Notes under the pieces: model-generated
The model's input: only the letters and a program-made list of their open reading frames with translations
Database searches by the model: none
Told to the model about the DNA's origin: nothing
Made by a program: the position numbers and the translations under genes
Assembly (NCBI GenBank): GCA_037893245.1
Contig: JBAIAA010000605.1
Coordinates: 744,001 to 808,000 of the forward strand
Reading direction: 5' to 3'
DNA length: 64,000 nt
Source of the DNA: Crossaster papposus
Lineage: Eukaryota > Echinodermata > Asteroidea > Velatida > Solasteridae
In this document: piece after piece, positions 1 through 64,000 of the stretch
How positions within the stretch are numbered: the stretch's first letter is position 1
How the letters are laid out: every line of letters begins with the position of its first letter

Positions 1-527
1 AACCTTATTACCAGCCTACACACGTGTATTTATGAGCATCTACAATACAATCTGTGAGCTGATGACTGGTAGAACAGATTTAAATTGCGCCCGAAATAAA
101 GATTCTGCTGGGCCGTTTTCATAAAATTCTTTGAGACTAATTTTAAAAATCCGATTTTGCGGGAAAACAATTGTTAAAAAATATTGTCAGAAAAATTGTA
201 TTTCTTGGAATAAACTGAAAAATCGGAAATGTTTAATGTCTGAAGACATTAAGAACTTAAGAATGATTCAAATGGACAAATTCAGTAGGCCACACCCCCA
301 GAAAAATTTACCAAACACAGCACATGATTTTAAGCTCTGACAAATTGTCGCCGTTTTGTCAGACAATTAATATTAATAATTAATAACAGGTATTTAGAAA
401 CGCTCCCCATAGAAAACTATATCACAGCGCTTACAAAAACAGAAAATGCACAATAAACAACAAAATCTTATCGGAAAAGCTACATACCCTACACAATGTT
501 TGAAAAGCATGAGAAAAAGAGAAAAGC
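1..527. other. No gene seen
   Basis: AT-rich sequence with only short chance open frames. I see no motif, repeat or splice-consistent coding stretch here. The first recognisable feature is the LINE fragment that begins at 528. Confidence 0.5.
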
Positions 528-965
528 TTAAACAGGAAAGAGATGTGTTTTCAGAAATTTTTTAAATTGGTCTGTGGATTTTGCGGCTTTAATGAAAGAA
601 GGGATGTTGTTCCATTCTGTGGATGCAGTTACAGTGAATGTGCGATCGCCAGATTTGCTACGGGTCCTAGGAATGGTAAGCAAAAATGGGTCTCGAGAAG
701 AGCGAAGATTAGGGCGAGATGGGTTATGAAAAGTAAAGCAATCCTTGATATATAATGGCGTCTGGTCATGGAAGGCTTTAAAAACAAACAAAAGTACTTT
801 GAAGAGAATTCTTTCTTTTACGGGGAGCCAGTGGAGTGATTTAATTAGAGGACTGGAGTCATGACGACGATCTAGCTTAAAGATAATGCGAGCTGCCCAG
901 TTCTGTAAACTTTGCAGCCGCTTCAAGTATGCTTGGGGAACAGATGTTAAAAGGCAGACAATAAT
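528..965 (-). pseudogene. 3' end of a CR1/L2-like non-LTR retrotransposon (RT C-terminus), 5'-truncated
   Basis: On the minus strand an open frame ends at 528 and reads through the C-terminal tail of a LINE reverse transcriptase. It contains the run RLQSLQNWAARII, then LHWLPVKERILFK, FKAFHDQTPLYI, a TEWNNIP segment and the terminal FKKFLKTHLF. These are hallmarks of the thumb and C-terminal region in CR1/L2-type LINEs. The catalytic palm (YADD box) would lie upstream, but recognisable similarity stops near 960, so this is a typical 5'-truncated dead copy. The remaining ~140 codons are uninterrupted, which suggests a fairly young insertion. Assignment to CR1 rather than L2 or Rex is from memory of the motif style and is not certain. 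Confidence 0.8.
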
Positions 966-980
966 TATTCCTTTGAGCAT

Positions 981-2469
981 AATTTACCACAGACTTTTAG
1001 TAAATGTTACTTTTGTTTTACTATTCCTGGTTAAGTGGTGCGAAATACTGACCCTCTGGAGACATGAACACAATGTGTACAATGGAGACAAAACGCCTCC
1101 GGAGGGTAAATTTCTATAGATGAATAGGTCTCCATTGGGAATTTCACGAATTAGATTTTTGGATTTTACTTAAATTACTCAAAAACTAGAGTTAGGATGT
1201 GGGTTAGGGTTAGTGTTTGGGTTAGGCTATAATATAGGGTATATTGGGTCGAAATTTCAACCCAGGAAAATAATTGTGGTTAAAATGGGATCATTTTGAA
1301 AAACGTGCTCGACTTTCTAACCATTTTTTACACGAGAACAAAGCCATGTCTCCACAGTGATACAAAAATGCGAATATGTGTTGTTGTTATGTTAAATGTA
1401 AATCCCACTCCAGTATCATTAATAAAGGGAAGGTAACTTTTGGCAATTTTCTAAGCCAATAGTGTAATACCTACTTGTATGTAATTACACTAGGTTGTAA
1501 TGCACTGTGCTTGTGATCAGCCAGGCACACATCACACTACTAGGTAGTTGCTATAGCAGGCAAGGTCTACTGGATCAGTGTATTTATTAGTTATCTATCA
1601 GAGATGTCAATTGTCCTCTTTAACCCTAACTACCCCAAACCCATCAAACTCCAACTGCAGCTTTCGCTAGGTTTTGGCAGGTTTGGTACCAAACCGTAAC
1701 AACTTGTTGTTAGACTTTGTTTGACTCAGTACCAAAGGCCCAGGGAGACCCTGTTGAATTCTGTGAGGTTCAGGACAGAAAGGCATGAGACTTGTCAAAA
1801 TGTTAGAAATTTTGAGAATGCACAGGCATTTATACGTGAGTGACCCACATTGTCACGGCACAGTTCCTGGTCAACTGTAAGTGTATGGACACTTACACCT
1901 TGTACGTGTGTCCCCACTAAAACACATAATACCACTGGCCAGTTATCACTGTTCCAAGTCAATAAAACTTCAACTGTTGGAGTTTGGCAGGTTCAGTACT
2001 GTTAGGTTCAGTGCAGTGTACCAAAAATTACTGAACATGTGTGAGCTGTTGAAGTTTGTTAGGTTTGGTATGCTTCCTAGTGCGAGAGCCTAGGGGGTTA
2101 GGGTTAAGCCATTTAATCATGCAGCATTTACTTACACTTTTGAGCCTACTCTCTCTTGCAACTTCTGGAGATCTTCAAAAGGAACTTCCGATAGTTCTGT
2201 AGAATTGGAAACAATGTCCAGCAAAAAAAAAGAAATCTTACAGTTTTTAAAATAACACAGTTTATATTCATTTCAAATCAAAGTAACTTTATATTCACCT
2301 TAATGCAAAATACAAATATATCAAAAATCAATAAATCAACTAATGAAAGTAAATATCTCTTTTTACGTGATTTTGTCATAACAAGGCCGAAGGCCACTCG
2401 AGGTGTTTAACCAGCCCCTCACTCTGAAACAAGATATGATCTCTTCACAATATGAATATGGTTGGGATG
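981..2469. other. No gene seen; degenerate GGGTTAG-type stretch near 1.2 kb
   Basis: About 1.5 kb without a convincing coding frame. Around 1195-1235 there are a few interspersed GGGTTAG-like words, too few and too irregular to call an interstitial telomere. The open frames at 886-1119 and 1881-2093 have no recognisable protein features. Confidence 0.4.
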
Positions 2470-2600
2470 GGTAACTAGTCCACTGCAAGGCATTAACAAT
2501 GCCTCTACCCATATTATGTGTGGAAGTGTCCTAGCCCAGGCCGGGCTCGAACCCACAACCTGCAGAACTACCCGCAGACCACAAATTCAATGCTCCATAA
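2470..2600 (-). mobile_element. tRNA-derived SINE-like fragment
   Basis: Read on the minus strand, the segment around 2545-2565 contains a Pol III B-box-like word (GGTTCGAGCCC) inside a tRNA T-arm context, preceded by a GTGGTCTGCGGGTAGTTC stretch. The degenerate body and the location in gene-free DNA favour a SINE or tRNA pseudogene over a functional tRNA. I could not fold a cloverleaf. Confidence 0.35.
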
Positions 2601-2674
2601 TACTAGACAATGGCACTTCACAAAAGTTATGTTAATAAAGTGAGAACGAAACTTGAAAAGGCAAATCCCGCCAT

Positions 2675-2696
2675 CCCCCCCCCCCCCCCCCCCCCC
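2675..2696. repeat. Poly(C) tract
   Basis: An uninterrupted run of 22 C. Similar C/G runs are concentrated inside the 9.75-22.16 kb element; this is one of the few outside it. Confidence 0.9.
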
Positions 2697-3297
2697 TGTG
2701 CCACTTAATAAATGCCACATTTGTTATCAAATAAGACTAGACAGGAAAATCCACAACAAAACACATACACAAAGGGACTAAAACTGAAAGCATTCACAGT
2801 AAAGTAATGATTTCAAAACTGAAGGAATGATTTCAAGTTGAAAGGAATTATGTCTCAATTATCCTGAAAGATTACAAGCGACACACTGGTTACATACCTT
2901 TTCTCATGACATCCTTGAAAGAGGAAGCAGCGAAAATGAAGATATCCAACGTGGAAGGAGGTAGGCACAGTTATGAACATGAAATAAGAAGGGAGACAGT
3001 TACAAACAATAGCACAACACTTACAATTCAATCGTAGAAAAGTGATGTTTCTGGGTCATAAAGACAACCTTGCTGGTTCTCCTAAAAACTGCTAAAACCA
3101 GCAATAATGGAGGCTAGACTAGTTTTTTTTTAAGGGAGAAGATCACGCAACGGACAAGTCTAGATAATGGCGTGCTGTTATACAGACATGTCACCACGTT
3201 TAGGCAAGGCAATTTGCTCGTTCCAAACAGGCATACTTTGAACAGTAAACTTTTATTAAGTAAAATCTAAAGGAAATGGGGAAAAAAATTTGAAGCA

Positions 3298-3468
3298 TCA
3301 AAATGTTGAGTTTATAGCCCAGTGTTCCTGATCAGACACATCAACCAGTTCTATCAAACTAAATCCTCTGTCCATACTCACTAGTGAATCATCCTCAGTC
3401 TGGCTTTCTTCAACTTCTTCTTCCTCAGAGTCGGATGAACAAGGTTCTTCTTTAGACTTCATCATCAT
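3298..3468 (-). CDS. Small acidic hypothetical ORF (56 residues), possibly a 3'-terminal exon
   Basis: The minus-strand frame starts with three Met codons at 3468 and ends at a TGA at 3298. It encodes a Ser/Glu/Asp-rich stretch (SSDSEEEEVEES) followed by a more hydrophobic tail (GFSLIELVDVSDQEHWAINSTF). The composition looks like the acidic C-terminus of a eukaryotic nuclear protein rather than random sequence. It could be a last exon whose upstream exons are unrecognised, or part of a degraded transposon gene. No family is recognised. Confidence 0.25.
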   Translation of the reverse strand: MMMKSKEEPCSSDSEEEEVEESQTEDDSLVSMDRGFSLIELVDVSDQEHWAINSTF

Positions 3469-3479
3469 TCAGTAAGTCA

Positions 3480-4629
3480 CTGACAAAAACAAGAAATATA
3501 TTAACTTTGGCTGGTCCCTTGGCTCTTGTAGTATAGTTTCTATTCCCTGCAGCAGGGGACTAGCCACTTTCATATCAACTGCTTGCTCAAAATTTACGAT
3601 GTGAAAAAACTTTGGTTTGCTGAGTAAACACTCAGATTATTCACAAATTAAGAGGGATCGTGCTTCAAGAGCTACACAGTAGTCGGACCAGTGGCCACCT
3701 GGGCATCACAAAGACTTTGGCCAAAGCGACGCGCGACCGCATAATCAAGGGGCAGCATGCGTGTAGACATTAGTAATGCATGCCGCCCGATGCATGAATA
3801 ATCAGTAGCGTGCAGCGACCAATCACCCTAGTGCATTTTGCTAGTTGTGCGCGACCGGCGTTGGCTTTTAGCCAGTCTGGAAGACGGCGTCAGTGCAAAA
3901 CCATCTTTAGCGATAGTTCAGCTCGACCGAGAATTTCAGTGCTTTATCGGGCGACAGTAAGACTGTTAAAGGCGGGAGTGGTTGGCGATCTAGTGTCACC
4001 AGTGAGTCAGCGGGGTAGCTGGTTGTTGGATTATTGGGGGACCCGGGTTAAGTGTGAGGGGAAAACTAGTTGGGCGGGGATTGCAGCTAAGCTAAGGTTG
4101 ATTGTAGGAATTGTATGCCGTTGTTCCGTGCCTGTTGGTGTGGTGACATCTGAGTACAGCCCTGGTCATTGAGCTAGCTGTACCTGTTGAAGTTTATCGA
4201 GTGTAGCGTTCTTAGTTTTCCGTGAGGTCGACAATAACCTCCGAGTAGTCTTAGATCCTAGTTCATTGAGCTAAACTCCGATCGCTGAAGTTAGTTGAGG
4301 ATTATTATACATCCCGTGAGGTGTATGTATACTTTGAGCTTACTGTGACTCAGCCAGTGAAATTGAAGTGAAGATAAATAAAAGTGAAGATAAATTTGCT
4401 TTGTACGGTTCATGTTTTGAGTGACAACGATAAACCAAACTGAAACTGCAACGAGTACAAAGTTATGGCGCATACTATATAAAGATACAATTGCACCCTT
4501 ATTTATGGAAATACATGTACCCACTTACCGTCACATAGGGATAAGAATTATATTTGTATTAACTGTTTTGTATGGCCATGCAGATTATAATTATAGTAAC
4601 TGTTAGAGGTGTAGGCCCTATAACAATTA
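3480..4629. other. Gene-free, relatively CpG-rich stretch
   Basis: An open frame at 3810-4172 (+) has no recognisable domain and an Arg/Ser/Val-rich composition typical of non-coding GC-richer DNA. This could be an old LTR or promoter-like region, but no terminal repeats were found. Confidence 0.35.
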
Positions 4630-4915
4630 TATTGTATACACCAAGGCAGGTTTGCTAACGTCGTGTCTTTTTCGAATCCCGACTTTGTGTGCGTTCTAGT
4701 CTCACGACTGTGTAGTTTACAAAATGCAGGATCCACCTTCGCACCGGAGCCGGTGTTTGACAAACGTGCATAATTTTAGATTGTTGCAAGCAATTCCTAA
4801 CTTTTCCCTTAGTTTTTGACGATTCTTCCTTGCTTTACCGAGGGATCCAATCAGCGACTGAATTTGAGCCTCATTATGAATTATTCATTACACACAAATA
4901 CAAAGGATATGACAA
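4630..4915 (+). repeat. Dispersed repeat R1, copy 1
   Basis: This ~280-bp segment closely matches 22335-22640. Both contain, in the same order, GTGTGCGTTCT, GTAGTTTACAAAATGC, a GGATCCA box, GTTTGACAAACG, GAGGGATCCAATCAGCGAC and TGAATTATTCATTA. No coding capacity or terminal repeats are visible. It is probably a non-autonomous transposon or SINE relative. Confidence 0.75.
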
Positions 4916-5559
4916 GGCTATGTGCTAAAGACAGTCAAGTGCATTTTGAAAAGAAACATACAAGCTTCTTGATACATAAATATCTTTTCAATAAAATATC
5001 CAGAAAAGAAATGTTGGCTAGATTTTCGACTTGTTTGTAAAAATCACGGATCAGCACGAAAATATATATTCTGCGACATGTCAGTCACAACGTTTGATTT
5101 CGATTACAGTATGCCTTTTTGTAATCTACAGTTGTATTAACTCATGCATCAATTATTTGTTGAGTAAAAATAAGTATAAAACAAAAGTCTCCAGTATTAA
5201 AAAAAATCGGCCAAAGACTGAACGTATTTGTTCATAGTTCCGGATCGAGCGTAAAATACATGCATCAACTACATGTACACGCACGCAAGCGATTTCATAT
5301 GACATGTTCTGTGATGGGTGAAAGATTATCGGCTTGTTGTCGGCCGCGCGCCACACACAGACAAAACATTTCAAAACATTTCTTTGCAAATTCTCTTTTT
5401 AAACTTTATTTGAAGTGGAACTGGAAGTATTTGAAATGTATTTTGAACTGTATTTATATAAACGCCGTTTATATTTTCATATAAATTAATGAATACTTTA
5501 TCAGAAATATAGGCTTGATTCGGGTTGGTTATGTACGAAGCAGTTTTTCACCCGATCCG

Positions 5560-5605
5560 GAATTGGTTAAACCATGGAGGAATTATTCCTCCATGGTTAA
5601 ACCGA
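5560..5605. repeat. Short near-perfect palindrome
   Basis: Two 13-bp arms (AACCATGGAGGAA and its complement) flank a 3-nt spacer at about 5569-5597. The pairing extends outward with one or two mismatches through GGTTAAACC. It could be a tiny MITE relic or a cruciform-forming site. Confidence 0.8.
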
Positions 5606-6773
5606 TCCACAACTGAACTAGAAAAAGTGATGTCTGTACTTTTGACGTCGTATTTTCAAAATAAGAAGAGCATAAATTATGGAAACAAAAACTGTAGTTT
5701 CTCCATCACTCAAGGTAAAACTATACCCATTTCATTTGAATTTCGAGAATTAGACTTGCCGAAATTTTAAAACAGCCTGAATATTTGTTTAGTAGATATA
5801 ATTTAATAGATTTATGTGTATTGAATGTGAATAAAAAGCAACACTGGTTCTAGTGTACGTTTAGTGTGGTAATAAAAATTGGCCCCACCTTTTTTAATTT
5901 AGAGGCCACTCAAAATGAGTGACGTAAACCGAGGAAGGACCCAGACAGATTATCGATAGTCGGTATGCGACGTTTAGGTACAAGACGGGCTCGCGTGGCC
6001 ACGTACGCACATTGTTGTGTGTTGATGCACTCACAGCAGTGTACGAATCGCGTACGCTTTGTGTGCACGGCAATCATGAAATTTCACATGGACGATTGTG
6101 AAGGGTGCATGTGACTAAATCAGTGAAAATGACTGCGCGCGAGCTCATTAATATTTTGTGATCCCTCCGGTAATTTTGAATAAGAGGTCCCTGGGGCCTA
6201 TACATTGGACTGATTGTAGAAATAATTGTGGAAATCAAGAATTGGTGACCCGTGGCTTCCAACTCGGGGGATTCCGTTCACAAAAAAGACCAATACGTGG
6301 GTCTATTTGGCATAGAGGCGGGGGGCTACATTGATACCTGGGCCCAGAGCTGGGCCACCAGTTTAGGGGTGGTTTGTGTGGAGGGGAGTATACAAAAAAA
6401 ATTATTCGGTCAACCCCCATAAATTTGAAAAGAAAATTGTTGTAGGAGTCTTAATCTTTGATTTCCAGTCAAAAAAATATGACCACTCTACTCATGAGCG
6501 TCACCAGGCGGCGCTCTTTCTTTCAATTTTTGTGTTGGTTACAATGAGCGCCATATTTAGTGTAGTGGAACCTATATGAATCAAAGATGGCGGCGCACTA
6601 AACTGTAGCGCGCCATTTTACGCGCCATTTTAGAACAGCAAGTCCACCGCATTTAATTTGTTGAAGTGGTTACTGTATTTTAGGTAAATTTTCATTGTTT
6701 TGAGTCCCATTTTTCTCACCAAAGGCCCCAGTGAGTGCTATTAAAGGGTGCATGTGACTAAATCAGTGAAAAT
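5606..6773. other. No gene seen
   Basis: Mixed sequence without coding signal. A 29-bp phrase that begins GGGTGCATGTGAC occurs at about 6105 and again at about 6747, just before the minisatellite, so a short local duplication brackets part of this region. Confidence 0.45.
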
Positions 6774-7600
6774 GGGTTGGTTGGCGTACGAGTTGGTTGG
6801 CGTACGAGTTGGTTGGCGTACGAGTTGGTTGGCGTACGAGTTGGTTGGCGTACGAGTTGGTTGGCGTACGAGTTGGTGTCCTGCGTACGAGTTGGTGTCC
6901 CGCGTACGAGTTGGTGTCCCGCGTACGAGTTGGTGTCCCGCGTACGAGTTGGTGTCCCGCGTACGAGTTGTCGTCCCGCGTACGAGTTGTCGTCCCGCGT
7001 ACGAGTTGTCCCGCGTACGAGTTGTCCCGCGTACGAGTTGTCCCGCGTACGAGTTGTCCCGCGTACGAGTTGTCCCGCGTACGAGTTGTCCCGCGTACGA
7101 GTTGTCCCGCGTACGAGTTGTCCCGCGTACGAGTTGTCCCGCGTACGAGTTGTCCCGCGTACGAGTTGTCCCGCGTACGAGTTGTCCCGCGTACGAGTTG
7201 TCCCGCGTACGAGTTGTCCCGCGTACGAGTTGTCCCGCGTACGAGTTGTCCCGCGTACGAGTTGTCCCGCGTACGAGTTGTCCCGCGTACGAGTTGTCCC
7301 GCGTACGAGTTGTCCCGCGTACGAGTTGTCCCGCGTACGAGTTGTCCCGCGTACGAGTTGTCCCGCGTACGAGTTGTCCCGCGTACGAGTTGTCCCGCGT
7401 ACGAGTTGTCCCGCGTACGAGTTGTCCCGCGTACGAGTTGTCCCGCGTACGAGTTGTCCCGCGTACGAGTTGTCCCGCGTACGAGTTGTCCCGCGTACGA
7501 GTTGTCCCGCGTACGAGTTGATTTGCGTACGAGTTGATTTGCGTACGAGTTGATTTGCGTACGAGTTGATTTGCGTACGAGTTGATTTGCGTACAAGTTG
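6774..7600. repeat. 16-bp minisatellite built on GCGTACGAGTT with ordered variant blocks
   Basis: About 50 head-to-tail copies share the core GCGTACGAGTT, which includes the palindrome CGTACG. Variants are spatially sorted. Six units with GGTTG linkers open the array (6775-6860). They are followed by five 19-bp units with a GGTGTCC linker and two with GTCGTCC. About 32 very uniform 16-bp units with a GTCCC linker span ~6995-7515, and the array closes with about five units with a GATTT linker (7516-7590). Because 16 is not a multiple of 3 and the unit has no stop, several frames on both strands stay open for 240-310 codons; these are artefacts, not genes. Confidence 0.97.
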
Positions 7601-8209
7601 ATCTGTTTCCTACGAAATGACCTGGGTACGAAATGACCGACATTCGTCTGTATAAAATGCCATTGCCAATGACCTACCTCGAAAACAATACACACGAACA
7701 ATAGTTCATATCGTCAGACCCTCTAATTAATACACGCGGTCCTATAAGTATAAGGTTGTTTCACGTTCCGTGGCCATTTTGGATTCAGCGCAAAAAGGGG
7801 TACGCAACTTACCCGGATGATAGCGTGTTTATATGGGTGTTCCCCTCTCCTACATGTAGTAGGCCTACAGAGGGCGCTCTACTGAGCATGCGCAACTGGA
7901 ACGTGAAACAACCTAATTCTACGCATTCGCATTTAATTTACGTTTGCAACACGCGCGCGTACATGAGCGTTAGGTGCGCAGATTACAGAGGGTCGAGGAT
8001 ACACAACAACAAATTAAACATAAAACAATGATCAAACAAGTTTTCTTTTGATTTTTTTACTTGATCTCACCAGTTGTCACACGTCACACGTGAAAATCGG
8101 ATCAGTTCAGTTTGCTTTGCTGTGACGTGGCCTAGTGGTTGTCCTTTTATTTTGTACATCCGGCTATCTTCTGCGCGCAAGTTGATACCTATGGTGGCTC
8201 TGAAGGGAC
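7601..8209. other. No gene seen
   Basis: Unique-looking sequence between two arrays. The open frame at 7756-8031 shows no domain. Confidence 0.4.
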
Positions 8210-8836
8210 ATCGCACATCGCACATTTCTGCGCACATTTCTGCGATGTCGCCGATTTTATCGCACATTTTATCGCACATTTCGGCGCCGATTTCTGCGAT
8301 ATTGCACATTTTATCGCACATTTCTGCGCCGATTTCTGCGATATTGCAGATTTTATCGTACATTTCTGCGCCGAAATCTGCGATATTGCACATTTTAACG
8401 CACATTTCTGCGCCGATTTATGCGATATTGCACATTTTATCGCACATTTCTGCGCCGATTTCTTCGATATTGCACATTTTATCACGCATTTCTGCGCAGA
8501 AATGTGCGATAAAATATGCAATATCGCTTATTTCTGCGCAGAAATGTGCGATAAAATCTGCAATATCGCAGATTTCGGCGCAGAAAGTTGCGATAAAATG
8601 TGCGATATTGCAGATTTCTGCGCAGAAATGTGCGATAAAATGTGCAATATCGCAGAAATCGGCGCAGAACTAGAAATGTGCGATAAAATGTGCAATATCG
8701 CAGAAATCGGCGCAGAAATGTGCGATAAAATGTGCAATATCGCAGAAATCGGCGCAGAAATGAGCGATAAAATGTGCAATATCGCAGAAATCGGCGCAGA
8801 AATGTGCGATAAAATGTGCAATATCGCAGAAACTTT
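8210..8836. repeat. Large inverted repeat made of ~42-bp tandem units
   Basis: From about 8210 to 8485 the unit reads TTCTGCGCCGATTTCTGCGA followed by TATTGCACATTTTATCGCAC. From about 8486 to 8836 the same unit appears in reverse complement (GTGCGATAAAATGTGCAATA and onward). The two arms (~270 and ~350 bp) can pair along their length, giving a very long hairpin. Open frames of 110-270 codons on both strands are by-products of the repeat. Confidence 0.93.
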
Positions 8837-8837
8837 G

Positions 8838-9751
8838 ATTGCAGCTCTATTTGACTTTAACCTGGCTTGCTTGCGCATTGGTTCAACATCGTGTGCACGA
8901 GCTAATTATGTCGTGCGCACAAGAGAATTGTTGTTGTTAATGTCTCTTTAGGGGCTCTGTACTTTAGGGGCTCCTAAAAAAAATGCGACGCCAAAAATAA
9001 ATCATACGTCTAAAAAAAAAAAAAACCACCCCCAAAAAAGGCACAAAAAAAGAAGGAATGCGACGCCAAAAAGGAATTCGCCCCCCAAAAATTAAATGCG
9101 ACGAACTTGAAGATATCAAACAAAACGCCAAATGTGCATGTTTAAAAGAGACTAGAAACAAATTGGCTTTGAAGATATGTTAGACTCTTAATAAAGAAAC
9201 ATGTGTCCTAAATCTTTTTTAGGAATGTATTTTGTAAAAAAAAATATTCTTTGATATTGTAATTTTGTGCAATGTTTGTTCTTATTTTTGTCCGTCAGCC
9301 AGTGGAAAATTGTAATAACAAAATTAAAAATTAAATTAAATAAAAAACTCAATCCAAGAACACCTTTGGAAACTCTCATTTATACTCGCTATGATTGTAG
9401 TCCAGTCAATTTACATCAAATTAGGGCCTGACCGAGAAGTAATTGCAATATAATTTATGTTAACACGGTCACGCGGGGAACTATCATTCTTTGACATTTG
9501 GCCGTTGGTATGGTGTTGCTGCTCTCACATTGGTCTTGAATCCTAAACATTAGCTTACATAGCATATCGATCGAAGCAAGTAACCAGGCAGATTTGTCGA
9601 GGACAACCAGTTCTGAATGTTAGTCTCCAAAAAGTGCTTAAAAAACAACCTTCCAATCAATAAAAAACATTAGATTGTTCACATGTTGTTAGTTTAATTA
9701 CTTGAAATTGTTTGACGCTTGATTGATTTCTATTGCAATTACTTCTAGGTA
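8838..9751. repeat. Segmental duplication, copy A, left arm
   Basis: It aligns with 43238-45071 (copy B). Shared words in order include TTTGACTTTAACCTGGCTTG, GAGCTAATTATGTCGTG, AGAGAATTGTTGTTGTTAAT, AATGTGCATGTTTAAAA, CGGTCACGCGG, CATATCGATCGAAGCAAGTA and finally TTGCAATTACTTCTAGG. Homology stops exactly at 9749-9751, where the 12.4 kb element begins. Copy B holds extra internal copies of the first ~400 bp. No gene is visible. Confidence 0.85.
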
Positions 9752-9899
9752 TTAAAGAGCAACTATACAGGGGTTCAATTTTTCGTGATTATGTGTTTTT
9801 CTGGCAGAATATGGATTAAATAATCGAAATAAATTAAGTTTGGGCGAGTAAGGCAAACAATTCGTTTTTTATAGAGGTTTTCTTTCTGCGCCTTCTTGG

Positions 9900-9967
9900 C
9901 CCGAAATCCGAAAAAACCCGAGGTCAGATTCTGTGTGCGCTTGTAAACACGTGACGTCATTCTGGGA
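9900..9967 (+). repeat. Left subterminal inverted repeat of the 12.4 kb element
   Basis: A 68-bp stretch starting CCCGAAATCC and ending GTGACGTCATTCTGGGA. Its reverse-complement counterpart is at 21988-22053. The inner 17 bp match in 16 positions, and the outer CCCGAA-TCC block is also kept. Weaker similarity extends outward. This is a degenerate, long terminal repeat rather than a perfect short one. Confidence 0.6.
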
Positions 9968-10208
9968 GTCAGTTTACGGCAGGCCTGTGTGTGCACAAAA
10001 TTGTTTATCTGGCCATGGTCTGGCGTACGACGACATGCACTCGAAAACTGCACAAACCTAATGTACTGTTGAACCGGTACCAGACTGCTCACGCTGCGTT
10101 CCTCTTTCTCACCAGCGATAGAACGCGACAATTTGTAGTGAAAACAACTCGGAAATATAGCTTTATATCGTGTTTATTTTAAATATTATCGCCGCTGTAC
10201 TGTGAAGG

Positions 10209-12223
10209 ATGGACTACAGAGTGATCAGTTCTTCCAGTGAAAGTGATGACGACAGTGAAACGTATTCAGACAATGACGAATTAATCGACATCGAAGACGA
10301 TGGAGCGGGTCCGGCGATGGTTGTACGTGGCGCTGAGCCGTACCGGTACGAGCCACCAGCCCCGGACCGCCCGGCAGACGATGCTGGCCACGCTGCCGAG
10401 GGACACGCGGAACCGAACATTCGGTTGGGAAATACCGACTGGTAAGTTTTATTTTGAAGACAAGTTGGAAAGATTTTACTTTGCTACCTTCACCAACAAA
10501 TCTGAGAAATTAACCATCCATTTATTTAGGCTCTAGTACTAGTTGTACGCAAGAATTTAGTTTTGAGAAAAATTGGCTAGAAAAGTGTGTTACTATGTTG
10601 GTGTTTGATGTTCTTGTGCATGGTCTCTCTTACATAAAACAACATACACATCGTTATAAATGCTGAAAATTGTTCACCAATTTTGCTAACATAAATCTTG
10701 ATCGAACAAGTTGTGCCATAAATTCTGAACCTGATTGAATGGTTAATTTATCAAATTGGTTGATTCTTGATAAGTTATGGCGAAGGTATCAAAGTAAAAT
10801 CTTTCCAAACACTCACACTGTATGTACTTTTACATGCTTTTAGTTAGTCCTTTCGTGAACTCATGTGTGTGTGTGTACTATGTCTGCAAGTACTGGGATT
10901 TAGGACCTGTTTTATGAGACAACTAACGAAAATCCACATGGACTTTCAACTTTTTAATAGATGTCGGAACCATGTTGAATATTTCCAGGGATAATTTGGA
11001 CCTTTTATACTTCCACGCTTATACTTGACCCTATTTTTGTACTGGACCTTTTTTTTGTAAATTAATTAAAAACACTAATTTGGGAGAAAAAATTGATTTG
11101 TTACCTGAAATTCCAGTAAACTCACAATCACATACGCACATTTTTCTTTTAGTTTTAGTGTTTAGTTAAATATATAAATACAATCAATTAAACTTTAAAT
11201 GTGTATGTGTTTATGTAATATTAAATCCAACTTTTTTTCTTGAAGGTGTTCTTGTGGCCGATGTATCGTCGAAGAAGATGTTGTTTCCTGCAAATGCTGT
11301 GCCGAGATTCCAGAGATGGCACAAAAGTTGGAAGAAAGCAACATCGGCACAATTGTCTGTTTCACAGAGCACCCCTGGTTCGAGGCAACTTGCCTCAATC
11401 CAGGGACACTACAGACTGCATACTATGGATACAGGCAGCAGTATGGTGCCAGGGCCATTGAGGGAGAAAGAGACAAGTACGTATTGTGCTGTAATGAGAT
11501 CACGACAGTCACGGTGTAGTTTTTCCACAACTTTTAGCTATATCGTTTCATATATCACCCCCACAAAACCCCAAAACACATGGGTAAAAGGTAAACAAAA
11601 ATCCAGTCGATTCAGATGCTTCAGATAGAGATGACAGCAGTAGAACAGCAATCTACCCAGGTTGAAGATTTAGTTATGTGCATGAACTTATATTGCACTG
11701 CAGTAGCATGTCCATGTCCATTGTTTTTGCCCAGAAGAAAATAATTTGATAAATAGAAGGGGGAGGGGGGGGGGGGAATGACAGCAAAATTACTCATTGT
11801 GGCGAGTTCCGTTTGTACAATTTTGTTCAATATACACACACACTAACAAATTAACGGTGGCTTATGTTTGTTCAAAATGAGAAGGGGGGGGGGGGGTGAA
11901 TTTTCCTCCCTACCTCTCCCTACTTGAAACACCTTTCAATTATTTGTGTGTATATAATCAATGTATGAAAGTCATTTCTCTACACATTGGACTAAATTTG
12001 CTCTTCTTCACTTTCAACCCCCCCCCCCCCCCCCCCCCCCCCCCCTTCCAGGAAATTCCGACATGTTGCATACAGGCAGGTGGTCCGTTGGTGTTGGGGG
12101 TTTCTCGGGAGACACAACCGTGTGCTGTTACCTTCATGTGTCATGAGAGTGGTGCGGGAAACCTACCCAGATCCCGAAGGAACTTTTAAAGGTTTCCAGT
12201 ACCCTCCATTAGAAGATTTGTAA
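10209..12223 (+). CDS. P2X7-type cytoplasmic ('ballast') domain protein, 3 exons, ~211 aa
   Basis: Exons 10209-10441, 11246-11476 and 12052-12223 join in frame with GT-AG sites (donors GTAAGT and GTACGT; acceptors TTGAAG and TTCCAG). The first ~40 residues are acidic and Ser-rich (SSSSESDDDSETYSDNDE). The rest, from about residue 70, matches the zinc-binding C-terminal cytoplasmic domain of the vertebrate P2X7 ion channel: LGNTDWCSCGRC, a CKCC cluster, TEHPWFEATCLNPGTLQTAY, HVAYRQVVRWCWGFLGR and LLPSCVMRVVRETYP. The channel transmembrane and ectodomains are absent, so this is a soluble stand-alone domain. 'P2X purinoceptor 7-like' proteins of this kind are a large family in fish, corals and echinoderms; their role is unknown. 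The reading frame is intact. The gene converges on the transposase gene and lies inside the same TTAA-bounded insertion. Confidence 0.88.
12018..12045 (+). repeat. 28-nt poly(C) tract serving as polypyrimidine tract
   Basis: It lies directly before the TTCCAG acceptor of exon 3 of the P2X7-type gene, so the intron's polypyrimidine tract is almost pure C. Confidence 0.9.
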
Positions 12224-12619
12224 AAAGTTAAAGGGGAAACTGGTTTAATTACTGCAGGGGGAAGGGGTGTGGGTAGGGATCAGTCGATGACCATCACAAC
12301 ACAACAATGTTTGTAAATCACTCTTCTGTGGCCCCTCTAACTGAGAGGCCTTTGCTAATTTATTTGGAAGGCAGTTACATTTCATTGTAACATTAGCAAA
12401 TTTAGCTTAGTGTAAATGTACATGTAGTTACAACTGTTTTAAATCAGAAATTATACAGTATCGTGTTAACTGATAAATATGATTTTGGTAATTTAAACGA
12501 GCAGTATGATTTTTTTTCATTTTGGCTTAACAACAAATTTGACAACAGAATTAGTATAAATTTATTAGTTTAAATTACATTCACACTTTGTTCCCCATAT
12601 TCAAAGGGTGCTTAATAAC

Positions 12620-13225
12620 ATTCCACATGATGTACTTCGTGATACAAAAGTAGTTGTCCACCTTGCCATATTTACTATTATTGCATTACAATTTTGTATG
12701 TGCTTGGTTGTCCACCTCTCATTATATTTATTATCCTTATTACATGAAGTTGGTGCTACACAAGCAGCTGTCTTCCCTCACCATTATTTATTAGCCTTAT
12801 TACATGTACTTGGTGCTACACGAGCAGTTGTCCACCTTGCCATGTTTACAAAAGCAGCTGACTATTATATTTATCATTATACTTATTACATGTACTTGGT
12901 GCTACACGAGCAGTTGTCCACCTTGCCATATTTACTATTCTTTTATTACGTAGAACATGTACTTGGTGCTACACGAGCAGTTGTCCACCTTGCCATGTTT
13001 ACAAAAGCAGCCGACTATTATATTTATTATTATACTTATTACATGTACTTGGCGGTACACAAGCAGTTGTCCACTTGGCCATATTATTTTATTACGTTGA
13101 ACATGTACTTGGTGCTACACGAGCAATTGTCCACTTTGCCATATTTACTATTATTTTATTACGTAGAACATGTACTTGGTGCTACACGAGCAATTGTCCA
13201 CTTTGCCATATTTATTTCACATGTA
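12620..13225. repeat. Minisatellite between the two convergent genes
   Basis: Degenerate tandem units (about 60-130 bp) share ACATGTACTTGGTGCTACAC, GAGCAGTTGTCCACCTTGCC and ATATTTACTATTATTTTATT. A 224-codon open frame at 12608-13282 is produced by the repeat (recurring HVLGATRAVVHLA) and is not treated as a gene. The array occupies the space between the 3' ends of the P2X7-type gene and the transposase gene. Confidence 0.85.
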
Positions 13226-13569
13226 AACGATAATGTAATTACAACAAAATATATCTGTTCCTTATCACAACATAAGAAATAGAATACTAGTTCAACCATC
13301 AGCCCTGTGCGCTCAGGGCTAACCGCCACCTTGGAAAATAAAATTTAATGAAACTTTGATAATTTGTTATAAGATGTTGGAGTCATATTTCTTGTATACA
13401 AAGATTATCCATCTATTGGTACAGGTGGTTTTAGTCTCAAGGTATTGGAAGTATGCCACCGTTAGTAATGCAGCATCAGTCAGTGGTACAATATTATCAG
13501 TTGTTAAACTCCACCCCCCCCCCCCCCCCCCCCCCCCAACTATCCGACCATCTTGGTTTTGTTTCGTTA

Positions 13570-15647
13570 CTATTTATCTTGTTGTTTTCTTTGTGCTTCT
13601 TGTTTCTTTTTCAGCTTCTTCATCTCTTGCTTTTCCTTTTTCTTACGTTTTATTTTCTTCGTTGTCTCGTCCTCTACTACCAGTCCCTCTGTGCCATCTG
13701 GTCGTTTGACTTGGCTTACACTCTGGGCAAACCTAGACACAAACTGGGCAACAGCCACCTCCTTTACTGGGTGCTGCTGCTTGGCTGTCAGCGGCCCGAG
13801 ATTCTTACACAAGACGGGGTATCCCTTCCACGCTTCTTTCACCCCATCTTCACACAAGTTTATTGCCTTGGTGAGGATGCTCTTGCTGTAGTCTGTAGTA
13901 AAAATTAAAAATTTAATTGTAGTAAGAATACCATTTGTTTGGACCCTATACCCCTTGTTTGAGGAACAAATTGATTGAAAAGCCAATCAATCAGGTCGAG
14001 GCCATGCAGCATCTAGAAAAGCAGTCTTGCATCATAAACAATTCATCTTTTTCACACACTTAAACAGTGCAGTATACAGATTATTGCCTCTATAGAAATT
14101 ATAAACATTCTTTTTCATGTTAAAATAAGCAGTACCTTAAAAGTCTTTTTATTTGCCCGGAAGACGATACACAGTCAAGTTTCATTAATACAAACACGAT
14201 AATACAAAGTCTGGTCATAGCAAACATAAAGCCATGGTCAAGACTGTGCATGAATGTGCACAATGAATGACCGGCAATCCCCTTTAATAATACAACCAAA
14301 AATTTGGATAGGTCCGGCTGAGTTTGTACTATCGAGAGTAGACTGTACATGAACATAGAATCAATTGAGTTTCATAAACTGCCAACTTACTGTGTGTGCA
14401 CTGCACTAGCAGCTTACGGACACTGTAGCCCCCGGTGTCCTGTTTGGCCCTTGGAAACGATATGCTGTAAGCCTGTCGTCCATCAGCTCGAGTTACTTGC
14501 TCTCTTCCCGCATTTTCATTATAATGAAGAGCAGCGAGGTATATCCTATTACAGAAAGGATGGGAAATATTACTTCAAAAGGACATTCGCTAAAAAAAAG
14601 AGAATGCATATTTACAGTCAGAATGCATCACTTGCATATTGTTTTAGATTTTGCTTTCTTTTTAAGTGCAACTTCATGGTCCACTGATTGAAGAAGAGCC
14701 ATATGGTTGTTAATGACAAGGTACAAATTATTGGAAGAAATACATTTATCTGGTAAACCATTTCACATAACATATAAGTGATACATTTCTATTGACTGTT
14801 GCACAACAATAATTATGTGCATGTGTGTAACTGATTCATTTTCCTCAACTGTCAATATATAAACAGATCATAACATTCTGCAATCTAAATCACGAACACT
14901 GCAAGTAGTTGTGCAATATGTTTCTTGTCATTTCGTCTTTGCAGCTGGATGCCTCAAATTACTTCCAACCTGTTGTAATTCAGGTTTAAGGTACACCAAA
15001 AGGGCTCAAGCAGAACGAATATTTAGTGCTGAAATTCCCATGGGAAGATTTGCCTTCCCCCCCCCCCCCCCCCCCCCTGTTGCCACCCTCTTGAAGTTTA
15101 AGGGGCTGTTGCACGCCATCTGTGGTTGATATACATTTATTTTGGACGTAAATGCTATAAAATAGTTTTCATCCTGAAGATGGAGGAAACAATAACTTTC
15201 CCCTTGAAAATGGAAATGCCCCCCCCCCCCCTTGATTTCCTATGCAACAGGAATTGGGGACTTTGTCAAGAGCAGCCTTACCTGCACACCATACCCTCAA
15301 AGGAGTACACATACATCTTGGGAGCAAACTGGATGATAAGGGCATGAAATGCTTCCACCGATGAGGTCTGCATAGATGGAGACAGCATCCTAACATCCTT
15401 CTGTATGTAGGGACTCTCCAGTATGCTGCAAACTTTCTCTGCAGATTTAGAGCCTGAACAAATGTAGTGCTAATTTAAATTAGTTCCCAGCCGACTCAAA
15501 TACTGGCTAGGGAATGCTTATCAGTAGCATAACTCCATGCCCCAATTGCTGAATGATCAAGATGGGTAGGGGTCAGAAAGAACACAAGGATGCTTCCCTG
15601 TAATCGACTGTATCTATGAACATAATTTGTTTACATGTTACTGCATT

Positions 15648-15678
<31 letters not shown>

Positions 15679-18600
15679 GGTGGGGGTGTAGTGGTGTTGG
15701 TGTGATCCGATGAGCCATTTCCCCTGTTAAAACGAAGACACTTGTGAGACACAATAACGAAATTAGTGTAGTTGGTGAAAAGGTGGGCAAAACACTTCCA
15801 CAATAAACTGAAAAGAATCGTGAATTCTAGAGATTTGGTATAAATTGATTTTTTTAAGGGGATTAAAAACGCCGCTTTCTCCCTCCCTTGATCCACTACT
15901 GCTCAATGATATGACAAGTAATTAATATTACCTGGAATCAGCCACTTTCGAGGTGTCAAATCATCATGGGCACATCTGGGAAACAGTGGATTTCCATGGA
16001 CATGTATGTTCATGATGTGGTTGGTGATACTCTCGAATTTCGCCCACATCAAGTCAGGGTCACCTCCAGGCGTTGAAGCCGCAACCCAGTACATATTGTT
16101 TACGATGGAATGCATCCAATCTTGTACTGGTTCACATCCCTTTGTTTTTCCCAAGGCACGGAGTTTCTTCTTGAGACCTAAGAAAATAAATAAACAATGA
16201 TAATGTAACATAAATACTCAATTTATTTAGATTTGTAACAAAGGCAAGTGGATATTAGAAGCGTTAATTATCTTCTCAAACCAAGTACATAAGCCAGAAA
16301 GTAAAAGTGTGTTGTACTCAGTGCTCATTAAATGGAAATTGAAGTATTATAAACTGCCTTTTTTTATTGTTTTGATTTTATTATGTTGAAATTATGTTCA
16401 CAACGATGAACGATCTTGAACTTAAATCCGTCCAGGCAATAATAAATTAGAAAAATGGCATTTAAAACCATAAAATGTCAACCCTTTTCACCAAGGTTGA
16501 ACCTTAACACATGTACAATGTGTATATAATTAGGATTAGAAACTGATAGGTGCATAAAAAAGGACTGATCTTGCTGAGTTTGTATTGCATGCTTCATCTT
16601 TGCACAGTGAAAAATAAGATTTGTAAAGGCATTTTGGTTACCTTTGGCAACATGCCACACATCAAAATAGTGCTTGGTTCCTCTGGGTGCAAGCTCCTCC
16701 CTAATGTACTTGGTGATCTGCTTGTGTCGATCCGTCACCACTGTCCCAATCTTCAGCCCCGTATCATCAAGCCCACTGGACTGCTCGTACCATGCCCTCC
16801 ATCTCCATCAATGGGGATTTGTACGCCGTTTCGCTTTTCTATTAAAAATATTTAGTGATTATAGAAAGTAAGTAAACCGACTGCCTCAAACTTTGACTGG
16901 ACCAGGATTTGAACCTGAGACCTCTGGCACTGGCATGTTAATCCAGAGGTCTCGGGTTCCAGTCCCGGTTCAGTCAAATTTTCTTTGCTCAAACTAAAAT
17001 CAGAAATATTTAGTGTTACGACTATAAATCTTGCATAGAAGTGCAAGGATTGTCACATAGGTCAGTAAATAAAACAAACCTGGACCAGCTCAATGTGCAG
17101 AACTTTGCCTACGTTCATCTCCAGAACGCTGTAGCAGCCATACTTTGCAGTATGGCCCATGCTGTCAGCTCGCATATCCATGCCAAGAAAGGACTCGTCA
17201 CGCTTGGATTTTATTTCAGCTACAACTGCCTCCTGTTCCTCATTCCAAACATGGCAGATAGCTGGCTGTAGATATCTGCAGCAATACATGTAATTGTAAT
17301 GTCATCATAATGTACTCACTACATGATACAGTTCAGTCAGTGTTGTTTTTTTGCCACAAACTGGCGAGCACATGATTCATACACTTGTGGCAGGGATTGA
17401 CAAGTGATAGTACATGTATGTGCCAGGGTGATGTGCACTTAATAGTGTCTCGCCCTCATTGACATTTCTTTATTAACCCTAACCCCCTAGCGGTTGTTTG
17501 GGGGAACTGTCCTGAATCCCCAAAATCCTCCACTGTGCAGTGAGCCTATGGCACATTCTTCATACTTGGTAAAAATTGGAACATGGAGCCCCATGTACAG
17601 TAATGGTGCCAAAGCTCTCCAGTCCTGAATCCCCCAAAATACTCAAAAATCCACTGGTGGATTTTGATGGATTTAGGACGGTTAGGGTAAGCAACACTTA
17701 CTCAGAACTTTCCTTAAGAGACAGTGAAATTATAATTTCACAGGCATATCTCGGGAGGAATTCAAACCCATGACCTCCCGCTTACTAGTGCAGACATTTA
17801 GAGAGATGGACTGGCGTCAGAGTTAGCATTTCAGAAATGCACAGACAAGTTATTGATAAAAACAACTGTAGTGACAATACCTTCGCTGATATTTGAAGAA
17901 AGTTTGGTACGTGAAGACAGCCACGTTCACATTTGCCAGTGCTTGGAGAGTCCTCTTGATACATGCTCCAGATAGCAGTAGGGCAGTAGACAAGATCAAG
18001 TTACCAGCAGGACAATCTCCAACCATTGGCTGGCTCTGCCACTTCCGGGAGTGGCCGCATGCCCTGACTCGGCATGTCTGCCGAACCTCCACAAGGGTAC
18101 CACCAACTGGTCTACACACTTTCCCTTTGGATGGGCCAGCACACTTTGGGCAGCTCTGGAAAAGTGCCATCAGACTGCCTTCAAACACCAGGTACTTCTT
18201 ATCATCGTACGATGGGGCACTCGCGCTGCCTGAACTGGAAACGTGAAAAAAAGGTAAGGCTAACTTTATAAAGCGACACATGAATCTCACTTTAGTATCA
18301 TTGGGACTAAATATTATCTTAAATCAATACTTTTTATTATAACAACTCTAAACAAGGAAATTACAAATTAGCCAGAAAATGTTCTAAAATTATGCCACTA
18401 GTTTTTGTATTAATCAAGTAGGCGTACAAGTCATTTGTTTTGCCCGAATGTACTGGGCTGGATACATGTAGTACGGTGTATAAGAAACAAACACCCATTA
18501 AGGCATAAACACACAAACCCACAAATTGTATTCACTTGTGAAGAAATTTAAAATAAAGCATTTCATCTAGTTATACATGTACAGCCTCATCAAGAAAAAT

Positions 18601-21600
18601 TATAAGTACATGTATCTGCTAAATAAAATAACAATTGTACCTTGTATTAGTATCCGTATCCGAACTACCCCTACTTGAAGGATTGTATTCACTGTCAGAT
18701 GACTGCTCCCTCTGTCCATCTGAAAGCTCCGGCTCTTCTACAGGTGAGTCCTCCGCAATCACCACTTGCACACGCTTTGGCTCGGATGGCTTCCTTGGTG
18801 CCAACTTCAAGAGTGGTGGCAGCTTGACAAGTTCACAGTGTGTTGCTTTTGAAGCGAACACTCCTGGAGGCAGCTTCAAGGTTTGCGAAGCTGATTATAA
18901 CAAATCAACACAAGTATGCAGTTTAATATTGTGATTGTTACATGATAATTTGTACAATAAAGCTAAGGCATATGTCTGATCTTGGTTACAATGAAAAAAA
19001 ATTAGTATTATCATTTTGTGAAATTATTTTTTTGGGGGGGGGGGGGGGGGGTATAGCAAAACAACACAAAAAATTGCCCTCCTCTTCATGATCACATGTG
19101 TAGTGTGGTTGGGCCAAAGTAAAAACAAGTTTGTTTCCGGTAACAGCAACAAAATGGGGAAGTTATGAAGGAAAAATATTTTATTTTGGGAATAAATTTT
19201 GGGTACATACAAAATGCGTTGAAAAACATTTCATTTTAGGAGAACATTTTGTAAGCACTATCATTGAAGTAACATAGAATGTTTTTCTGTTTAGTTCGAC
19301 TGTACAGTTCTTTGAATTCAATACCCATCTTCTTCAGAATACTGCTGACAATATTGTTCAGGAATATGCATCAAATGTGGTGGGTCTTGAGCATTGTTAA
19401 ATTTATCTATTGTTGGTATTTCATGCAAGATTTTCGAGACAGTCGGATACATGATTTCTAGGTCGGTGGTGTAAGGGAAAACGTTTTATGTCTGTCGGCA
19501 CGTTTTTGTTACGGACGGTAGGGTACCGAAAACGACTATTTTTCTTCTAGGCCTTATTTTGGTTAAATCTTCACTATCTGAGTGGAGTACGTGTTGGTAA
19601 AACATTGTAAACATTGTATGTAAACAATACATCTTGCCACATGTGCATTAACATGTGTCCATTGGATGGATGCAGATGGATGCAAAACTTGTGTCTGCAT
19701 TGTGTATTTAAAAATGTAAGCCAAGTAACAATCCAATTTGCCTTTACCTTGAGTATGGGTGAAATATTTGGGATGTGTCTGGTTCTTTTTGGACCGTACG
19801 TAGTGCTTTTTAGGTGGCTGGGTTGGGTTAGTGTTGATATTCACAACATCTTGTTGTATCTCAAAATGCGTTGAGGGGCGCAGTGGACTCTGCACGCTCT
19901 TCAAGGGGCTCTGTATAATGAATAAAATCAATAATTAGGGAAGATTAATTTTAAAAGAAATAAAAAGGGCAACCTTATGCATGGTCTTGATTTAATATAC
20001 CATCATAGAATCAGTTCTGTGTAAATAGCAACAGGTTTGTTTTACCCCAAAAATGTGTTTAATTAAATAGCAATCATTTTATTTTTCCAAGTTCTATCTC
20101 AAATGATGTGGTAACATGAAACTAAACTAATACAAGCAGGAAAAATCAAGGGAGAAATGTTTTTGTGTGAATTTTGGATCCTTAAATATGCCAATAACAA
20201 TCAGGTTTGTTATTTGGTCAAAGAAAACGAAGGTAAAGTTGCTCAAATTACCCTAAACATGTTGTACTAAGCTACATACATGTATATTTTGGGCAGTGGA
20301 TATTTTGCCAGTGCCGGTTTTACTTTAAGCACTATTTTCATGGACGCTTTCTCTGATCGGCTAGGTAGCGCCAACCTTCTTTCAGTAGGTCCAAAAAATT
20401 TTCACTGCACAAGTTCAGTGCAGGGCAGTATCATGCAGAGACGAGCTCTGGCAATCCATGGAGGATTAGCATTTACTGAAAAAAGGCCGACGCGGCCTAG
20501 CCAATCTGAAGGAGCGTCCGGGAAATTATCATTTACCAAACGAAAGCAGGTGCCGCCAAAAAATTCACAACCTATTTTTTGAGAGATTGTCATCAACACA
20601 AACCAAAAAAATAAACTTCTTACCTGCAAATATTTTGGGCTGCCTAGTGCAGTAACTGTGGAGTCTGACGCAGAACCCTCGTCATGCTCATATGTCTTCT
20701 CGTACTGAGATACAGCTTCATCAACGACCTGCCATTAAGAATGTCTTGCATATAAATGCACGTACAGTACATATGTGCACAAAATGTTGTACAACTGGCT
20801 AAAGCTGAGCCCAAATCCCAGAAAGTGCCAGTATTAACTGACATAAAATGTCAAACTTTTCCCTCCATATTTATTGAATAGTTATCCATACAATCCAGAT
20901 TACATTATTCATTGTCAAAAGGAAAGATTTTACTATACCCCCACAAAAACACATCAAAAACCAACAAATCCTAAACAATACTACATGTATTTTCATTCAA
21001 AATTGTTCAAACAAAAGTCTTGAAATCCTGAATAGTAAGGTTGTGCCATGTGTTTGAACAGTTCTGAACCCAAATAGACGGTTATTTTCTAGGATATTTT
21101 TTTGGTGTGTGTTTTGGTGGGGGGTATGCCGGTATGATAGTAAAATCTTTCAAAAAAGTAGACATAAAATAATTTTCACGAAATAGGTGCAACGCTTTTC
21201 ATTGCACAATTCTGTAAACGGTAGGCCGACATGTTTTTTTATTTATTCTGTTTTGGATAGACTAATTAATTTATATAGCTAGTACTCTTTAAAAAATGGT
21301 GCTCGTTTTCAGTCATACAATATGGGGCAATATACAAACAAATTGTATTAGTTTTTATTTACCCTGGATCGCTCTCGTTTCTCGTACGCAAGCCTACGAC
21401 GACGCAGCTTGCGCCGCCGACTCGGTGATGGAGAGCCTGCAACTGCAGCGCTCGCGTCGTGTCCGGTGCTTGTGCTCGCACTCGCGGTGCCGAAGCCGGT
21501 GAATGAGCGGACGTCTGACGGGGCTTTTTTGGTCGGCACTGCGTCCCGCTTGACTCTGATGAAGTGCTTGCTGCCGTGCTGTTTCTGAAGAACGCTAGAT

Positions 21601-21797
21601 GGGTCGATGCAATCTTCAGTGAAGTGTTCCTGGCAAATTTCGGACCACTTCGTTGCCTTGAAGTCAGACCTCGTTGTGTTCACAAACTTGCTCCACGCAC
21701 GATTTCTTTTGTTGTCCCGCGGAAAGGAGAAGAAACTTAAGTCGGGGTTTTTGGCCTTGTTTCTCGAACAACCCCCAACTGCACACGACCGAGGCAT
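13570..21797 (-). CDS. THAP-domain DDE transposase (Kolobok-like), 11 exons, ~864 aa, with a 1-nt insertion in exon 7
   Basis: Minus-strand exons: 21797-21363, 20728-20624, 19910-19748, 18890-18641, 18234-17881, 17275-17080, 16838-16642, 16177-15932, 15453-15282, 14545-14391 and 13892-13570. All have GT-AG borders and compatible phases. Exon 1 encodes a THAP zinc finger (CAVGGC, CQEHF, AVPT). Exon 4 is acidic. Exon 5 has a CPKC zinc-ribbon-like segment and MVGDCPAGNL. The putative DDE core is spread over exon 6 (DMRADSMGHTAKYG), exon 7 (VVTDRHKQI, HYFDVWHVAKG) and exon 9 (SSVEAFHALI). Exon 11 ends in a Lys-rich tail. This is a widespread metazoan family usually annotated 'uncharacterized protein'. 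In exon 7, near 16771-16775, a run of three C (plus strand) puts the frame off by one; the other ten exons are intact. That fits either recent inactivation or an assembly indel. An upstream in-frame Met at 21812 is an alternative start. Confidence 0.82.
16890..16985. repeat. Inverted pair of tRNA-like (B-box) segments
   Basis: Two ~36-bp arms, one containing GGATTTGAACCTGAGACC and the other GGTCTCGGGTTCCAGTCC, face each other across a ~15-bp centre. Each arm, read on the appropriate strand, has a Pol III B-box-like GGTTC core and both share CCAGAGGTCTC. It sits in intron 6 of the transposase gene, between exon 6 (ends 17080) and exon 7 (starts 16838). Confidence 0.75.
17690..17835 (-). mobile_element. 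tRNA-derived SINE-like fragment in an intron
   Basis: On the minus strand the sequence around 17750-17800 reads CTAGTAAGCGGGAGGTCATG and then GGGTTTGAATTCC, a classic tRNA-SINE head with anticodon-arm and B-box-like parts. The tail is unclear. It lies in intron 5 of the transposase gene. Confidence 0.5.
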
Positions 21798-21987
21798 TAC
21801 ACAAAATATCAATCAATCTTTCTTCAATGTCATCACAAAAGAGGAAAAAAGAAGAAATTCGAGCAGTAGAAGTTTGTATTTGCGAGCGACCAAACAACGT
21901 GACGTGAACAGGAGATGGGACTTATGGCCGGCTGTGTACACACGTAGTACGTACCGCCGGACGTGTGTGGTTGATGTTGTTCTTGTG

Positions 21988-22053
21988 TCCCAGAATGTCG
22001 TCACAGGGGTCACACGCATAAATGAATACATAATTTGTTTTTTGGATTCGGGG
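21988..22053 (-). repeat. Right subterminal inverted repeat of the 12.4 kb element
   Basis: Reverse complement partner of 9900-9967. On the minus strand it runs from CCCGAATCC to GTGACGACATTCTGGGA, at a distance from the right TTAA (about 107 bp) similar to that on the left (about 144 bp). Confidence 0.6.
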
Positions 22054-22243
22054 GAAATCGCGTTTGAGAAATGCTCGTTTTTGATCGCTTTTTTGTACAA
22101 CAAAATCGACAATTATACTAATGTTACTATTTAAATCGGGGAAAGGGTAGTATTACCTTCTTAAAAATACGAATCATCCTAATAAACCAGGTAGGTGTAT
22201 ATTTCCTCGTAAATTGACCGAACTATTGCGCCCTGACGCATCC

Positions 22244-22248
22244 ACATT
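22244..22248 (+). other. Unoccupied counterpart of the Polinton target site
   Basis: The sequence CATCCACATTGAAAACG spans the exact point where copy B carries the Polinton flanked by ACATT on both sides. Only one ACATT is present here. Confidence 0.9.
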
Positions 22249-22295
22249 GAAAACGTATGAGCAGAAAACATGTTGATCTCGAATTACACAGTATA

Positions 22296-23456
22296 GTCTA
22301 GCCCTAGACCCTTGTGTTATCGGCGCCCACCACGCGCGCAGATTCGTTAACGCTGTCTCTTTTTCAAATCCCGGCTTCGTGTGCGTTCTGGTCTTACGCA
22401 TGCGTAGTTTACAAAATGCGGCTGGATCCATGTTCGCACTGGAGCCGACGTTTGACAAACGTACATGATTTTGGATTCCCAGAAGGGTCTAGCACTAGTT
22501 GGCTAGCAATTGTTAACTTTAACCTTAGTTTTCGACGATTCTCCCTCGCTTTTCCGAGGGATCCAATCAGCGACCGAGTTTGAGCCTCATCATGAATTAT
22601 TCATTATACACAAATACAGGATATGACTGGGTGTGTGTACACAGTGTACATGTAATGTCTGTGTACATGTACAGTGTATGTGATGGCGACTCAATGCACG
22701 TATAGTATGCATTGCGCGAAATATGCAGACTTAATAGCATTGTGTGGCCGATCTTCCGGGGCAGTGCTACTAGTGCAAGCTAGCTGCAGCCGCCAACCGG
22801 CGCGGCCTGGACGCATTGTACCCGTACCGATCTTGTCGAGTCCCGCTGCAGCATCTCGTTAGTAATGTGGTGCCGCGGAGAACGGAAGGTGTTTTTTTTA
22901 TTCCACAAGTGTATCGAACCATAGAGAAAGAAACAGATCGAAGTCGAACGTACGTCATTTTGGCTACGTTTCCCTGAAATCAAAGGAAACATTATCATTC
23001 GTTTCGTGGTTTCACTCATCACAAATTTAAACACCAAAGACAAATACCTCTGCACCCGCAGTCACAAATAAACGCCGGGGCAGCCATGATTTGCTGTGTC
23101 GATGTACAATGTACATCCATGTGTACACAGGTCAATCGCGGCGAGTCTGGACATGTGTACACAGGTCAATCGCGGCGAGTCTGGACATGTTTTGCGCGAC
23201 ACAATAACCCTCAGGTCTGCACGTATTTGCTTAACCGTCCATCATTATCACGTGATATGAATACTGCATATATTACAATAGTCTGACCACGCCCACGATG
23301 TGCCAACTTGTCCAAGACCTTCGACAGGGTCCAATTCACGGGTGGGGGTTCGTCGTGAAATAGCGCCCTCTATAACATCGGTGGTTTGTGTCAGTGATCG
23401 CGAAATAAACAACACGAAGGTCTTGGAACCAAGACTATACACAGTACGGTGCAGCA
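22296..23456. other. 1.16 kb block present in copy A but not in copy B, contains repeat R1 copy 2
   Basis: Copy B joins ...TTACACAGT directly to GAACAGGTCACCCC. In copy A these words are separated by this block, and similar ACACAGT/AGCAGT words sit at both edges. The block contains the R1 repeat (22335-22640, matching 4630-4915) and a direct duplication of GTCAATCGCGGCGAGTCTGG at about 23130 and 23164. Whether it was gained by A or deleted from B cannot be decided here. Confidence 0.7.
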
Positions 23457-23639
23457 GTGAACAGGTCACCCCTAACAACAACGTGGTTGGTTCTACCATT
23501 GTAGGGAGGGGGGGGGGGCGTCATGCAGCTCCACACGAAGAAATCAAACAACTCAATTTTAATTTTATCATAGAGCAAGCGCGTTTACTTTGTACATGTG
23601 TATTGAAACAAAAATAGAACACTTTCTTGCAGAGTTGTA

Positions 23640-24085
23640 ATGACTTTTTTGGCGACTCAACTCGACTCATGTCCCGATGGGTAATTGACTCGACTCGACT
23701 CGACTCGACTCGACCCGACCGCAGGCAAATGACTCAACTCATCAGAATGACTCGAGTTAAGTCCCTAAAATAAGAGCAAAACGACTTACGCCAGTGTCGG
23801 TTCATGTTCATGTCACGTTTATGTTAGCGAATAATAAGTACACATACGGTATATTATACAGTGGCCGTCTGTACACGTTTTCCTTTCTTTATGATATAAC
23901 AATTAAACATTCGTATCATGGATTTCCACCTTGTGTTTCTGTAACGTGTTTATTAGTGACTCAACTCGACTACACACCGTGACTTGACTCGACCATCTTG
24001 ACGTAATGACTCTACTCGACTCGAGTCACTTTTGAAAAATGTCTCGACTCGACTTGAGACACAACAATCAGTGACTCCTTACAAC
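23640..24085. repeat. GACTC-type microsatellite clusters (copy A)
   Basis: Two clusters of (GACTC)n/(ACTCG)n words at about 23645-23770 and 23955-24080 flank a non-repetitive centre. The same arrangement is at 61585-62080 in copy B with different repeat counts. Confidence 0.85.
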
Positions 24086-24399
24086 TCTGCTTTCTTGTTA
24101 TAGGTGAAATGTAGTACATGTGTACATGTATATGGCAAAATAAAATCGCCTGTTAAATCATCATTTTGTATTGTTATTTCATCAGTATACTATCGGCAAT
24201 TTACATCTCGTATTAGAATTAGACAATTCTCACACAAAAATATGAATGACAAGTTTTAAGTTGAAAAAACAAATACAACTTTATACAATGAAATGAGCCA
24301 ATACGGTGCAGATAAATCTCTTTCAATCATCAAAAGCAAAAACCACCTATGCAGGGGCAACTTGAGCTGACAATAGCAGTACATAGACAAATACGAAGC

Positions 24400-25015
24400 A
24401 TTGTGCTTGGCATAGACAAACACCCCGAATGTGAGGTATTTGTACTGTGATCCTGTTAACAGTCACCACTATTGCTAACATTTAGTCAATTACAATCCCT
24501 GAACACAACGAATAGTTCCTTTTTCCTGAGGTTTGCCATCTGGCAAGCCAAGTAAATAACACTTTGAAGTACTCAAGCTAACTACATGGAGGCTATCATT
24601 AAAAACACTCACAGTAGGAGAAACAAGAACTCCTCCTGTCACCTTGACATTACAAAGTTAGCAGCTTCAATTAAAACTGGCTCAATAACAAGTGGCTCAG
24701 CCTCGTTCAAAATTGTATCTACCATCTCAACACGTAATAAGGTCAGGTGACTGTAATTAAGTAATTCTGTCTTCACTATAGGCTTTTCAAAAAATTACAA
24801 AAATGCAGTGAATCCATCATTCAATGCAGCTTCAATGCTATTTACCACACTTCTACCAACAGGACATGCATCTTTATCATATTCACGTAAAATATATGTG
24901 AATGCACAAACTATGGTCTCAGCTAAGGCACTACATGCATGTGACTTAGAAATAAAGTCTGGCACAGACATGGCTGGGATACATATCTGGCAATGTACAC
25001 AAAATATGACTTGTT
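24400..25015 (-). pseudogene. Degenerate coding fragment inside the duplication (copy A), family unknown
   Basis: On the minus strand a coding-like frame reads CQICIPAMSVPDFIS, ALAETIVCAFTYILREYD and VVNSIEAALNDGFTAFL, then after stops and shifts FFEKPIVKTELL, LRVEMVDTILNEAEPLVIEP and TGGVLVSPTVSVFND, and finally YLLGLPDGKP. The amphipathic, protein-like composition over ~200 codons is shared with copy B (62420-63015), which has its own extra stop. I do not recognise the family. The forward-strand open frame at 24808-25017 overlaps it and is probably a shadow. Confidence 0.4.
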
Positions 25016-25271
25016 AAAACACAGTATCAGGCCTAAATCACTGACTTAAAATCCATCTAATCTGCACACAGTTTGCACAGTCAACAATAATTATGTCCAA
25101 CCACACTGTAGACAAAAGTACAATTGCAATTAATTCAAAAATCTCCAACTGACACAGTCTTACAAAGATTTAAATGCCACACAATAATATGCCAAGACAA
25201 TGAAGTCATTGATAAAACATCATTCACACTCTGGTGTGAACTATAGTGCAAAATACAGTTAGCTGAAAACC

Positions 25272-25576
25272 TAGGCCAAGTTCGATCAAGGAACTACAGT
25301 TAACTAGTGGTTATAGTTCGTGACGTCATTAGGACATGCGCACTGAAGTTAAAGTGCGAACGACTCTAGTCGAACTATTGACCATAAACTGCCAAACTGG
25401 TTCTCTCTATACTGTGCTATTGAAGCGGCTATATTGGTTACCATCGATGCGACCAACCGCGGTAGGGTGGTCGTGAATAGTCGACTAGACTAGTCCAACC
25501 ATCGTCGACTAGCCTGAGTTCGATCAGAGTTAGTCAAACTATAGTTAACTATAGTCCTTGATCGAACTTGGCCCTA
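25272..25576. mobile_element. MITE, ~305 bp (copy A)
   Basis: Terminal inverted repeats TAGG(G)CCAAGTTCGATCAAGGA and complement, continued inward by an AGTTAACT-containing stretch. There is no coding capacity. It is also present at the homologous place in copy B (63284-63584), so it inserted before the duplication. Confidence 0.85.
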
Positions 25577-26284
25577 GAGTTACATTAACGTGTGTGTAAA
25601 AATAATATTTGGCTCAAAAACACTCAATCTAACTTAAGCATAGGCCTAAACAACTGGCTCTAAAATAATTTGATAATAATCTTCCACAGATTAATTTGAG
25701 GCACAACCGCCTAAAAACTGAACAGATCTAGCTTAGATACAAATGGTCAAATATCATTAAACACAATTCTAACAATAGAATTATACAATGAAAATTGCGC
25801 ACCACACAATGTAACCGAAATTTGTCGAAGAAGTCCTCTCAATGCTGGGTATAGGCACGAATTATATCAATCTTTCGCGACAATAAATGCGCGGAAGCGA
25901 ACGCGTACATGTAGTTCTCATGTAGAAGAAAATCTAAAGTCCAGCACAAAACATATCCGGGTAAAAGTACGTCACAAAGAAATGGTAAATGTTCCATCCT
26001 GTCGACGACGCCCTTTTGTAGCAGACCACACCCATGTCAATTAATGGGAAAGGAGGAACGGTCCTCTAATAAAAGCAGACGAGCATTTAACAAAATATGC
26101 AATAAAACATAGACTACATTCTATAAAAACGACGATCTCCTAAATATAAATTTACAAGACTACACTTATTATATTAAATGCACAGTATTATTAAGGCTTA
26201 GTTCAATTATGCCACAGCAATACAACATGAAGGTTGTACATGTCAACACATGGCTATCTGCACTTTACATGTACGTACGTACGC

Positions 26285-26813
26285 CATAGAGGTTTTTCCG
26301 GTCAATTTCGGCAAATGAGCAGCCGATTAAATTTTCGTGCGTTCGAAATAAATTCTTGGGCATTCATTTTACTTTTGAGGCGTCAAATTTCTTTAGCAAT
26401 TTGTTCAATTTAGCATATCGTCGTTCTTTTTTATGACGCACAATTGTTCAATTTAGCAATTTAGTTCGACTATAGAGATTTTTGCTGAATTTTTTTCAAT
26501 TTGGTAAAGAGGTAATCATTTGTGCTAATATATATTGCACAAATGACGGAAATGCCTGCCCAATATTGAATATGAATGACCGAACACAAGCCTTGAGAAT
26601 GCTCCTGTGAATTTGAATGCTGTTTTGTTGAATTGTTAAATTAACAGTTATTTTGTTAAATCGAATGACACAACATTACATTTGCCTAGTCATAACACGA
26701 AACCGAATGACCATTTTCAGCAGCATTCGATTTCGCGCAAAATAGTATGACGCAGTGGTTAAATTGGCTGCCCGTTTGCCGAAATTGACCAGGAAAACCT
26801 ATAGTACAATCTG
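26285..26813. mobile_element. Non-autonomous DNA transposon, ~530 bp
   Basis: Ends form an imperfect ~45-bp inverted repeat, (C)ATAG-AGGTTTT-CC followed by GGTCAATTTCGGCAAA and GGGCAGCC-ATT. The terminal AGGTTTTCC resembles that of the 29445-30765 element, and both have internal GAATGC/TTGAATG words, so they are probably relatives. There is no open frame of note. Confidence 0.8.
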
Positions 26814-27198
26814 ACAATATAATAATGAAATACACTGTCGCAAAAATGACACAATATTTTACATACAAAAATATGAAACAAATTACAACATTACTTTATG
26901 AAGGTTACTCTCCCACGTGGTTTACATTCGGAGTAGAAAATCGAGAGAATTTCAGAACCAATTTATGTTGGTCTTCTCTGCTCGAAGCCCGCAGGAGAAA
27001 ACTTGCTACAAATTGTCTTTGCGCGGAAAGCACAAAAGTCGCTTGTGTTTTATGAAAACTTGCAAATCACTTTGTATTGGAGCTCTTTCGCAGTGTAGTC
27101 GATCGAAGGTTTCAGCCTGAAAGTGTTGTGTAAGAAACCACATGCATTGGTACTGTATGTCATTTATGTGACGCGCACAACGTGTGTATACATTGACA

Positions 27199-27990
27199 TT
27201 AAAGGTAGTATACACCATTGGTAAGTGATTGAATTATTAGAAATGTGTGGTTTCGGTGAGTTGTATTTTATAGTAAATATCGTTTAACTGATCTGTCCAA
27301 AGTTTTACAATCATGGAATAAATGGACCACTAGTTTGGTTACCTCATCAGAAAGACATTTTTTTATGTATTTAGACAATTCAACGGCGCTTCAAGAAATC
27401 GTGCCTTACTTACAACTGAATGTTGCCATGCCTCCTAACATAATAATATGAAGAACGTTTATCTTAACTTAAACTTCCCCTTCTTTATAATAGACTCATC
27501 TACTTAAGTATTTCTTTTGTCATCAAATGTCTCTATAAACATACTATCATCCCACTACATGTTCTTCTACAGCCAAACACAAAGAAGACGGACACTTTGC
27601 TCTTTAAACTTTACTATTGCCGAACTAACTGTGTGAAATTTTCTTTATTTACCTTTTTCCCCAGATTCTTTATTTCACTTCCGTGTGACCTCCAAAATCT
27701 CTGTCTAAAACCCTCACCAAAATACTTCCTTCTTTCTTTACGTGATCACCTCTTTGACCAAGTCCCAAATTCTCATGCTTTTTTGTTTAGTTAAATATTT
27801 ACATATTTGTTCTTGTGTTTTTTTCACGATCGCCGTCTGGCAAATATCTGGCGAACAATTATAGAATATCTAGCGCAATAATTTTGCTGGATGCCTACTA
27901 TCATTATTTACTTTCAAATAAGTAAGATATTTCCTAATAATTCGGTAATAAAAAGTTTTGATATCCGCAAATGGTGTATCCTACCTTTAA
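27199..27990 (+). mobile_element. TTAA-flanked MITE, family T, copy 1
   Basis: TTAA followed by AGGTAGTATACACCATT at the left, and AATGGTGTATCCTACCT followed by TTAA at the right. It shares the terminal and central regions (for example TTTGCTGGATGCCTA) with the copies at 35985 and 40074 but is about 400 bp longer because of an internal insertion. TTAA targets are used by piggyBac and Kolobok transposases. Confidence 0.9.
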
Positions 27991-28738
27991 GTTACTCGTT
28001 CGCTTTAGTTCGGCCACTGGTTTTAGGCTTTATTTGTGAAAATATTATTCGTCTCCCGCCAAATTAGAAAGAAAACAACCTGTTCCAGGAGTTGTTGCGA
28101 CAATAAAATCAATGAATAACGGGTGACAGTTTCAACTCACTGCTAAGACGAAATAATAGTCGAGGGCTGTTTTTCGTGTTTTTGCAGGTCACAAATGCTA
28201 AAAACAACACAAAATAATTAATTCAAGGGCATCATATTATTTGAAATGTTCCTGAAAGTATTCATACGATGGAATTGGCGTCCGGGTAATGTAAATTCAA
28301 TATTTGTGAATATTGTAAACATACGTCGAAAGGCCACGTATACAATGTTGCATTTCTTTCATATGAAAATATTTTAAATAAGAGAAATTGTGCGGTAAAA
28401 TAATTGTTACTATTTTGTCTTCAGAGCTGAATTCATGGATTAATCTTAAGTGCTGCACGTGTCCAATGATCTAACGTTCTGCTCGGCTTGCAAGTCCAAA
28501 ACGAGTCACGTTCATTTAGTATCGTACGCATTTTCACAATAATTTGACAATAGTTTACAGCCAGAAAAACAACAACTTTTCTTTGAAGGTTATTTTTTTA
28601 TATATGTTCTCCCGGCTATTTTAAAACATTTTTTTTTTTCAAATTTACCAATTTTTAATCTGTAATGACGAATATTCTGCAATGACAAATATATTCTAAA
28701 TTCAATGTTTAAACAGAGTGAACACACTTTGACATTAA
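27991..28738. other. No gene seen
   Basis: AT-rich sequence without coding signal between a MITE and a long hairpin. Confidence 0.4.
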
Positions 28739-28878
28739 GGGAATAAATGTGTGTTCGAGAGGTTTTAACCACTCTGTTTAATACCTCTTGGAGTCTGGGT
28801 GCTGATAATTATCAGCACCCAGACTCCAAGCGGTATTAAACAGAGTGATTAATACCGACCGAACACACACTTATTCCC
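28739..28878. repeat. 140-bp near-perfect hairpin
   Basis: Two ~68-nt arms are centred on ATAATTAT (28804-28811). The inner ~39 bp, from CACTCTGTTTAATACC through GGAGTCTGGGTGCTGATAA, pairs almost perfectly. The outer part, GGGAATAAATGTGTGTTCG with CGAACACACACTTATTCCC, pairs with few mismatches. It could be a palindromic MITE or a small-RNA-producing hairpin. Confidence 0.9.
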
Positions 28879-29444
28879 ATTCATAAATAACTCTTTTGTA
28901 AAATTCAGCCAAAAAACCCCCGAAAATATTGGAAAATTGTCGCAAGTAAATTTTGGTGTTTCGCCATTCTGTGCGTGTCAAATGACATGTTTCCGCCTCT
29001 GTCGCTCGACACAATACGTGCAATAAAGCGAATTCACTACGAACCAGACTATTACTGCCATCAGCAACCTCGTTGGTTCTTTTGTCTAGACGGAATTGAA
29101 CGTGAGAATTCGTGAATTTGAACAAATAATTTTTTTAATACCCAAAACTGTTTTTGTGGGCCAATTTTAACATTGAAACACCTTTATAAATACCGTCTTG
29201 TTATTCTTTTTAAACGCGTTCAAACACTAACAAGGTATATTGGTCGAAAATATAATTTATATAATTTATGCTTATAATTACACGGGCAATAATTAGCTTC
29301 TGAAAAAATGTTTAGAAGTGGTACTGTCGGACACAATGTTTATTCTACAATGCAACGTATTAAAGGTGAAGATGATAGTCTTGGTTGTACAATGATTCAC
29401 AAGTGCCGACTATTATTATAACTAAAACAAATATTTGAAATTGA

Positions 29445-30765
29445 TATAGGTTTTCCCGGCCAAGTTCATCACAAATTATTTCAATTTCATTAACACACAT
29501 TCAAATTCACACATTTCCCCTCAATTCAATAAAACTAGGGTTTCTTTTTAGTGTTTGTATACACATGATTTCGTTCTTTTCATTCAGGGTTCGTTTTAGT
29601 CGTTCTATTTCATTAATAGGCATTCAAGACTACAGTTTCACCATTCTTCAGTTAAATTTCTACTATAGGTTTTCCCGGCTAAAGCCTGTATACTGTAACA
29701 AATACTTTCGCTATTGTCTTGTGATCGTTTGCACTGGTCTTTATGTTTTATTTTTAGCTGTTTCGGCATTTCAGCCGAAACAGCTTTTGTTTTCGTTAAA
29801 TTTTTTTTGTTTTGTTTTTTGTTTTGTTAAGCTGTTTAGGCATTTCGGCCGAAACAGCTTTTGTTTTCGTTAAAGTTTTTTTTTTAGCTGTTTTGGCAAT
29901 TCAGCCGAAACAGCTATTGTAATCGTTAAAGTTTTTTTTTTTTTTTTTTTTTTCCTCTGTTTCAGACTTTTCTTTATAGACTTTGTGCACGTTTTTCTTC
30001 TGCCAATACACATGTTTGATTGGGGTCAAACTTGGTATGCACATATTCCAGGATGAGTTATAGACGAACATTAAGATGACGTCATGATGACATCATCGGG
30101 TGTCATGTGACGTCACATTAAATAAACAGTTTTTTCTATTGAATTTGTACAAGTTTTTTTCAACCAATATATCTTTAGCACTTTAATACATCCGATCGAC
30201 TTCACACTTTGCAGACCCAAATATTGAAAGTCATTTAAGACATGCGAAACAGCTCTGTGTTTGTCCACAAACACATTTCTAGTTTATTTCTGCTAATGTT
30301 CGGACCATGTCAAATAACAAAAATATATAATGCTTTTAAGAAACAAAAGCTTATAATCTCTCAGGGGGTCGTTATATAATTAACTAAAACAAAAGGTTGT
30401 TCTTTTCATGTAGATTCTACATTTTACAGTTTCCTTTCTAATCGCGTTTCTTTTCGTTTAAAAAAATGCTTTACTTAAAGGTATAACGCCGAATTAGTCT
30501 AATTCTGTATTCTCCTATATCAGAATTTGCCTTTATACAGATGAATAGGAATTTAAGTGAACATTTAAAAAATGTTTGCTAACTGATGAAATTGAATGCT
30601 TGACGAGCTCGTGAATTTGAATGATCTTATTTGGCCAGTGAATGCTAACTGCATTTGTCGTTGAATGCTGATGCAACGGAGCATTCATTTTGAAACGAAA
30701 TTGAATGAGCCTGGTGTTAATTTAAATGATTTGTTGGTTTAAAGTTGGCCGGGAAAACCTATATA
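29445..30765. mobile_element. Candidate non-autonomous DNA transposon with TATAGGTTTTCCCGGCC ends
   Basis: The left end TATAGGTTTTCCCGGCCAA (29445-29463) and the right end TTGGCCGGGAAAACCTATA (30745-30763) are a perfect inverted pair ~1.3 kb apart. An internal partial copy of the same end occurs near 29666. The block contains a cluster of hairpin repeats (29756-29935) and poly(T). It may be composite. Confidence 0.65.
29756..29935 (+). repeat. Three tandem copies of an AGCTGTTTCGGC hairpin
   Basis: Each copy contains AGCTGTTTCGGC, a 6-nt loop and GCCGAAACAGCT, followed by TTTGTTTTCGTTAAA and poly(T). Copies start at about 29757, 29831 and 29887. Serial stem-loops followed by T-runs look like the 3' tail of a retroelement. 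Confidence 0.85.
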
Positions 30766-30794
30766 ATGTACAATGTGATATTAGGATACGGCGT

Positions 30795-31841
30795 TCAAGG
30801 TCCAATTTCACGCATTTTCATGCTACATGCTTTCAAAGAATAATAACGCAATTTCCATGATACCCATTGTACGCCCTTGTTATCACTGGCATTCTCATCT
30901 GGGTAATATCCACCATTCAAGTGAGAATAATAACACCGATTAAACCACCAGGCTCCTGTGTACTGTTGTGCACAATTACTTTCTGGTTTATTATCATTGT
31001 CACGATCCTTTGTCGTAAAGCGATGCCCTCTGTGATCCCCAAGAGAGTCCTTGGCAGTGCTGCTTGCATCGTATTGGCCATAATTCAGACTGTACTCACC
31101 CGGAGATATGTGAAAATCTGAGTACTTTGCCCATGCCGTGTTACCGTCCCAGTCCTCCAAGTCAACTCGTAGCCCCCATGATCCACGTGAATCATCAGAC
31201 GTCAGAGTCACCAAGTTATCATTTCCCAACCAGAACTCATCGGACAGATTTCCAAAGCCAGACTGGTAGTCGGCCCAGTTACGGTAGAAGTCTACGCTGC
31301 CATCTTGTCGCCTCTGAAACACGATCCATCCCCCGCCGTCAGTTTCCATGTCACAGTAGACACGAACACCGTCATTGCAGTATCCCTCTGGGTAGATTGT
31401 GTACATACCGCTTGAACGATAACCAGCATTTAAGAGTATCTTGCAACTTCTGTAGCGATTCAAGGAACTATCAGCCAGTGAGTAGCGAGGTGTGTCCTCA
31501 TCTGCATCAAAGTACACGCTCCCTTGACTTGAATTGAAGTAGTCGAGATGCTGCCGTCCTATGGCAAGGTTCAACTCGCACATTTTACTGCAGCCATTAA
31601 AGTTAAAGGATTTGCAATGTTGATCCATGCTGCATTCACGTCCGCAGATGACACGAGATCGTACAAATTTGGTTGAAAACGCAAACCCTTTCAGGGCGCG
31701 ATTTTCTGCGGCATAAAACGCATGTTTCCCTGCATAAGAAGTTTCCCATCCAGAGACGGACAAAGTAGCTCCCTGACATATGATGAATATTATGTGAAAT
31801 AGTTGCAACCCGGTAAAGGTCAGTTTCACCATTGCTTCCAT
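30795..31841 (-). CDS. Secreted PAN/apple plus fibrinogen-related domain protein (FReD lectin), intronless, 348 aa
   Basis: An uninterrupted frame. Residues 1-30 form a signal peptide with a hydrophobic core (LQLFHIIFIICQG). Residues ~32-112 are a PAN/apple-like module with Cys at 66, 70, 76, 84 and 88 (ICGREC, HCKSFNFNGCSKMCEL). Residues ~131-346 are a fibrinogen-related domain: SCKILLNAG, CDMETDGGGWIVFQRRQDGS, FYRNW, GFGNLSDEFWLGN, a calcium-site segment DRDNDNK (279-285) and the CAQQYTGAWWFNRCYYSHLNG block, ending WKLRYYSLKACSMKMR. These proteins are usually secreted pattern-recognition lectins of the ficolin/tenascin-R type that bind acetylated sugars; the role here is inferred from the family. 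No intron is needed, unlike most family members, which may mean retroposition. It lies just downstream of a DNA transposon end. Confidence 0.92.
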   Translation of the reverse strand: MEAMVKLTFTGLQLFHIIFIICQGATLSVSGWETSYAGKHAFYAAENRALKGFAFSTKFVRSRVICGRECSMDQHCKSFNFNGCSKMCELNLAIGRQHLDYFNSSQGSVYFDADEDTPRYSLADSSLNRYRSCKILLNAGYRSSGMYTIYPEGYCNDGVRVYCDMETDGGGWIVFQRRQDGSVDFYRNWADYQSGFGNLSDEFWLGNDNLVTLTSDDSRGSWGLRVDLEDWDGNTAWAKYSDFHISPGEYSLNYGQYDASSTAKDSLGDHRGHRFTTKDRDNDNKPESNCAQQYTGAWWFNRCYYSHLNGGYYPDENASDNKGVQWVSWKLRYYSLKACSMKMREIGP

Positions 31842-34080
31842 TACTTAAAGGATTCGTTAAATTTAGATGACTTAACGTCGATCTCAGTTTGTTTTATTTG
31901 TTTTTGTATAATGTGCGCCACATATAGTTGAAATCGGGCAAAAAAATCTAGCGATTTATCGTGTCTGATTGAACTACCCGCAATGGCTGTTCAACGACTA
32001 AAAGCCAAGCCGTACTGCTTTCGGTTGCTGTCCTCTCTATACGAAATGCTAGGATGCTCATGTGATACAGAGGCCTGGCGATTGTTGGACTTGGTAGAGT
32101 TTACAGCAAGGAATGGGTTGAGGCAGACGACGTGTATATCTCATTCTCTCTGATTGGTTATCTAAGTGAGTACGTCATTCACGTCAGTGGCTAGTAATTG
32201 ATCAGTATTCCCGCAGTTACAAACCGTAGCCTTTGATTGGCTGATGTTTTATCGTAAGCTGATAACCTCATCGGTCTGTGAGATTCTGGATAAACGTTAA
32301 GCGCTGATGTGCACTCTTAATTCGTTTTAATTAATTGTCGCCATACAACGCCAAATAAAGTCATGAACAATCGTGGGATTGCATATTATGCATTCAAATC
32401 AATTTCACCCTCGTTGATTACATTCTCAAAACAGAAATGAGAATGCCAGAGATACAGTAGTCTATAAGGAGGAGTCTTTACCTTATTATTATAGCTTTAA
32501 AAATGACACCGACACGAACTGTCAACGATATTGAATATAATGAGATTGAGAGCTAATTTTTGCGTGGCACAGCTTCGAGTACAGAAGTAAAGCTTGAGCG
32601 ATGATGTTTAAAAAGCTTGTCGTGATATTGTTTCCATTTTGTATTGCCCCAAGTTGGGCAGATGGGGAAATATTTGGCTACAGGGCCATCGCAGATTTAA
32701 ACTTTGAAGAAATTACCGTTGTGTTTATAACCCTAACTTCCTTGGGTGTGTAGACATTTATTCGTATTGGAATTGATGGGTTCAGCACTGTCATCAGGAA
32801 TAAGCAATACATCGTTCGGTTTCCAATCACATGCTCAAGTTAGTGTCAGAGTTGGCAATAAGCTCCCTGTAAAGCTTTTCTGTCGCGTCATTTATTTTTT
32901 TAGACCTTGAATAGTTTCCGGGCGACCAAAAAGACCTGTTTTTCTGACCACGTGACGTTGCTTTTTTGTTTTCTTTCTCCTCCCCGAATCGATTAAAGGA
33001 GTTCTTTCTTTTGGGTGGCAAAACAACCTCGAACGACCAAGCAACAATAATGGCGGATCGATCCCTCGCCCGCCCCATTCCGGTTATTGCACGTTTTAAT
33101 ATCGATCCCTCTAAAACGCGCCGTACAGTTCATGACGACAACAACGCCGCCTAGATAAAAAACAACCCACTCGTTTGACTATAATGACTATTTGTGTGTC
33201 GCCATTCCCCCATTGTGCCATGTTTATTTTCCAACCCACCTTCACTAATAGGTCTTTCTTTCTCGATCGATACGCTGGTGCAAAACTTGGCAAAACTCGG
33301 CAAAATAGCTGTTATTGCGATGGACCTACAGCAATATATATTTTTCTCCAGACCTATATGACTTTTTTAGCTATAAAAAGGAAGGAGGTCGAACGATCCG
33401 GAGATCAAACAAACCAACTCTCACGCCGCGCTCGTTAAATTTTTTAGGAATAATATAACCGCAAACCAGCCATTACGTGCACGGCCTTGCGACCGCAAAG
33501 GAAGCATTATGAGATGTGTAGAGCTGATCTACACATGCGCATTGTTGGCAAGTGATCGGCGTACGCAAAGCAAGAGTACTACACCGAGTCGGATTTAAAG
33601 ATTTGAACGAAAATGAACGATGTTTTTTTGCAACGTAAAGATTACGTACACCATCGTACAGTAAAGGACAAACAGAAATCATTCACAACACCCTGTTAAA
33701 GTTTGATCTTTAGGAAGTTTTCTAATTTTTTAACATTAATAAAATACATCCACAGTTTTCTCCGGGTTATTTGAAAAATAACTTATCGTAATTCTGCAAC
33801 GGATGGTCTAATTGTAAAACGGAAAGTCTGGCACAATCCGGTTTTTTGGGGTAAAGAATGCAGAAATAAAAATGGCGCATAAAAAAACACACACGCGAAG
33901 CTACTGCGCATGTGATAATTAGACTGTTTCAGCGTTCACTACTTTAATAAGAGTAACTGCAATCGGGTTTTATGAACGGACAAGCGGTGTGGGAGTCCGC
34001 ATACTGCACATCAGGGGGAATTATATAGGGTTGCGGTGGGAAATACAATAGCTCCAGGCCTATAATATAACACAATCAAG
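31842..34080. other. No convincing gene; promoter-like sequence upstream of the FReD gene
   Basis: About 2.2 kb. Near 32152 and 32234 there are CCAAT-box cores (GATTGG), which could belong to the FReD promoter. Short open frames around 32827-33682 have no recognised domain and overlap one another on opposite strands. Confidence 0.4.
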
Positions 34081-34081
34081 A

Positions 34082-35860
34082 ATGAAAGGAAAATCCAATG
34101 TCTCAGAGTTACATACCACGTATCATATGCCGAAGCAGCGAAATAAATCAAGACTAATATTATCTATACGCCCCGTTGGCATGCCTACCCAACCAACACC
34201 TACTGTCCAACCCACAATAAGCAAGGAATACAAATATAAGGATTGGCGAACTAATATAAATGAAGCTACAGCCAACAGTAGACAAACTACTATACCCCAG
34301 CCTCCATAAAACACACAAAAACCTCTGAGGAAGTCAGCACTCAAACCGAAACAGTCGAAGCACAAACACAAACCAACAATGCATATACAATGACCAACAT
34401 CTAGCCGAAATACTAACAGGTACTATGCAAATATGGGAAACGATCAAAAACAAGACGGAGAGAATCATGGCAGTTAAGGACCTCATTAGTCACATCACCC
34501 ACTCCGTCACAACCCCCACACAAACCAAAGACACACAAGCGAAACAAAAGACACCTTCACAGACAAGAGCTTAGTCTAGTACAAAAAAAGGCGAATCGAG
34601 TCGAAAATCGACCCAAAACCCTAAGGCCAAATCTGCTTTCCTAACAAACTTGGCAAAACCGGACACCCAACACCCAAACCCCAGCCAGACATCTAAAGGA
34701 CAATCAAACAAAACCTCATCATGAATATTCTTATTATGGTATTAATTCTACTACGGAACGCCCAGTCATATGTAGCTCATAATAAGGAATTTAGCTTACA
34801 TCAATTCTTGGTCTCCAAAACCAGATCTCATCTGTATTCAAGAAACCTGGCTCCAAAAAGGAAAAATATCCCCCTACCCGGCTATGACATATACCGTAAT
34901 GACAGACAGAATACAGGGAGTTAAAAAAGAGGAGGCGGCTGTGCCTTTTTTGTTAAACGCGGCCTAGCATTTAAATACCTTATGGGTTCTAACACCCCAA
35001 TCGAATTTCAAATAGGTGAACTTTATGATACTAATAAAAACAAAATTAGCATCATCAACATGTACAATCCTTGTAACACTTTAGACAACATTTCTTTTAG
35101 AGAGATCCTTAATAAAACTGATAAACCCTGCATTATTTGCGGAGATCTTAATAGCCATAATCCCTTATGGGGCAGCTCCAAATTGGATCACAACGGCAAG
35201 ATTGTTGATGATGTTATGACGGATTTTGACATGGTCTGTATTAATTCTGGTGAGGGCACAAGAAATAATGCTTACCATGGCACTCTGTCTTGTATAGATG
35301 TCACGTTTGCATCACCTAATGTAGTTCTTGATGATACCTGGGGCAGCGATCATTGTCCTATTATTAATAAATATAATCAGCCTATTCACATAAACAAAGC
35401 CAAAAGTACTCCTAAATGGTCTTCCAAAAAAAGCCGATTGGAACAAATTTCAAGTAGCTTGCAACCAGTACATTAATGAACCCAACACTTCTAATAACAT
35501 TGATGGTGTATGTGACAAATTCATTCAAGAACTTGAGTCAACAACGACCTGCTCAATCCCCCAAACCAAACCCCAATCATCATCAAACCCCCACCTCATG
35601 GTGGAATGATGACTGTAAGCAAGCTATTTGTAACAAGAAGAAGAATTAAAAAACCCACAGGGAAACCCGTCTTCCCTCCGATCTCATAAATTATAAAAAA
35701 GACTTGTGCCATAGCCAAGCAAACTACCAATAGTGCTAAAAGAAAAGATTGGGAAGATTTTTGCAGTGAAATTAATCCTAAAACCAACACCAACATTATC
35801 TGGAATACTATTAAAAGAATTAGCAAAACTCGCAATGCTAATACTCATAGCATCCCAGTG
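34082..35860 (+). pseudogene. Degenerate non-LTR retrotransposon (I/Jockey-like endonuclease region)
   Basis: A Pro/Thr/Gln-rich ORF1-like stretch (from 34082) precedes an AP-endonuclease domain broken into several frames. One frame holds PDLICIQETWL (about 34830). After a stop near 34921 the frame continues with KRGGGCAFFVKRGL and then, in 34982-35476, INMYNPC, CGDLNSHNPLWGS, SCIDVTFASP and GSDHCPI. These are the ordered endonuclease motifs (Glu in QET, Asn/Asp in GDLN and SDH). Further down, SWWNDDC and TIWNTIKRI in shifted frames mark the linker toward the RT, which is missing. Sequence similarity ends near 35855. It has multiple stops and shifts and is non-functional. Confidence 0.85.
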
Positions 35861-35984
35861 TGCCGGCAGAAGGTTATATGCGCATATGCCCTTATGCGCA
35901 AACGCGTAATAACCAAAATGTTCCCAACAAAAGGGCATATGCAAAACAACTGCCTATATTTTAATGAATTGTAAACATTTCTCC

Positions 35985-36371
35985 TTAAAGGTAGAATACA
36001 CCATTGGTAATTGCTTGAATTATCATGAATGGGTGGATTTGGGGGGTTGTATTTTATAGTAAATATCGTTTAACTGACCTGTCCGAAGTTTTACAAGCAT
36101 GGATGCCGAGAAAATCACGAAAAACAGCGTCTGTTTTCAACCGGCGTTGGGCAGTTATTCTTATGTTATCTTTGTTTTTTCGCGATCGCCGTCCGGCGGT
36201 CGCGAAATTTTCTTTATAAAATTGGATTTTCCGGAATAATTACAGGATATCTAGCGCAATCATTTTGCTGGATGCCTAGAATCATTATTTACTTTCAAAT
36301 GAGTAAGATATTTCTTAATAATTCGGTAGTAAATATTTTTGATATCTGCAAATGGTGTATACTACCTTTAA
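35985..36371 (+). mobile_element. TTAA-flanked MITE, family T, copy 2
   Basis: TTAA, AGGTAGAATACACCATT ... AATGGTGTATACTACCT, TTAA. It is 387 bp long and carries a CGCGATCGCCGTCCGGCGG/TCGCG hairpin internally, close in length and sequence to copy 3. Confidence 0.93.
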
Positions 36372-36789
36372 ACTTAACACAAATTGCTCTCAAAAATTGT
36401 GATTCAGATGTGTGACAAATAAAATGTGTACGGTTTTTGACGCGTGCGAGAGAACATTGGATTCGTAGTACGTGTGTGGGAACATTAGAGCCGTTTAACG
36501 CAATTTTTATGGAAGTGATGTTTGCGTCAGAACGCTCGTATTCCGCCGGGCACCTGGGGCCGTATTCACAAAACTTAAACTTAGGAGAATACTTAAGTCA
36601 GACCTAAATCTGAGCACCCTGCTAACTTAAGTGGCGCGCTTAATTTGGTATTCACAAAAGATCTAAGCAACCCACTTAGCTTAGTGCTCCACTTAACTTA
36701 AGTGTTTAAAGCAGTCACTGTTGCTCATGCGCAAAACATTTTCGTCATAAACGTTCCTACGCAACGAAAATTTAATCTATCTGCGCGGT
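36372..36789. other. No gene; old repeat-like segment
   Basis: The segment 36550-36700 has repeated AACTTAAG/CTTAAGT words and a GTATTCACAAAA phrase used twice (36573 and 36650), suggesting a small inverted-repeat element. No coding is seen. Confidence 0.4.
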
Positions 36790-37745
36790 TTACCATGCGC
36801 GCGTGCACACGGGGCGATTCCAAGCTGTGGCCGTTGATGCGGCGGGGGCGGGGCCTCGTCGGGACACTCCCAGGGTTTACTACGCTACCCCGGCGGAGCC
36901 TCATCGGGACATCCCTCAGTTGTCCTATACAAATGATATCGAGTCCGTGGGGGGCCCGGCCCGTGCTGTAGACGGCGGCGCGGCAGACGATTCGCTACGC
37001 TCGGAGCGAGTCCGAGCCGTGCCCATCAGCGCAGCGGGGGCGGGGCCTCGCCAGGACACCTACAGTCTCTATTCGAGCCCGGTGGGTTTTCAGTCTGAGG
37101 GGGGCCGCCCAGGGCCGTGGACGGCGGCGCGGCCGGCGGGTCGCTCCGCTCGGAGCGTTCGCGGGTCGTGTTCGTCGACGCAGCGAGGGCGGGGAGTCGT
37201 CTGGAGACAGGTTACAAGAACAGCGCCCTCCCAGGAAGCGATGGACTCGAGGCCAGCAGGCAGACGGGAGGCCGCCCCGGGGCGACGGGGCAGGGTTTTT
37301 CCCAGCGAGCCAACGGAGTGGAGTTGCTGCGCACATCAGGCAGTGGAGCGGAGCCGTCGAGGTTGCTCCTCACACGGGGCAATAGAGCAGAGCCGCTGGA
37401 GTTGCTTTTCACGGGAAGCAACGGGACGAGGCTGCTCCGCACACAAGGTAATGAGGCAGAGCCATCAGAGCTGCTCCTCATGGGAGTCAACGGGGCGGAG
37501 CTGCTCTGCACACGATCCAATTGGGCGGAGCCCTCGGCAATGCTCCGCACACAGGCTAATGGAGCGGATCCGTCGACACTGCTCCGCATGGGAGTCAAAA
37601 CGGAGCAGAGCTGCTCCGCACACAAACCGATGGAGCGGAGCCGTCAATGCTGCTCCACACACGAGTCAATGAAGCGGAGCTGCTCCGCACACAAGCCAAT
37701 GGAGCGGAGCCGTCAACGCTGATCTGCACACAAGTCAATGAAACG
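36790..37745 (+). repeat. GC-rich tandem repeats upstream of Gypsy gag
   Basis: Two layers are visible. At 36800-37200 a ~150-200 bp unit with GGCGGGGCCTCG and TACGCTCGGAGCG words is repeated about three times. At 37310-37745 there are about eleven degenerate copies of a 39-bp unit (GCTGCTCCGCACACAAG, AATGGAGCGGAGCC), encoding in one frame a 13-residue repeat of the form LLRTQ.NGAEP... Open frames of 200-290 codons exist in more than one frame and cannot be trusted as proteins. Confidence 0.8.
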
Positions 37746-37749
37746 GAGC

Positions 37750-38418
37750 CGGTGTGGACGGTAATTCTGTCCCCCGGTAAAATTGTCCGGGGGGACAGAA
37801 TTACCTAGGTAAAAGTGTCCCCCTAGAGCCGTTAATTCCGTCCCCCTTCAGTTTATTCTGTCCCCTCTCTAGGTAATTTTGTCCCCCAATGTTCCACACA
37901 TAAGTGGTGATTTTGATGTTATTTCAATGAAAAGCCCACATGGTATTTATTATTTGGTCTTCTGTTCCCTTCATCGATATATCAAAATAAAAATAAAAAT
38001 AAAAATAACTGTATTAATTAAATCAACCGAGCTACGTTTCTGCGCGAAAGGGAAATTAGCGGTAATCAGTATCTTCAGACTTCTTGCACGCGTACAAATT
38101 CTGTATACCCAGCACGAAATGTGGTAGCACTTTTGACCACCTGTAATTTGTAGTACGCTACACATCTTACAGTCTGCCACAAAGATGCACCATGAAGGGG
38201 TGAACCACTATACTGGTTGTTGCGTCTAGTGGGTGCTAGACTTGTGACGTTGCACGGGACAATTTTACCAGGGGGACACGTTTAACGTTGGGCAGGGAGA
38301 CATAATTAACTGGAAGGGGACATAAATACCTAGGTAAATGTGTCCCCCTGGACAGATTTACCGGGTCATGGCCTGGTAAGTCTGTCCGGGGGGACACATT
38401 TACCTTTCACACCGGCGA
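37750..38418. mobile_element. Non-autonomous element inserted into the 39-bp repeat array
   Basis: It starts CCGGTGTG and ends CACACCGG, with further inverted words (GGTAA, CTGTCCCCC, GGGGGGACA) toward both ends. The interior repeats CTAGGTAA and GTCCCCC many times. The 39-bp array is interrupted here and resumes on the other side, so the block is an insertion. Confidence 0.7.
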
Positions 38419-39203
38419 TGCTGCTCCGCACACAAGCCAATGGAGCGAAGCCGCCAACGCTGCTCCGCACACAAGTTAATGGAGCGGAGCCGGCAATGCT
38501 GCTCCGCACACAAGTCAATGGATGGAAGCCGACAATTCTGCTCCGCACACAAGCCAATGGAGCGGAGCCGTCAACGCTGCTCCACACACAAGTCAATGGA
38601 GCGGAGCCGCCAACACTGCTCCGCACACAGGAACCAATGGAAACGGGTAGCCGGAGTCCGTTGTTGCTCCCTGATAAGTTTGACAGGGTTGCATTCTGGT
38701 CGGACTACTTGTTTCATTTTGAAAGCGTCGCAGCGGTCAACCATTGGAGTGAGGCCGAGAAGACAATGTACTTGGCGTCTCACCTGCAGAGTATGGCCCT
38801 GGAAGCACTGTCGGACATGGAGCCGGAGGCACGGGGGGAATTCTCCTCAATCTTGGAGAACTTTGATCACCAGTTCGGCGTGACGGCACAGGTCCCATTA
38901 CATCGGGCCCAGTTGTCCATGCGGACGAGGGGCCGCGACGAGTCGCTCAGCAGCCTGGGACATTCTATTCGGCGGTTGGTGCTGAAAAGCTACGCAAGAC
39001 TACCTGCGCAGGCCCGGGAGGACTTGGGCGTGGAGGCGTTCCGAAGGGCCTTGGAGGAGGAACAGCTGCAGCGTCACCTGTTCTCCCGGAAGGCCGCAAC
39101 CCTGACCGAAGCCATCACGATCGCAACCGAGATAGAGGCGTTCATGAAGTCATAGGAGTATAGCCGGAAAGGGAAGGCCGGAGCCAGATGTAACCAGCCA
39201 GAC
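38340..39203 (+). pseudogene. Gypsy-type gag (capsid) fragment preceded by 13-residue repeats
   Basis: The frame from 38340 to a TAG at 39153-39155 has five or six in-frame 13-residue repeats (38410-38640) followed, from about 38650, by a typical Gypsy/Metaviridae capsid: FDRVAFWSDYLFHFESVA, MYLASHLQSMALEAL, LENFDHQFG and ARLPAQAREDLGVEAFRRAL. After the stop the same frame continues with a basic EYSRKGKAGARC stretch until about 39203. The nucleocapsid Zn-knuckle is not attached; it is found ~2 kb further on (41242). A dead copy of an LTR retrotransposon is most likely. No LTRs were identified. Confidence 0.8.
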
Positions 39204-41131
39204 TGTTACGCTGCCTGGTACTTATTTTGTTTGCACTGTGAGTGGCGCTACCAATTGAAATTATTCTTGTATAACTAAGTTGCCTGGCGGTGCCCTATAG
39301 TCATCGATTTACATATGGCATGCTGCGTGCTAGTAGTAAATAGTCGGCTGATTTTGGAATGACAATACTCGGGCTTTATTTTGATAAATTCCTTGCATTC
39401 CACTTAGTTTTCTTGTTGGACGCGTGGTCTTATAGAGAGTCACTCTATAGCTGAGCCAGCAACGCAGCACATGTCTTTGCTTTGCGTATGCCAATGCCAT
39501 ACCTTCGTTGATGTATTTGCCAACACACTTTGCAATCGTTGGTCTTAACAATATGATGTTTTAGGACAAGTTTGACGTCTTCTTGGAGGCATGTGAGGTG
39601 TGGGGCAGCTTTGGTCGGTAAGTGTTATAGCCTGCATTTGTTTGTGTGAAATTCCTTTATTAATTCCTTTTGCATTTGATGCACTAAGTTGTCTACTCGG
39701 GACAAATTATCCTAGAGTATAGTGTACCTCATTGAATTATCTTAAATTGATGCACCAGGTTGTGTACTCGGGATAATTTATCCTACGAGTACATGTATAT
39801 TGCACCTTATATTTTGAGGTTAGTAACCTCCATCCTCGCATTGCTTATTACATTTAAAATGCACATTTTGGACACACTGCAGCGCATTTTGATTGCAACA
39901 TCTATATTGTAGTATATCGTTAGGAACATAGCTTGGACATTGTTTGACCTTCACACTTTTAGAAGCATAGTACTTAGTGATACAAATGTGTATATTTATT
40001 GATACTTGTTGTAACTTGACAGGGTCCTGGATTCTGGAGTTGAGGACATTTAGTGTTGCGTTTTCAGGGTTGGTTAAAGGTGTATACACCATTTTCGGAT
40101 ATCAAAATGATTTACTACCGAATTTTTAAGAAATATCTTACTCATTTGAAAGTAAATAATGATTCTAGGTATCCAGCAAAATGATTGCGCTAGATATCAT
40201 GTAATTATTCTGGAAAATAGAATTTTATAAAAAAATAATTCAATCGCCGTCCGGCGATCGCGAAACAACAAAGATAATATAAGAATAACTGCCCAACACC
40301 GGTTGAAAACAAACGCTGTTTTTCGTGCTTTTCTCGGCATCTATGATTGTAAAACTTCGGACAGGTCAGTTAAACGATATTTACTATAAAATACAACCCC
40401 CCAAATCTACCCATTCCTGAAAATTCAAGCAATTACCAATGGTGTATCCTACCTTTAAGTTCTCTCTAAACAAATATATATTTATTATCCACTGGCATTG
40501 TGTATTAACTTTAATCCATACGGAAGCAATGGCGATTTGCACCAATTGTTTTATATTAGCACACCCTTAAAATATGAATGTTTAGATATTGTATTGTAAA
40601 TACAATAATTTGTATTAGTAAATTGCTTGTCTTGAAAATGTCTATGAATTGTATTATCGACAAACTAACTGGATTGTATTGATCTTTTCAAAGTTAATAC
40701 ATTCCTTCTTTGTATAAAAAGGTACAATTGCCAACTTGAGATTGCCTATAACAGTTGATCTTTTCTATTTTTCTATAATAGACCTAATGGCTGTCGTTTT
40801 TGGATAGTGCTTGTCGTTTTTGGATAGTGCTTGTCATTTTTGATAGAAGTAGTCGTTTTGATAACGTCATCGTTTTAAATAGCGGTTGTCGTGTTGATAT
40901 CGATTGTCATATTTGTATAGTTGTTATACCAAATTTTGTGGAATTATTGTAAATTGAATTGTCTATGTAATATCCAGCTTGCATATCAAATGTGTGCAAC
41001 TGTTTGCAACTGTGCCAACTGTTGACAAATTATATAAAAATCAATAAAATTGTAGATATATATTTTCTTTAAGAAAACAAGTTTGCTTTTCTGTCCTAAA
41101 TTTGTGCAGTAGCCCATCCGTATCGGTTACA
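39204..41131. other. 1.9 kb AT-rich block separating Gypsy gag from nucleocapsid/protease
   Basis: It begins TGTTACG and ends GGTTACA, an LTR-like terminal pair, but no second LTR is available to confirm a solo LTR. It contains a two-fold ~70-bp duplication (39672-39790, GTACTCGGGA words), MITE copy 3 (40074-40458) and degenerate TTGTCGTTTTTGGATAG repeats (40790-40900). The open frame 39820-40092 (-) starts inside the MITE end and is rejected. Confidence 0.45.
40074..40458 (-). mobile_element. TTAA-flanked MITE, family T, copy 3 (inverted)
   Basis: TTAA, AGGTGTATACACCATT ... AATGGTGTATCCTACCT, TTAA. The interior is the reverse complement of copies 1 and 2. Length is 385 bp. Confidence 0.93.
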
Positions 41132-42120
41132 CAGAGACATGAGGTCAGTAGGGCAGCTTCCTCTAGTTCCTGCTGTAGAGCCCGAGTCGGTCTTCCCGGT
41201 GTGATACAGGCCTAACGCAGGGGCTCGGAAGGAGAGCTACATGTGCCACGGGTTTGGTCATTTTCGGAGAGACTGCCCCCGCCGGAAGGGATGGGCCAGC
41301 CCCACGCTGCCCCAGCCTGGGGCAAAGGGAGTGCCGAGACCGCAAGTTCCCGGAGCGACGGGTCAAGCCAGGCCAGACGCGACGGGGATGTCTGGAGCCA
41401 GCTGCATTGAGGAGAGAATTGTGGGGAGGCCAGTACGTTGCCTCCTCGACACCGGGGCGACGGTGAGCCTGATCGCAGAACGTTTCCACAACGCCTGGCT
41501 CAGCGCCGAGGGACGGAGCCTCCGTCCCGCGCCCCCAGGCCTGATGATGGTGTACGGCAGTCCTATGCCGGCAATGGAAAGGGGAAACTTCGAGTTACGA
41601 GTGGGCGACCTCCGCGTGAACCACACCTTTACCGTGGCCGAGATCGAGCCGGACCTGATTTGGGGGATTGACTTTCTGTCGAAGTACCACTGCGAGTGGC
41701 ATTGACACGATCACCCTCGACGGCCTATCGTGGCGAGGGTGCAGGTAGCAGAGAACATGGTGGTCCCTGACGGCCACGAAGCGATCCTCGCCGGAAAAAT
41801 AAAAAGTGGGTCGCGAGCGGGAGTCAGGATGGTCTACCCCAACTTGGAGGCCACGGATAACTGCCGGGTTGCGGTCGCCACCGGTCTGGTGGACACCAAA
41901 AATGGAACCGTGCCGGTGAGGGTCTTCAGCCCGACGGCTGACCCGGTGACGATATACCAGGGCAGCCGGTTGGCTCTCTTCTCGCCGGTGGAGGAGTTGG
42001 ACGTGATGGAGCTTGGGGAGGGACGGCGAGGGTCTGCCGCCGGCCGTGCTCCGGCGGACGCACGGCCGGAGGTTCCTCCTCACCTACAAGATCTACTGGA
42101 ACCGCCTGCCACGTTGACAA
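41132..42120 (+). pseudogene. Gypsy-type nucleocapsid, aspartic protease and pre-RT linker, truncated before RT
   Basis: The frame 41241-41705 starts with a CCHC-type knuckle (CHGFGHFRRDC) whose first Cys position is Ser. It continues into a retropepsin with CLLDTGATVSLI (the DTG catalytic triad) and ends DLIWGIDFLSKYHCEWH. A second frame (41730-42120) holds the linker typical of Gypsy Pol before the RT: VVPDGHEAILAGKI, VAVATGLVDTKNGTVPVRVFSP, PVTIYQGSRLALFSPVEELDV and PPHLQDLLEP. Similarity stops at about 42115 and no RT, RNase H or integrase follows. Together with 38650-39203 this is one broken element. Confidence 0.85.
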
Positions 42121-42299
42121 ATGAGTCTTTTGGCAACCTTCCTGTAAGCTTTATTTCTTCAGCAATAGATTATCGTATTGAGCCACAAATTACTGAAACG
42201 CAAACTTTCTGTCAATATGTAGACATATCGCAGAAAACGAAAATTGTAAGAAAGGGGAACCAAGTGACAGGTGATAATCAGACATGTTTTTAGAGATTT

Positions 42300-43150
42300 G
42301 ACATCTGAGAGATGCAGCTGAACCATCGATCTCAGCTGCTGCTATACGCTGTGCCTGATGCCTTGCGATCGTCAGCAATTTACCATGTACGAGTCATGTA
42401 CAAGTTGCGCCATTTGGAACAAACTAAAACAAGAAATAATTGGATTTGAGTGAATACTATCGTGTTCCTCTGAAACAACACAATTAAAGTCCCAAGTTGT
42501 AATAATTTACATACATTCACATGAGTGAATACCACTCAGTTTTTGCATAAATTCGACAGAGCTTGAAAGAGGCCTATAAATAGAACTGATAAGCACAGGC
42601 TGTCATCTATTTCGGAATCTTCACGACAAGAGGACATTAGGGTATCTCGAATGTAAATTGCAACCCCGCCACCATGTCGGTTCCTGTCTTTTCGGGCAAT
42701 ATACTAATTTGGTAGAGTTATCTCATCGTCAGAGAGTGAGGCGTCGCAAAAAAATTCCGTTTAGACAGATGGTGTCAAATGGATTTCTAGACAATACAAT
42801 CTTAAAATGGTCAAATTTGTTTATGAGGCTTTTCACATTTAGATGGGCGAATGAGAATGAGAAACTTTGATTGCAGATAATGCTATAATTATGTTATGTC
42901 TATTTTAGAACCTTGCCTTGTGGGTTGAGCAGATCCCTGACAATTTTCAGATGTTGGTTCAACTCCTGGCCTCGATAATGTGTCGGGAGTGCTCTGGTCT
43001 GGGATACTGGCTGCCGTCGTTGTTTGAGGTGGGTTTGGTGCCGTTTCTGATGGGGGTACGGGTAATACTGGTTGACCATTGGAAAACCCGTCGGAACATC
43101 ACGGGTCGCTGTAGTCCGCTTCCTCAGGACATCAGAGTACAAACTCTGGC
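42300..43150 (-). pseudogene. Degenerate LINE (CR1/L2-like) ORF1 tail and endonuclease
   Basis: On the minus strand the frame 43142-42900 is a basic, Gln/His-rich ORF1-like tail. It is followed by the start of an AP-endonuclease: AHLNVKSLINKFDHFK (~42840). After a shift come IARKDRNRHGGGVAIYIRDTL (42690-42630) and then PVLISSIYRPLSSSVEFMQKLSG (42600-42530). These are the standard order of LINE endonuclease blocks. Several shifts and stops are present and no RT follows. Confidence 0.7.
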
Positions 43151-43237
43151 CGAAAGGGGTTCTCTGATGTTGGATGCGACTAGAATTGGTCTTTGGTGGT
43201 TTACATCCATGCTAACAGTATCGCCTAACTTAAACAT

Positions 43238-43455
43238 TAATTGCTGCTAGAGGGCGCCATTTGACTTTAACCTGGCTTGCTTGCGCATTGATTCAACGTG
43301 CACTTTTCTCGGAGAGCCAAACTTATGGTGTTCCATATGTGCCAACGATTGAAAAAAAAATAGGGCGTTCAATTTTATTTTTTTTGCGATTTGGGGTTTA
43401 TTGGCATCGAATTTGTATCTTTAGTGTGACTTTTTTGTTGGCGTCTTTTCCCTTT

Positions 43456-43486
<31 letters not shown>

Positions 43487-45123
43487 GGGTGGGGGGTCGC
43501 AATTTTTTTTGGCGTCGCATATTTTTTTGACGGAGCCCCTAAAGTACGGAGCCCCTAAAGAGAAATTAAAAACGAAAATTGTCTCGTGCGCACGAAATCA
43601 CCATGTATGTCGTGTGCACGAGCTAATTATGTCGTGGCACAAGAGAATTGTTGTTTTAATGTCCCTTTAGGGGCTTCGTACTTTAGGAGCTCTTTAAAAA
43701 AAAAAGGCCCCAAAAAGAAATTATAGCAAATTGCTGCTAGAGGGCGCTATTTGACTTTAACCTGGCTTGCTTGCGTATTACATGTAGTTCAACGTGCACG
43801 TACAATTCTCGATGAGCCAAACTTATGGTGTTTCATATGTGCCAACGATTGAACAACAAATAGGGAGTTAAATTGTAAATTGTTTGCGTCGATTTGGGTT
43901 TTTTTTGCGTCGCATTATTTTTTTATTTTGAGTGTGACATTTGTATTTTTTGCGTCTTTTTTTTTTGGGGGGACGCATTTCTTTTTTGCGTCGCATTTGT
44001 TTTAACGAAGCCCCTAAAAAGACAAAAAAATAAAAAAGTTTCGTGCGCACGAAATCCTCATTTGTGTCGTGTGCACAAGCTAATTATGTCGTCCACACGA
44101 GAGAATTGTTGTTGTTAATGTCCGTTTAGGGGCTCCGTACTTTAGGGGCTTCATAAAAACAATGATAGCCCCCCCCCCCCAAAAAAAAAAAAAAAAATAG
44201 CGAAAAAAAAAAAAAAAAAAAGAAAGGCAAAAAAAGAAGTAGTATTGCGACGCCGAAAAAAAATGCAACCCCCCAAAATTAAATCCCTTAAAACAAAACA
44301 AAAAGGGAACAAAAAACAAAAAAAAGGAGACAAAAAAAAATGTTAAAGCCCCTCAAAAAAATGCGACTCTAAAAAAAAAAAAATGTAACGCCCGACTTTT
44401 TGCTATAATCGTTGGCACATACAGAACACCATACAAACTAAGAACTTGAAGATATAAAACAAAACGTCAAATGTGCATGTTTAAAAAAGACTAGAAACAA
44501 ATTGTCTTTAATAAAGAAACATGTATCCTAAATCTTTTTTAGGAATGTATTTTGTAAAAACAAATATTCTTTGATATTGTAATTTGTAATTGTAATTTTT
44601 TTCAATATATTTGTCCGTCAGCCAGTGAAAAATTGTAATAAAAAAATTATAAATAAACTAAAACAAAAGACTCAATCCAAGAACACTCTCGGAAAAGGGA
44701 GAATTTTTTTATTTATACTCGCTATGATTGTAGTCCAGTCAATTTACATCAAATGAGGGCCTGACCGAGAAGTAATTGCAATATAATTTATTTTAACACG
44801 GTCACGCGGAGGAACTATCATTCTTTGACATTTGGCCGTTGCTATGGTGTTGCTGCACTCGTATTTGGTCTTGAATACTGAACATTAGCTTACATAACAT
44901 ATCGATCGAAGCAAGTAACCAGGCAGATTTGTCGAGGACAACAAGTTCTGAATGTTAGTCTACAAAAAGTGCTTGAAAAACAACCTTCCACTCAATAGAA
45001 AACATTAGATTGTTCACATATTATTTATTTTAAGTTGTTTGACGCTTGATTGATTTCTATTGCAATTACTTCTAGGCCTTAACGTAAATTGACCGAACTA
45101 TTGCGCCCTGACGCATCCACATT
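43238..45123. repeat. Segmental duplication, copy B, left arm
   Basis: Matches copy A (8838-9751). The leading ~430 bp (TTTGACTTTAACCTGGCTTG through TTTAGGGGCT-type words) is present two to three times (43240, 43735 and a partial piece near 44040-44400), with long poly(G), poly(A) and GCGTCGCA-rich runs in between. From 44440 to 45078 it follows copy A closely up to CTTCTAGG, then CCTTAA leads into the right-arm sequence at 45084, the unoccupied site for the 12.4 kb element. Open frames here are Phe- or Lys-rich low-complexity artefacts. Confidence 0.85.
45119..45123 (+). other. Left target-site duplication of the Polinton (ACATT)
   Basis: ACATT immediately before the element's AGTAGTATAGG terminus. 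The matching copy is at 61358-61362 and the empty site at 22244-22248 has a single ACATT. Confidence 0.93.
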
Positions 45124-45394
45124 AGTAGTATAGGATGTAGCGATCCTAGACCACACCCAATTTGTCTAACTTTTGTCACATATTGTAGCGATCCTAGACC
45201 ACACCCAATTTGTCTAACTTTTGTCACATAAATATGTGACAAAACCAAAAACCAAAAACCAAAAACCAAAAACCAAAAACCAAAAACCAAAAACCAAAAA
45301 CCAAAAACCAAACCAAAAGTCTTTAAGTATAAAATTCGAGTTATAAAGAATCTCGCCTCACCTTATAAATTTCTGGTCTTATCTCAAATAAAAA
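45124..45394 (+). repeat. Left terminal inverted repeat of the Polinton (271 bp)
   Basis: It consists of AGTAGTATAGGAT, two tandem copies of a ~47-bp unit (GTAGCGATCCTAGACCACAC ... TTTTGTCACAT), a 26-bp palindrome (45219-45244: 12-bp arms TTTTGTCACATA), about nine CCAAAAA units and ~90 bp of unique sequence to TCAAATAAAAA. It is identical to the right repeat apart from the count and spacing of CCAAAAA units. Confidence 0.97.
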
Positions 45395-45428
45395 TGAGAT
45401 TTTTTTTTTATATATATTAAATAGAGAC

Positions 45429-48400
45429 ATGACGTTAGCGATAGGATACCACAAGTGGAATAAAGCTACGTTACGTGATTACGTTGAGACTAACAACCTC
45501 ACAATCGATCAAACTGCGAAGTTGACTCGTAAAGTTTACATAGACGCGGTTAAAAAATACAACGTTCAATTTAAAAACTTAAATAAAAAGAGACACCACG
45601 ATCTCAGACAAATCGCCACCGAGCACGGTTTACGAGTCGTACCTACGGGTAAAAGGGGCTATACGAATAAAGATTACATCGATGCGATCAAAGCGTATGC
45701 ATCACCCGGATCTTTTGAAGAAGCCGACTTTAGAGAAATTAGAAGATTTAGAAATCATTATAGAAACTTGTTACTCAAACCCAGGCTCTACAACAAAGAT
45801 TTGATCAAGTTTTTTGACACTCGCAAATCAATGATCAAACAAAAAATCGAATCTGAATTGATAGGACTCAGAAGCTTAAAATTTCAGTTGGTGATCAAAG
45901 TCCAATATCATAAAGATAAACCAGACGGAACGGAAGAAACGGTAAAAGTTAACCACACTACCAACCAGATAGCGTTGTTAAATAAATCTCAACTCCCTCA
46001 AATTTTAAGAGAACTAATCGGTGACTTGGAGAAAAAAGTAGACGAGTTTTTACAAAGGGGGTCGGGTTGGGTCTTTGACGAGATACTCGAGTTTTACATC
46101 AACATCAACCGATACAATCCAGTTAGGGGTAGCTCTTACATAGATTTACCAAAATATCTCAAAGATAAAAAAGCGATCGTCAACGTAAAAAATAAAGACG
46201 ACCAGTGTCTAAAGTGGTCGTTAAGAGCAGCCTTGGGTAAATATACCGACGACGTCAAAACTCGAATCGAAAGTAATCCCAATTATAAAATTCATAGAGA
46301 GAGACCGATTATTTATACCACGGACGACGGACTAAATTTTACAAACGTAGACTTTCCAACTCCCCTCGATCATATATCGCGAGTAGAAACTCATAATAGT
46401 TTGTCGATAAACGTGTTTGGTTACGAAGAGGATGCGGACGTGTTTCCTTTATACATCTCAGTACGCGAAGGAACACCGGTTGACTTATTGTTGTTTTCGA
46501 GAGACGATCATTTTCACTATTGTTGGATAAAAGATTTTGATAAATTATGCAACCGGGTTACGAGTTATCAAGGCAAGAAATATTTTTGTCGTCGGTGCTT
46601 GTGTCATTTTAACTCTCAAGCTAGATTGGACAAACACGCAGTTGACTGTCGAGGTATAGACGCTAAATCTTCTAGAGTCGTATTTCCACAAAAAGGTAAA
46701 CCCCTTATCGATGACGATGGTAAACCCGTTGTCGATGAAAACGACGAAATCGTATTAGAAGAACCCATACTCAAATTTAAGAATTACAAACATAAACAAA
46801 AAGCGCCGTTTGTCATTTACGCGGACTTTGAATCTATATTAGAAAAAATACCCGCAACCGCAGAAACAAAGAACACTCGAAAAATTAACCGTCACGTAGC
46901 CAGTGGATACTCATACGCCGTGATAAGGTGCGATGGAAAGTGTATGAGTCAGAAAACATACAGAGGTATAGATGCCGCAACAAACTTTGTTAAGTCTTTA
47001 CTCGACGAAAAGTTAAATGTAAATCTAATATTTGATAATCCAGAGCCAATGACGTTTACAGACGAGAACAAAATCAAATATAAAAACTCTAAAAAGTGTT
47101 GGATTTGCGAAAAAACTTTTTGGCTAAGCAAAAACGCGTGTCATTGCGGCGAAGAGTGTAAACCAAGCTCTTGCCCAATGTGTACAGACTGTAATAAGCC
47201 AGTCGACAATCGAAAAAGAAGCGTCAAGTATTGCGATTGTACGGAACGAGAAATAATCAAAAGAGAAGACGTGTGTTATTGCGAGGAAGAGTGTAAACCA
47301 AACTCTAGCGCAATGTGCTTAAATTGCAAAAAGCCAACCAACAACGGAAGAAAAAGCGACGAGTTCTGTAAGTGCGGCGATCTTCAAGAAAGAAGAAAAA
47401 AAGGAGAGGTATGCGTGGGGTGTTATAAAGAGTGTAACCCAATATCTCTCGAAATGTGCACACGATGTAAAAAACCAACCAACGAGTATTGTAAATGCGG
47501 TGACAAAAGGAAAAAAGAAAAGGTCTGTACCAAGTGTAACAAAGAGATAAGTAATTTTAAAAGGGTCAGAGATCACTGCCACATCACGGGCGCATTTAGA
47601 GGTGCCGCGCATGCTTATTGCAATCTAAATATGCAAGTTAAATCTGACCGCACTCCGATACCGGTCGTACTGCACAACTTGGAAAACTACGACGCTCACT
47701 TAATCATGCGGGCCGTGCCTGAGAGTGAAGATAAATTATTTGTTATCGCTAAAAATTCGGAAAAGTACGTGTCTTTTTCGTTAGGTCAACTGCGATTTAT
47801 AGACTCGTTTCATTTTATGGCAACGTCGTTGGAAAAATTAGTCAACGCGTGTCCTAAAGACTCTTTTGGTTTACTAAGAAAACACTTCGGTTGTTCTGTT
47901 GCTAGGATGAGTGGCGTAGACTTATTGTTACAAAAAGGTGTTTATCCGTATGAGTACATAGACTCGTTTGACAAGTTTGAAGAGACCGACTTACCAAGCA
48001 TCGACAAATTTTATAGCATTCTCAAAGACTCTAACGTATCGCAACAAGATTACTCTCGAGCTCAAAAAGTGTGGGCTGAATTTAATATTAAAAACTTGGG
48101 CGAGTACCACGACTTATACGTGACCACGGATGTGTTTTTGTTAGCCTGCGTGTTTGAAAACTTTAGAGAAGTGTGTATCGACAACTATGGCTTAGACCCA
48201 GCGAATTATTTTACGGCACCGGGGCTGTCGTGGGACGCGTTGTTAAAACACTCGGGAGTCGAGCTCGAGTTGTTGACCGACGTGGACAAACACTTGTTTT
48301 TTGAGCGAGCTAAACGAGGTGGGGTATCTAGTGTAGGTGGTACGAGGTATCACCGATCCAACAATAAATATCTACCCGACCACAACACAGACGAACCCTC

Positions 48401-49696
48401 GAGTTACCTGTTGTATCTAGACGCCAACAATCTATACGGTTGGGCTATGAGTCAGCACCTACCTTACTCAAACTTTGAGTATGGGTCTCACCAAAAACGT
48501 TTACCTCTGAAAAAATATCGTCGCTAAGAACAACGTCAAACACCGGATACTTTCTCGAAGTCGATTTAGACTACCCCGAACAGCTTCACGATCTACACGC
48601 TGATTATCCACTCGCGCCTGAAAACATAGAGATACCTAAAGAGTGGTTGTCAGATTATCAAAACGAGTTATTAAATACTGAACCCAGTTCTAACGTCAAA
48701 AAGCTGACGGGTACTCTCTATCCAAAACAAAAATACGTTTTACATTACATAACGTTACAGTTGTATCTAAAACTAGGTTTAAAACTTACAAAGGTACACC
48801 GAGTGTTAAAGTTTGCGCAAACGCCTTGGATGAAATCTTACATAGACAAAAACACCCAACTCAGAACTCACGCAAAGTCGGACTTTGAAAAAGACTTTTT
48901 TAAACTGATGAACAACAGCGTGTTTGGCAAGACGATGGAAAACGTACGAAACAGAATAGACGGGTACTTGCTCAGAGATGATAACGAAATCGATCAAAAA
49001 ATGTACGAAAAAATAGTCGGTAAACCCAGCTACAAAACGACCGTACCGTTTGAAGAATGTAAATTGTCTTTTGTAGAAAAATATAAAACGACGACTTTAT
49101 TAAACAAACCTATTTACTGCGGTGTAAGCATATTAGACTTAAGCAAAACGTTGATGTATGATTTTTATTACAACAACTTGAAACCAAAATATGACGATAA
49201 TATTAGACTGATGTACACAGACACAGACAGTCTATTGTTGATAGTTTATGCAGACGACGTTTACGAAGATATGAAAAAAGACTCTGGCTCGTACGACCTG
49301 TCAAACTTTCCCACCGACCACCCTTTATACGACCACGTCAACAAAAAGGTGATAGGTAAATTTAAAGACGAATTTGGCGGTAAACCGATTACCGAGGCTG
49401 TGTGTATCAGACCCAAGATGTACTCGATTTTAACCTCTGACTCGAATCTCAAAAAAGCAAAAGGGGTCACAAAGTTGGTCACTAGTAAATCGTTAAAACA
49501 TCAACACTATCGAGATTGTGTGTTTAAAAACGAGTCGAGAATCGATAAGATGACGCGCATCGAATCAAAAAATCACGTCTTGCACACCATAACTCAAAAC
49601 AAACTGTCGTTGAGCCCGTTAGACACAAAGCGGTATATACTCCCGAATGGTTCTACTACTCTAGCTTTTGGTCACTATATAATTAAAGACCTGTAA
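45429..49696 (+). CDS. Polinton DNA polymerase B (protein-primed type), interrupted by one frameshift
   Basis: Frame 1 runs 45429-48527 and a second frame continues to 49696; the switch (-1 or +2) falls near 48478-48490. The N-terminus has two SAP-like helical repeats (~14-45 and ~56-90). A C2H2 finger lies at ~384-410. Exonuclease blocks are YADFES (~463), HNLENYDAHL (~748) and YHDLYVTTDVF (~892). The polymerase blocks are motif A LDANNLYGWAMS (~996), then, in the second frame, motif B LMNNSVFGKTMEN (about 48905) and motif C YTDTDS (about 49213). Between ExoI and ExoII is a Cys-rich insert (~557-735) with three tandem ECKP/N-x-S...MC..C.KP modules, ending in an HNH-like VRDHCHITG...YCNLN block. 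This polymerase copies the element using a terminal protein primer in the family. A TATATATTAAA lies just before the start. Confidence 0.93.
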
Positions 49697-49704
49697 GAAA
49701 AATC

Positions 49705-50703
49705 TTATTTAGGATGTAACTCGGTGCCCGGTGGCACAACCTGAAGCTCTTGACTAACGAAACTTCGACGGGGACCTTTTTTGAGATAGTAAAGAGTGGG
49801 CTGGTTGTCTACTTTGATCGAGCGATCCAACCCAAAAACCTCGAGACTCCAAATAGGATCGGTCGCTCGCCTGCGTTCTCCTCCCTCTAACTCCCCGGGT
49901 GCGTAAAGATATCTAAACAAATCACCTTTTCTCACCAACTCTTTTTCTACCTCGTCTGCGGGAGAAGAACTGATTTGACGAACTTGCGTTTCTTGCATGG
50001 CGAGCTTGGGAGTTAGTGGCTCGTAATCTTCCGTCGCTATCAATCTGGTGGTTTCGTCGTTTAACGCTTTAATCACGTCGGGCAATCGTTTAACCCAGAG
50101 TCGCGATCTCTCTGTCGGATTAACAATCTCTGCAGCGTATTGATGGCCGAACAATCTCTCCGCTAAAGTCCTGTTAAATCTTTCGACCACTGCCTGCGCT
50201 CTGTGGTTACCCGGTTCTCCCACTTGTATCGTGACTTTTTTCTCCTCCAGTTGCTTTTTAAAAGCACCGTGAAATTCTTTACCCGCGTCTACTTTTAACA
50301 GCTTGGGCCAAGTCAAAGGTGACCCAGCGTAAACTCGAGCTAAAGCGTCGGCCACTTGGGTACTCGTCTTGTTGGTCAAAGGTTCGGCCTCTTTAAAACG
50401 CGTGGCTACGTCTACGACCGTCATCGCGTACTTATATTCTTTTTTACCGACTTTATCGTAAGGTAAAAATAACAAGTCTATCTGATGCATTTCGTTTGGC
50501 ACAGCCATGGACTTGTTTAAACTCGTAGGCCTGCTTATATGCGTAGGAGGCGGTAAATAAATTTGCCACAACGCTTGTTTTCTTAACCAATTTCTGGTTT
50601 CTTCTTTGGACGCGCCCGTTTTTTTAGCTAATTTTACAACCGCACCTTCACCCTTCCAATAACCGGCGGGGCTGTAATACACTTTTTTAAACTTTGTTTC
50701 CAT
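49705..50703 (-). CDS. Polinton retroviral-type integrase, 332 aa
   Basis: It carries the rve/DDE catalytic core: first Asp in MHQIDLLFLPYD (~95), second Asp in KVDAGKEFHG (~158) and Glu in AQAVVERFNRTL (~192). A helical N-terminal region with an HTH-like KTGASKEETRNWLRKQ precedes it, and a C-terminal chromo/SH3-like part follows (GDLFRYLYAP ... IWSLEVFGLDR). The frame is intact. It inserts the element's AG/CT termini into the genome. Its stop is 9 nt from the polB stop, and a TAAGA-AAAA-TCTTA palindrome spans both stops. The next gene on the same strand ends 10 nt upstream of its start. Confidence 0.95.
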   Translation of the reverse strand: METKFKKVYYSPAGYWKGEGAVVKLAKKTGASKEETRNWLRKQALWQIYLPPPTHISRPTSLNKSMAVPNEMHQIDLLFLPYDKVGKKEYKYAMTVVDVATRFKEAEPLTNKTSTQVADALARVYAGSPLTWPKLLKVDAGKEFHGAFKKQLEEKKVTIQVGEPGNHRAQAVVERFNRTLAERLFGHQYAAEIVNPTERSRLWVKRLPDVIKALNDETTRLIATEDYEPLTPKLAMQETQVRQISSSPADEVEKELVRKGDLFRYLYAPGELEGGERRRATDPIWSLEVFGLDRSIKVDNQPTLYYLKKGPRRSFVSQELQVVPPGTELHPK

Positions 50704-50712
50704 TTTACTTAA

Positions 50713-51141
50713 CTAAACAAACTTATAAACTAAAAAACCTACCAACGCAGTTCCTCCCAAAACAAACACCAACTCGCCGGTCTTTTGATCTTCGCTCGGC
50801 GCGTAAAAATCGGCGAGAGTGGGCTCATGCTGCAGGCCCACGGGTACTTGTGCGTTTGAGCGAGTAACCGAGTTGTATTCTCTGAGAGCCTCGTCTATAC
50901 TTTCAAAAGTCCTTTGAGCATTCGCTTGTTTTTTGAGTCGATCGTTTAACCAATTGAGATACTTTGTCCTCGCTCTTTCCCAATTGTTTTTTGCCGTTGC
51001 CAGTTTTTCTAAAGCTAAGACGTGTCTCTTGCGCTCTTCGTCTTGTTTTTGTTGTTTCATGCCCGAAAATAAAAAGTTTGATCCCGCGAAAGCGAAAGCG
51101 TTAACTATTGCGCCTCCGATCATCATAGCGATGCTAGCCAT
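50713..51141 (-). CDS. Polinton small membrane/coiled-coil protein, 142 aa
   Basis: The N-terminal hydrophobic segment (residues ~3-25, IAMMIGGAIVNAFAFAG) is followed by a charged helical region (28-95) rich in Lys/Glu/Arg/Asn that could form a coiled coil, then a Pro-containing linker and a C-terminal transmembrane segment (~122-141, ELVFVLGGTALVGFLVYKFV). No enzymatic motif is visible. Its position between integrase and a divergent structural-type gene suggests a virion membrane or accessory protein. The family name is not certain. Confidence 0.8.
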   Translation of the reverse strand: MASIAMMIGGAIVNAFAFAGSNFLFSGMKQQKQDEERKRHVLALEKLATAKNNWERARTKYLNWLNDRLKKQANAQRTFESIDEALREYNSVTRSNAQVPVGLQHEPTLADFYAPSEDQKTGELVFVLGGTALVGFLVYKFV

Positions 51142-51177
51142 ATTTTAAAAGAAGTAATATAAAAAATACCTATAAAA
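51142..51177. promoter_or_regulatory. 36-bp divergent promoter between the 142-aa and 433-aa genes
   Basis: AT-only-like spacer containing TTTTAAAA, TAATATAAAAAA and, touching the + start codon, TATAAAA (51171-51177). The spacing leaves virtually no 5' UTR for either gene. Confidence 0.55.
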
Positions 51178-52479
51178 ATGGACTTAGATTTCAAGAGTCT
51201 AGAAGTAGTAGTTAACTCGGTCGACCGCGGTTCTTTTATGGCTACTTTCCCAGATCTACTCGCCGACTATAAGTTACCCGTCGTTAAAACGGACGAGGTA
51301 ATAAACAGATGGAAAACACAACCGATGACGTTTTATCAAAATCAACTTAATTTTGCCATTTGGTGTAGTACCACCGGAGCCGGTTTAGGGTGGGATCTTA
51401 TTAATTCTATCGATCCTCTGGCGAGCGCTATATACAGATTTCACGTTTATTTTACCGTTAGAAAAATATTAGAGTTTCTCAAATGTCCTATTTTAAACGA
51501 TAACGTATTTAATGCCGTAGACAACAACGTAGATCACGGGGCTTATATCGACGCGTGTAGATTTTATTCTACGGATCCTAAAAATACTTGGATACAGACG
51601 GTAGATCATTACTCGGGTGGATTGGGGCAGGCTTATGCTTGGGGTAAACCTTTGGGAGATTATGATACCACGGACTTGGGGATTAGTTACGGTAAATACG
51701 CAGGAGGAACTAAAATGGGGTTTGGCCCCTCAGATCCTCCAGGAGGATCTGGACGTTACAGCTCTTTTACGGTGACAAATTTAACGCAAGACGATGCCGT
51801 TGGCTCGGCGTGGAAACGTTTTATAAACCAAGAGTCTCACTTTTCCGACGTCGGCATACAAAAAATAAACGAATCTATCAGGGCGTATGTTTACGCTCTG
51901 CTGGGGGCCCAGGCACAAACAAAAACTAGTATTCTGACTATAGGCACGGGTTTGGACGCCCAAACCCAGTTTGTTAATATCGTAGAAGGTTTGATTGCAA
52001 CTCCGACCGATCTGGAAGAATCTATAACCCAATTTCAAGATTCGCTGCAATACGCCAGGAGTTCGTTAAACTTTGTGTTGGCAAAAGGATTATATCTCGT
52101 GCCTTCGAACATGCAATTGAGGGTCGGAACCCACGAAGGATATAACAACAATATACAGATTGCGACTGCTGAGTTGGCGTTGGGATTAAACTCAAAGATA
52201 AACTCAAACGTACCACCAACACCAACTCCCGCAGTCGTTGACCCTCCCGCGCCCTTCCCTCCCTCACCACCACCACCACCATTCCCTACTCCCGCGCCCG
52301 AGTCTGAAGAACTCGCAGTCGTTGACCCACCACCACCACCCTTCCCTACACCCACACCCTTCCCTACACCCACACAAGAAAACGCAGTCAGAGATCCTCA
52401 CGAATATGAAAAAAATTCGCTGATTGTCGGTACTTTAGCCATAGCAGGTATAGGATACCTGCTTTTAGACTTGTGGTAA
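51178..52479 (+). CDS. Conserved Polinton protein with Pro-rich tail and C-terminal TM, 433 aa
   Basis: The globular part (residues 1-~345) contains FYQNQLNFAIWCSTTGAG (~51-70) and YRFHVYFTVRKIL (~88-100), which I recall from a conserved non-enzymatic Polinton protein often near the capsid genes. It includes a Gly/Pro-rich loop (~195-205). Residues ~350-400 are a low-complexity Pro/Thr/Phe linker (repeats of PFPTPTP and PPPPP), followed by a transmembrane segment (~415-432, SLIVGTLAIAGIGYLLLDLW). Probably virion-associated and membrane-anchored; function unknown. TATAAAA abuts the start. The 3' end meets a hairpin shared with the convergent neighbour. Confidence 0.82.
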   Translation: MDLDFKSLEVVVNSVDRGSFMATFPDLLADYKLPVVKTDEVINRWKTQPMTFYQNQLNFAIWCSTTGAGLGWDLINSIDPLASAIYRFHVYFTVRKILEFLKCPILNDNVFNAVDNNVDHGAYIDACRFYSTDPKNTWIQTVDHYSGGLGQAYAWGKPLGDYDTTDLGISYGKYAGGTKMGFGPSDPPGGSGRYSSFTVTNLTQDDAVGSAWKRFINQESHFSDVGIQKINESIRAYVYALLGAQAQTKTSILTIGTGLDAQTQFVNIVEGLIATPTDLEESITQFQDSLQYARSSLNFVLAKGLYLVPSNMQLRVGTHEGYNNNIQIATAELALGLNSKINSNVPPTPTPAVVDPPAPFPPSPPPPPFPTPAPESEELAVVDPPPPPFPTPTPFPTPTQENAVRDPHEYEKNSLIVGTLAIAGIGYLLLDLW

Positions 52480-52521
52480 AAAAAAAAAAGCCTTCTGTAG
52501 CTTACTGAAGGCTTTTTTTTT
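52477..52521. terminator. Bidirectional hairpin between convergent genes
   Basis: A-tract plus GCCTTC, an 11-nt loop, then GAAGGC plus T-tract: arms of ~14-15 bp. It starts at the stop of the + gene and ends at the stop of the - gene (52520). Read on either strand it is a stem followed by T-run, like an intrinsic terminator or the 3' hairpins used by some large DNA viruses. Confidence 0.75.
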
Positions 52522-53734
52522 AGAGGCGCTTTTGTAAATAAACAAAAATTAAAGTTCCGACTCCCACTATAAGGGTCCACACGTGTTCTCCCAACCATCC
52601 GGCGGTTTTACTCAAGACGTTAAATATCCAACTCGCTATACCGCCTAAAATTCCGGGCAAGGCGCCGAGCAGCTTGGAGCCTAGTTTAGCGAGCACGTTT
52701 GACAGATGTTTTAGTTGCGACTGTATCCATTCTTTTACGTTGGTGGCGTTAGACGGTGGTGTGGGAGGCGCCGGTGTGGGCGCGAGCGCCGGCGCACCGG
52801 CAGACAAAACGCTCTTTACTATCAAACCGATAGCCAAACTAAACGCCGTCAAAATAGCCGTTATGGTCACGCCTTGTTCTCTAAACAACGTTCTAATTTT
52901 TTCTCCCAAGGTCTCGTCGCTATCTAAAACACTCGTAATCGTTTCTTTTAACCGACTCATCTGACTTCTGAGTTTTTTTGCGTTGATAGACGCGGCTTCT
53001 AATCTAGCCGATTTTTCCAACCTTAAGTCTTCTAATCTCTCTCTCATTTCTGCCGTGGAACCGTCGGCGAGTGCCGCTTCGGTTGAGACTATCTCATCTT
53101 CGACTTGTCTGAGGCGCGCTAAATTTAGTTCTAAGCTGCCTCTCGTCGTTTGAAGGGCTTTGTTTAAACCCAAGATCTCTCTCATGGGTAAGCCAGTTTC
53201 TCGTTCTTCGATAAAACTGGTTTCTTGTTCAAAAGTTTCGAAAATTTCGCTTATAGCGTCGGCCGCTTCTGGAAGATCTTGTATTGGGATAGACTCCGTA
53301 TTCTCTTCAAGTTGCTTTTTTAGTTTTTTACTAAATGGATTTACTTTATAATCTTTAAAACCTAATTCATTTCTAATAAATTCTACACCGTGCCTAGTAC
53401 CTGTTTCGATGGAACTTAATTTTAAAAATTTATCGGGGTTGCCTTTGCGTGATAATTGTACTTCTACTTTGTCGTTTTCAAAAAATAACGTGTTATTTTT
53501 TACTACGAATTTTTCCCATTTCTTAATCCCATATTGTTTTTGTCCTTGACTTTTGTAGAAACTTTCGACTCTTGGATTATTAATAAACACACGTCTCCCT
53601 TGTTCTAAGACAACGTCTTGATCTAATGCCGTTGTGTTGTCGAGATAGACATCGTTTTTATCCCATTCTTCCTCTTCTACCTCTTCTTCTTCCTCGTAGT
53701 CTTCTACGTCTTCAAAATCTCCACCTTCAGCCAT
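52520..53734 (-). CDS. Polinton coiled-coil membrane protein, 404 aa
   Basis: A strongly acidic N-terminus (residues 3-27, EEEEEVEEEEWD) is followed by a mixed region and a long coiled coil (~160-265: Glu/Leu/Arg-rich, NKALQTTRGSLELNLARLRQ onward). Then comes GEKIRTLFREQGVTITAILTAFSLAIGLIVKSVL (~274-308, transmembrane), an Ala/Pro linker and two more hydrophobic segments (~345-365 and ~376-400) separated by TAGWLGEHVW. This architecture, with the GVTI and GWLGEHVW boxes, recurs in Polintons of fish and invertebrates. Its function is unknown; a virion membrane or entry-related role is possible but unproven. TATATAA directly abuts the start codon. Confidence 0.82.
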   Translation of the reverse strand: MAEGGDFEDVEDYEEEEEVEEEEWDKNDVYLDNTTALDQDVVLEQGRRVFINNPRVESFYKSQGQKQYGIKKWEKFVVKNNTLFFENDKVEVQLSRKGNPDKFLKLSSIETGTRHGVEFIRNELGFKDYKVNPFSKKLKKQLEENTESIPIQDLPEAADAISEIFETFEQETSFIEERETGLPMREILGLNKALQTTRGSLELNLARLRQVEDEIVSTEAALADGSTAEMRERLEDLRLEKSARLEAASINAKKLRSQMSRLKETITSVLDSDETLGEKIRTLFREQGVTITAILTAFSLAIGLIVKSVLSAGAPALAPTPAPPTPPSNATNVKEWIQSQLKHLSNVLAKLGSKLLGALPGILGGIASWIFNVLSKTAGWLGEHVWTLIVGVGTLIFVYLQKRL

Positions 53735-53747
53735 TTATATAAACAAA

Positions 53748-53978
53748 TTAAAGTTTTAAAATATTTGGTGGAAGTATATTTTGCGATACCAGCCAGGTTT
53801 TTACGTACATCGATCCGCTTATCATAGCCGTTAGTTTCGCTACATCTTCCACGCTCAACTTGTCGAGATCGGCCGGTTTGATCTTCAACAGTTTTTTACT
53901 AAACATGGTAAACCCCACGCTTAACATAGAGATGATAGCGGCGTGATAGAGATTGTTGACGATGCTATTAGTATCCAT
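53748..53978 (-). CDS. Small Polinton membrane protein, 76 aa
   Basis: One hydrophobic segment near residues 12-27 (AAIISMLSVGFTMFSKK), a Lys/Asp helix (KIKPADLDKLSVEDVAKL) and a second weakly hydrophobic helix. It ends 13 nt before the 404-aa gene starts and follows the 115-aa gene on the same strand. Small membrane proteins of this kind are usual in Polinton late clusters. No family is named. Confidence 0.65.
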   Translation of the reverse strand: MDTNSIVNNLYHAAIISMLSVGFTMFSKKLLKIKPADLDKLSVEDVAKLTAMISGSMYVKTWLVSQNILPPNILKL

Positions 53979-54008
53979 TTATTAAAGCTTTATATTGTTT
54001 TTATTTTT

Positions 54009-54356
54009 TTATTTCATTTCTACAAAATTTGAAGGTGTAGAAGAAGGAGTCTCCTTTGGGCTCTCTTGGGCTGGCTGAGGTAGAGGTTGCGGTGGTGAGG
54101 GGCTTTTTTGGCTCCATATATAGAGTCCTCCTAAAACTACAACAACCACCAGCGACAACGGCCCAACTGTCGCGTACGAAGAAGGAGGAGTAGTTTTTAC
54201 GTCTATATTTTGCATCTTGACAATTTGTTCTTTTCTCTTTTTGTTGTGTTCCGCTAATGCCTTGCCTTGTTTTACTCTACCGGGATTTTTAGTTTTAGTC
54301 GTCACCGTCTGGACTTTTGGAGTCTCTGGCTGAAGAGGGCTCTCTGGTTGACTCAT
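54009..54356 (-). CDS. Small basic/TM Polinton protein, 115 aa
   Basis: A Pro/Thr-rich N-terminus, a basic patch (KTKNPGRVKQGKALAEHNKKRKEQ, ~21-45) and one transmembrane segment (~68-82, PLSLVVVVVLGGLYIW), then a Pro/Ser-rich tail. The basic patch facing one side of a membrane could bind DNA. TATAATAAAAG precedes the start codon. No family is recognised. Confidence 0.65.
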   Translation of the reverse strand: MSQPESPLQPETPKVQTVTTKTKNPGRVKQGKALAEHNKKRKEQIVKMQNIDVKTTPPSSYATVGPLSLVVVVVLGGLYIWSQKSPSPPQPLPQPAQESPKETPSSTPSNFVEMK

Positions 54357-54362
54357 CTTTTA

Positions 54363-54923
54363 TTATAGGTAGATAATTATTTTTGTTAATAACTTGACAC
54401 CTACTAACGGCGACAACCAAACGCCGTAGTTATAATAAACTTCGCAGAGTAGGCTGGCTATCGAGCTAGATATAACGGGATCTTCCTCTAGATCTTTGGT
54501 GAGTGCGTCTTCCGAGTCTACTCGTAGACTGACACCTAGGGGTTTGATCATAGGTAGACTCGCGCCTAAAACTCTAGAGTAAATCCCCAGCACGCAGTTA
54601 CCCAAACTAGTAATCATTTCTTTACCCAGTCGAGCCTCGTAATGGTTGTACATTTTTTCTTGTTTGTTCGCGTCTAGGTTTTCTATATCTCCCTGGCTAA
54701 ATTCTTTACCCAAATACTTTTTAGAATCACCAGCTGATACTACGCCCAACAGTCTAGTTTTATGTTTTTCCGTTTGCGGCGCCGGTGTGTTAAGGTCTAA
54801 AGTAGACAGCTCCATTTTTATAAGACGATATAATTTATTTTTTAGAGAAAAATATTCGTAAGATAAAATACACAAGGTCGACGCTATAATAAATTTGAGC
54901 GAAAGATCGATCAGCACGAACAT
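54363..54923 (-). CDS. Polinton hypothetical protein, 186 aa (150 aa from the internal start)
   Basis: Two starts are plausible. The upstream one (54923) adds a hydrophobic helix (LSLKFIIASTLCILSY); the internal Met at residue 37 (54815) begins ELSTLDLNTPAP. Both are preceded directly by TATA-like boxes (TATAATAA and TATAAAA). The body is mixed alpha/beta-looking (GDSKKYLGKEFSQGDIENL, SSIASLLCEVYYNYGVW) and ends hydrophobic (SPLVGVKLLTKIIIYL). It was not assigned to a known Polinton family. It lies 7 nt upstream of the 115-aa gene. Confidence 0.65.
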   Translation of the reverse strand: MFVLIDLSLKFIIASTLCILSYEYFSLKNKLYRLIKMELSTLDLNTPAPQTEKHKTRLLGVVSAGDSKKYLGKEFSQGDIENLDANKQEKMYNHYEARLGKEMITSLGNCVLGIYSRVLGASLPMIKPLGVSLRVDSEDALTKDLEEDPVISSSIASLLCEVYYNYGVWLSPLVGVKLLTKIIIYL

Positions 54924-54944
54924 TTATTATAGCGAGATAAACTA

Positions 54945-55156
54945 ACTTACAACTAGCTAGACAACTAGCTGTTCAACAAAACTCAACTAGCTGTGCAAGT
55001 ACTTTACAACTAGCTACCCAACAAAACCTCAACAAAACCCAACTAGCTGTTCAACAAAACCCAACTAGCTGTTCAACAAAACCCAACTAGCTGTTCAACA
55101 AAACCTCAACAAAACCCAACTAGCTGTTCAACAAAACCTCAACAAAACCCAACTAG
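54945..55156. repeat. Minisatellite inside the Polinton
   Basis: Tandem CAACTAGCTGTTCAACAAAAC units, with and without an extra CCTCAACAAAACC insert, about eight copies. It fills the space between the ATPase stop and the 186-aa gene start. CTAGCTAG and AACTAGCTGTT are locally palindromic. Confidence 0.92.
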
Positions 55157-55157
55157 G

Positions 55158-55772
55158 TTACAAGTACCATTTAGTCGGAGGATCCGTATGTAAAATCAAT
55201 TTACTATAGGGAGTGTCTTTGAGATATTGTTTTATGTCTTGTCTTTTATTATCCGGCACCACATCATTTTCGTCGAGGCAATTATCAAAACTTTTTTTGT
55301 CTTTGCAATAAAAAATAGCCACCCATTGAGTCTGTTCGCGATAATCTTTTAAAACGGTGTTATATTTTTGAGTCAATAACCAACAGCTGTGGTTATCGTG
55401 TCTACCGCTAAAGGCTAATTTAGATAACATGCACACACTACTACCGCCTCTAGAACCCTTTCGATATTTCATAGCTTGATAAGCGCTGCAGTCGTCGATT
55501 AAAAACAAAGTGTGCAATCCTTTAAATTTCGTTCTGTAAAAGTCTATGGCTTCGTTCATGCTCATATTTTCGACGTCGGGGTCGCACGCGTAAACGTTGG
55601 GGTCGTTAAAAAACCAAGGTCTCTCGTGATACGTTTTGTTGTTTGACAGAGTCGGACATATGATTACCAAATATTCAAATTTGTTGACGTATTCGTTTTC
55701 TAGCAAGTCTAACGCAAACTTTGTTTTACCAGAGTTTGTCCTTCCACATATTAAAGCGCAGTGCGGCGTCAT
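55158..55772 (-). CDS. Polinton packaging ATPase (A32/FtsK-HerA type), 204 aa
   Basis: Walker A is GRTNSGKTKFALDLL (~10-24) and Walker B is LHTLFLIDDCSAY (~86-98). A sensor-like SGRHDNHSCWLLTQKYN block (~122-138) matches the genome-packaging ATPases of Polintons, virophages and nucleocytoplasmic viruses. The length is normal for the family. It would pump DNA into capsids. It is encoded next to the capsid gene, same strand, 40 nt downstream of it. TATATAAAAAAG precedes the start. Confidence 0.93.
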   Translation of the reverse strand: MTPHCALICGRTNSGKTKFALDLLENEYVNKFEYLVIICPTLSNNKTYHERPWFFNDPNVYACDPDVENMSMNEAIDFYRTKFKGLHTLFLIDDCSAYQAMKYRKGSRGGSSVCMLSKLAFSGRHDNHSCWLLTQKYNTVLKDYREQTQWVAIFYCKDKKSFDNCLDENDVVPDNKRQDIKQYLKDTPYSKLILHTDPPTKWYL

Positions 55773-55811
55773 CTTTTTTATATAGACTAGTTTTTTATAT
55801 AGGCGAGTTTT

Positions 55812-57080
55812 TTAAAAGTTGACGCTGCTCAAGCGACCTCCTTGGATGTTAAGTTGCGCGTCCATAACCAAAAAGACATAACACTTTAGAGCGCCCGCGG
55901 TTTGAGCTTCGCGTTCCATCAATATAGAGATTCCTCCGCTTATATCGCCGATTTGTTTACCCGATCCGTGATTTTTGTTGTCGTCCGTCGATCTCATATC
56001 CAACCAAAGTCCGTATCTTCTTAAAAAATAATCACCGATATCCATTCCCGTTAACCCTAAATCTTTACATATACCAGCCCCTAGCTCGGTGGATGAGTCT
56101 CCAAAGAACTTGTTGATTTCTTCCCAGTGTTGATAACTCTTGAGACCCGAACTGTAGAGTTGATTAGGTTTTCCTTCTATCGTCACGCTAACTTTGTCTA
56201 TCTTTGGGTTATAAAATAGTTCAGGGGTTTTTGTAGTCGCTTCTTTAAACAAAAACAGTATACCCTTGAGGCTTTTAACCGCCACGTTTAAATTAAAGTT
56301 CCAAACGGTGTCCGATTTATCGATAGATCTTACTCCGTGTCTCTGAATCCTTTCAAACAAAAACTGCGTCTTGTCGAGACATTTTTGAGCTAAGATTTGA
56401 GCTAAATATTTGTTGGCAACGATCTCATATTCTAGCGCCAAGTTAGAGATGCGATAACTCGCTGCGGCGTCGGTAGAATTTACGACTTTGGAGTAATCGT
56501 TAAAAGTAAGTTCGTAAGACAGTTGGTCGTTCAGAGCGGATGGATAAAACGGTTGATGATCTGTGAGCATTTCAAAGTCTAGCGGTATACAAAATCTGTT
56601 TCCAAGGGCATCCGCTATCGCTTTGTCTTTCCCACTGTTGTCACCGGCAACCGCGTTACCGGTACCCACACGCAGGCTCGATATGTTGGCAATCTCGTTT
56701 CCGGCGTAGTGATCTCTGATACCTTTGGGCAACCAAAGATCTTTAAAAATGTTATAAACGTCGGCGTCGGTCAAGTTTACGATCTCCCGGCCACCGATAC
56801 ATATTCTTATTTGTTTTACGAGATTTCGTCCTAGATTTTTAAACAGACTTCGATCGGCATCGTCGTCCGAGGTTAGATCGATATTAAAAGCTAGTTTCGC
56901 CGAACCGGGGACGATCACGTCGTCGGAGCTCAACGACGGAAACTTGACTGTTAATTTGTCGTTCGCGTCGATCGTGCTTGGATTGTGAGTTACTACTACA
57001 GTCTGGCGGTTGCCTTTTATACCCCGAGGATTTTTAAGGCGTCTGTGTGGATTCAGTTTGTTTCCATAAGTCGCGTTCAT
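55812..57080 (-). CDS. Polinton major capsid protein (double jelly-roll type), 422 aa
   Basis: Beta-rich sequence with recognisable Polinton MCP blocks: VTHNPSTIDANDKLTVKFPSL near the N-terminus, LFKNLGRNLVKQIRICIGG (~79-97), NRFCIPLDFEMLTDHQPFYP (~161-180), LNDQLSYELTFNDYSKVV (~183-200) and ISNLALEYEIVANKYLA. A repeated beta pattern in the second half fits the second barrel. The frame is intact. It forms the icosahedral shell in the family model. It is divergent from the penton-like genes across a 39-bp spacer, with TATAAAAA touching the start codon. Confidence 0.88.
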   Translation of the reverse strand: MNATYGNKLNPHRRLKNPRGIKGNRQTVVVTHNPSTIDANDKLTVKFPSLSSDDVIVPGSAKLAFNIDLTSDDDADRSLFKNLGRNLVKQIRICIGGREIVNLTDADVYNIFKDLWLPKGIRDHYAGNEIANISSLRVGTGNAVAGDNSGKDKAIADALGNRFCIPLDFEMLTDHQPFYPSALNDQLSYELTFNDYSKVVNSTDAAASYRISNLALEYEIVANKYLAQILAQKCLDKTQFLFERIQRHGVRSIDKSDTVWNFNLNVAVKSLKGILFLFKEATTKTPELFYNPKIDKVSVTIEGKPNQLYSSGLKSYQHWEEINKFFGDSSTELGAGICKDLGLTGMDIGDYFLRRYGLWLDMRSTDDNKNHGSGKQIGDISGGISILMEREAQTAGALKCYVFLVMDAQLNIQGGRLSSVNF

Positions 57081-57119
57081 TTTTTATAGTAACTTTTTAT
57101 TTTTTTATTTTTTTAAAAA
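57081..57119. promoter_or_regulatory. 39-bp divergent promoter between MCP and penton-like genes
   Basis: Nearly pure A/T: TTTTTATAGTAACTTTT on the MCP side and TTTTTTATTTTTTTAAAA on the other. Both start codons lie directly at the edges. Confidence 0.5.
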
Positions 57120-57811
57120 TGCAGTCGCACACTTTTGTCATGACCGAAAAAGAGCAGACTTTTGAGCTACCTCAACCCATAGATAACGTCGGGGGCGACC
57201 GTCGCATTAAGTTAAGCAGCGTTATTTTAGACGTGGGTTTTTATAACGTCAAACAAATAGAGAGGTTATATTATATTTTATCTTCTCCAGAAAGTCTTAA
57301 AGAAGGTTCGATAGATATCACACCTGGTCGATGGAATCTTTATTCTTTCAAAGATCGGTTTAAAGATGATATTAAACCTATGACCATTACTCCGATAAAC
57401 GATAAACTATTTTATTTGTCATTAGAGACCTCTGAATCTTTTGTGAATTTAAAACTATCGAGTAATCTATCTAAACTTTTAGGTTTACCCTTGTTGGCTA
57501 GGGGTGGTCATCATTTTGGAAAATTTAACATAAATCTATACAGCGCGGTTTTTTTACATTGCGAAGAACTGTCTACGCATTCAAATTTTGTTAACGGAAA
57601 ACAAACTAACCTGTTGGAGAGTATACCTTTATCGGGCGATGCTGCTCGTTCAAACAACCCACAAGATCCAATTTACGTAAAATACGATAATTCTCCGAAA
57701 GAGTTAGTAGCCGATAAAATAAACAGCCTCACGTTTTCGTTAAAAAACGGTCTTGGCGAGGTCTTAGATAATAGAGGTAAAGATATAATTTTAAACGTAA
57801 AAATATTTTAG
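57120..57811 (+). CDS. Penton-like/minor capsid candidate, copy 1, 230 aa
   Basis: The start at 57120 is chosen because the second copy starts with the same MQSHTFVMT; an upstream in-frame Met at 57047 overlaps the MCP start. Beta-rich, with QTFELPQPIDNVGGDRRIKL (~13-33), LSSNLSKLLGLP (~114-125), FLHCEELSTHSNFVNGK (~146-162) and a C-terminal NSLTFSLKNGLGEVLDNRGKDI block. The ending resembles the last strands of a jelly-roll protein found beside the MCP in many Polintons and taken as the penton/minor capsid protein. Assignment is by position and pattern. Confidence 0.72.
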
Positions 57812-57824
57812 TTACTTTTGTAAA

Positions 57825-58517
57825 ATGCAGTCTCATACGTTTGTCATGACGGATAACGAGCAGACCTTTGAATTATCGCGACCTATAGATAACGTCGGGG
57901 GTGACCGTCGCATGAAGTTAAACAACTTTGCGTTAGATTTGGGTTTTTATAACCTCGAGAGAAAAGCGTCTGTACTGTGGGAGAGTTTTGATCTGTTGTT
58001 AAATCTAATTGTCGATCATGAAAAAATTGAAATTTTTCCAGATAGGTGGAATATTTATTCTTTCAAAGATCGTATAAAAGATTTTCGCGATATATCTATA
58101 GAGACCTTATCCGATGAACTGTTTTATATATCCATTCCCGACCAAAATCGCATTAAACTATCGAGTAATCTATCTAAACTTTTAGGTTTACCCAGGGGTT
58201 GGCTCAATGGTGGTAGTCATTATGGAAAATTTAGCTTAAATCTTTACAACGCGGTTTTTTTGCATTGCGAAGAACTGTCTACGCATTCAAATTTTGTTAA
58301 CGGAAAACAAACTAATCTTTTAGAGAGTATACCTTTATCGGGTGATGCCGCCCGTTCAAACAATCCTCAAGATCCAATTTATGTCAACTATAACAAGTGT
58401 TCGAAAGAGTTGGTAGCTGGCAAAATAAACAGCCTCACGTTTTCGTTAAAAAACGGTCTTGGCGAGGTGTTAGATAACAGAGGTAAAGGGATAATTTTTA
58501 ACGTAGAAATATTTTAG
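57825..58517 (+). CDS. Penton-like/minor capsid candidate, copy 2, 230 aa
   Basis: Tandem duplicate of the preceding gene. The first ~33 residues and especially the last ~85 (from LHCEELSTHSNF on) are nearly identical, while the middle (~40-110) has diverged strongly. The same ATATTTTAGTTACTTTTGTAAAATG junction lies before this gene and before the next, showing that the duplicated unit ran from start to next start. Divergence in the middle with conserved ends suggests gene conversion at the ends or selection for a new surface. Confidence 0.75.
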   Translation: MQSHTFVMTDNEQTFELSRPIDNVGGDRRMKLNNFALDLGFYNLERKASVLWESFDLLLNLIVDHEKIEIFPDRWNIYSFKDRIKDFRDISIETLSDELFYISIPDQNRIKLSSNLSKLLGLPRGWLNGGSHYGKFSLNLYNAVFLHCEELSTHSNFVNGKQTNLLESIPLSGDAARSNNPQDPIYVNYNKCSKELVAGKINSLTFSLKNGLGEVLDNRGKGIIFNVEIF

Positions 58518-58530
58518 TTACTTTTGTAAA

Positions 58531-59141
58531 ATGACGACTAGTATTTATCCTGATCTCGAAAAAGACGAAACGAGGGTGTTTCGATTGCAAAAGATCGAAG
58601 AAGTTCAAAAAGATATATTGGCGCAACGAGAACAGCGAAGCGCGTTGTGTAAAAAATATGGCAAGTTAATTACGACATTGTCTACCACAGAAACCCTAGC
58701 CGAGATGAGTGGAGCAATTTGTGGGGGTTTGGGAATCGCAGCTATAAGCGGTGCCATCACGTCACCCGTTGGTTTAGCGTTAGAGGGAGTAGCCTTGAGT
58801 TTTGGTTGCGCCGCGCTCTTGCTAAAATATTTTAGCAAACGATTTAGACGTAAAGCTAAAAACACGACGAGATTAGAGTCTTGGCCGAGGCTAAGCTCAA
58901 CAGCGTAAGAGATCTTATTTCTCAAGCTATAGAGGACGGCGATATATCCCACGAAGAGTACGCTTTGGTGTTGAAGGAACTGAGGCAATTTAACGATATG
59001 AAAGAGGCTATCAGGTCCGGCAGCTTGCTGTCAGAAAAGAAAGGTGAGAGCGATATGGAATCCGAGATAAAAAGACGCGTAGAAGAGTTGGTTTTGAAGG
59101 AAAAAAAAGGAATTATCGAAAAACTTTCAGCTTCGAGATAA
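58531..59141 (+). CDS. Polinton hydrophobic/coiled-coil protein, split by a frameshift
   Basis: Two frames, 58531-58908 and a -1 frame that continues to 59141, together form a protein seen in other Polintons. It has an N-terminal coiled-coil-like helix (IEEVQKDILAQREQRSALCKKY), a Gly/Ala-rich hydrophobic hairpin (~60-98, MSGAICGGLGIAAISGAI and LALEGVALSFGCAALL), a basic stretch (KRFRRKAK), and a C-terminal helical part, AEAKLNSVRDLISQAIEDGDISHEEYALVL. The switch falls in a run of five A at 58858-58862, where a sixth A would keep the frame. It is not a canonical slippery heptamer. Function unknown; possibly membrane-active. Confidence 0.75.
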
Positions 59142-59940
59142 ATATAAATTATTTCGATCAACCCCCTCCTTACGCCGCAACACCGTCGGCGCCTCCTTTA
59201 TAAAAAAGGGAAAAACTTGACTCTTTGAACCCAGGTACCAGCACAAATTATGAGCTAACACAAAACAACCTTTGAGCCGAGGTTGTTTGGTCAGCGTGGC
59301 TAGCAGCCGCCCTTCACAGATAAAGAAAAACAACCCTTTTGGTCAGCGTGGCTAGTAATTTTCCATACAGCCAGCCTTCACAGACAAAGAAATATATCTG
59401 GCGTGGGCGGCTGTATGGAAAATTACTGGTTCTAGTAGCGGTATAAATACGTACCGCGGCATGAGATGTTTCACATCATTTTCTGCACTTGTACAGCGAG
59501 CCAGCTCCCCGTGTGTTTTAAAATCACGAGTCTACTCTTTTAACCCAGAAATTTCTGCACTTGTACAAGTATCACACAGTTTTGCACTAGACACCGGATC
59601 GTCTCACTACCAGAAAAACAAAATTGCGGCTTATATTTAAAAGGTGAGAATATAAATGTTTAAATATGTATTCTTCTAATTTTGTTTACGATCGTAGCTC
59701 AAAAGAATAATTGCTATGATATTAAAACTCTACTCTAAAAATTTATCACAGATCGTCTCACTACCATCTCTCCTCTATCACAGACGTTAGAAGAACAACT
59801 GGCGGATTATATTTGAAAGGTGAAAATATAAATGTTTAAATATGTATTCTTCTAATGTTGTTTACGTGAGTAGCTCAAAAGAATAATTGCTATGATATTA
59901 AAACTCTATCTATTTCTTGTATTTTATTTGCTTTAGTATC
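59142..59940. promoter_or_regulatory. 800-bp non-coding control-like region of the Polinton
   Basis: No gene is seen. It contains two copies of TGGTCAGCGTGGCTAG with following TTCACAGA-AAAGAAA (59289 and 59340). There is a 19-bp inverted repeat AGTAATTTTCCATACAGCC (59354-59372 with 59409-59427). A ~160-bp direct duplication (about 59590-59735 and 59755-59910) shares GATCGTCTCACTACC, GTTTAAATATGTATTCTTCT and AATTGCTATGATATTAAAAC. The stretch before the next gene ends TTTGCTTTAG, resembling a 3' splice site. A promoter/enhancer, leader intron or origin are all possible. Confidence 0.6.
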
Positions 59941-60732
59941 ATGGCGTTTCCGAGGCAAGTCCTCAAACTGACTTATATGAGGGAAGACGTCGATGAAGCC
60001 AATCGTCTCATCGACTCAAGCGGCGAGTGGGTGGTGCAACAATTTCGCCAATATCACCAACTCGTCGATGAGGCAAAAAGACTTATCATCGGCGGTCGAC
60101 ATGAAGAAGCCTTGGAAGCCCTAAACAACGCACCAAATGTAAATAACTTTAGTCCGCCACCACTCCCAACTTTAGAAGTCCAAGAAAATGATGAAGAAGT
60201 AGAAGAACAGCCCAAAATAAAGAAAAATGCCCCGACTCCCGAAGAAATGTACAACAAACTAAAAAATACTTATAATATGCAACGACAGTTACGTAATTGG
60301 AAAGATATTCCTTTACCAGGTAATGAACGACATTACAATTTAAGGGATTTAGAACAACGCGTAAAAGAATTCGGTGGAAAGTATAAAGAGGGGGAAAACA
60401 GGGGTTTGTTTAGCGCGGCAAATTTTGGGAACTGGTTAGAAATTTCATTTCAAACATTTCGGCGAGATAAAAAAAAGGGCGAGGTATTTTTACCAAATTT
60501 TGATACATGGTTAGAACAAAATTGTGACATAAGAAAACATTGGGCTAAAATATTGAGGGAATTTTACAAACTGGTAAAAGAATATCCCCAATTACTTAAC
60601 TGTCGTCTACCCTTAACTTTTTTTCAGAAAAATAAGAGATTAATTAAGACGTATTTTAGTATCACCCCAGCATTAGGCGAAAGATGGAAACACCATAAAG
60701 ATTGTATTTGTAATCACTGTGGACCTGTGTAA
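59941..60732 (+). CDS. Polinton hypothetical protein, 263 aa
   Basis: The start at 59941 (MAFPRQVL) is preferred over an upstream Met at 59917, because TTTGCTTTAG lies between them and could be a splice acceptor. Two helical repeats at the N-terminus (REDVDEANRLIDSS and YHQLVDEAKRLIIGG) are followed by an acidic/Pro linker (~60-100) and then a C-terminal module with NFGNWLEISFQTFRRD, FDTWLEQNCDIRKHW and ILREFYKLVKEYPQLLNCRL. I do not recognise a catalytic motif. A similar W-rich helical module occurs, as I recall, in other Polinton proteins of unknown role. It ends HKDCICNHCGPV, a possible metal site. Confidence 0.72.
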   Translation: MAFPRQVLKLTYMREDVDEANRLIDSSGEWVVQQFRQYHQLVDEAKRLIIGGRHEEALEALNNAPNVNNFSPPPLPTLEVQENDEEVEEQPKIKKNAPTPEEMYNKLKNTYNMQRQLRNWKDIPLPGNERHYNLRDLEQRVKEFGGKYKEGENRGLFSAANFGNWLEISFQTFRRDKKKGEVFLPNFDTWLEQNCDIRKHWAKILREFYKLVKEYPQLLNCRLPLTFFQKNKRLIKTYFSITPALGERWKHHKDCICNHCGPV

Positions 60733-60734
60733 TT

Positions 60735-60930
60735 TTAGACATGACATCATTTGTAAAAAAGTCTATTTTGAGAGAAGGAGACTGCCAGTCTCCTTCTCTC
60801 AAAATAGACATAACATCATTTATAAAAAAGTATATTTTGAGAGAAGGAGACTGCCAGTCTCCTTTTCTAAATATAGACATGACATCATTTATAAAAAAGT
60901 CTATTTTGAGAGAAGGAGACTGCCAGTAAA
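60735..60930. repeat. Three tandem copies of a ~70-bp unit with internal hairpins
   Basis: Each unit has GACATGACATCATTT, TAAAAAAGT and TATTTTGAGAGAAGGAGACT. In copy 1 the arms TCTATTTTGAGAGAAGGAGA (60762-60781) and complement (60789-60808) form a perfect 20-bp stem with loop CTGCCAG. Copy 2 pairs with a few mismatches and copy 3 lacks the second arm. It lies 30 nt after the stop of the last gene. Confidence 0.93.
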
Positions 60931-61098
60931 AAACCTAAAGGGCACTGGCAGATTTTTAGAAGTTAATTTTAGTTATATTATTAAAACTGTAATCAATGAA
61001 AATAAAATAAAATAGCGCCCTCTGTTGATGGCGCTTTTTTAAAATTAATTTTAGTTTGTCATTTATTGTTTTTTTTATTTAACCCATAGAGGGCACTG
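60931..61098. other. Spacer between the last gene and the right terminal repeat
   Basis: AT-rich. ATAGCGCCCTCTGTTGATGGCGC-like words (61012-61036) and TAGAGGGCACTG (61087) resemble short repeated GCGCCCTCT motifs. No gene. Confidence 0.5.
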
Positions 61099-61357
61099 TT
61101 TTTATTTGAGATAAGACCAGAAATTTATAAGGTGAGGCGAGATTCTTTATAACTCGAATTTTATACTTAAAGACTTTTGGTTTTTGGTTTTTGGTTTTTG
61201 GTTTTTGGTTTTTGGTTTTTGGTTTTTGGTTTTTGGTTTTGTCACATATTTATGTGACAAAAGTTAGACAAATTGGGTGTGGTCTAGGATCGCTACAATA
61301 TGTGACAAAAGTTAGACAAATTGGGTGTGGTCTAGGATCGCTACATCCTATACTACT
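61099..61357 (-). repeat. Right terminal inverted repeat of the Polinton (259 bp)
   Basis: Reverse complement of 45124-45394 with the same tandem ~47-bp pair, 26-bp palindrome (61237-61262) and TTTTTGG array. The length difference lies in the TTTTTGG array. It ends CCTATACTACT. Confidence 0.97.
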
Positions 61358-61362
61358 ACATT
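61358..61362 (+). other. Right target-site duplication of the Polinton (ACATT)
   Basis: ACATT followed by GAAAACGTATGAGCAG, the same continuation as in the empty site at 22249. Confidence 0.93.
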
Positions 61363-61584
61363 GAAAACGTATGAGCAGAAAACATGTTGGTATCGAATTA
61401 CACAGTGAACAGGTCACCCCTAGCAACAACGTGGTGGGTTCTACCATTGTAGAGTGGGGGTGTCGTGCTGCTCTACACGAAGAAAATCAGACAAATCAAT
61501 TTAAATGTTATCACAGAGCAAGAGCGTTTACATTTGTACATGTGTATTGAAACAAAAATAGAACACTTTCTTGCAGAGTTGTAA

Positions 61585-62080
61585 TGACTCGAGTCAATGA
61601 CTCGACTCAAATCGAGTTACATTTTTTGGCGACTCAACTCGACTCATGTCCCGATGGGTAAATGACTCGACCCGACTCGACCCGACCGCATGCAAATGAC
61701 TCGACTCGACTCGAGTCCCTCATCAGAATGACTCGAGTTAAGTCCCTAAAATAAGAGCAAAACGACTTACGCCAGTGTCGGTTCATGTTCATGTCACGTT
61801 TATGTTAGCGAATAATAAGTACACATACGGTATATTATACAGTGGCCGTCTGTACACGTTTTCCTTTCTTTATGATATAACAATTAAACATTCGTATCAT
61901 GGATTTCCACCTTGTGTTTCTGTAGCGTGTTTATTTACTAGTGACTCGAATTGACTCAAGCTTAATATACATGACTCAACCCGACTACACACCGTGACTC
62001 GACTCGACCATCTTGACGTAAGGACTCGACTCCACTCGAATCACTCTTTTAAAATGTCTCAACTCGACTTGATTCACAAC
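61585..62080. repeat. GACTC-type microsatellite clusters (copy B)
   Basis: Clusters at about 61587-61740 and 61940-62075, the counterparts of 23640-24085 but expanded with additional GACTCGAGTC palindromes. Confidence 0.85.
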
Positions 62081-62419
62081 AATCAGTGACTCATTACAAC
62101 TCTGCTTTCTTGTTATAGGTGAAATATAGTACATGTATGTGGCAAAAAAAGTCGCCTGTTAAATCACCATTTTGTATTGTTATTTCATCAGTATACTATC
62201 GGCAATTTACATCTCGTATCAGAATTAGACAATTCTCACACAAAAATAAAAAAAAAAGTTTTAAGTTGAAAAAACAAATACAACTTTATACAATGAAATG
62301 AGCCAATACGGTGCAGATAAATCTCTTTCAATCATCAAGAGCAAAAAACATTTATGCAGGGGCAACTTGAGCTGACAATAGCAGTACATAGACAAATACG
62401 AAGCATTGTGCTTGGCATA

Positions 62420-63015
62420 GACAAACACCCCGAATGTGAGGTATTTGTACTGTGATCCTGTTAACAGTCACCACTATTGCTAACATTCAGTCAATATTAC
62501 AATCCCTGAACACAACGAATAGTTCCCTACCTTTTCCTGAGCTTTGCCATCTGGCAAGCCAAGTAAATAACACTTTAAAGTACTCAAGCTAACTACATGG
62601 AGGCTATCAATAAAAACACTCACAGTAGGAGAAACAAGAACTCATCCTGTCACCTCGACATTACAAAGTTAACAGCTTCAATTAAAACTGGCTCAATAAC
62701 AAGTGGCTCAGGCTCGTTCAAAATTGTATCTACCATCTCAACACGTATAAGGTCAGGTGACTGTAATTAAGCAATCCTGTCTTCACTATAGGCTTTTCAA
62801 AGAATTACAAAAATGCAGTGGATCCATCATTCAATGCAGCTTCAATGCTATTTACCACACTTCTACCAACAGGACATACATCTTTATCATATTCACGTAA
62901 AATATATGTGAATGCACAAACTATGGTCTCAGCTAAGGCACTACATGCATGTGACTTAGAAATAAAGTCTGGCACAGACATGGCTGGGATACATATCTGG
63001 CAATGTACACAAAAT
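62420..63015 (-). pseudogene. Degenerate coding fragment inside the duplication (copy B), family unknown
   Basis: Same minus-strand coding-like sequence as 24400-25015 (VPDFISKSHACSALAETIV, FFEKPIVKTGLL and YLLGLPDGK-type words). A GGATGA change makes an additional stop where copy A reads GGAGGA. Confidence 0.4.
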
Positions 63016-63283
63016 ATGACTTGTTAAAACACAGTATCAGGCCTAAATCACTGACTTAAAATCCATCTAATCTGCACACAGTTTGCACAGTCAACAATAA
63101 TTATGTCCAACCACACTGTAGACAAAAGTACAATTGCAATTAATTCAAAAATCTCCAACTGACACAGTCTTACAAAGATTTAAATGCCACACAATAATAT
63201 GCCAAGACAATGAAGTCATTGATAAAAAACATCGTTCACACTCTGGTGTGAACTATAGTGCAAAATACAGTTAGCTGAAAACC

Positions 63284-63584
63284 TAGGCCAAGTTCGATCA
63301 AGGAACTACAGTTAACTAGTGGTTAGTTCGTGACGTCATTAGGACATGCGCACTGAAGTTAAAGTGCGAACGACTCTAGTCGAACTATTGACCATAAACT
63401 GCCAAACTGGTTCTCTCTATACTGTGCTATTAAATCGGCTATTGGTTACCATCGATGCGACCAACCGCGGTAGGCTGGTCGTGAATAGTCGACTAGACTA
63501 GTCCAACCATCGTCGACTAGCCTGAGTTCGATCAGAGTTAGTCAAACTATAGTTAACTATAGTCCTTGATCGAACTTGGCCCTA
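63284..63584. mobile_element. MITE, ~301 bp (copy B)
   Basis: Same element and position as 25272-25576; ends GGCCAAGTTCGATCAAGGA and complement. A few short deletions relative to copy A. Confidence 0.85.
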
Positions 63585-64000
63585 GAGTTACATTAACGTG
63601 TGTGTAACAATAATATTTGGCTCAAAAACATTCAATCCAACTTAAGCACAGGCCTAAACAACTGGCTCTAAAATAATTTGATAATAATCTTCCACAAATT
63701 AATTTGAGGCACAACCGCCTAAAAACTGAACAGATCTAGCTTAGATACAAATGGTCAAATACCATTAAACACAATTCTAACAATATAATTATACAATGAA
63801 AATTGCGCACCACACAATGTAACCGAAATTTGTCGAAGAAGTCCTCTCAATGCTGGGTATAGGCACGAATTATATCAATCTTTCGCGACAATAAATGCGC
63901 GGAAGCGAACGCGTACATGTAGTTCTCATGTAGAAGAAAATCTAAAGTCCAGCACAAAACATATCCGGGTAAAAGTACGTCATCAAAGAAATGGTAAATG

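Follow-up and report, generated by a model that had tools for sequence, protein, structure and literature searches.

A Probable Kol0-Type Kolobok Element with a THAP-DDE Transposase and a KolX Gene, and Its Empty Site, in an Echinoderm Genome

Introduction

DNA transposons of the Kolobok superfamily have TTAA as their target and termini of the form 5'-RR..YY-3' (PMC9587614), and their transposases are described as usually carrying a THAP domain, a DDE core and an H2CH motif (PMC6004289). In the Kol0 lineage the transposase is encoded together with KolX, a protein with the ballast fold of P2X7, and the cytoplasmic tail of P2X7 itself is traced to a fusion with KolX (Kojima and Bao, 2022, PMC9587614). 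Another group of the superfamily, KolobokP, has an accessory gene that is encoded on the opposite strand, long terminal direct repeats (~450 or 660 bp) and, mostly, a His-Me nuclease, some families being without the latter (PMC9587614). As to the GTP/GDP and zinc sites of the P2X7 tail, their function is described as unknown (PMC9859053). A nucleotide-dependent transposase is exemplified by the Drosophila P element, in which GTP is the cofactor that positions the ends (PMC7776569).

Here we describe a block of ~12.45 kb in a 64000-bp stretch of Crossaster papposus DNA, the whole of which is hereafter called the window. We take the block, with a probability of about 0.9, for a copy of a Kol0-lineage Kolobok transposon that sits in a duplicated, diverged host segment, at a TTAA of one copy, and carries a THAP-DDE transposase gene and a KolX gene. 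The KolX-Kolobok pairing and the origin of the P2X7 tail are already in print (PMC9587614), and the element of the window is a further copy of a described kind of transposon. New here are the echinoderm copy, a protein model from Saccostrea in which THAP and KolX are joined, and residue counts at the P2X7 GDP site. The window offers, within one stretch, an occupied and an unoccupied site of the lineage that, according to Kojima and Bao (PMC9587614), gave P2X7 its cytoplasmic tail.

Results and Discussion

The Filled and the Empty Site

Self-comparison of the window revealed the flanking sequence twice: copy A is split by the block (9756-22207), while copy B is unsplit. Positions 9103-9755 of copy A correspond to 44442-45082 at 86.2% over 668 columns, and 22208-22248 match 45083-45123 in 41 of 41 positions; the homology extends further, to the pair 22244-22292 and 61358-61406 and then to 23455-25991 and 61403-64000 (92.7% for this last pair). 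Copy B is uninterrupted across CTTCTAGG-CCTTAA-CGTAAATTG, and its unoccupied site (45069-45091, forward strand, CTTCTAGGCCTTAACGTAAATTG) joins directly at the TTAA, just as the initial annotation had stated of the duplicated flank; the further claim that the block moved in as a unit is supported by its presence in one flank copy and absence from the other at this TTAA.

A TTAA at the left border (9752-9755), with the empty site having TTAA at the same place, is likely the target of the insertion, the TTAA duplication being not seen. The right junction reads TTTCCT|CGTAAATTG and is devoid of TTAA, though copy B has one exactly there. Thus, of the earlier description of the block as TTAA-bounded, the left half holds and the right half (at 22207/22208) does not. 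Could the block, with its two genes, then be an original part of the host segment that was deleted from copy B? The single TTAA at the borders and the want of a convincing terminal inverted repeat, because of which an insertion-type duplication is not seen, speak for such a deletion. Against it stand the TTAA placed precisely at the copy B junction, the identity of the gene pair with the published pair of Kol0 Kolobok, and a subterminal 17-mer that recurs inverted, at 195 bp from the left end and 203 bp from the right. Since the window contains 465 TTAA per 64000 bp, a TTAA within the 6-nt junction remnant is expected by chance in ~2% of cases. We therefore regard the deletion as very improbable.

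Ends of the Element

The right border had previously been placed at 22164, on a TTAA (22161-22164) that is separated from the flank by 43 bp. This placement is not borne out: homology to the empty site restarts only at 22208, which puts the last base of the block at 22207, and the inner TTAA is rejected as the right end. The subterminal sites point the same way. The left one (9951-9967, forward strand, GTGACGTCATTCTGGGA) is 195 bp from the left end, and its inverted partner (21988-22004, reverse strand, GTGACGACATTCTGGGA) is identical to it at 16 of 17 positions (blastn-short, E 0.003), 203 bp from 22207 and 156 bp from 22160. The 195/203 bp arrangement is nearly symmetric, and 22207 therefore fits better than the inner TTAA, for which the distances are 195/156 bp.

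At the very tips the signs of a terminal inverted repeat are not convincing, the score anchored at 22207 being equalled by 2-9% of random window positions; in a direct comparison of the two candidate ends, this proportion was 2-6% for 22207 and 39-74% for the inner-TTAA end. Among 220 scanned right ends, 22207 ranked 11th by inverted-repeat score. Some of the right ends that scored higher, e.g., 22231 and 22299, lie in the flank. When the 480-nt ends were compared for inverted homology more widely, 1 of 300 base shuffles, a lenient control, reached their score. The termini themselves, AG at 9756-9757 and CT at 22206-22207, agree with 5'-RR..YY-3', a short motif and hence a weak test. Within the 64000-bp window, each end pattern matched itself alone.

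The block shares with Kol0 Kolobok (e.g., Kolobok-1_XT, PMC9587614) the combination of a DDD/E transposase with KolX, the TTAA at the insertion point and the 5'-AG...CT-3' termini, and differs from it in the frameshifted transposase and the missing right-hand TTAA. With KolobokP it has in common the superfamily and the accessory gene on the opposite strand (Kojima and Bao, 2022); however, neither of the other KolobokP features was found in the block. No pair of long direct repeats lies at its ends among the 20 largest of the 28 direct-repeat families of 8000-24000 or in the self-comparison, and a His-Me finger nuclease gave no Pfam match in the two genes and 10 other ORFs of the block, a screen that a diverged or spliced nuclease could escape. 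The identification with KolobokP was accordingly rejected. An 8-bp target duplication of the P element type is likewise absent, the left flank ending in TCTAGGTATTAA and the right one starting with CGTAAATTGACC.

The Transposase Gene

The block contains two gene models, convergent and spliced, with GT-AG sites predicted to preserve the reading frame across each of the 2 + 10 introns, in accordance with the two convergent multi-exon genes of the initial annotation. There are 17 ORFs of at least 100 aa within the block. Six of them overlap exons; as for extra genes, ten others were compared with Pfam and gave no match, and the remaining one lies at 13553-13891 (forward strand).

The gene on the reverse strand has 11 exons and encodes a THAP-DDE transposase of the Kolobok type with a single frameshift. 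Exon 1 (21363-21797) contains the THAP domain with its AVPT box (Pfam, E 2.5e-13), and a Mutator-like Pfam match was also obtained; the earlier reading of the gene as Kolobok-like is supported by the THAP match and the Kolobok-type DDE. Exons 2 (20624-20728), 3 (19748-19910) and 4 (18641-18890) follow from the splice model, which, together with the alignment, places a CxxC zinc-type motif in exon 5 (17881-18234), the first catalytic Asp (codon 17176-17178) in exon 6 (17080-17275), the second (16730-16732) in exon 7 (16642-16838) and the H2CH zinc motif in exon 8 (15932-16177). Exon 7 also contains DVWH (16652-16663), an instance of the C/DxxH between the second D and E of Kol0 transposases. 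The catalytic Glu (codon 15353-15355) is in exon 9 (15282-15453), followed by exon 10 (14391-14545) and exon 11 with the stop (13570-13892), again by the splice model.

We found 72 relatives of this transposase, the best at 50% identity. In alignment A3 (14 of the 72 matches plus the window sequence, 15 rows in all), both Asp, the DxxH and the H2CH residues (H585, H590, C600 and H602 in P0013 numbering) are invariant, the window row included; the Glu is invariant in alignment A4 (30 rows, 30 of the 72) and was also found in the window. One surplus base at ~16772, between the first and second catalytic Asp, disrupts the frame. Because of this frameshift (or assembly error), the copy looks non-autonomous, its KolX gene being open. 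As to the transposition chemistry, we infer that in a functional element the THAP domain would recognize the ends and the DD(DxxH)E RNase H core would cut and paste the element.

The KolX Gene and Its Pairing with the Transposase

The forward-strand gene has three exons and an open reading frame of 211 aa, predicted to be a P2X7 cytoplasmic ballast protein (Pfam P2RX7_C, PF20478, E 1e-14), and the claim of an intact gene for the zinc-binding cytoplasmic domain of P2X7 is thereby supported. In the GT-AG splice model, exon 1 (10209-10441) encodes an acidic N-terminal part, exon 2 (11246-11476) contains cysteines C79, C81, C84, C95, C96 and C116, and exon 3 (12052-12223), with the stop, contains R158, R178, C184 and R190 as judged from the alignment. 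An alternative donor of exon 2 is possible at 11485 and would give 214 aa. The protein matched four PDB sequences, each of them a P2X purinoceptor 7 (best E 3.8e-10). The fold model of its Patiria relative P0001 (mean pLDDT 56) was too poor for use, and the ballast assignment comes from sequence.

Might the block be a dead Kolobok inside which an independent host P2X7-like gene happens to sit? KolX is open and the transposase frameshifted, and P2X7-like single-domain proteins are numerous (159 matches), as this would predict. On the other hand, the two genes are enclosed by one pair of borders, the Kol0 elements of the literature code for the two proteins together (PMC9587614), and the Saccostrea cucullata protein model P0085 fuses THAP to P2RX7_C. 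Such a coincidence thus has scarcely any probability left, even slightly less than the deletion from copy B. The surmise that the pairing is general is already in print (Kojima and Bao, 2022, PMC9587614) and finds support here in the single model P0085. In the Kol0 element, KolX would be a conserved accessory protein. The IMG/VR viral contigs yielded 49 pattern stretches with the KolX alignment and 30 with the transposase alignment, none of either set being a confirmed relative.

Conservation of KolX and the GDP Site of P2X7

Like the P2X7 ballast domain and Nanor (Rump et al., 2020, PMC7016195), the KolX of the window has the seven cysteines, aligned with rat P2X7, and equivalents of R546, H547 and R578; in contrast to the receptor described there, it is stand-alone, without the channel part. 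Residues were counted in 121 KolX-like proteins (the 120 listed of 159 matches, plus P0012), which were gathered via shared words in conserved stretches, a procedure that favors conserved columns, with related sequences counted singly. Alignment A1 comprised the window protein and all 12 matches of one search; A2 excluded P0012 and the window protein. The equivalents of R546 and R578, two of the five listed GDP-site residues of rat P2X7, are almost invariant, as is an Arg replacing rat F566, and two others, R574 and K583, are lost.

The step that we favor, though unproven, is that KolX would bind a guanine nucleotide and help assemble the transposon ends. The analogy is with the P element transposase, which combines a THAP domain with an RNase H core whose second D and E flank a further domain; there the GTP-binding domain is built in, in cis (D303 to E531, 228 residues; PMC7776569), whereas the Kolobok D-E gap is 152 residues in P0014 (D205-E357). 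KolX might then act in trans on the THAP-DDE transposase, in which case the GDP pocket of P2X7 would be left over from a transposition cofactor. We consider this cofactor role improbable, the count of lost GDP-site residues having lowered its odds slightly. KolX could instead be a zinc protein acting at the TTAA target or flanking DNA, a role that is possible but less likely than not: of the 80 KolX-like rows that span the seven aligned cysteines, 76 retain all of them, and two of the five rat GDP-site residues are lost. Yet the conservation of the two pocket arginines and of the third equals that of the cysteines, and the piggyBac version reportedly lacks most cysteines, in which case the function common to both versions would not be a matter of zinc. 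Should the KolX arginines bind guanine nucleotide, a transposition assay could be used to address what the sites of the P2X7 tail do; failing that, the element is one more copy of a known transposon.

In the window protein itself, Met and Asp occupy the places of rat R574 and K583, and R178 stands where rat P2X7 has F566. It also contains an RQQYG stretch that is absent from rat P2X7 as aligned.

Insertion site and ends of the element

Comparison of the window with itself revealed two diverged copies of one host segment, copy A (9103-9755, 22208-22292 and 23455-25991) and copy B (44442-45123 and 61358-64000), which are 86% identical in the left part and 93% in the right. In copy B the sequence CTTCTAGG-CCTTAA-CGTAAATTG is unbroken and lacks the block, as expected of the empty site that the initial annotation had pointed out, whereas in copy A the break falls between CTTCTAGGTATTAA and CGTAAATTG. 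Since copy A is interrupted there and copy B is continuous, the block is a real insertion extending from 9756 to 22207.

The block had been described as 12.4 kb long and TTAA-bounded at 9752-22164. The insertion point is indeed a TTAA; finding this tetranucleotide inside the 6-nt junction remnant has, by our arithmetic, a chance of about 2%, given 465 TTAA in the 64 kb window. The proposed right border, however, has to be rejected, because the TTAA at 22161-22164 stops 43 bp short of the point where homology resumes (22208) and is thus internal to the element. The right junction of copy A (after 22207) has no TTAA, although copy B has one at that place, and target duplication is therefore not demonstrable. 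The tips of the element, AG at the start and CT at the end, conform to the 5'-RR..YY-3' rule for Kolobok termini (PMC9587614). Evidence for inverted repeats at the very tips is unconvincing. The anchored inverted-repeat score for end 22207 is reached by 3-9% of random positions in one run and by 2-6% in another, and 22207 ranks 11th among 220 candidate right ends, while the score for the inner TTAA end is at chance level (39-74% of random positions). One subterminal inverted pair was seen, GTGACG(T/A)CATTCTGGGA (16/17 bases, E 0.003); its members stand 195 bp inward of the left end and 203 bp inward of 22207, and these positions fit a right end at 22207.

Gene content and relation to known transposons

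The KolX gene, on the + strand (exons 10209-10441, 11246-11476 and 12052-12223), is a three-exon open model of 211 aa, or 214 aa with an alternative donor. Its product matches the P2X7 intracellular domain in Pfam (PF20478, E 1e-14), and all four of its PDB matches are P2X purinoceptor 7, the best being 6u9v (E 3.8e-10), which we take to be the rat protein. Patiria miniata (57%) and Asterias rubens (53%), both starfish, provide the two top protein matches, with 82% query cover each, which suggests an echinoderm source. The transposase gene, on the - strand, has eleven exons running from 21797 to 13570, joined in phase at GT-AG sites; Pfam detects THAP (E 2.5e-13) and Mutator-like RNase H (PF20700, E 4.4e-9) domains, and the D, D, DxxH, E and H2CH motifs are present. 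Both the pairing of a P2X7-type gene with a Kolobok-like THAP-DDE transposase and their convergent orientation, as initially annotated, are thus borne out. As for further genes, 10 of the 17 ORFs of at least 100 aa in the block were tried and gave no Pfam match, and six others overlap exons.

A single additional base near 16772, in the stretch separating the first two catalytic Asp residues, breaks the transposase frame, which may reflect decay or an assembly error. Departures from the consensus at almost invariant positions near the first Asp (GMDMRADSMGH in the window vs GGDGRADSPGH) favour decay.

A tandem array with periods of 67/153 bp (12630-13229) separates the two genes, and an inverted repeat recalling a tRNA (TTTGAACCTGAGACCTC..GAGGTCTCGGGTTCCA) was seen by eye in a transposase intron (16895-16977); ARAGORN with the bacterial code found no tRNA in the window.

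The idea that the P2X7-type gene belongs with a Kolobok transposon is right and has already been published (Kojima and Bao, 2022, Mob DNA 13:24; PMC9587614). In that account, Kolobok elements of the Kol0 lineage code for a transposase and for KolX, which matches the cytoplasmic ballast of P2X7; P2X7 itself resulted when a P2X4-like gene fused with KolX, and Nanor probably represents a KolX that has been domesticated. Our literature searches on P2X7 or KolX with Kolobok or transposase returned nothing besides this paper and a review (PMC9319628), and those on P2RX7 domain expansion in oyster with transposable elements returned none. The block is a new copy of a known kind of transposon, with its right border corrected and its transposase broken. 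In a 398-aa protein model of Saccostrea cucullata (P0085), THAP (E 1.1e-11) is joined to P2RX7_C (E 4.4e-16); residues 7-264 align to a Saccostrea transposase (P0013; 32%, E 1e-31) and residues 87-398 to a Saccostrea KolX (P0006; 71%). This model may be a gene-prediction artefact, but it is an independent sign that THAP and KolX exons adjoin. Two scans of viral contigs yielded no confirmed relative.

Conserved residues and possible role of KolX

Residues were counted in 121 KolX-like proteins, among the matches listed, in columns mapped to rat P2X7 (totals vary with column coverage). The cysteines at the seven places corresponding to rat C477, C479, C482, C498, C499, C506 and C572 are all kept in 76 of the 80 covering rows; we read them as the putative seven zinc ligands, of which the available text of Kojima and Bao gives only the number (PMC9587614). 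Tyrosine Y550 is kept in 120/121 proteins. Arginine stands at the places of R546 (120/121), R578 (116/120) and F566 (119/120), and at all three together in 114/120. The F566 place adjoins A567 and L569, which contact GDP (PMC9859053).

The five residues listed for the GDP site of P2X7 are R546, H547, R574, R578 and K583 (PMC7016195). In KolX-like proteins the H547 place holds His in 41/121 and Tyr in 75/121, the R574 place Val in 107/120, and the K583 place mostly Ser, Pro or Ala; the KolX of the window has R, H, M, R and D at the five places, respectively. That H547, R574 and K583 are not kept across these proteins counts against a conserved GDP site in KolX. The retention of R546 and R578, unlike the other listed residues, was pointed out before by Rump et al. 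(2020), who also posed the question of GDP binding by such proteins; no mention of the third arginine was found in the available part of their text (PMC7016195).

The P element transposase, which like that of Kolobok combines THAP and RNase H domains, depends on GTP to position the transposon end, and its GTP-binding domain lies between D303 and E531 (PMC7776569). In Kolobok the catalytic D-E gap is shorter (152 residues in the related transposase P0014), and there is a separate small protein, KolX, whose relative in P2X7 holds GDP. By this analogy we propose that KolX may supply a guanine-nucleotide function in trans. Alternatively, KolX might be a protein acting at TTAA, in favour of which a KolX-like protein is also carried by some TTAA-specific piggyBac elements (PMC9587614). 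The structure model of a KolX relative was poor (mean pLDDT 56).

Other features of the window

Copy B itself carries an element at 45124-61357 that we call polinton/adintovirus-like from its gene set. It has inverted ends (45136-45230 and 61251-61345) with a 48-bp repeat present twice, and - strand ORFs matching in Pfam an rve integrase (49705-50703) and an A32-like ATPase (55158-55772), while seven of the nine ORFs tried had no Pfam match; its flanks overlap by 5 bp, corresponding to 22244-22248 in copy A. Copy A alone has an extra insert of about 1.16 kb (22293-23454), whose ends look, by eye, like TATAGTCT..AGACTATA; within this insert, 22338-22627 shares 79% identity with 4646-4913 in the self-comparison. 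Elsewhere, a - strand ORF (30795-31841) encodes fibrinogen C-terminal (E 3.9e-69) and PAN domains, and a 16-bp tandem repeat occupies 6784-7584 (48.8 copies, 97% matches).
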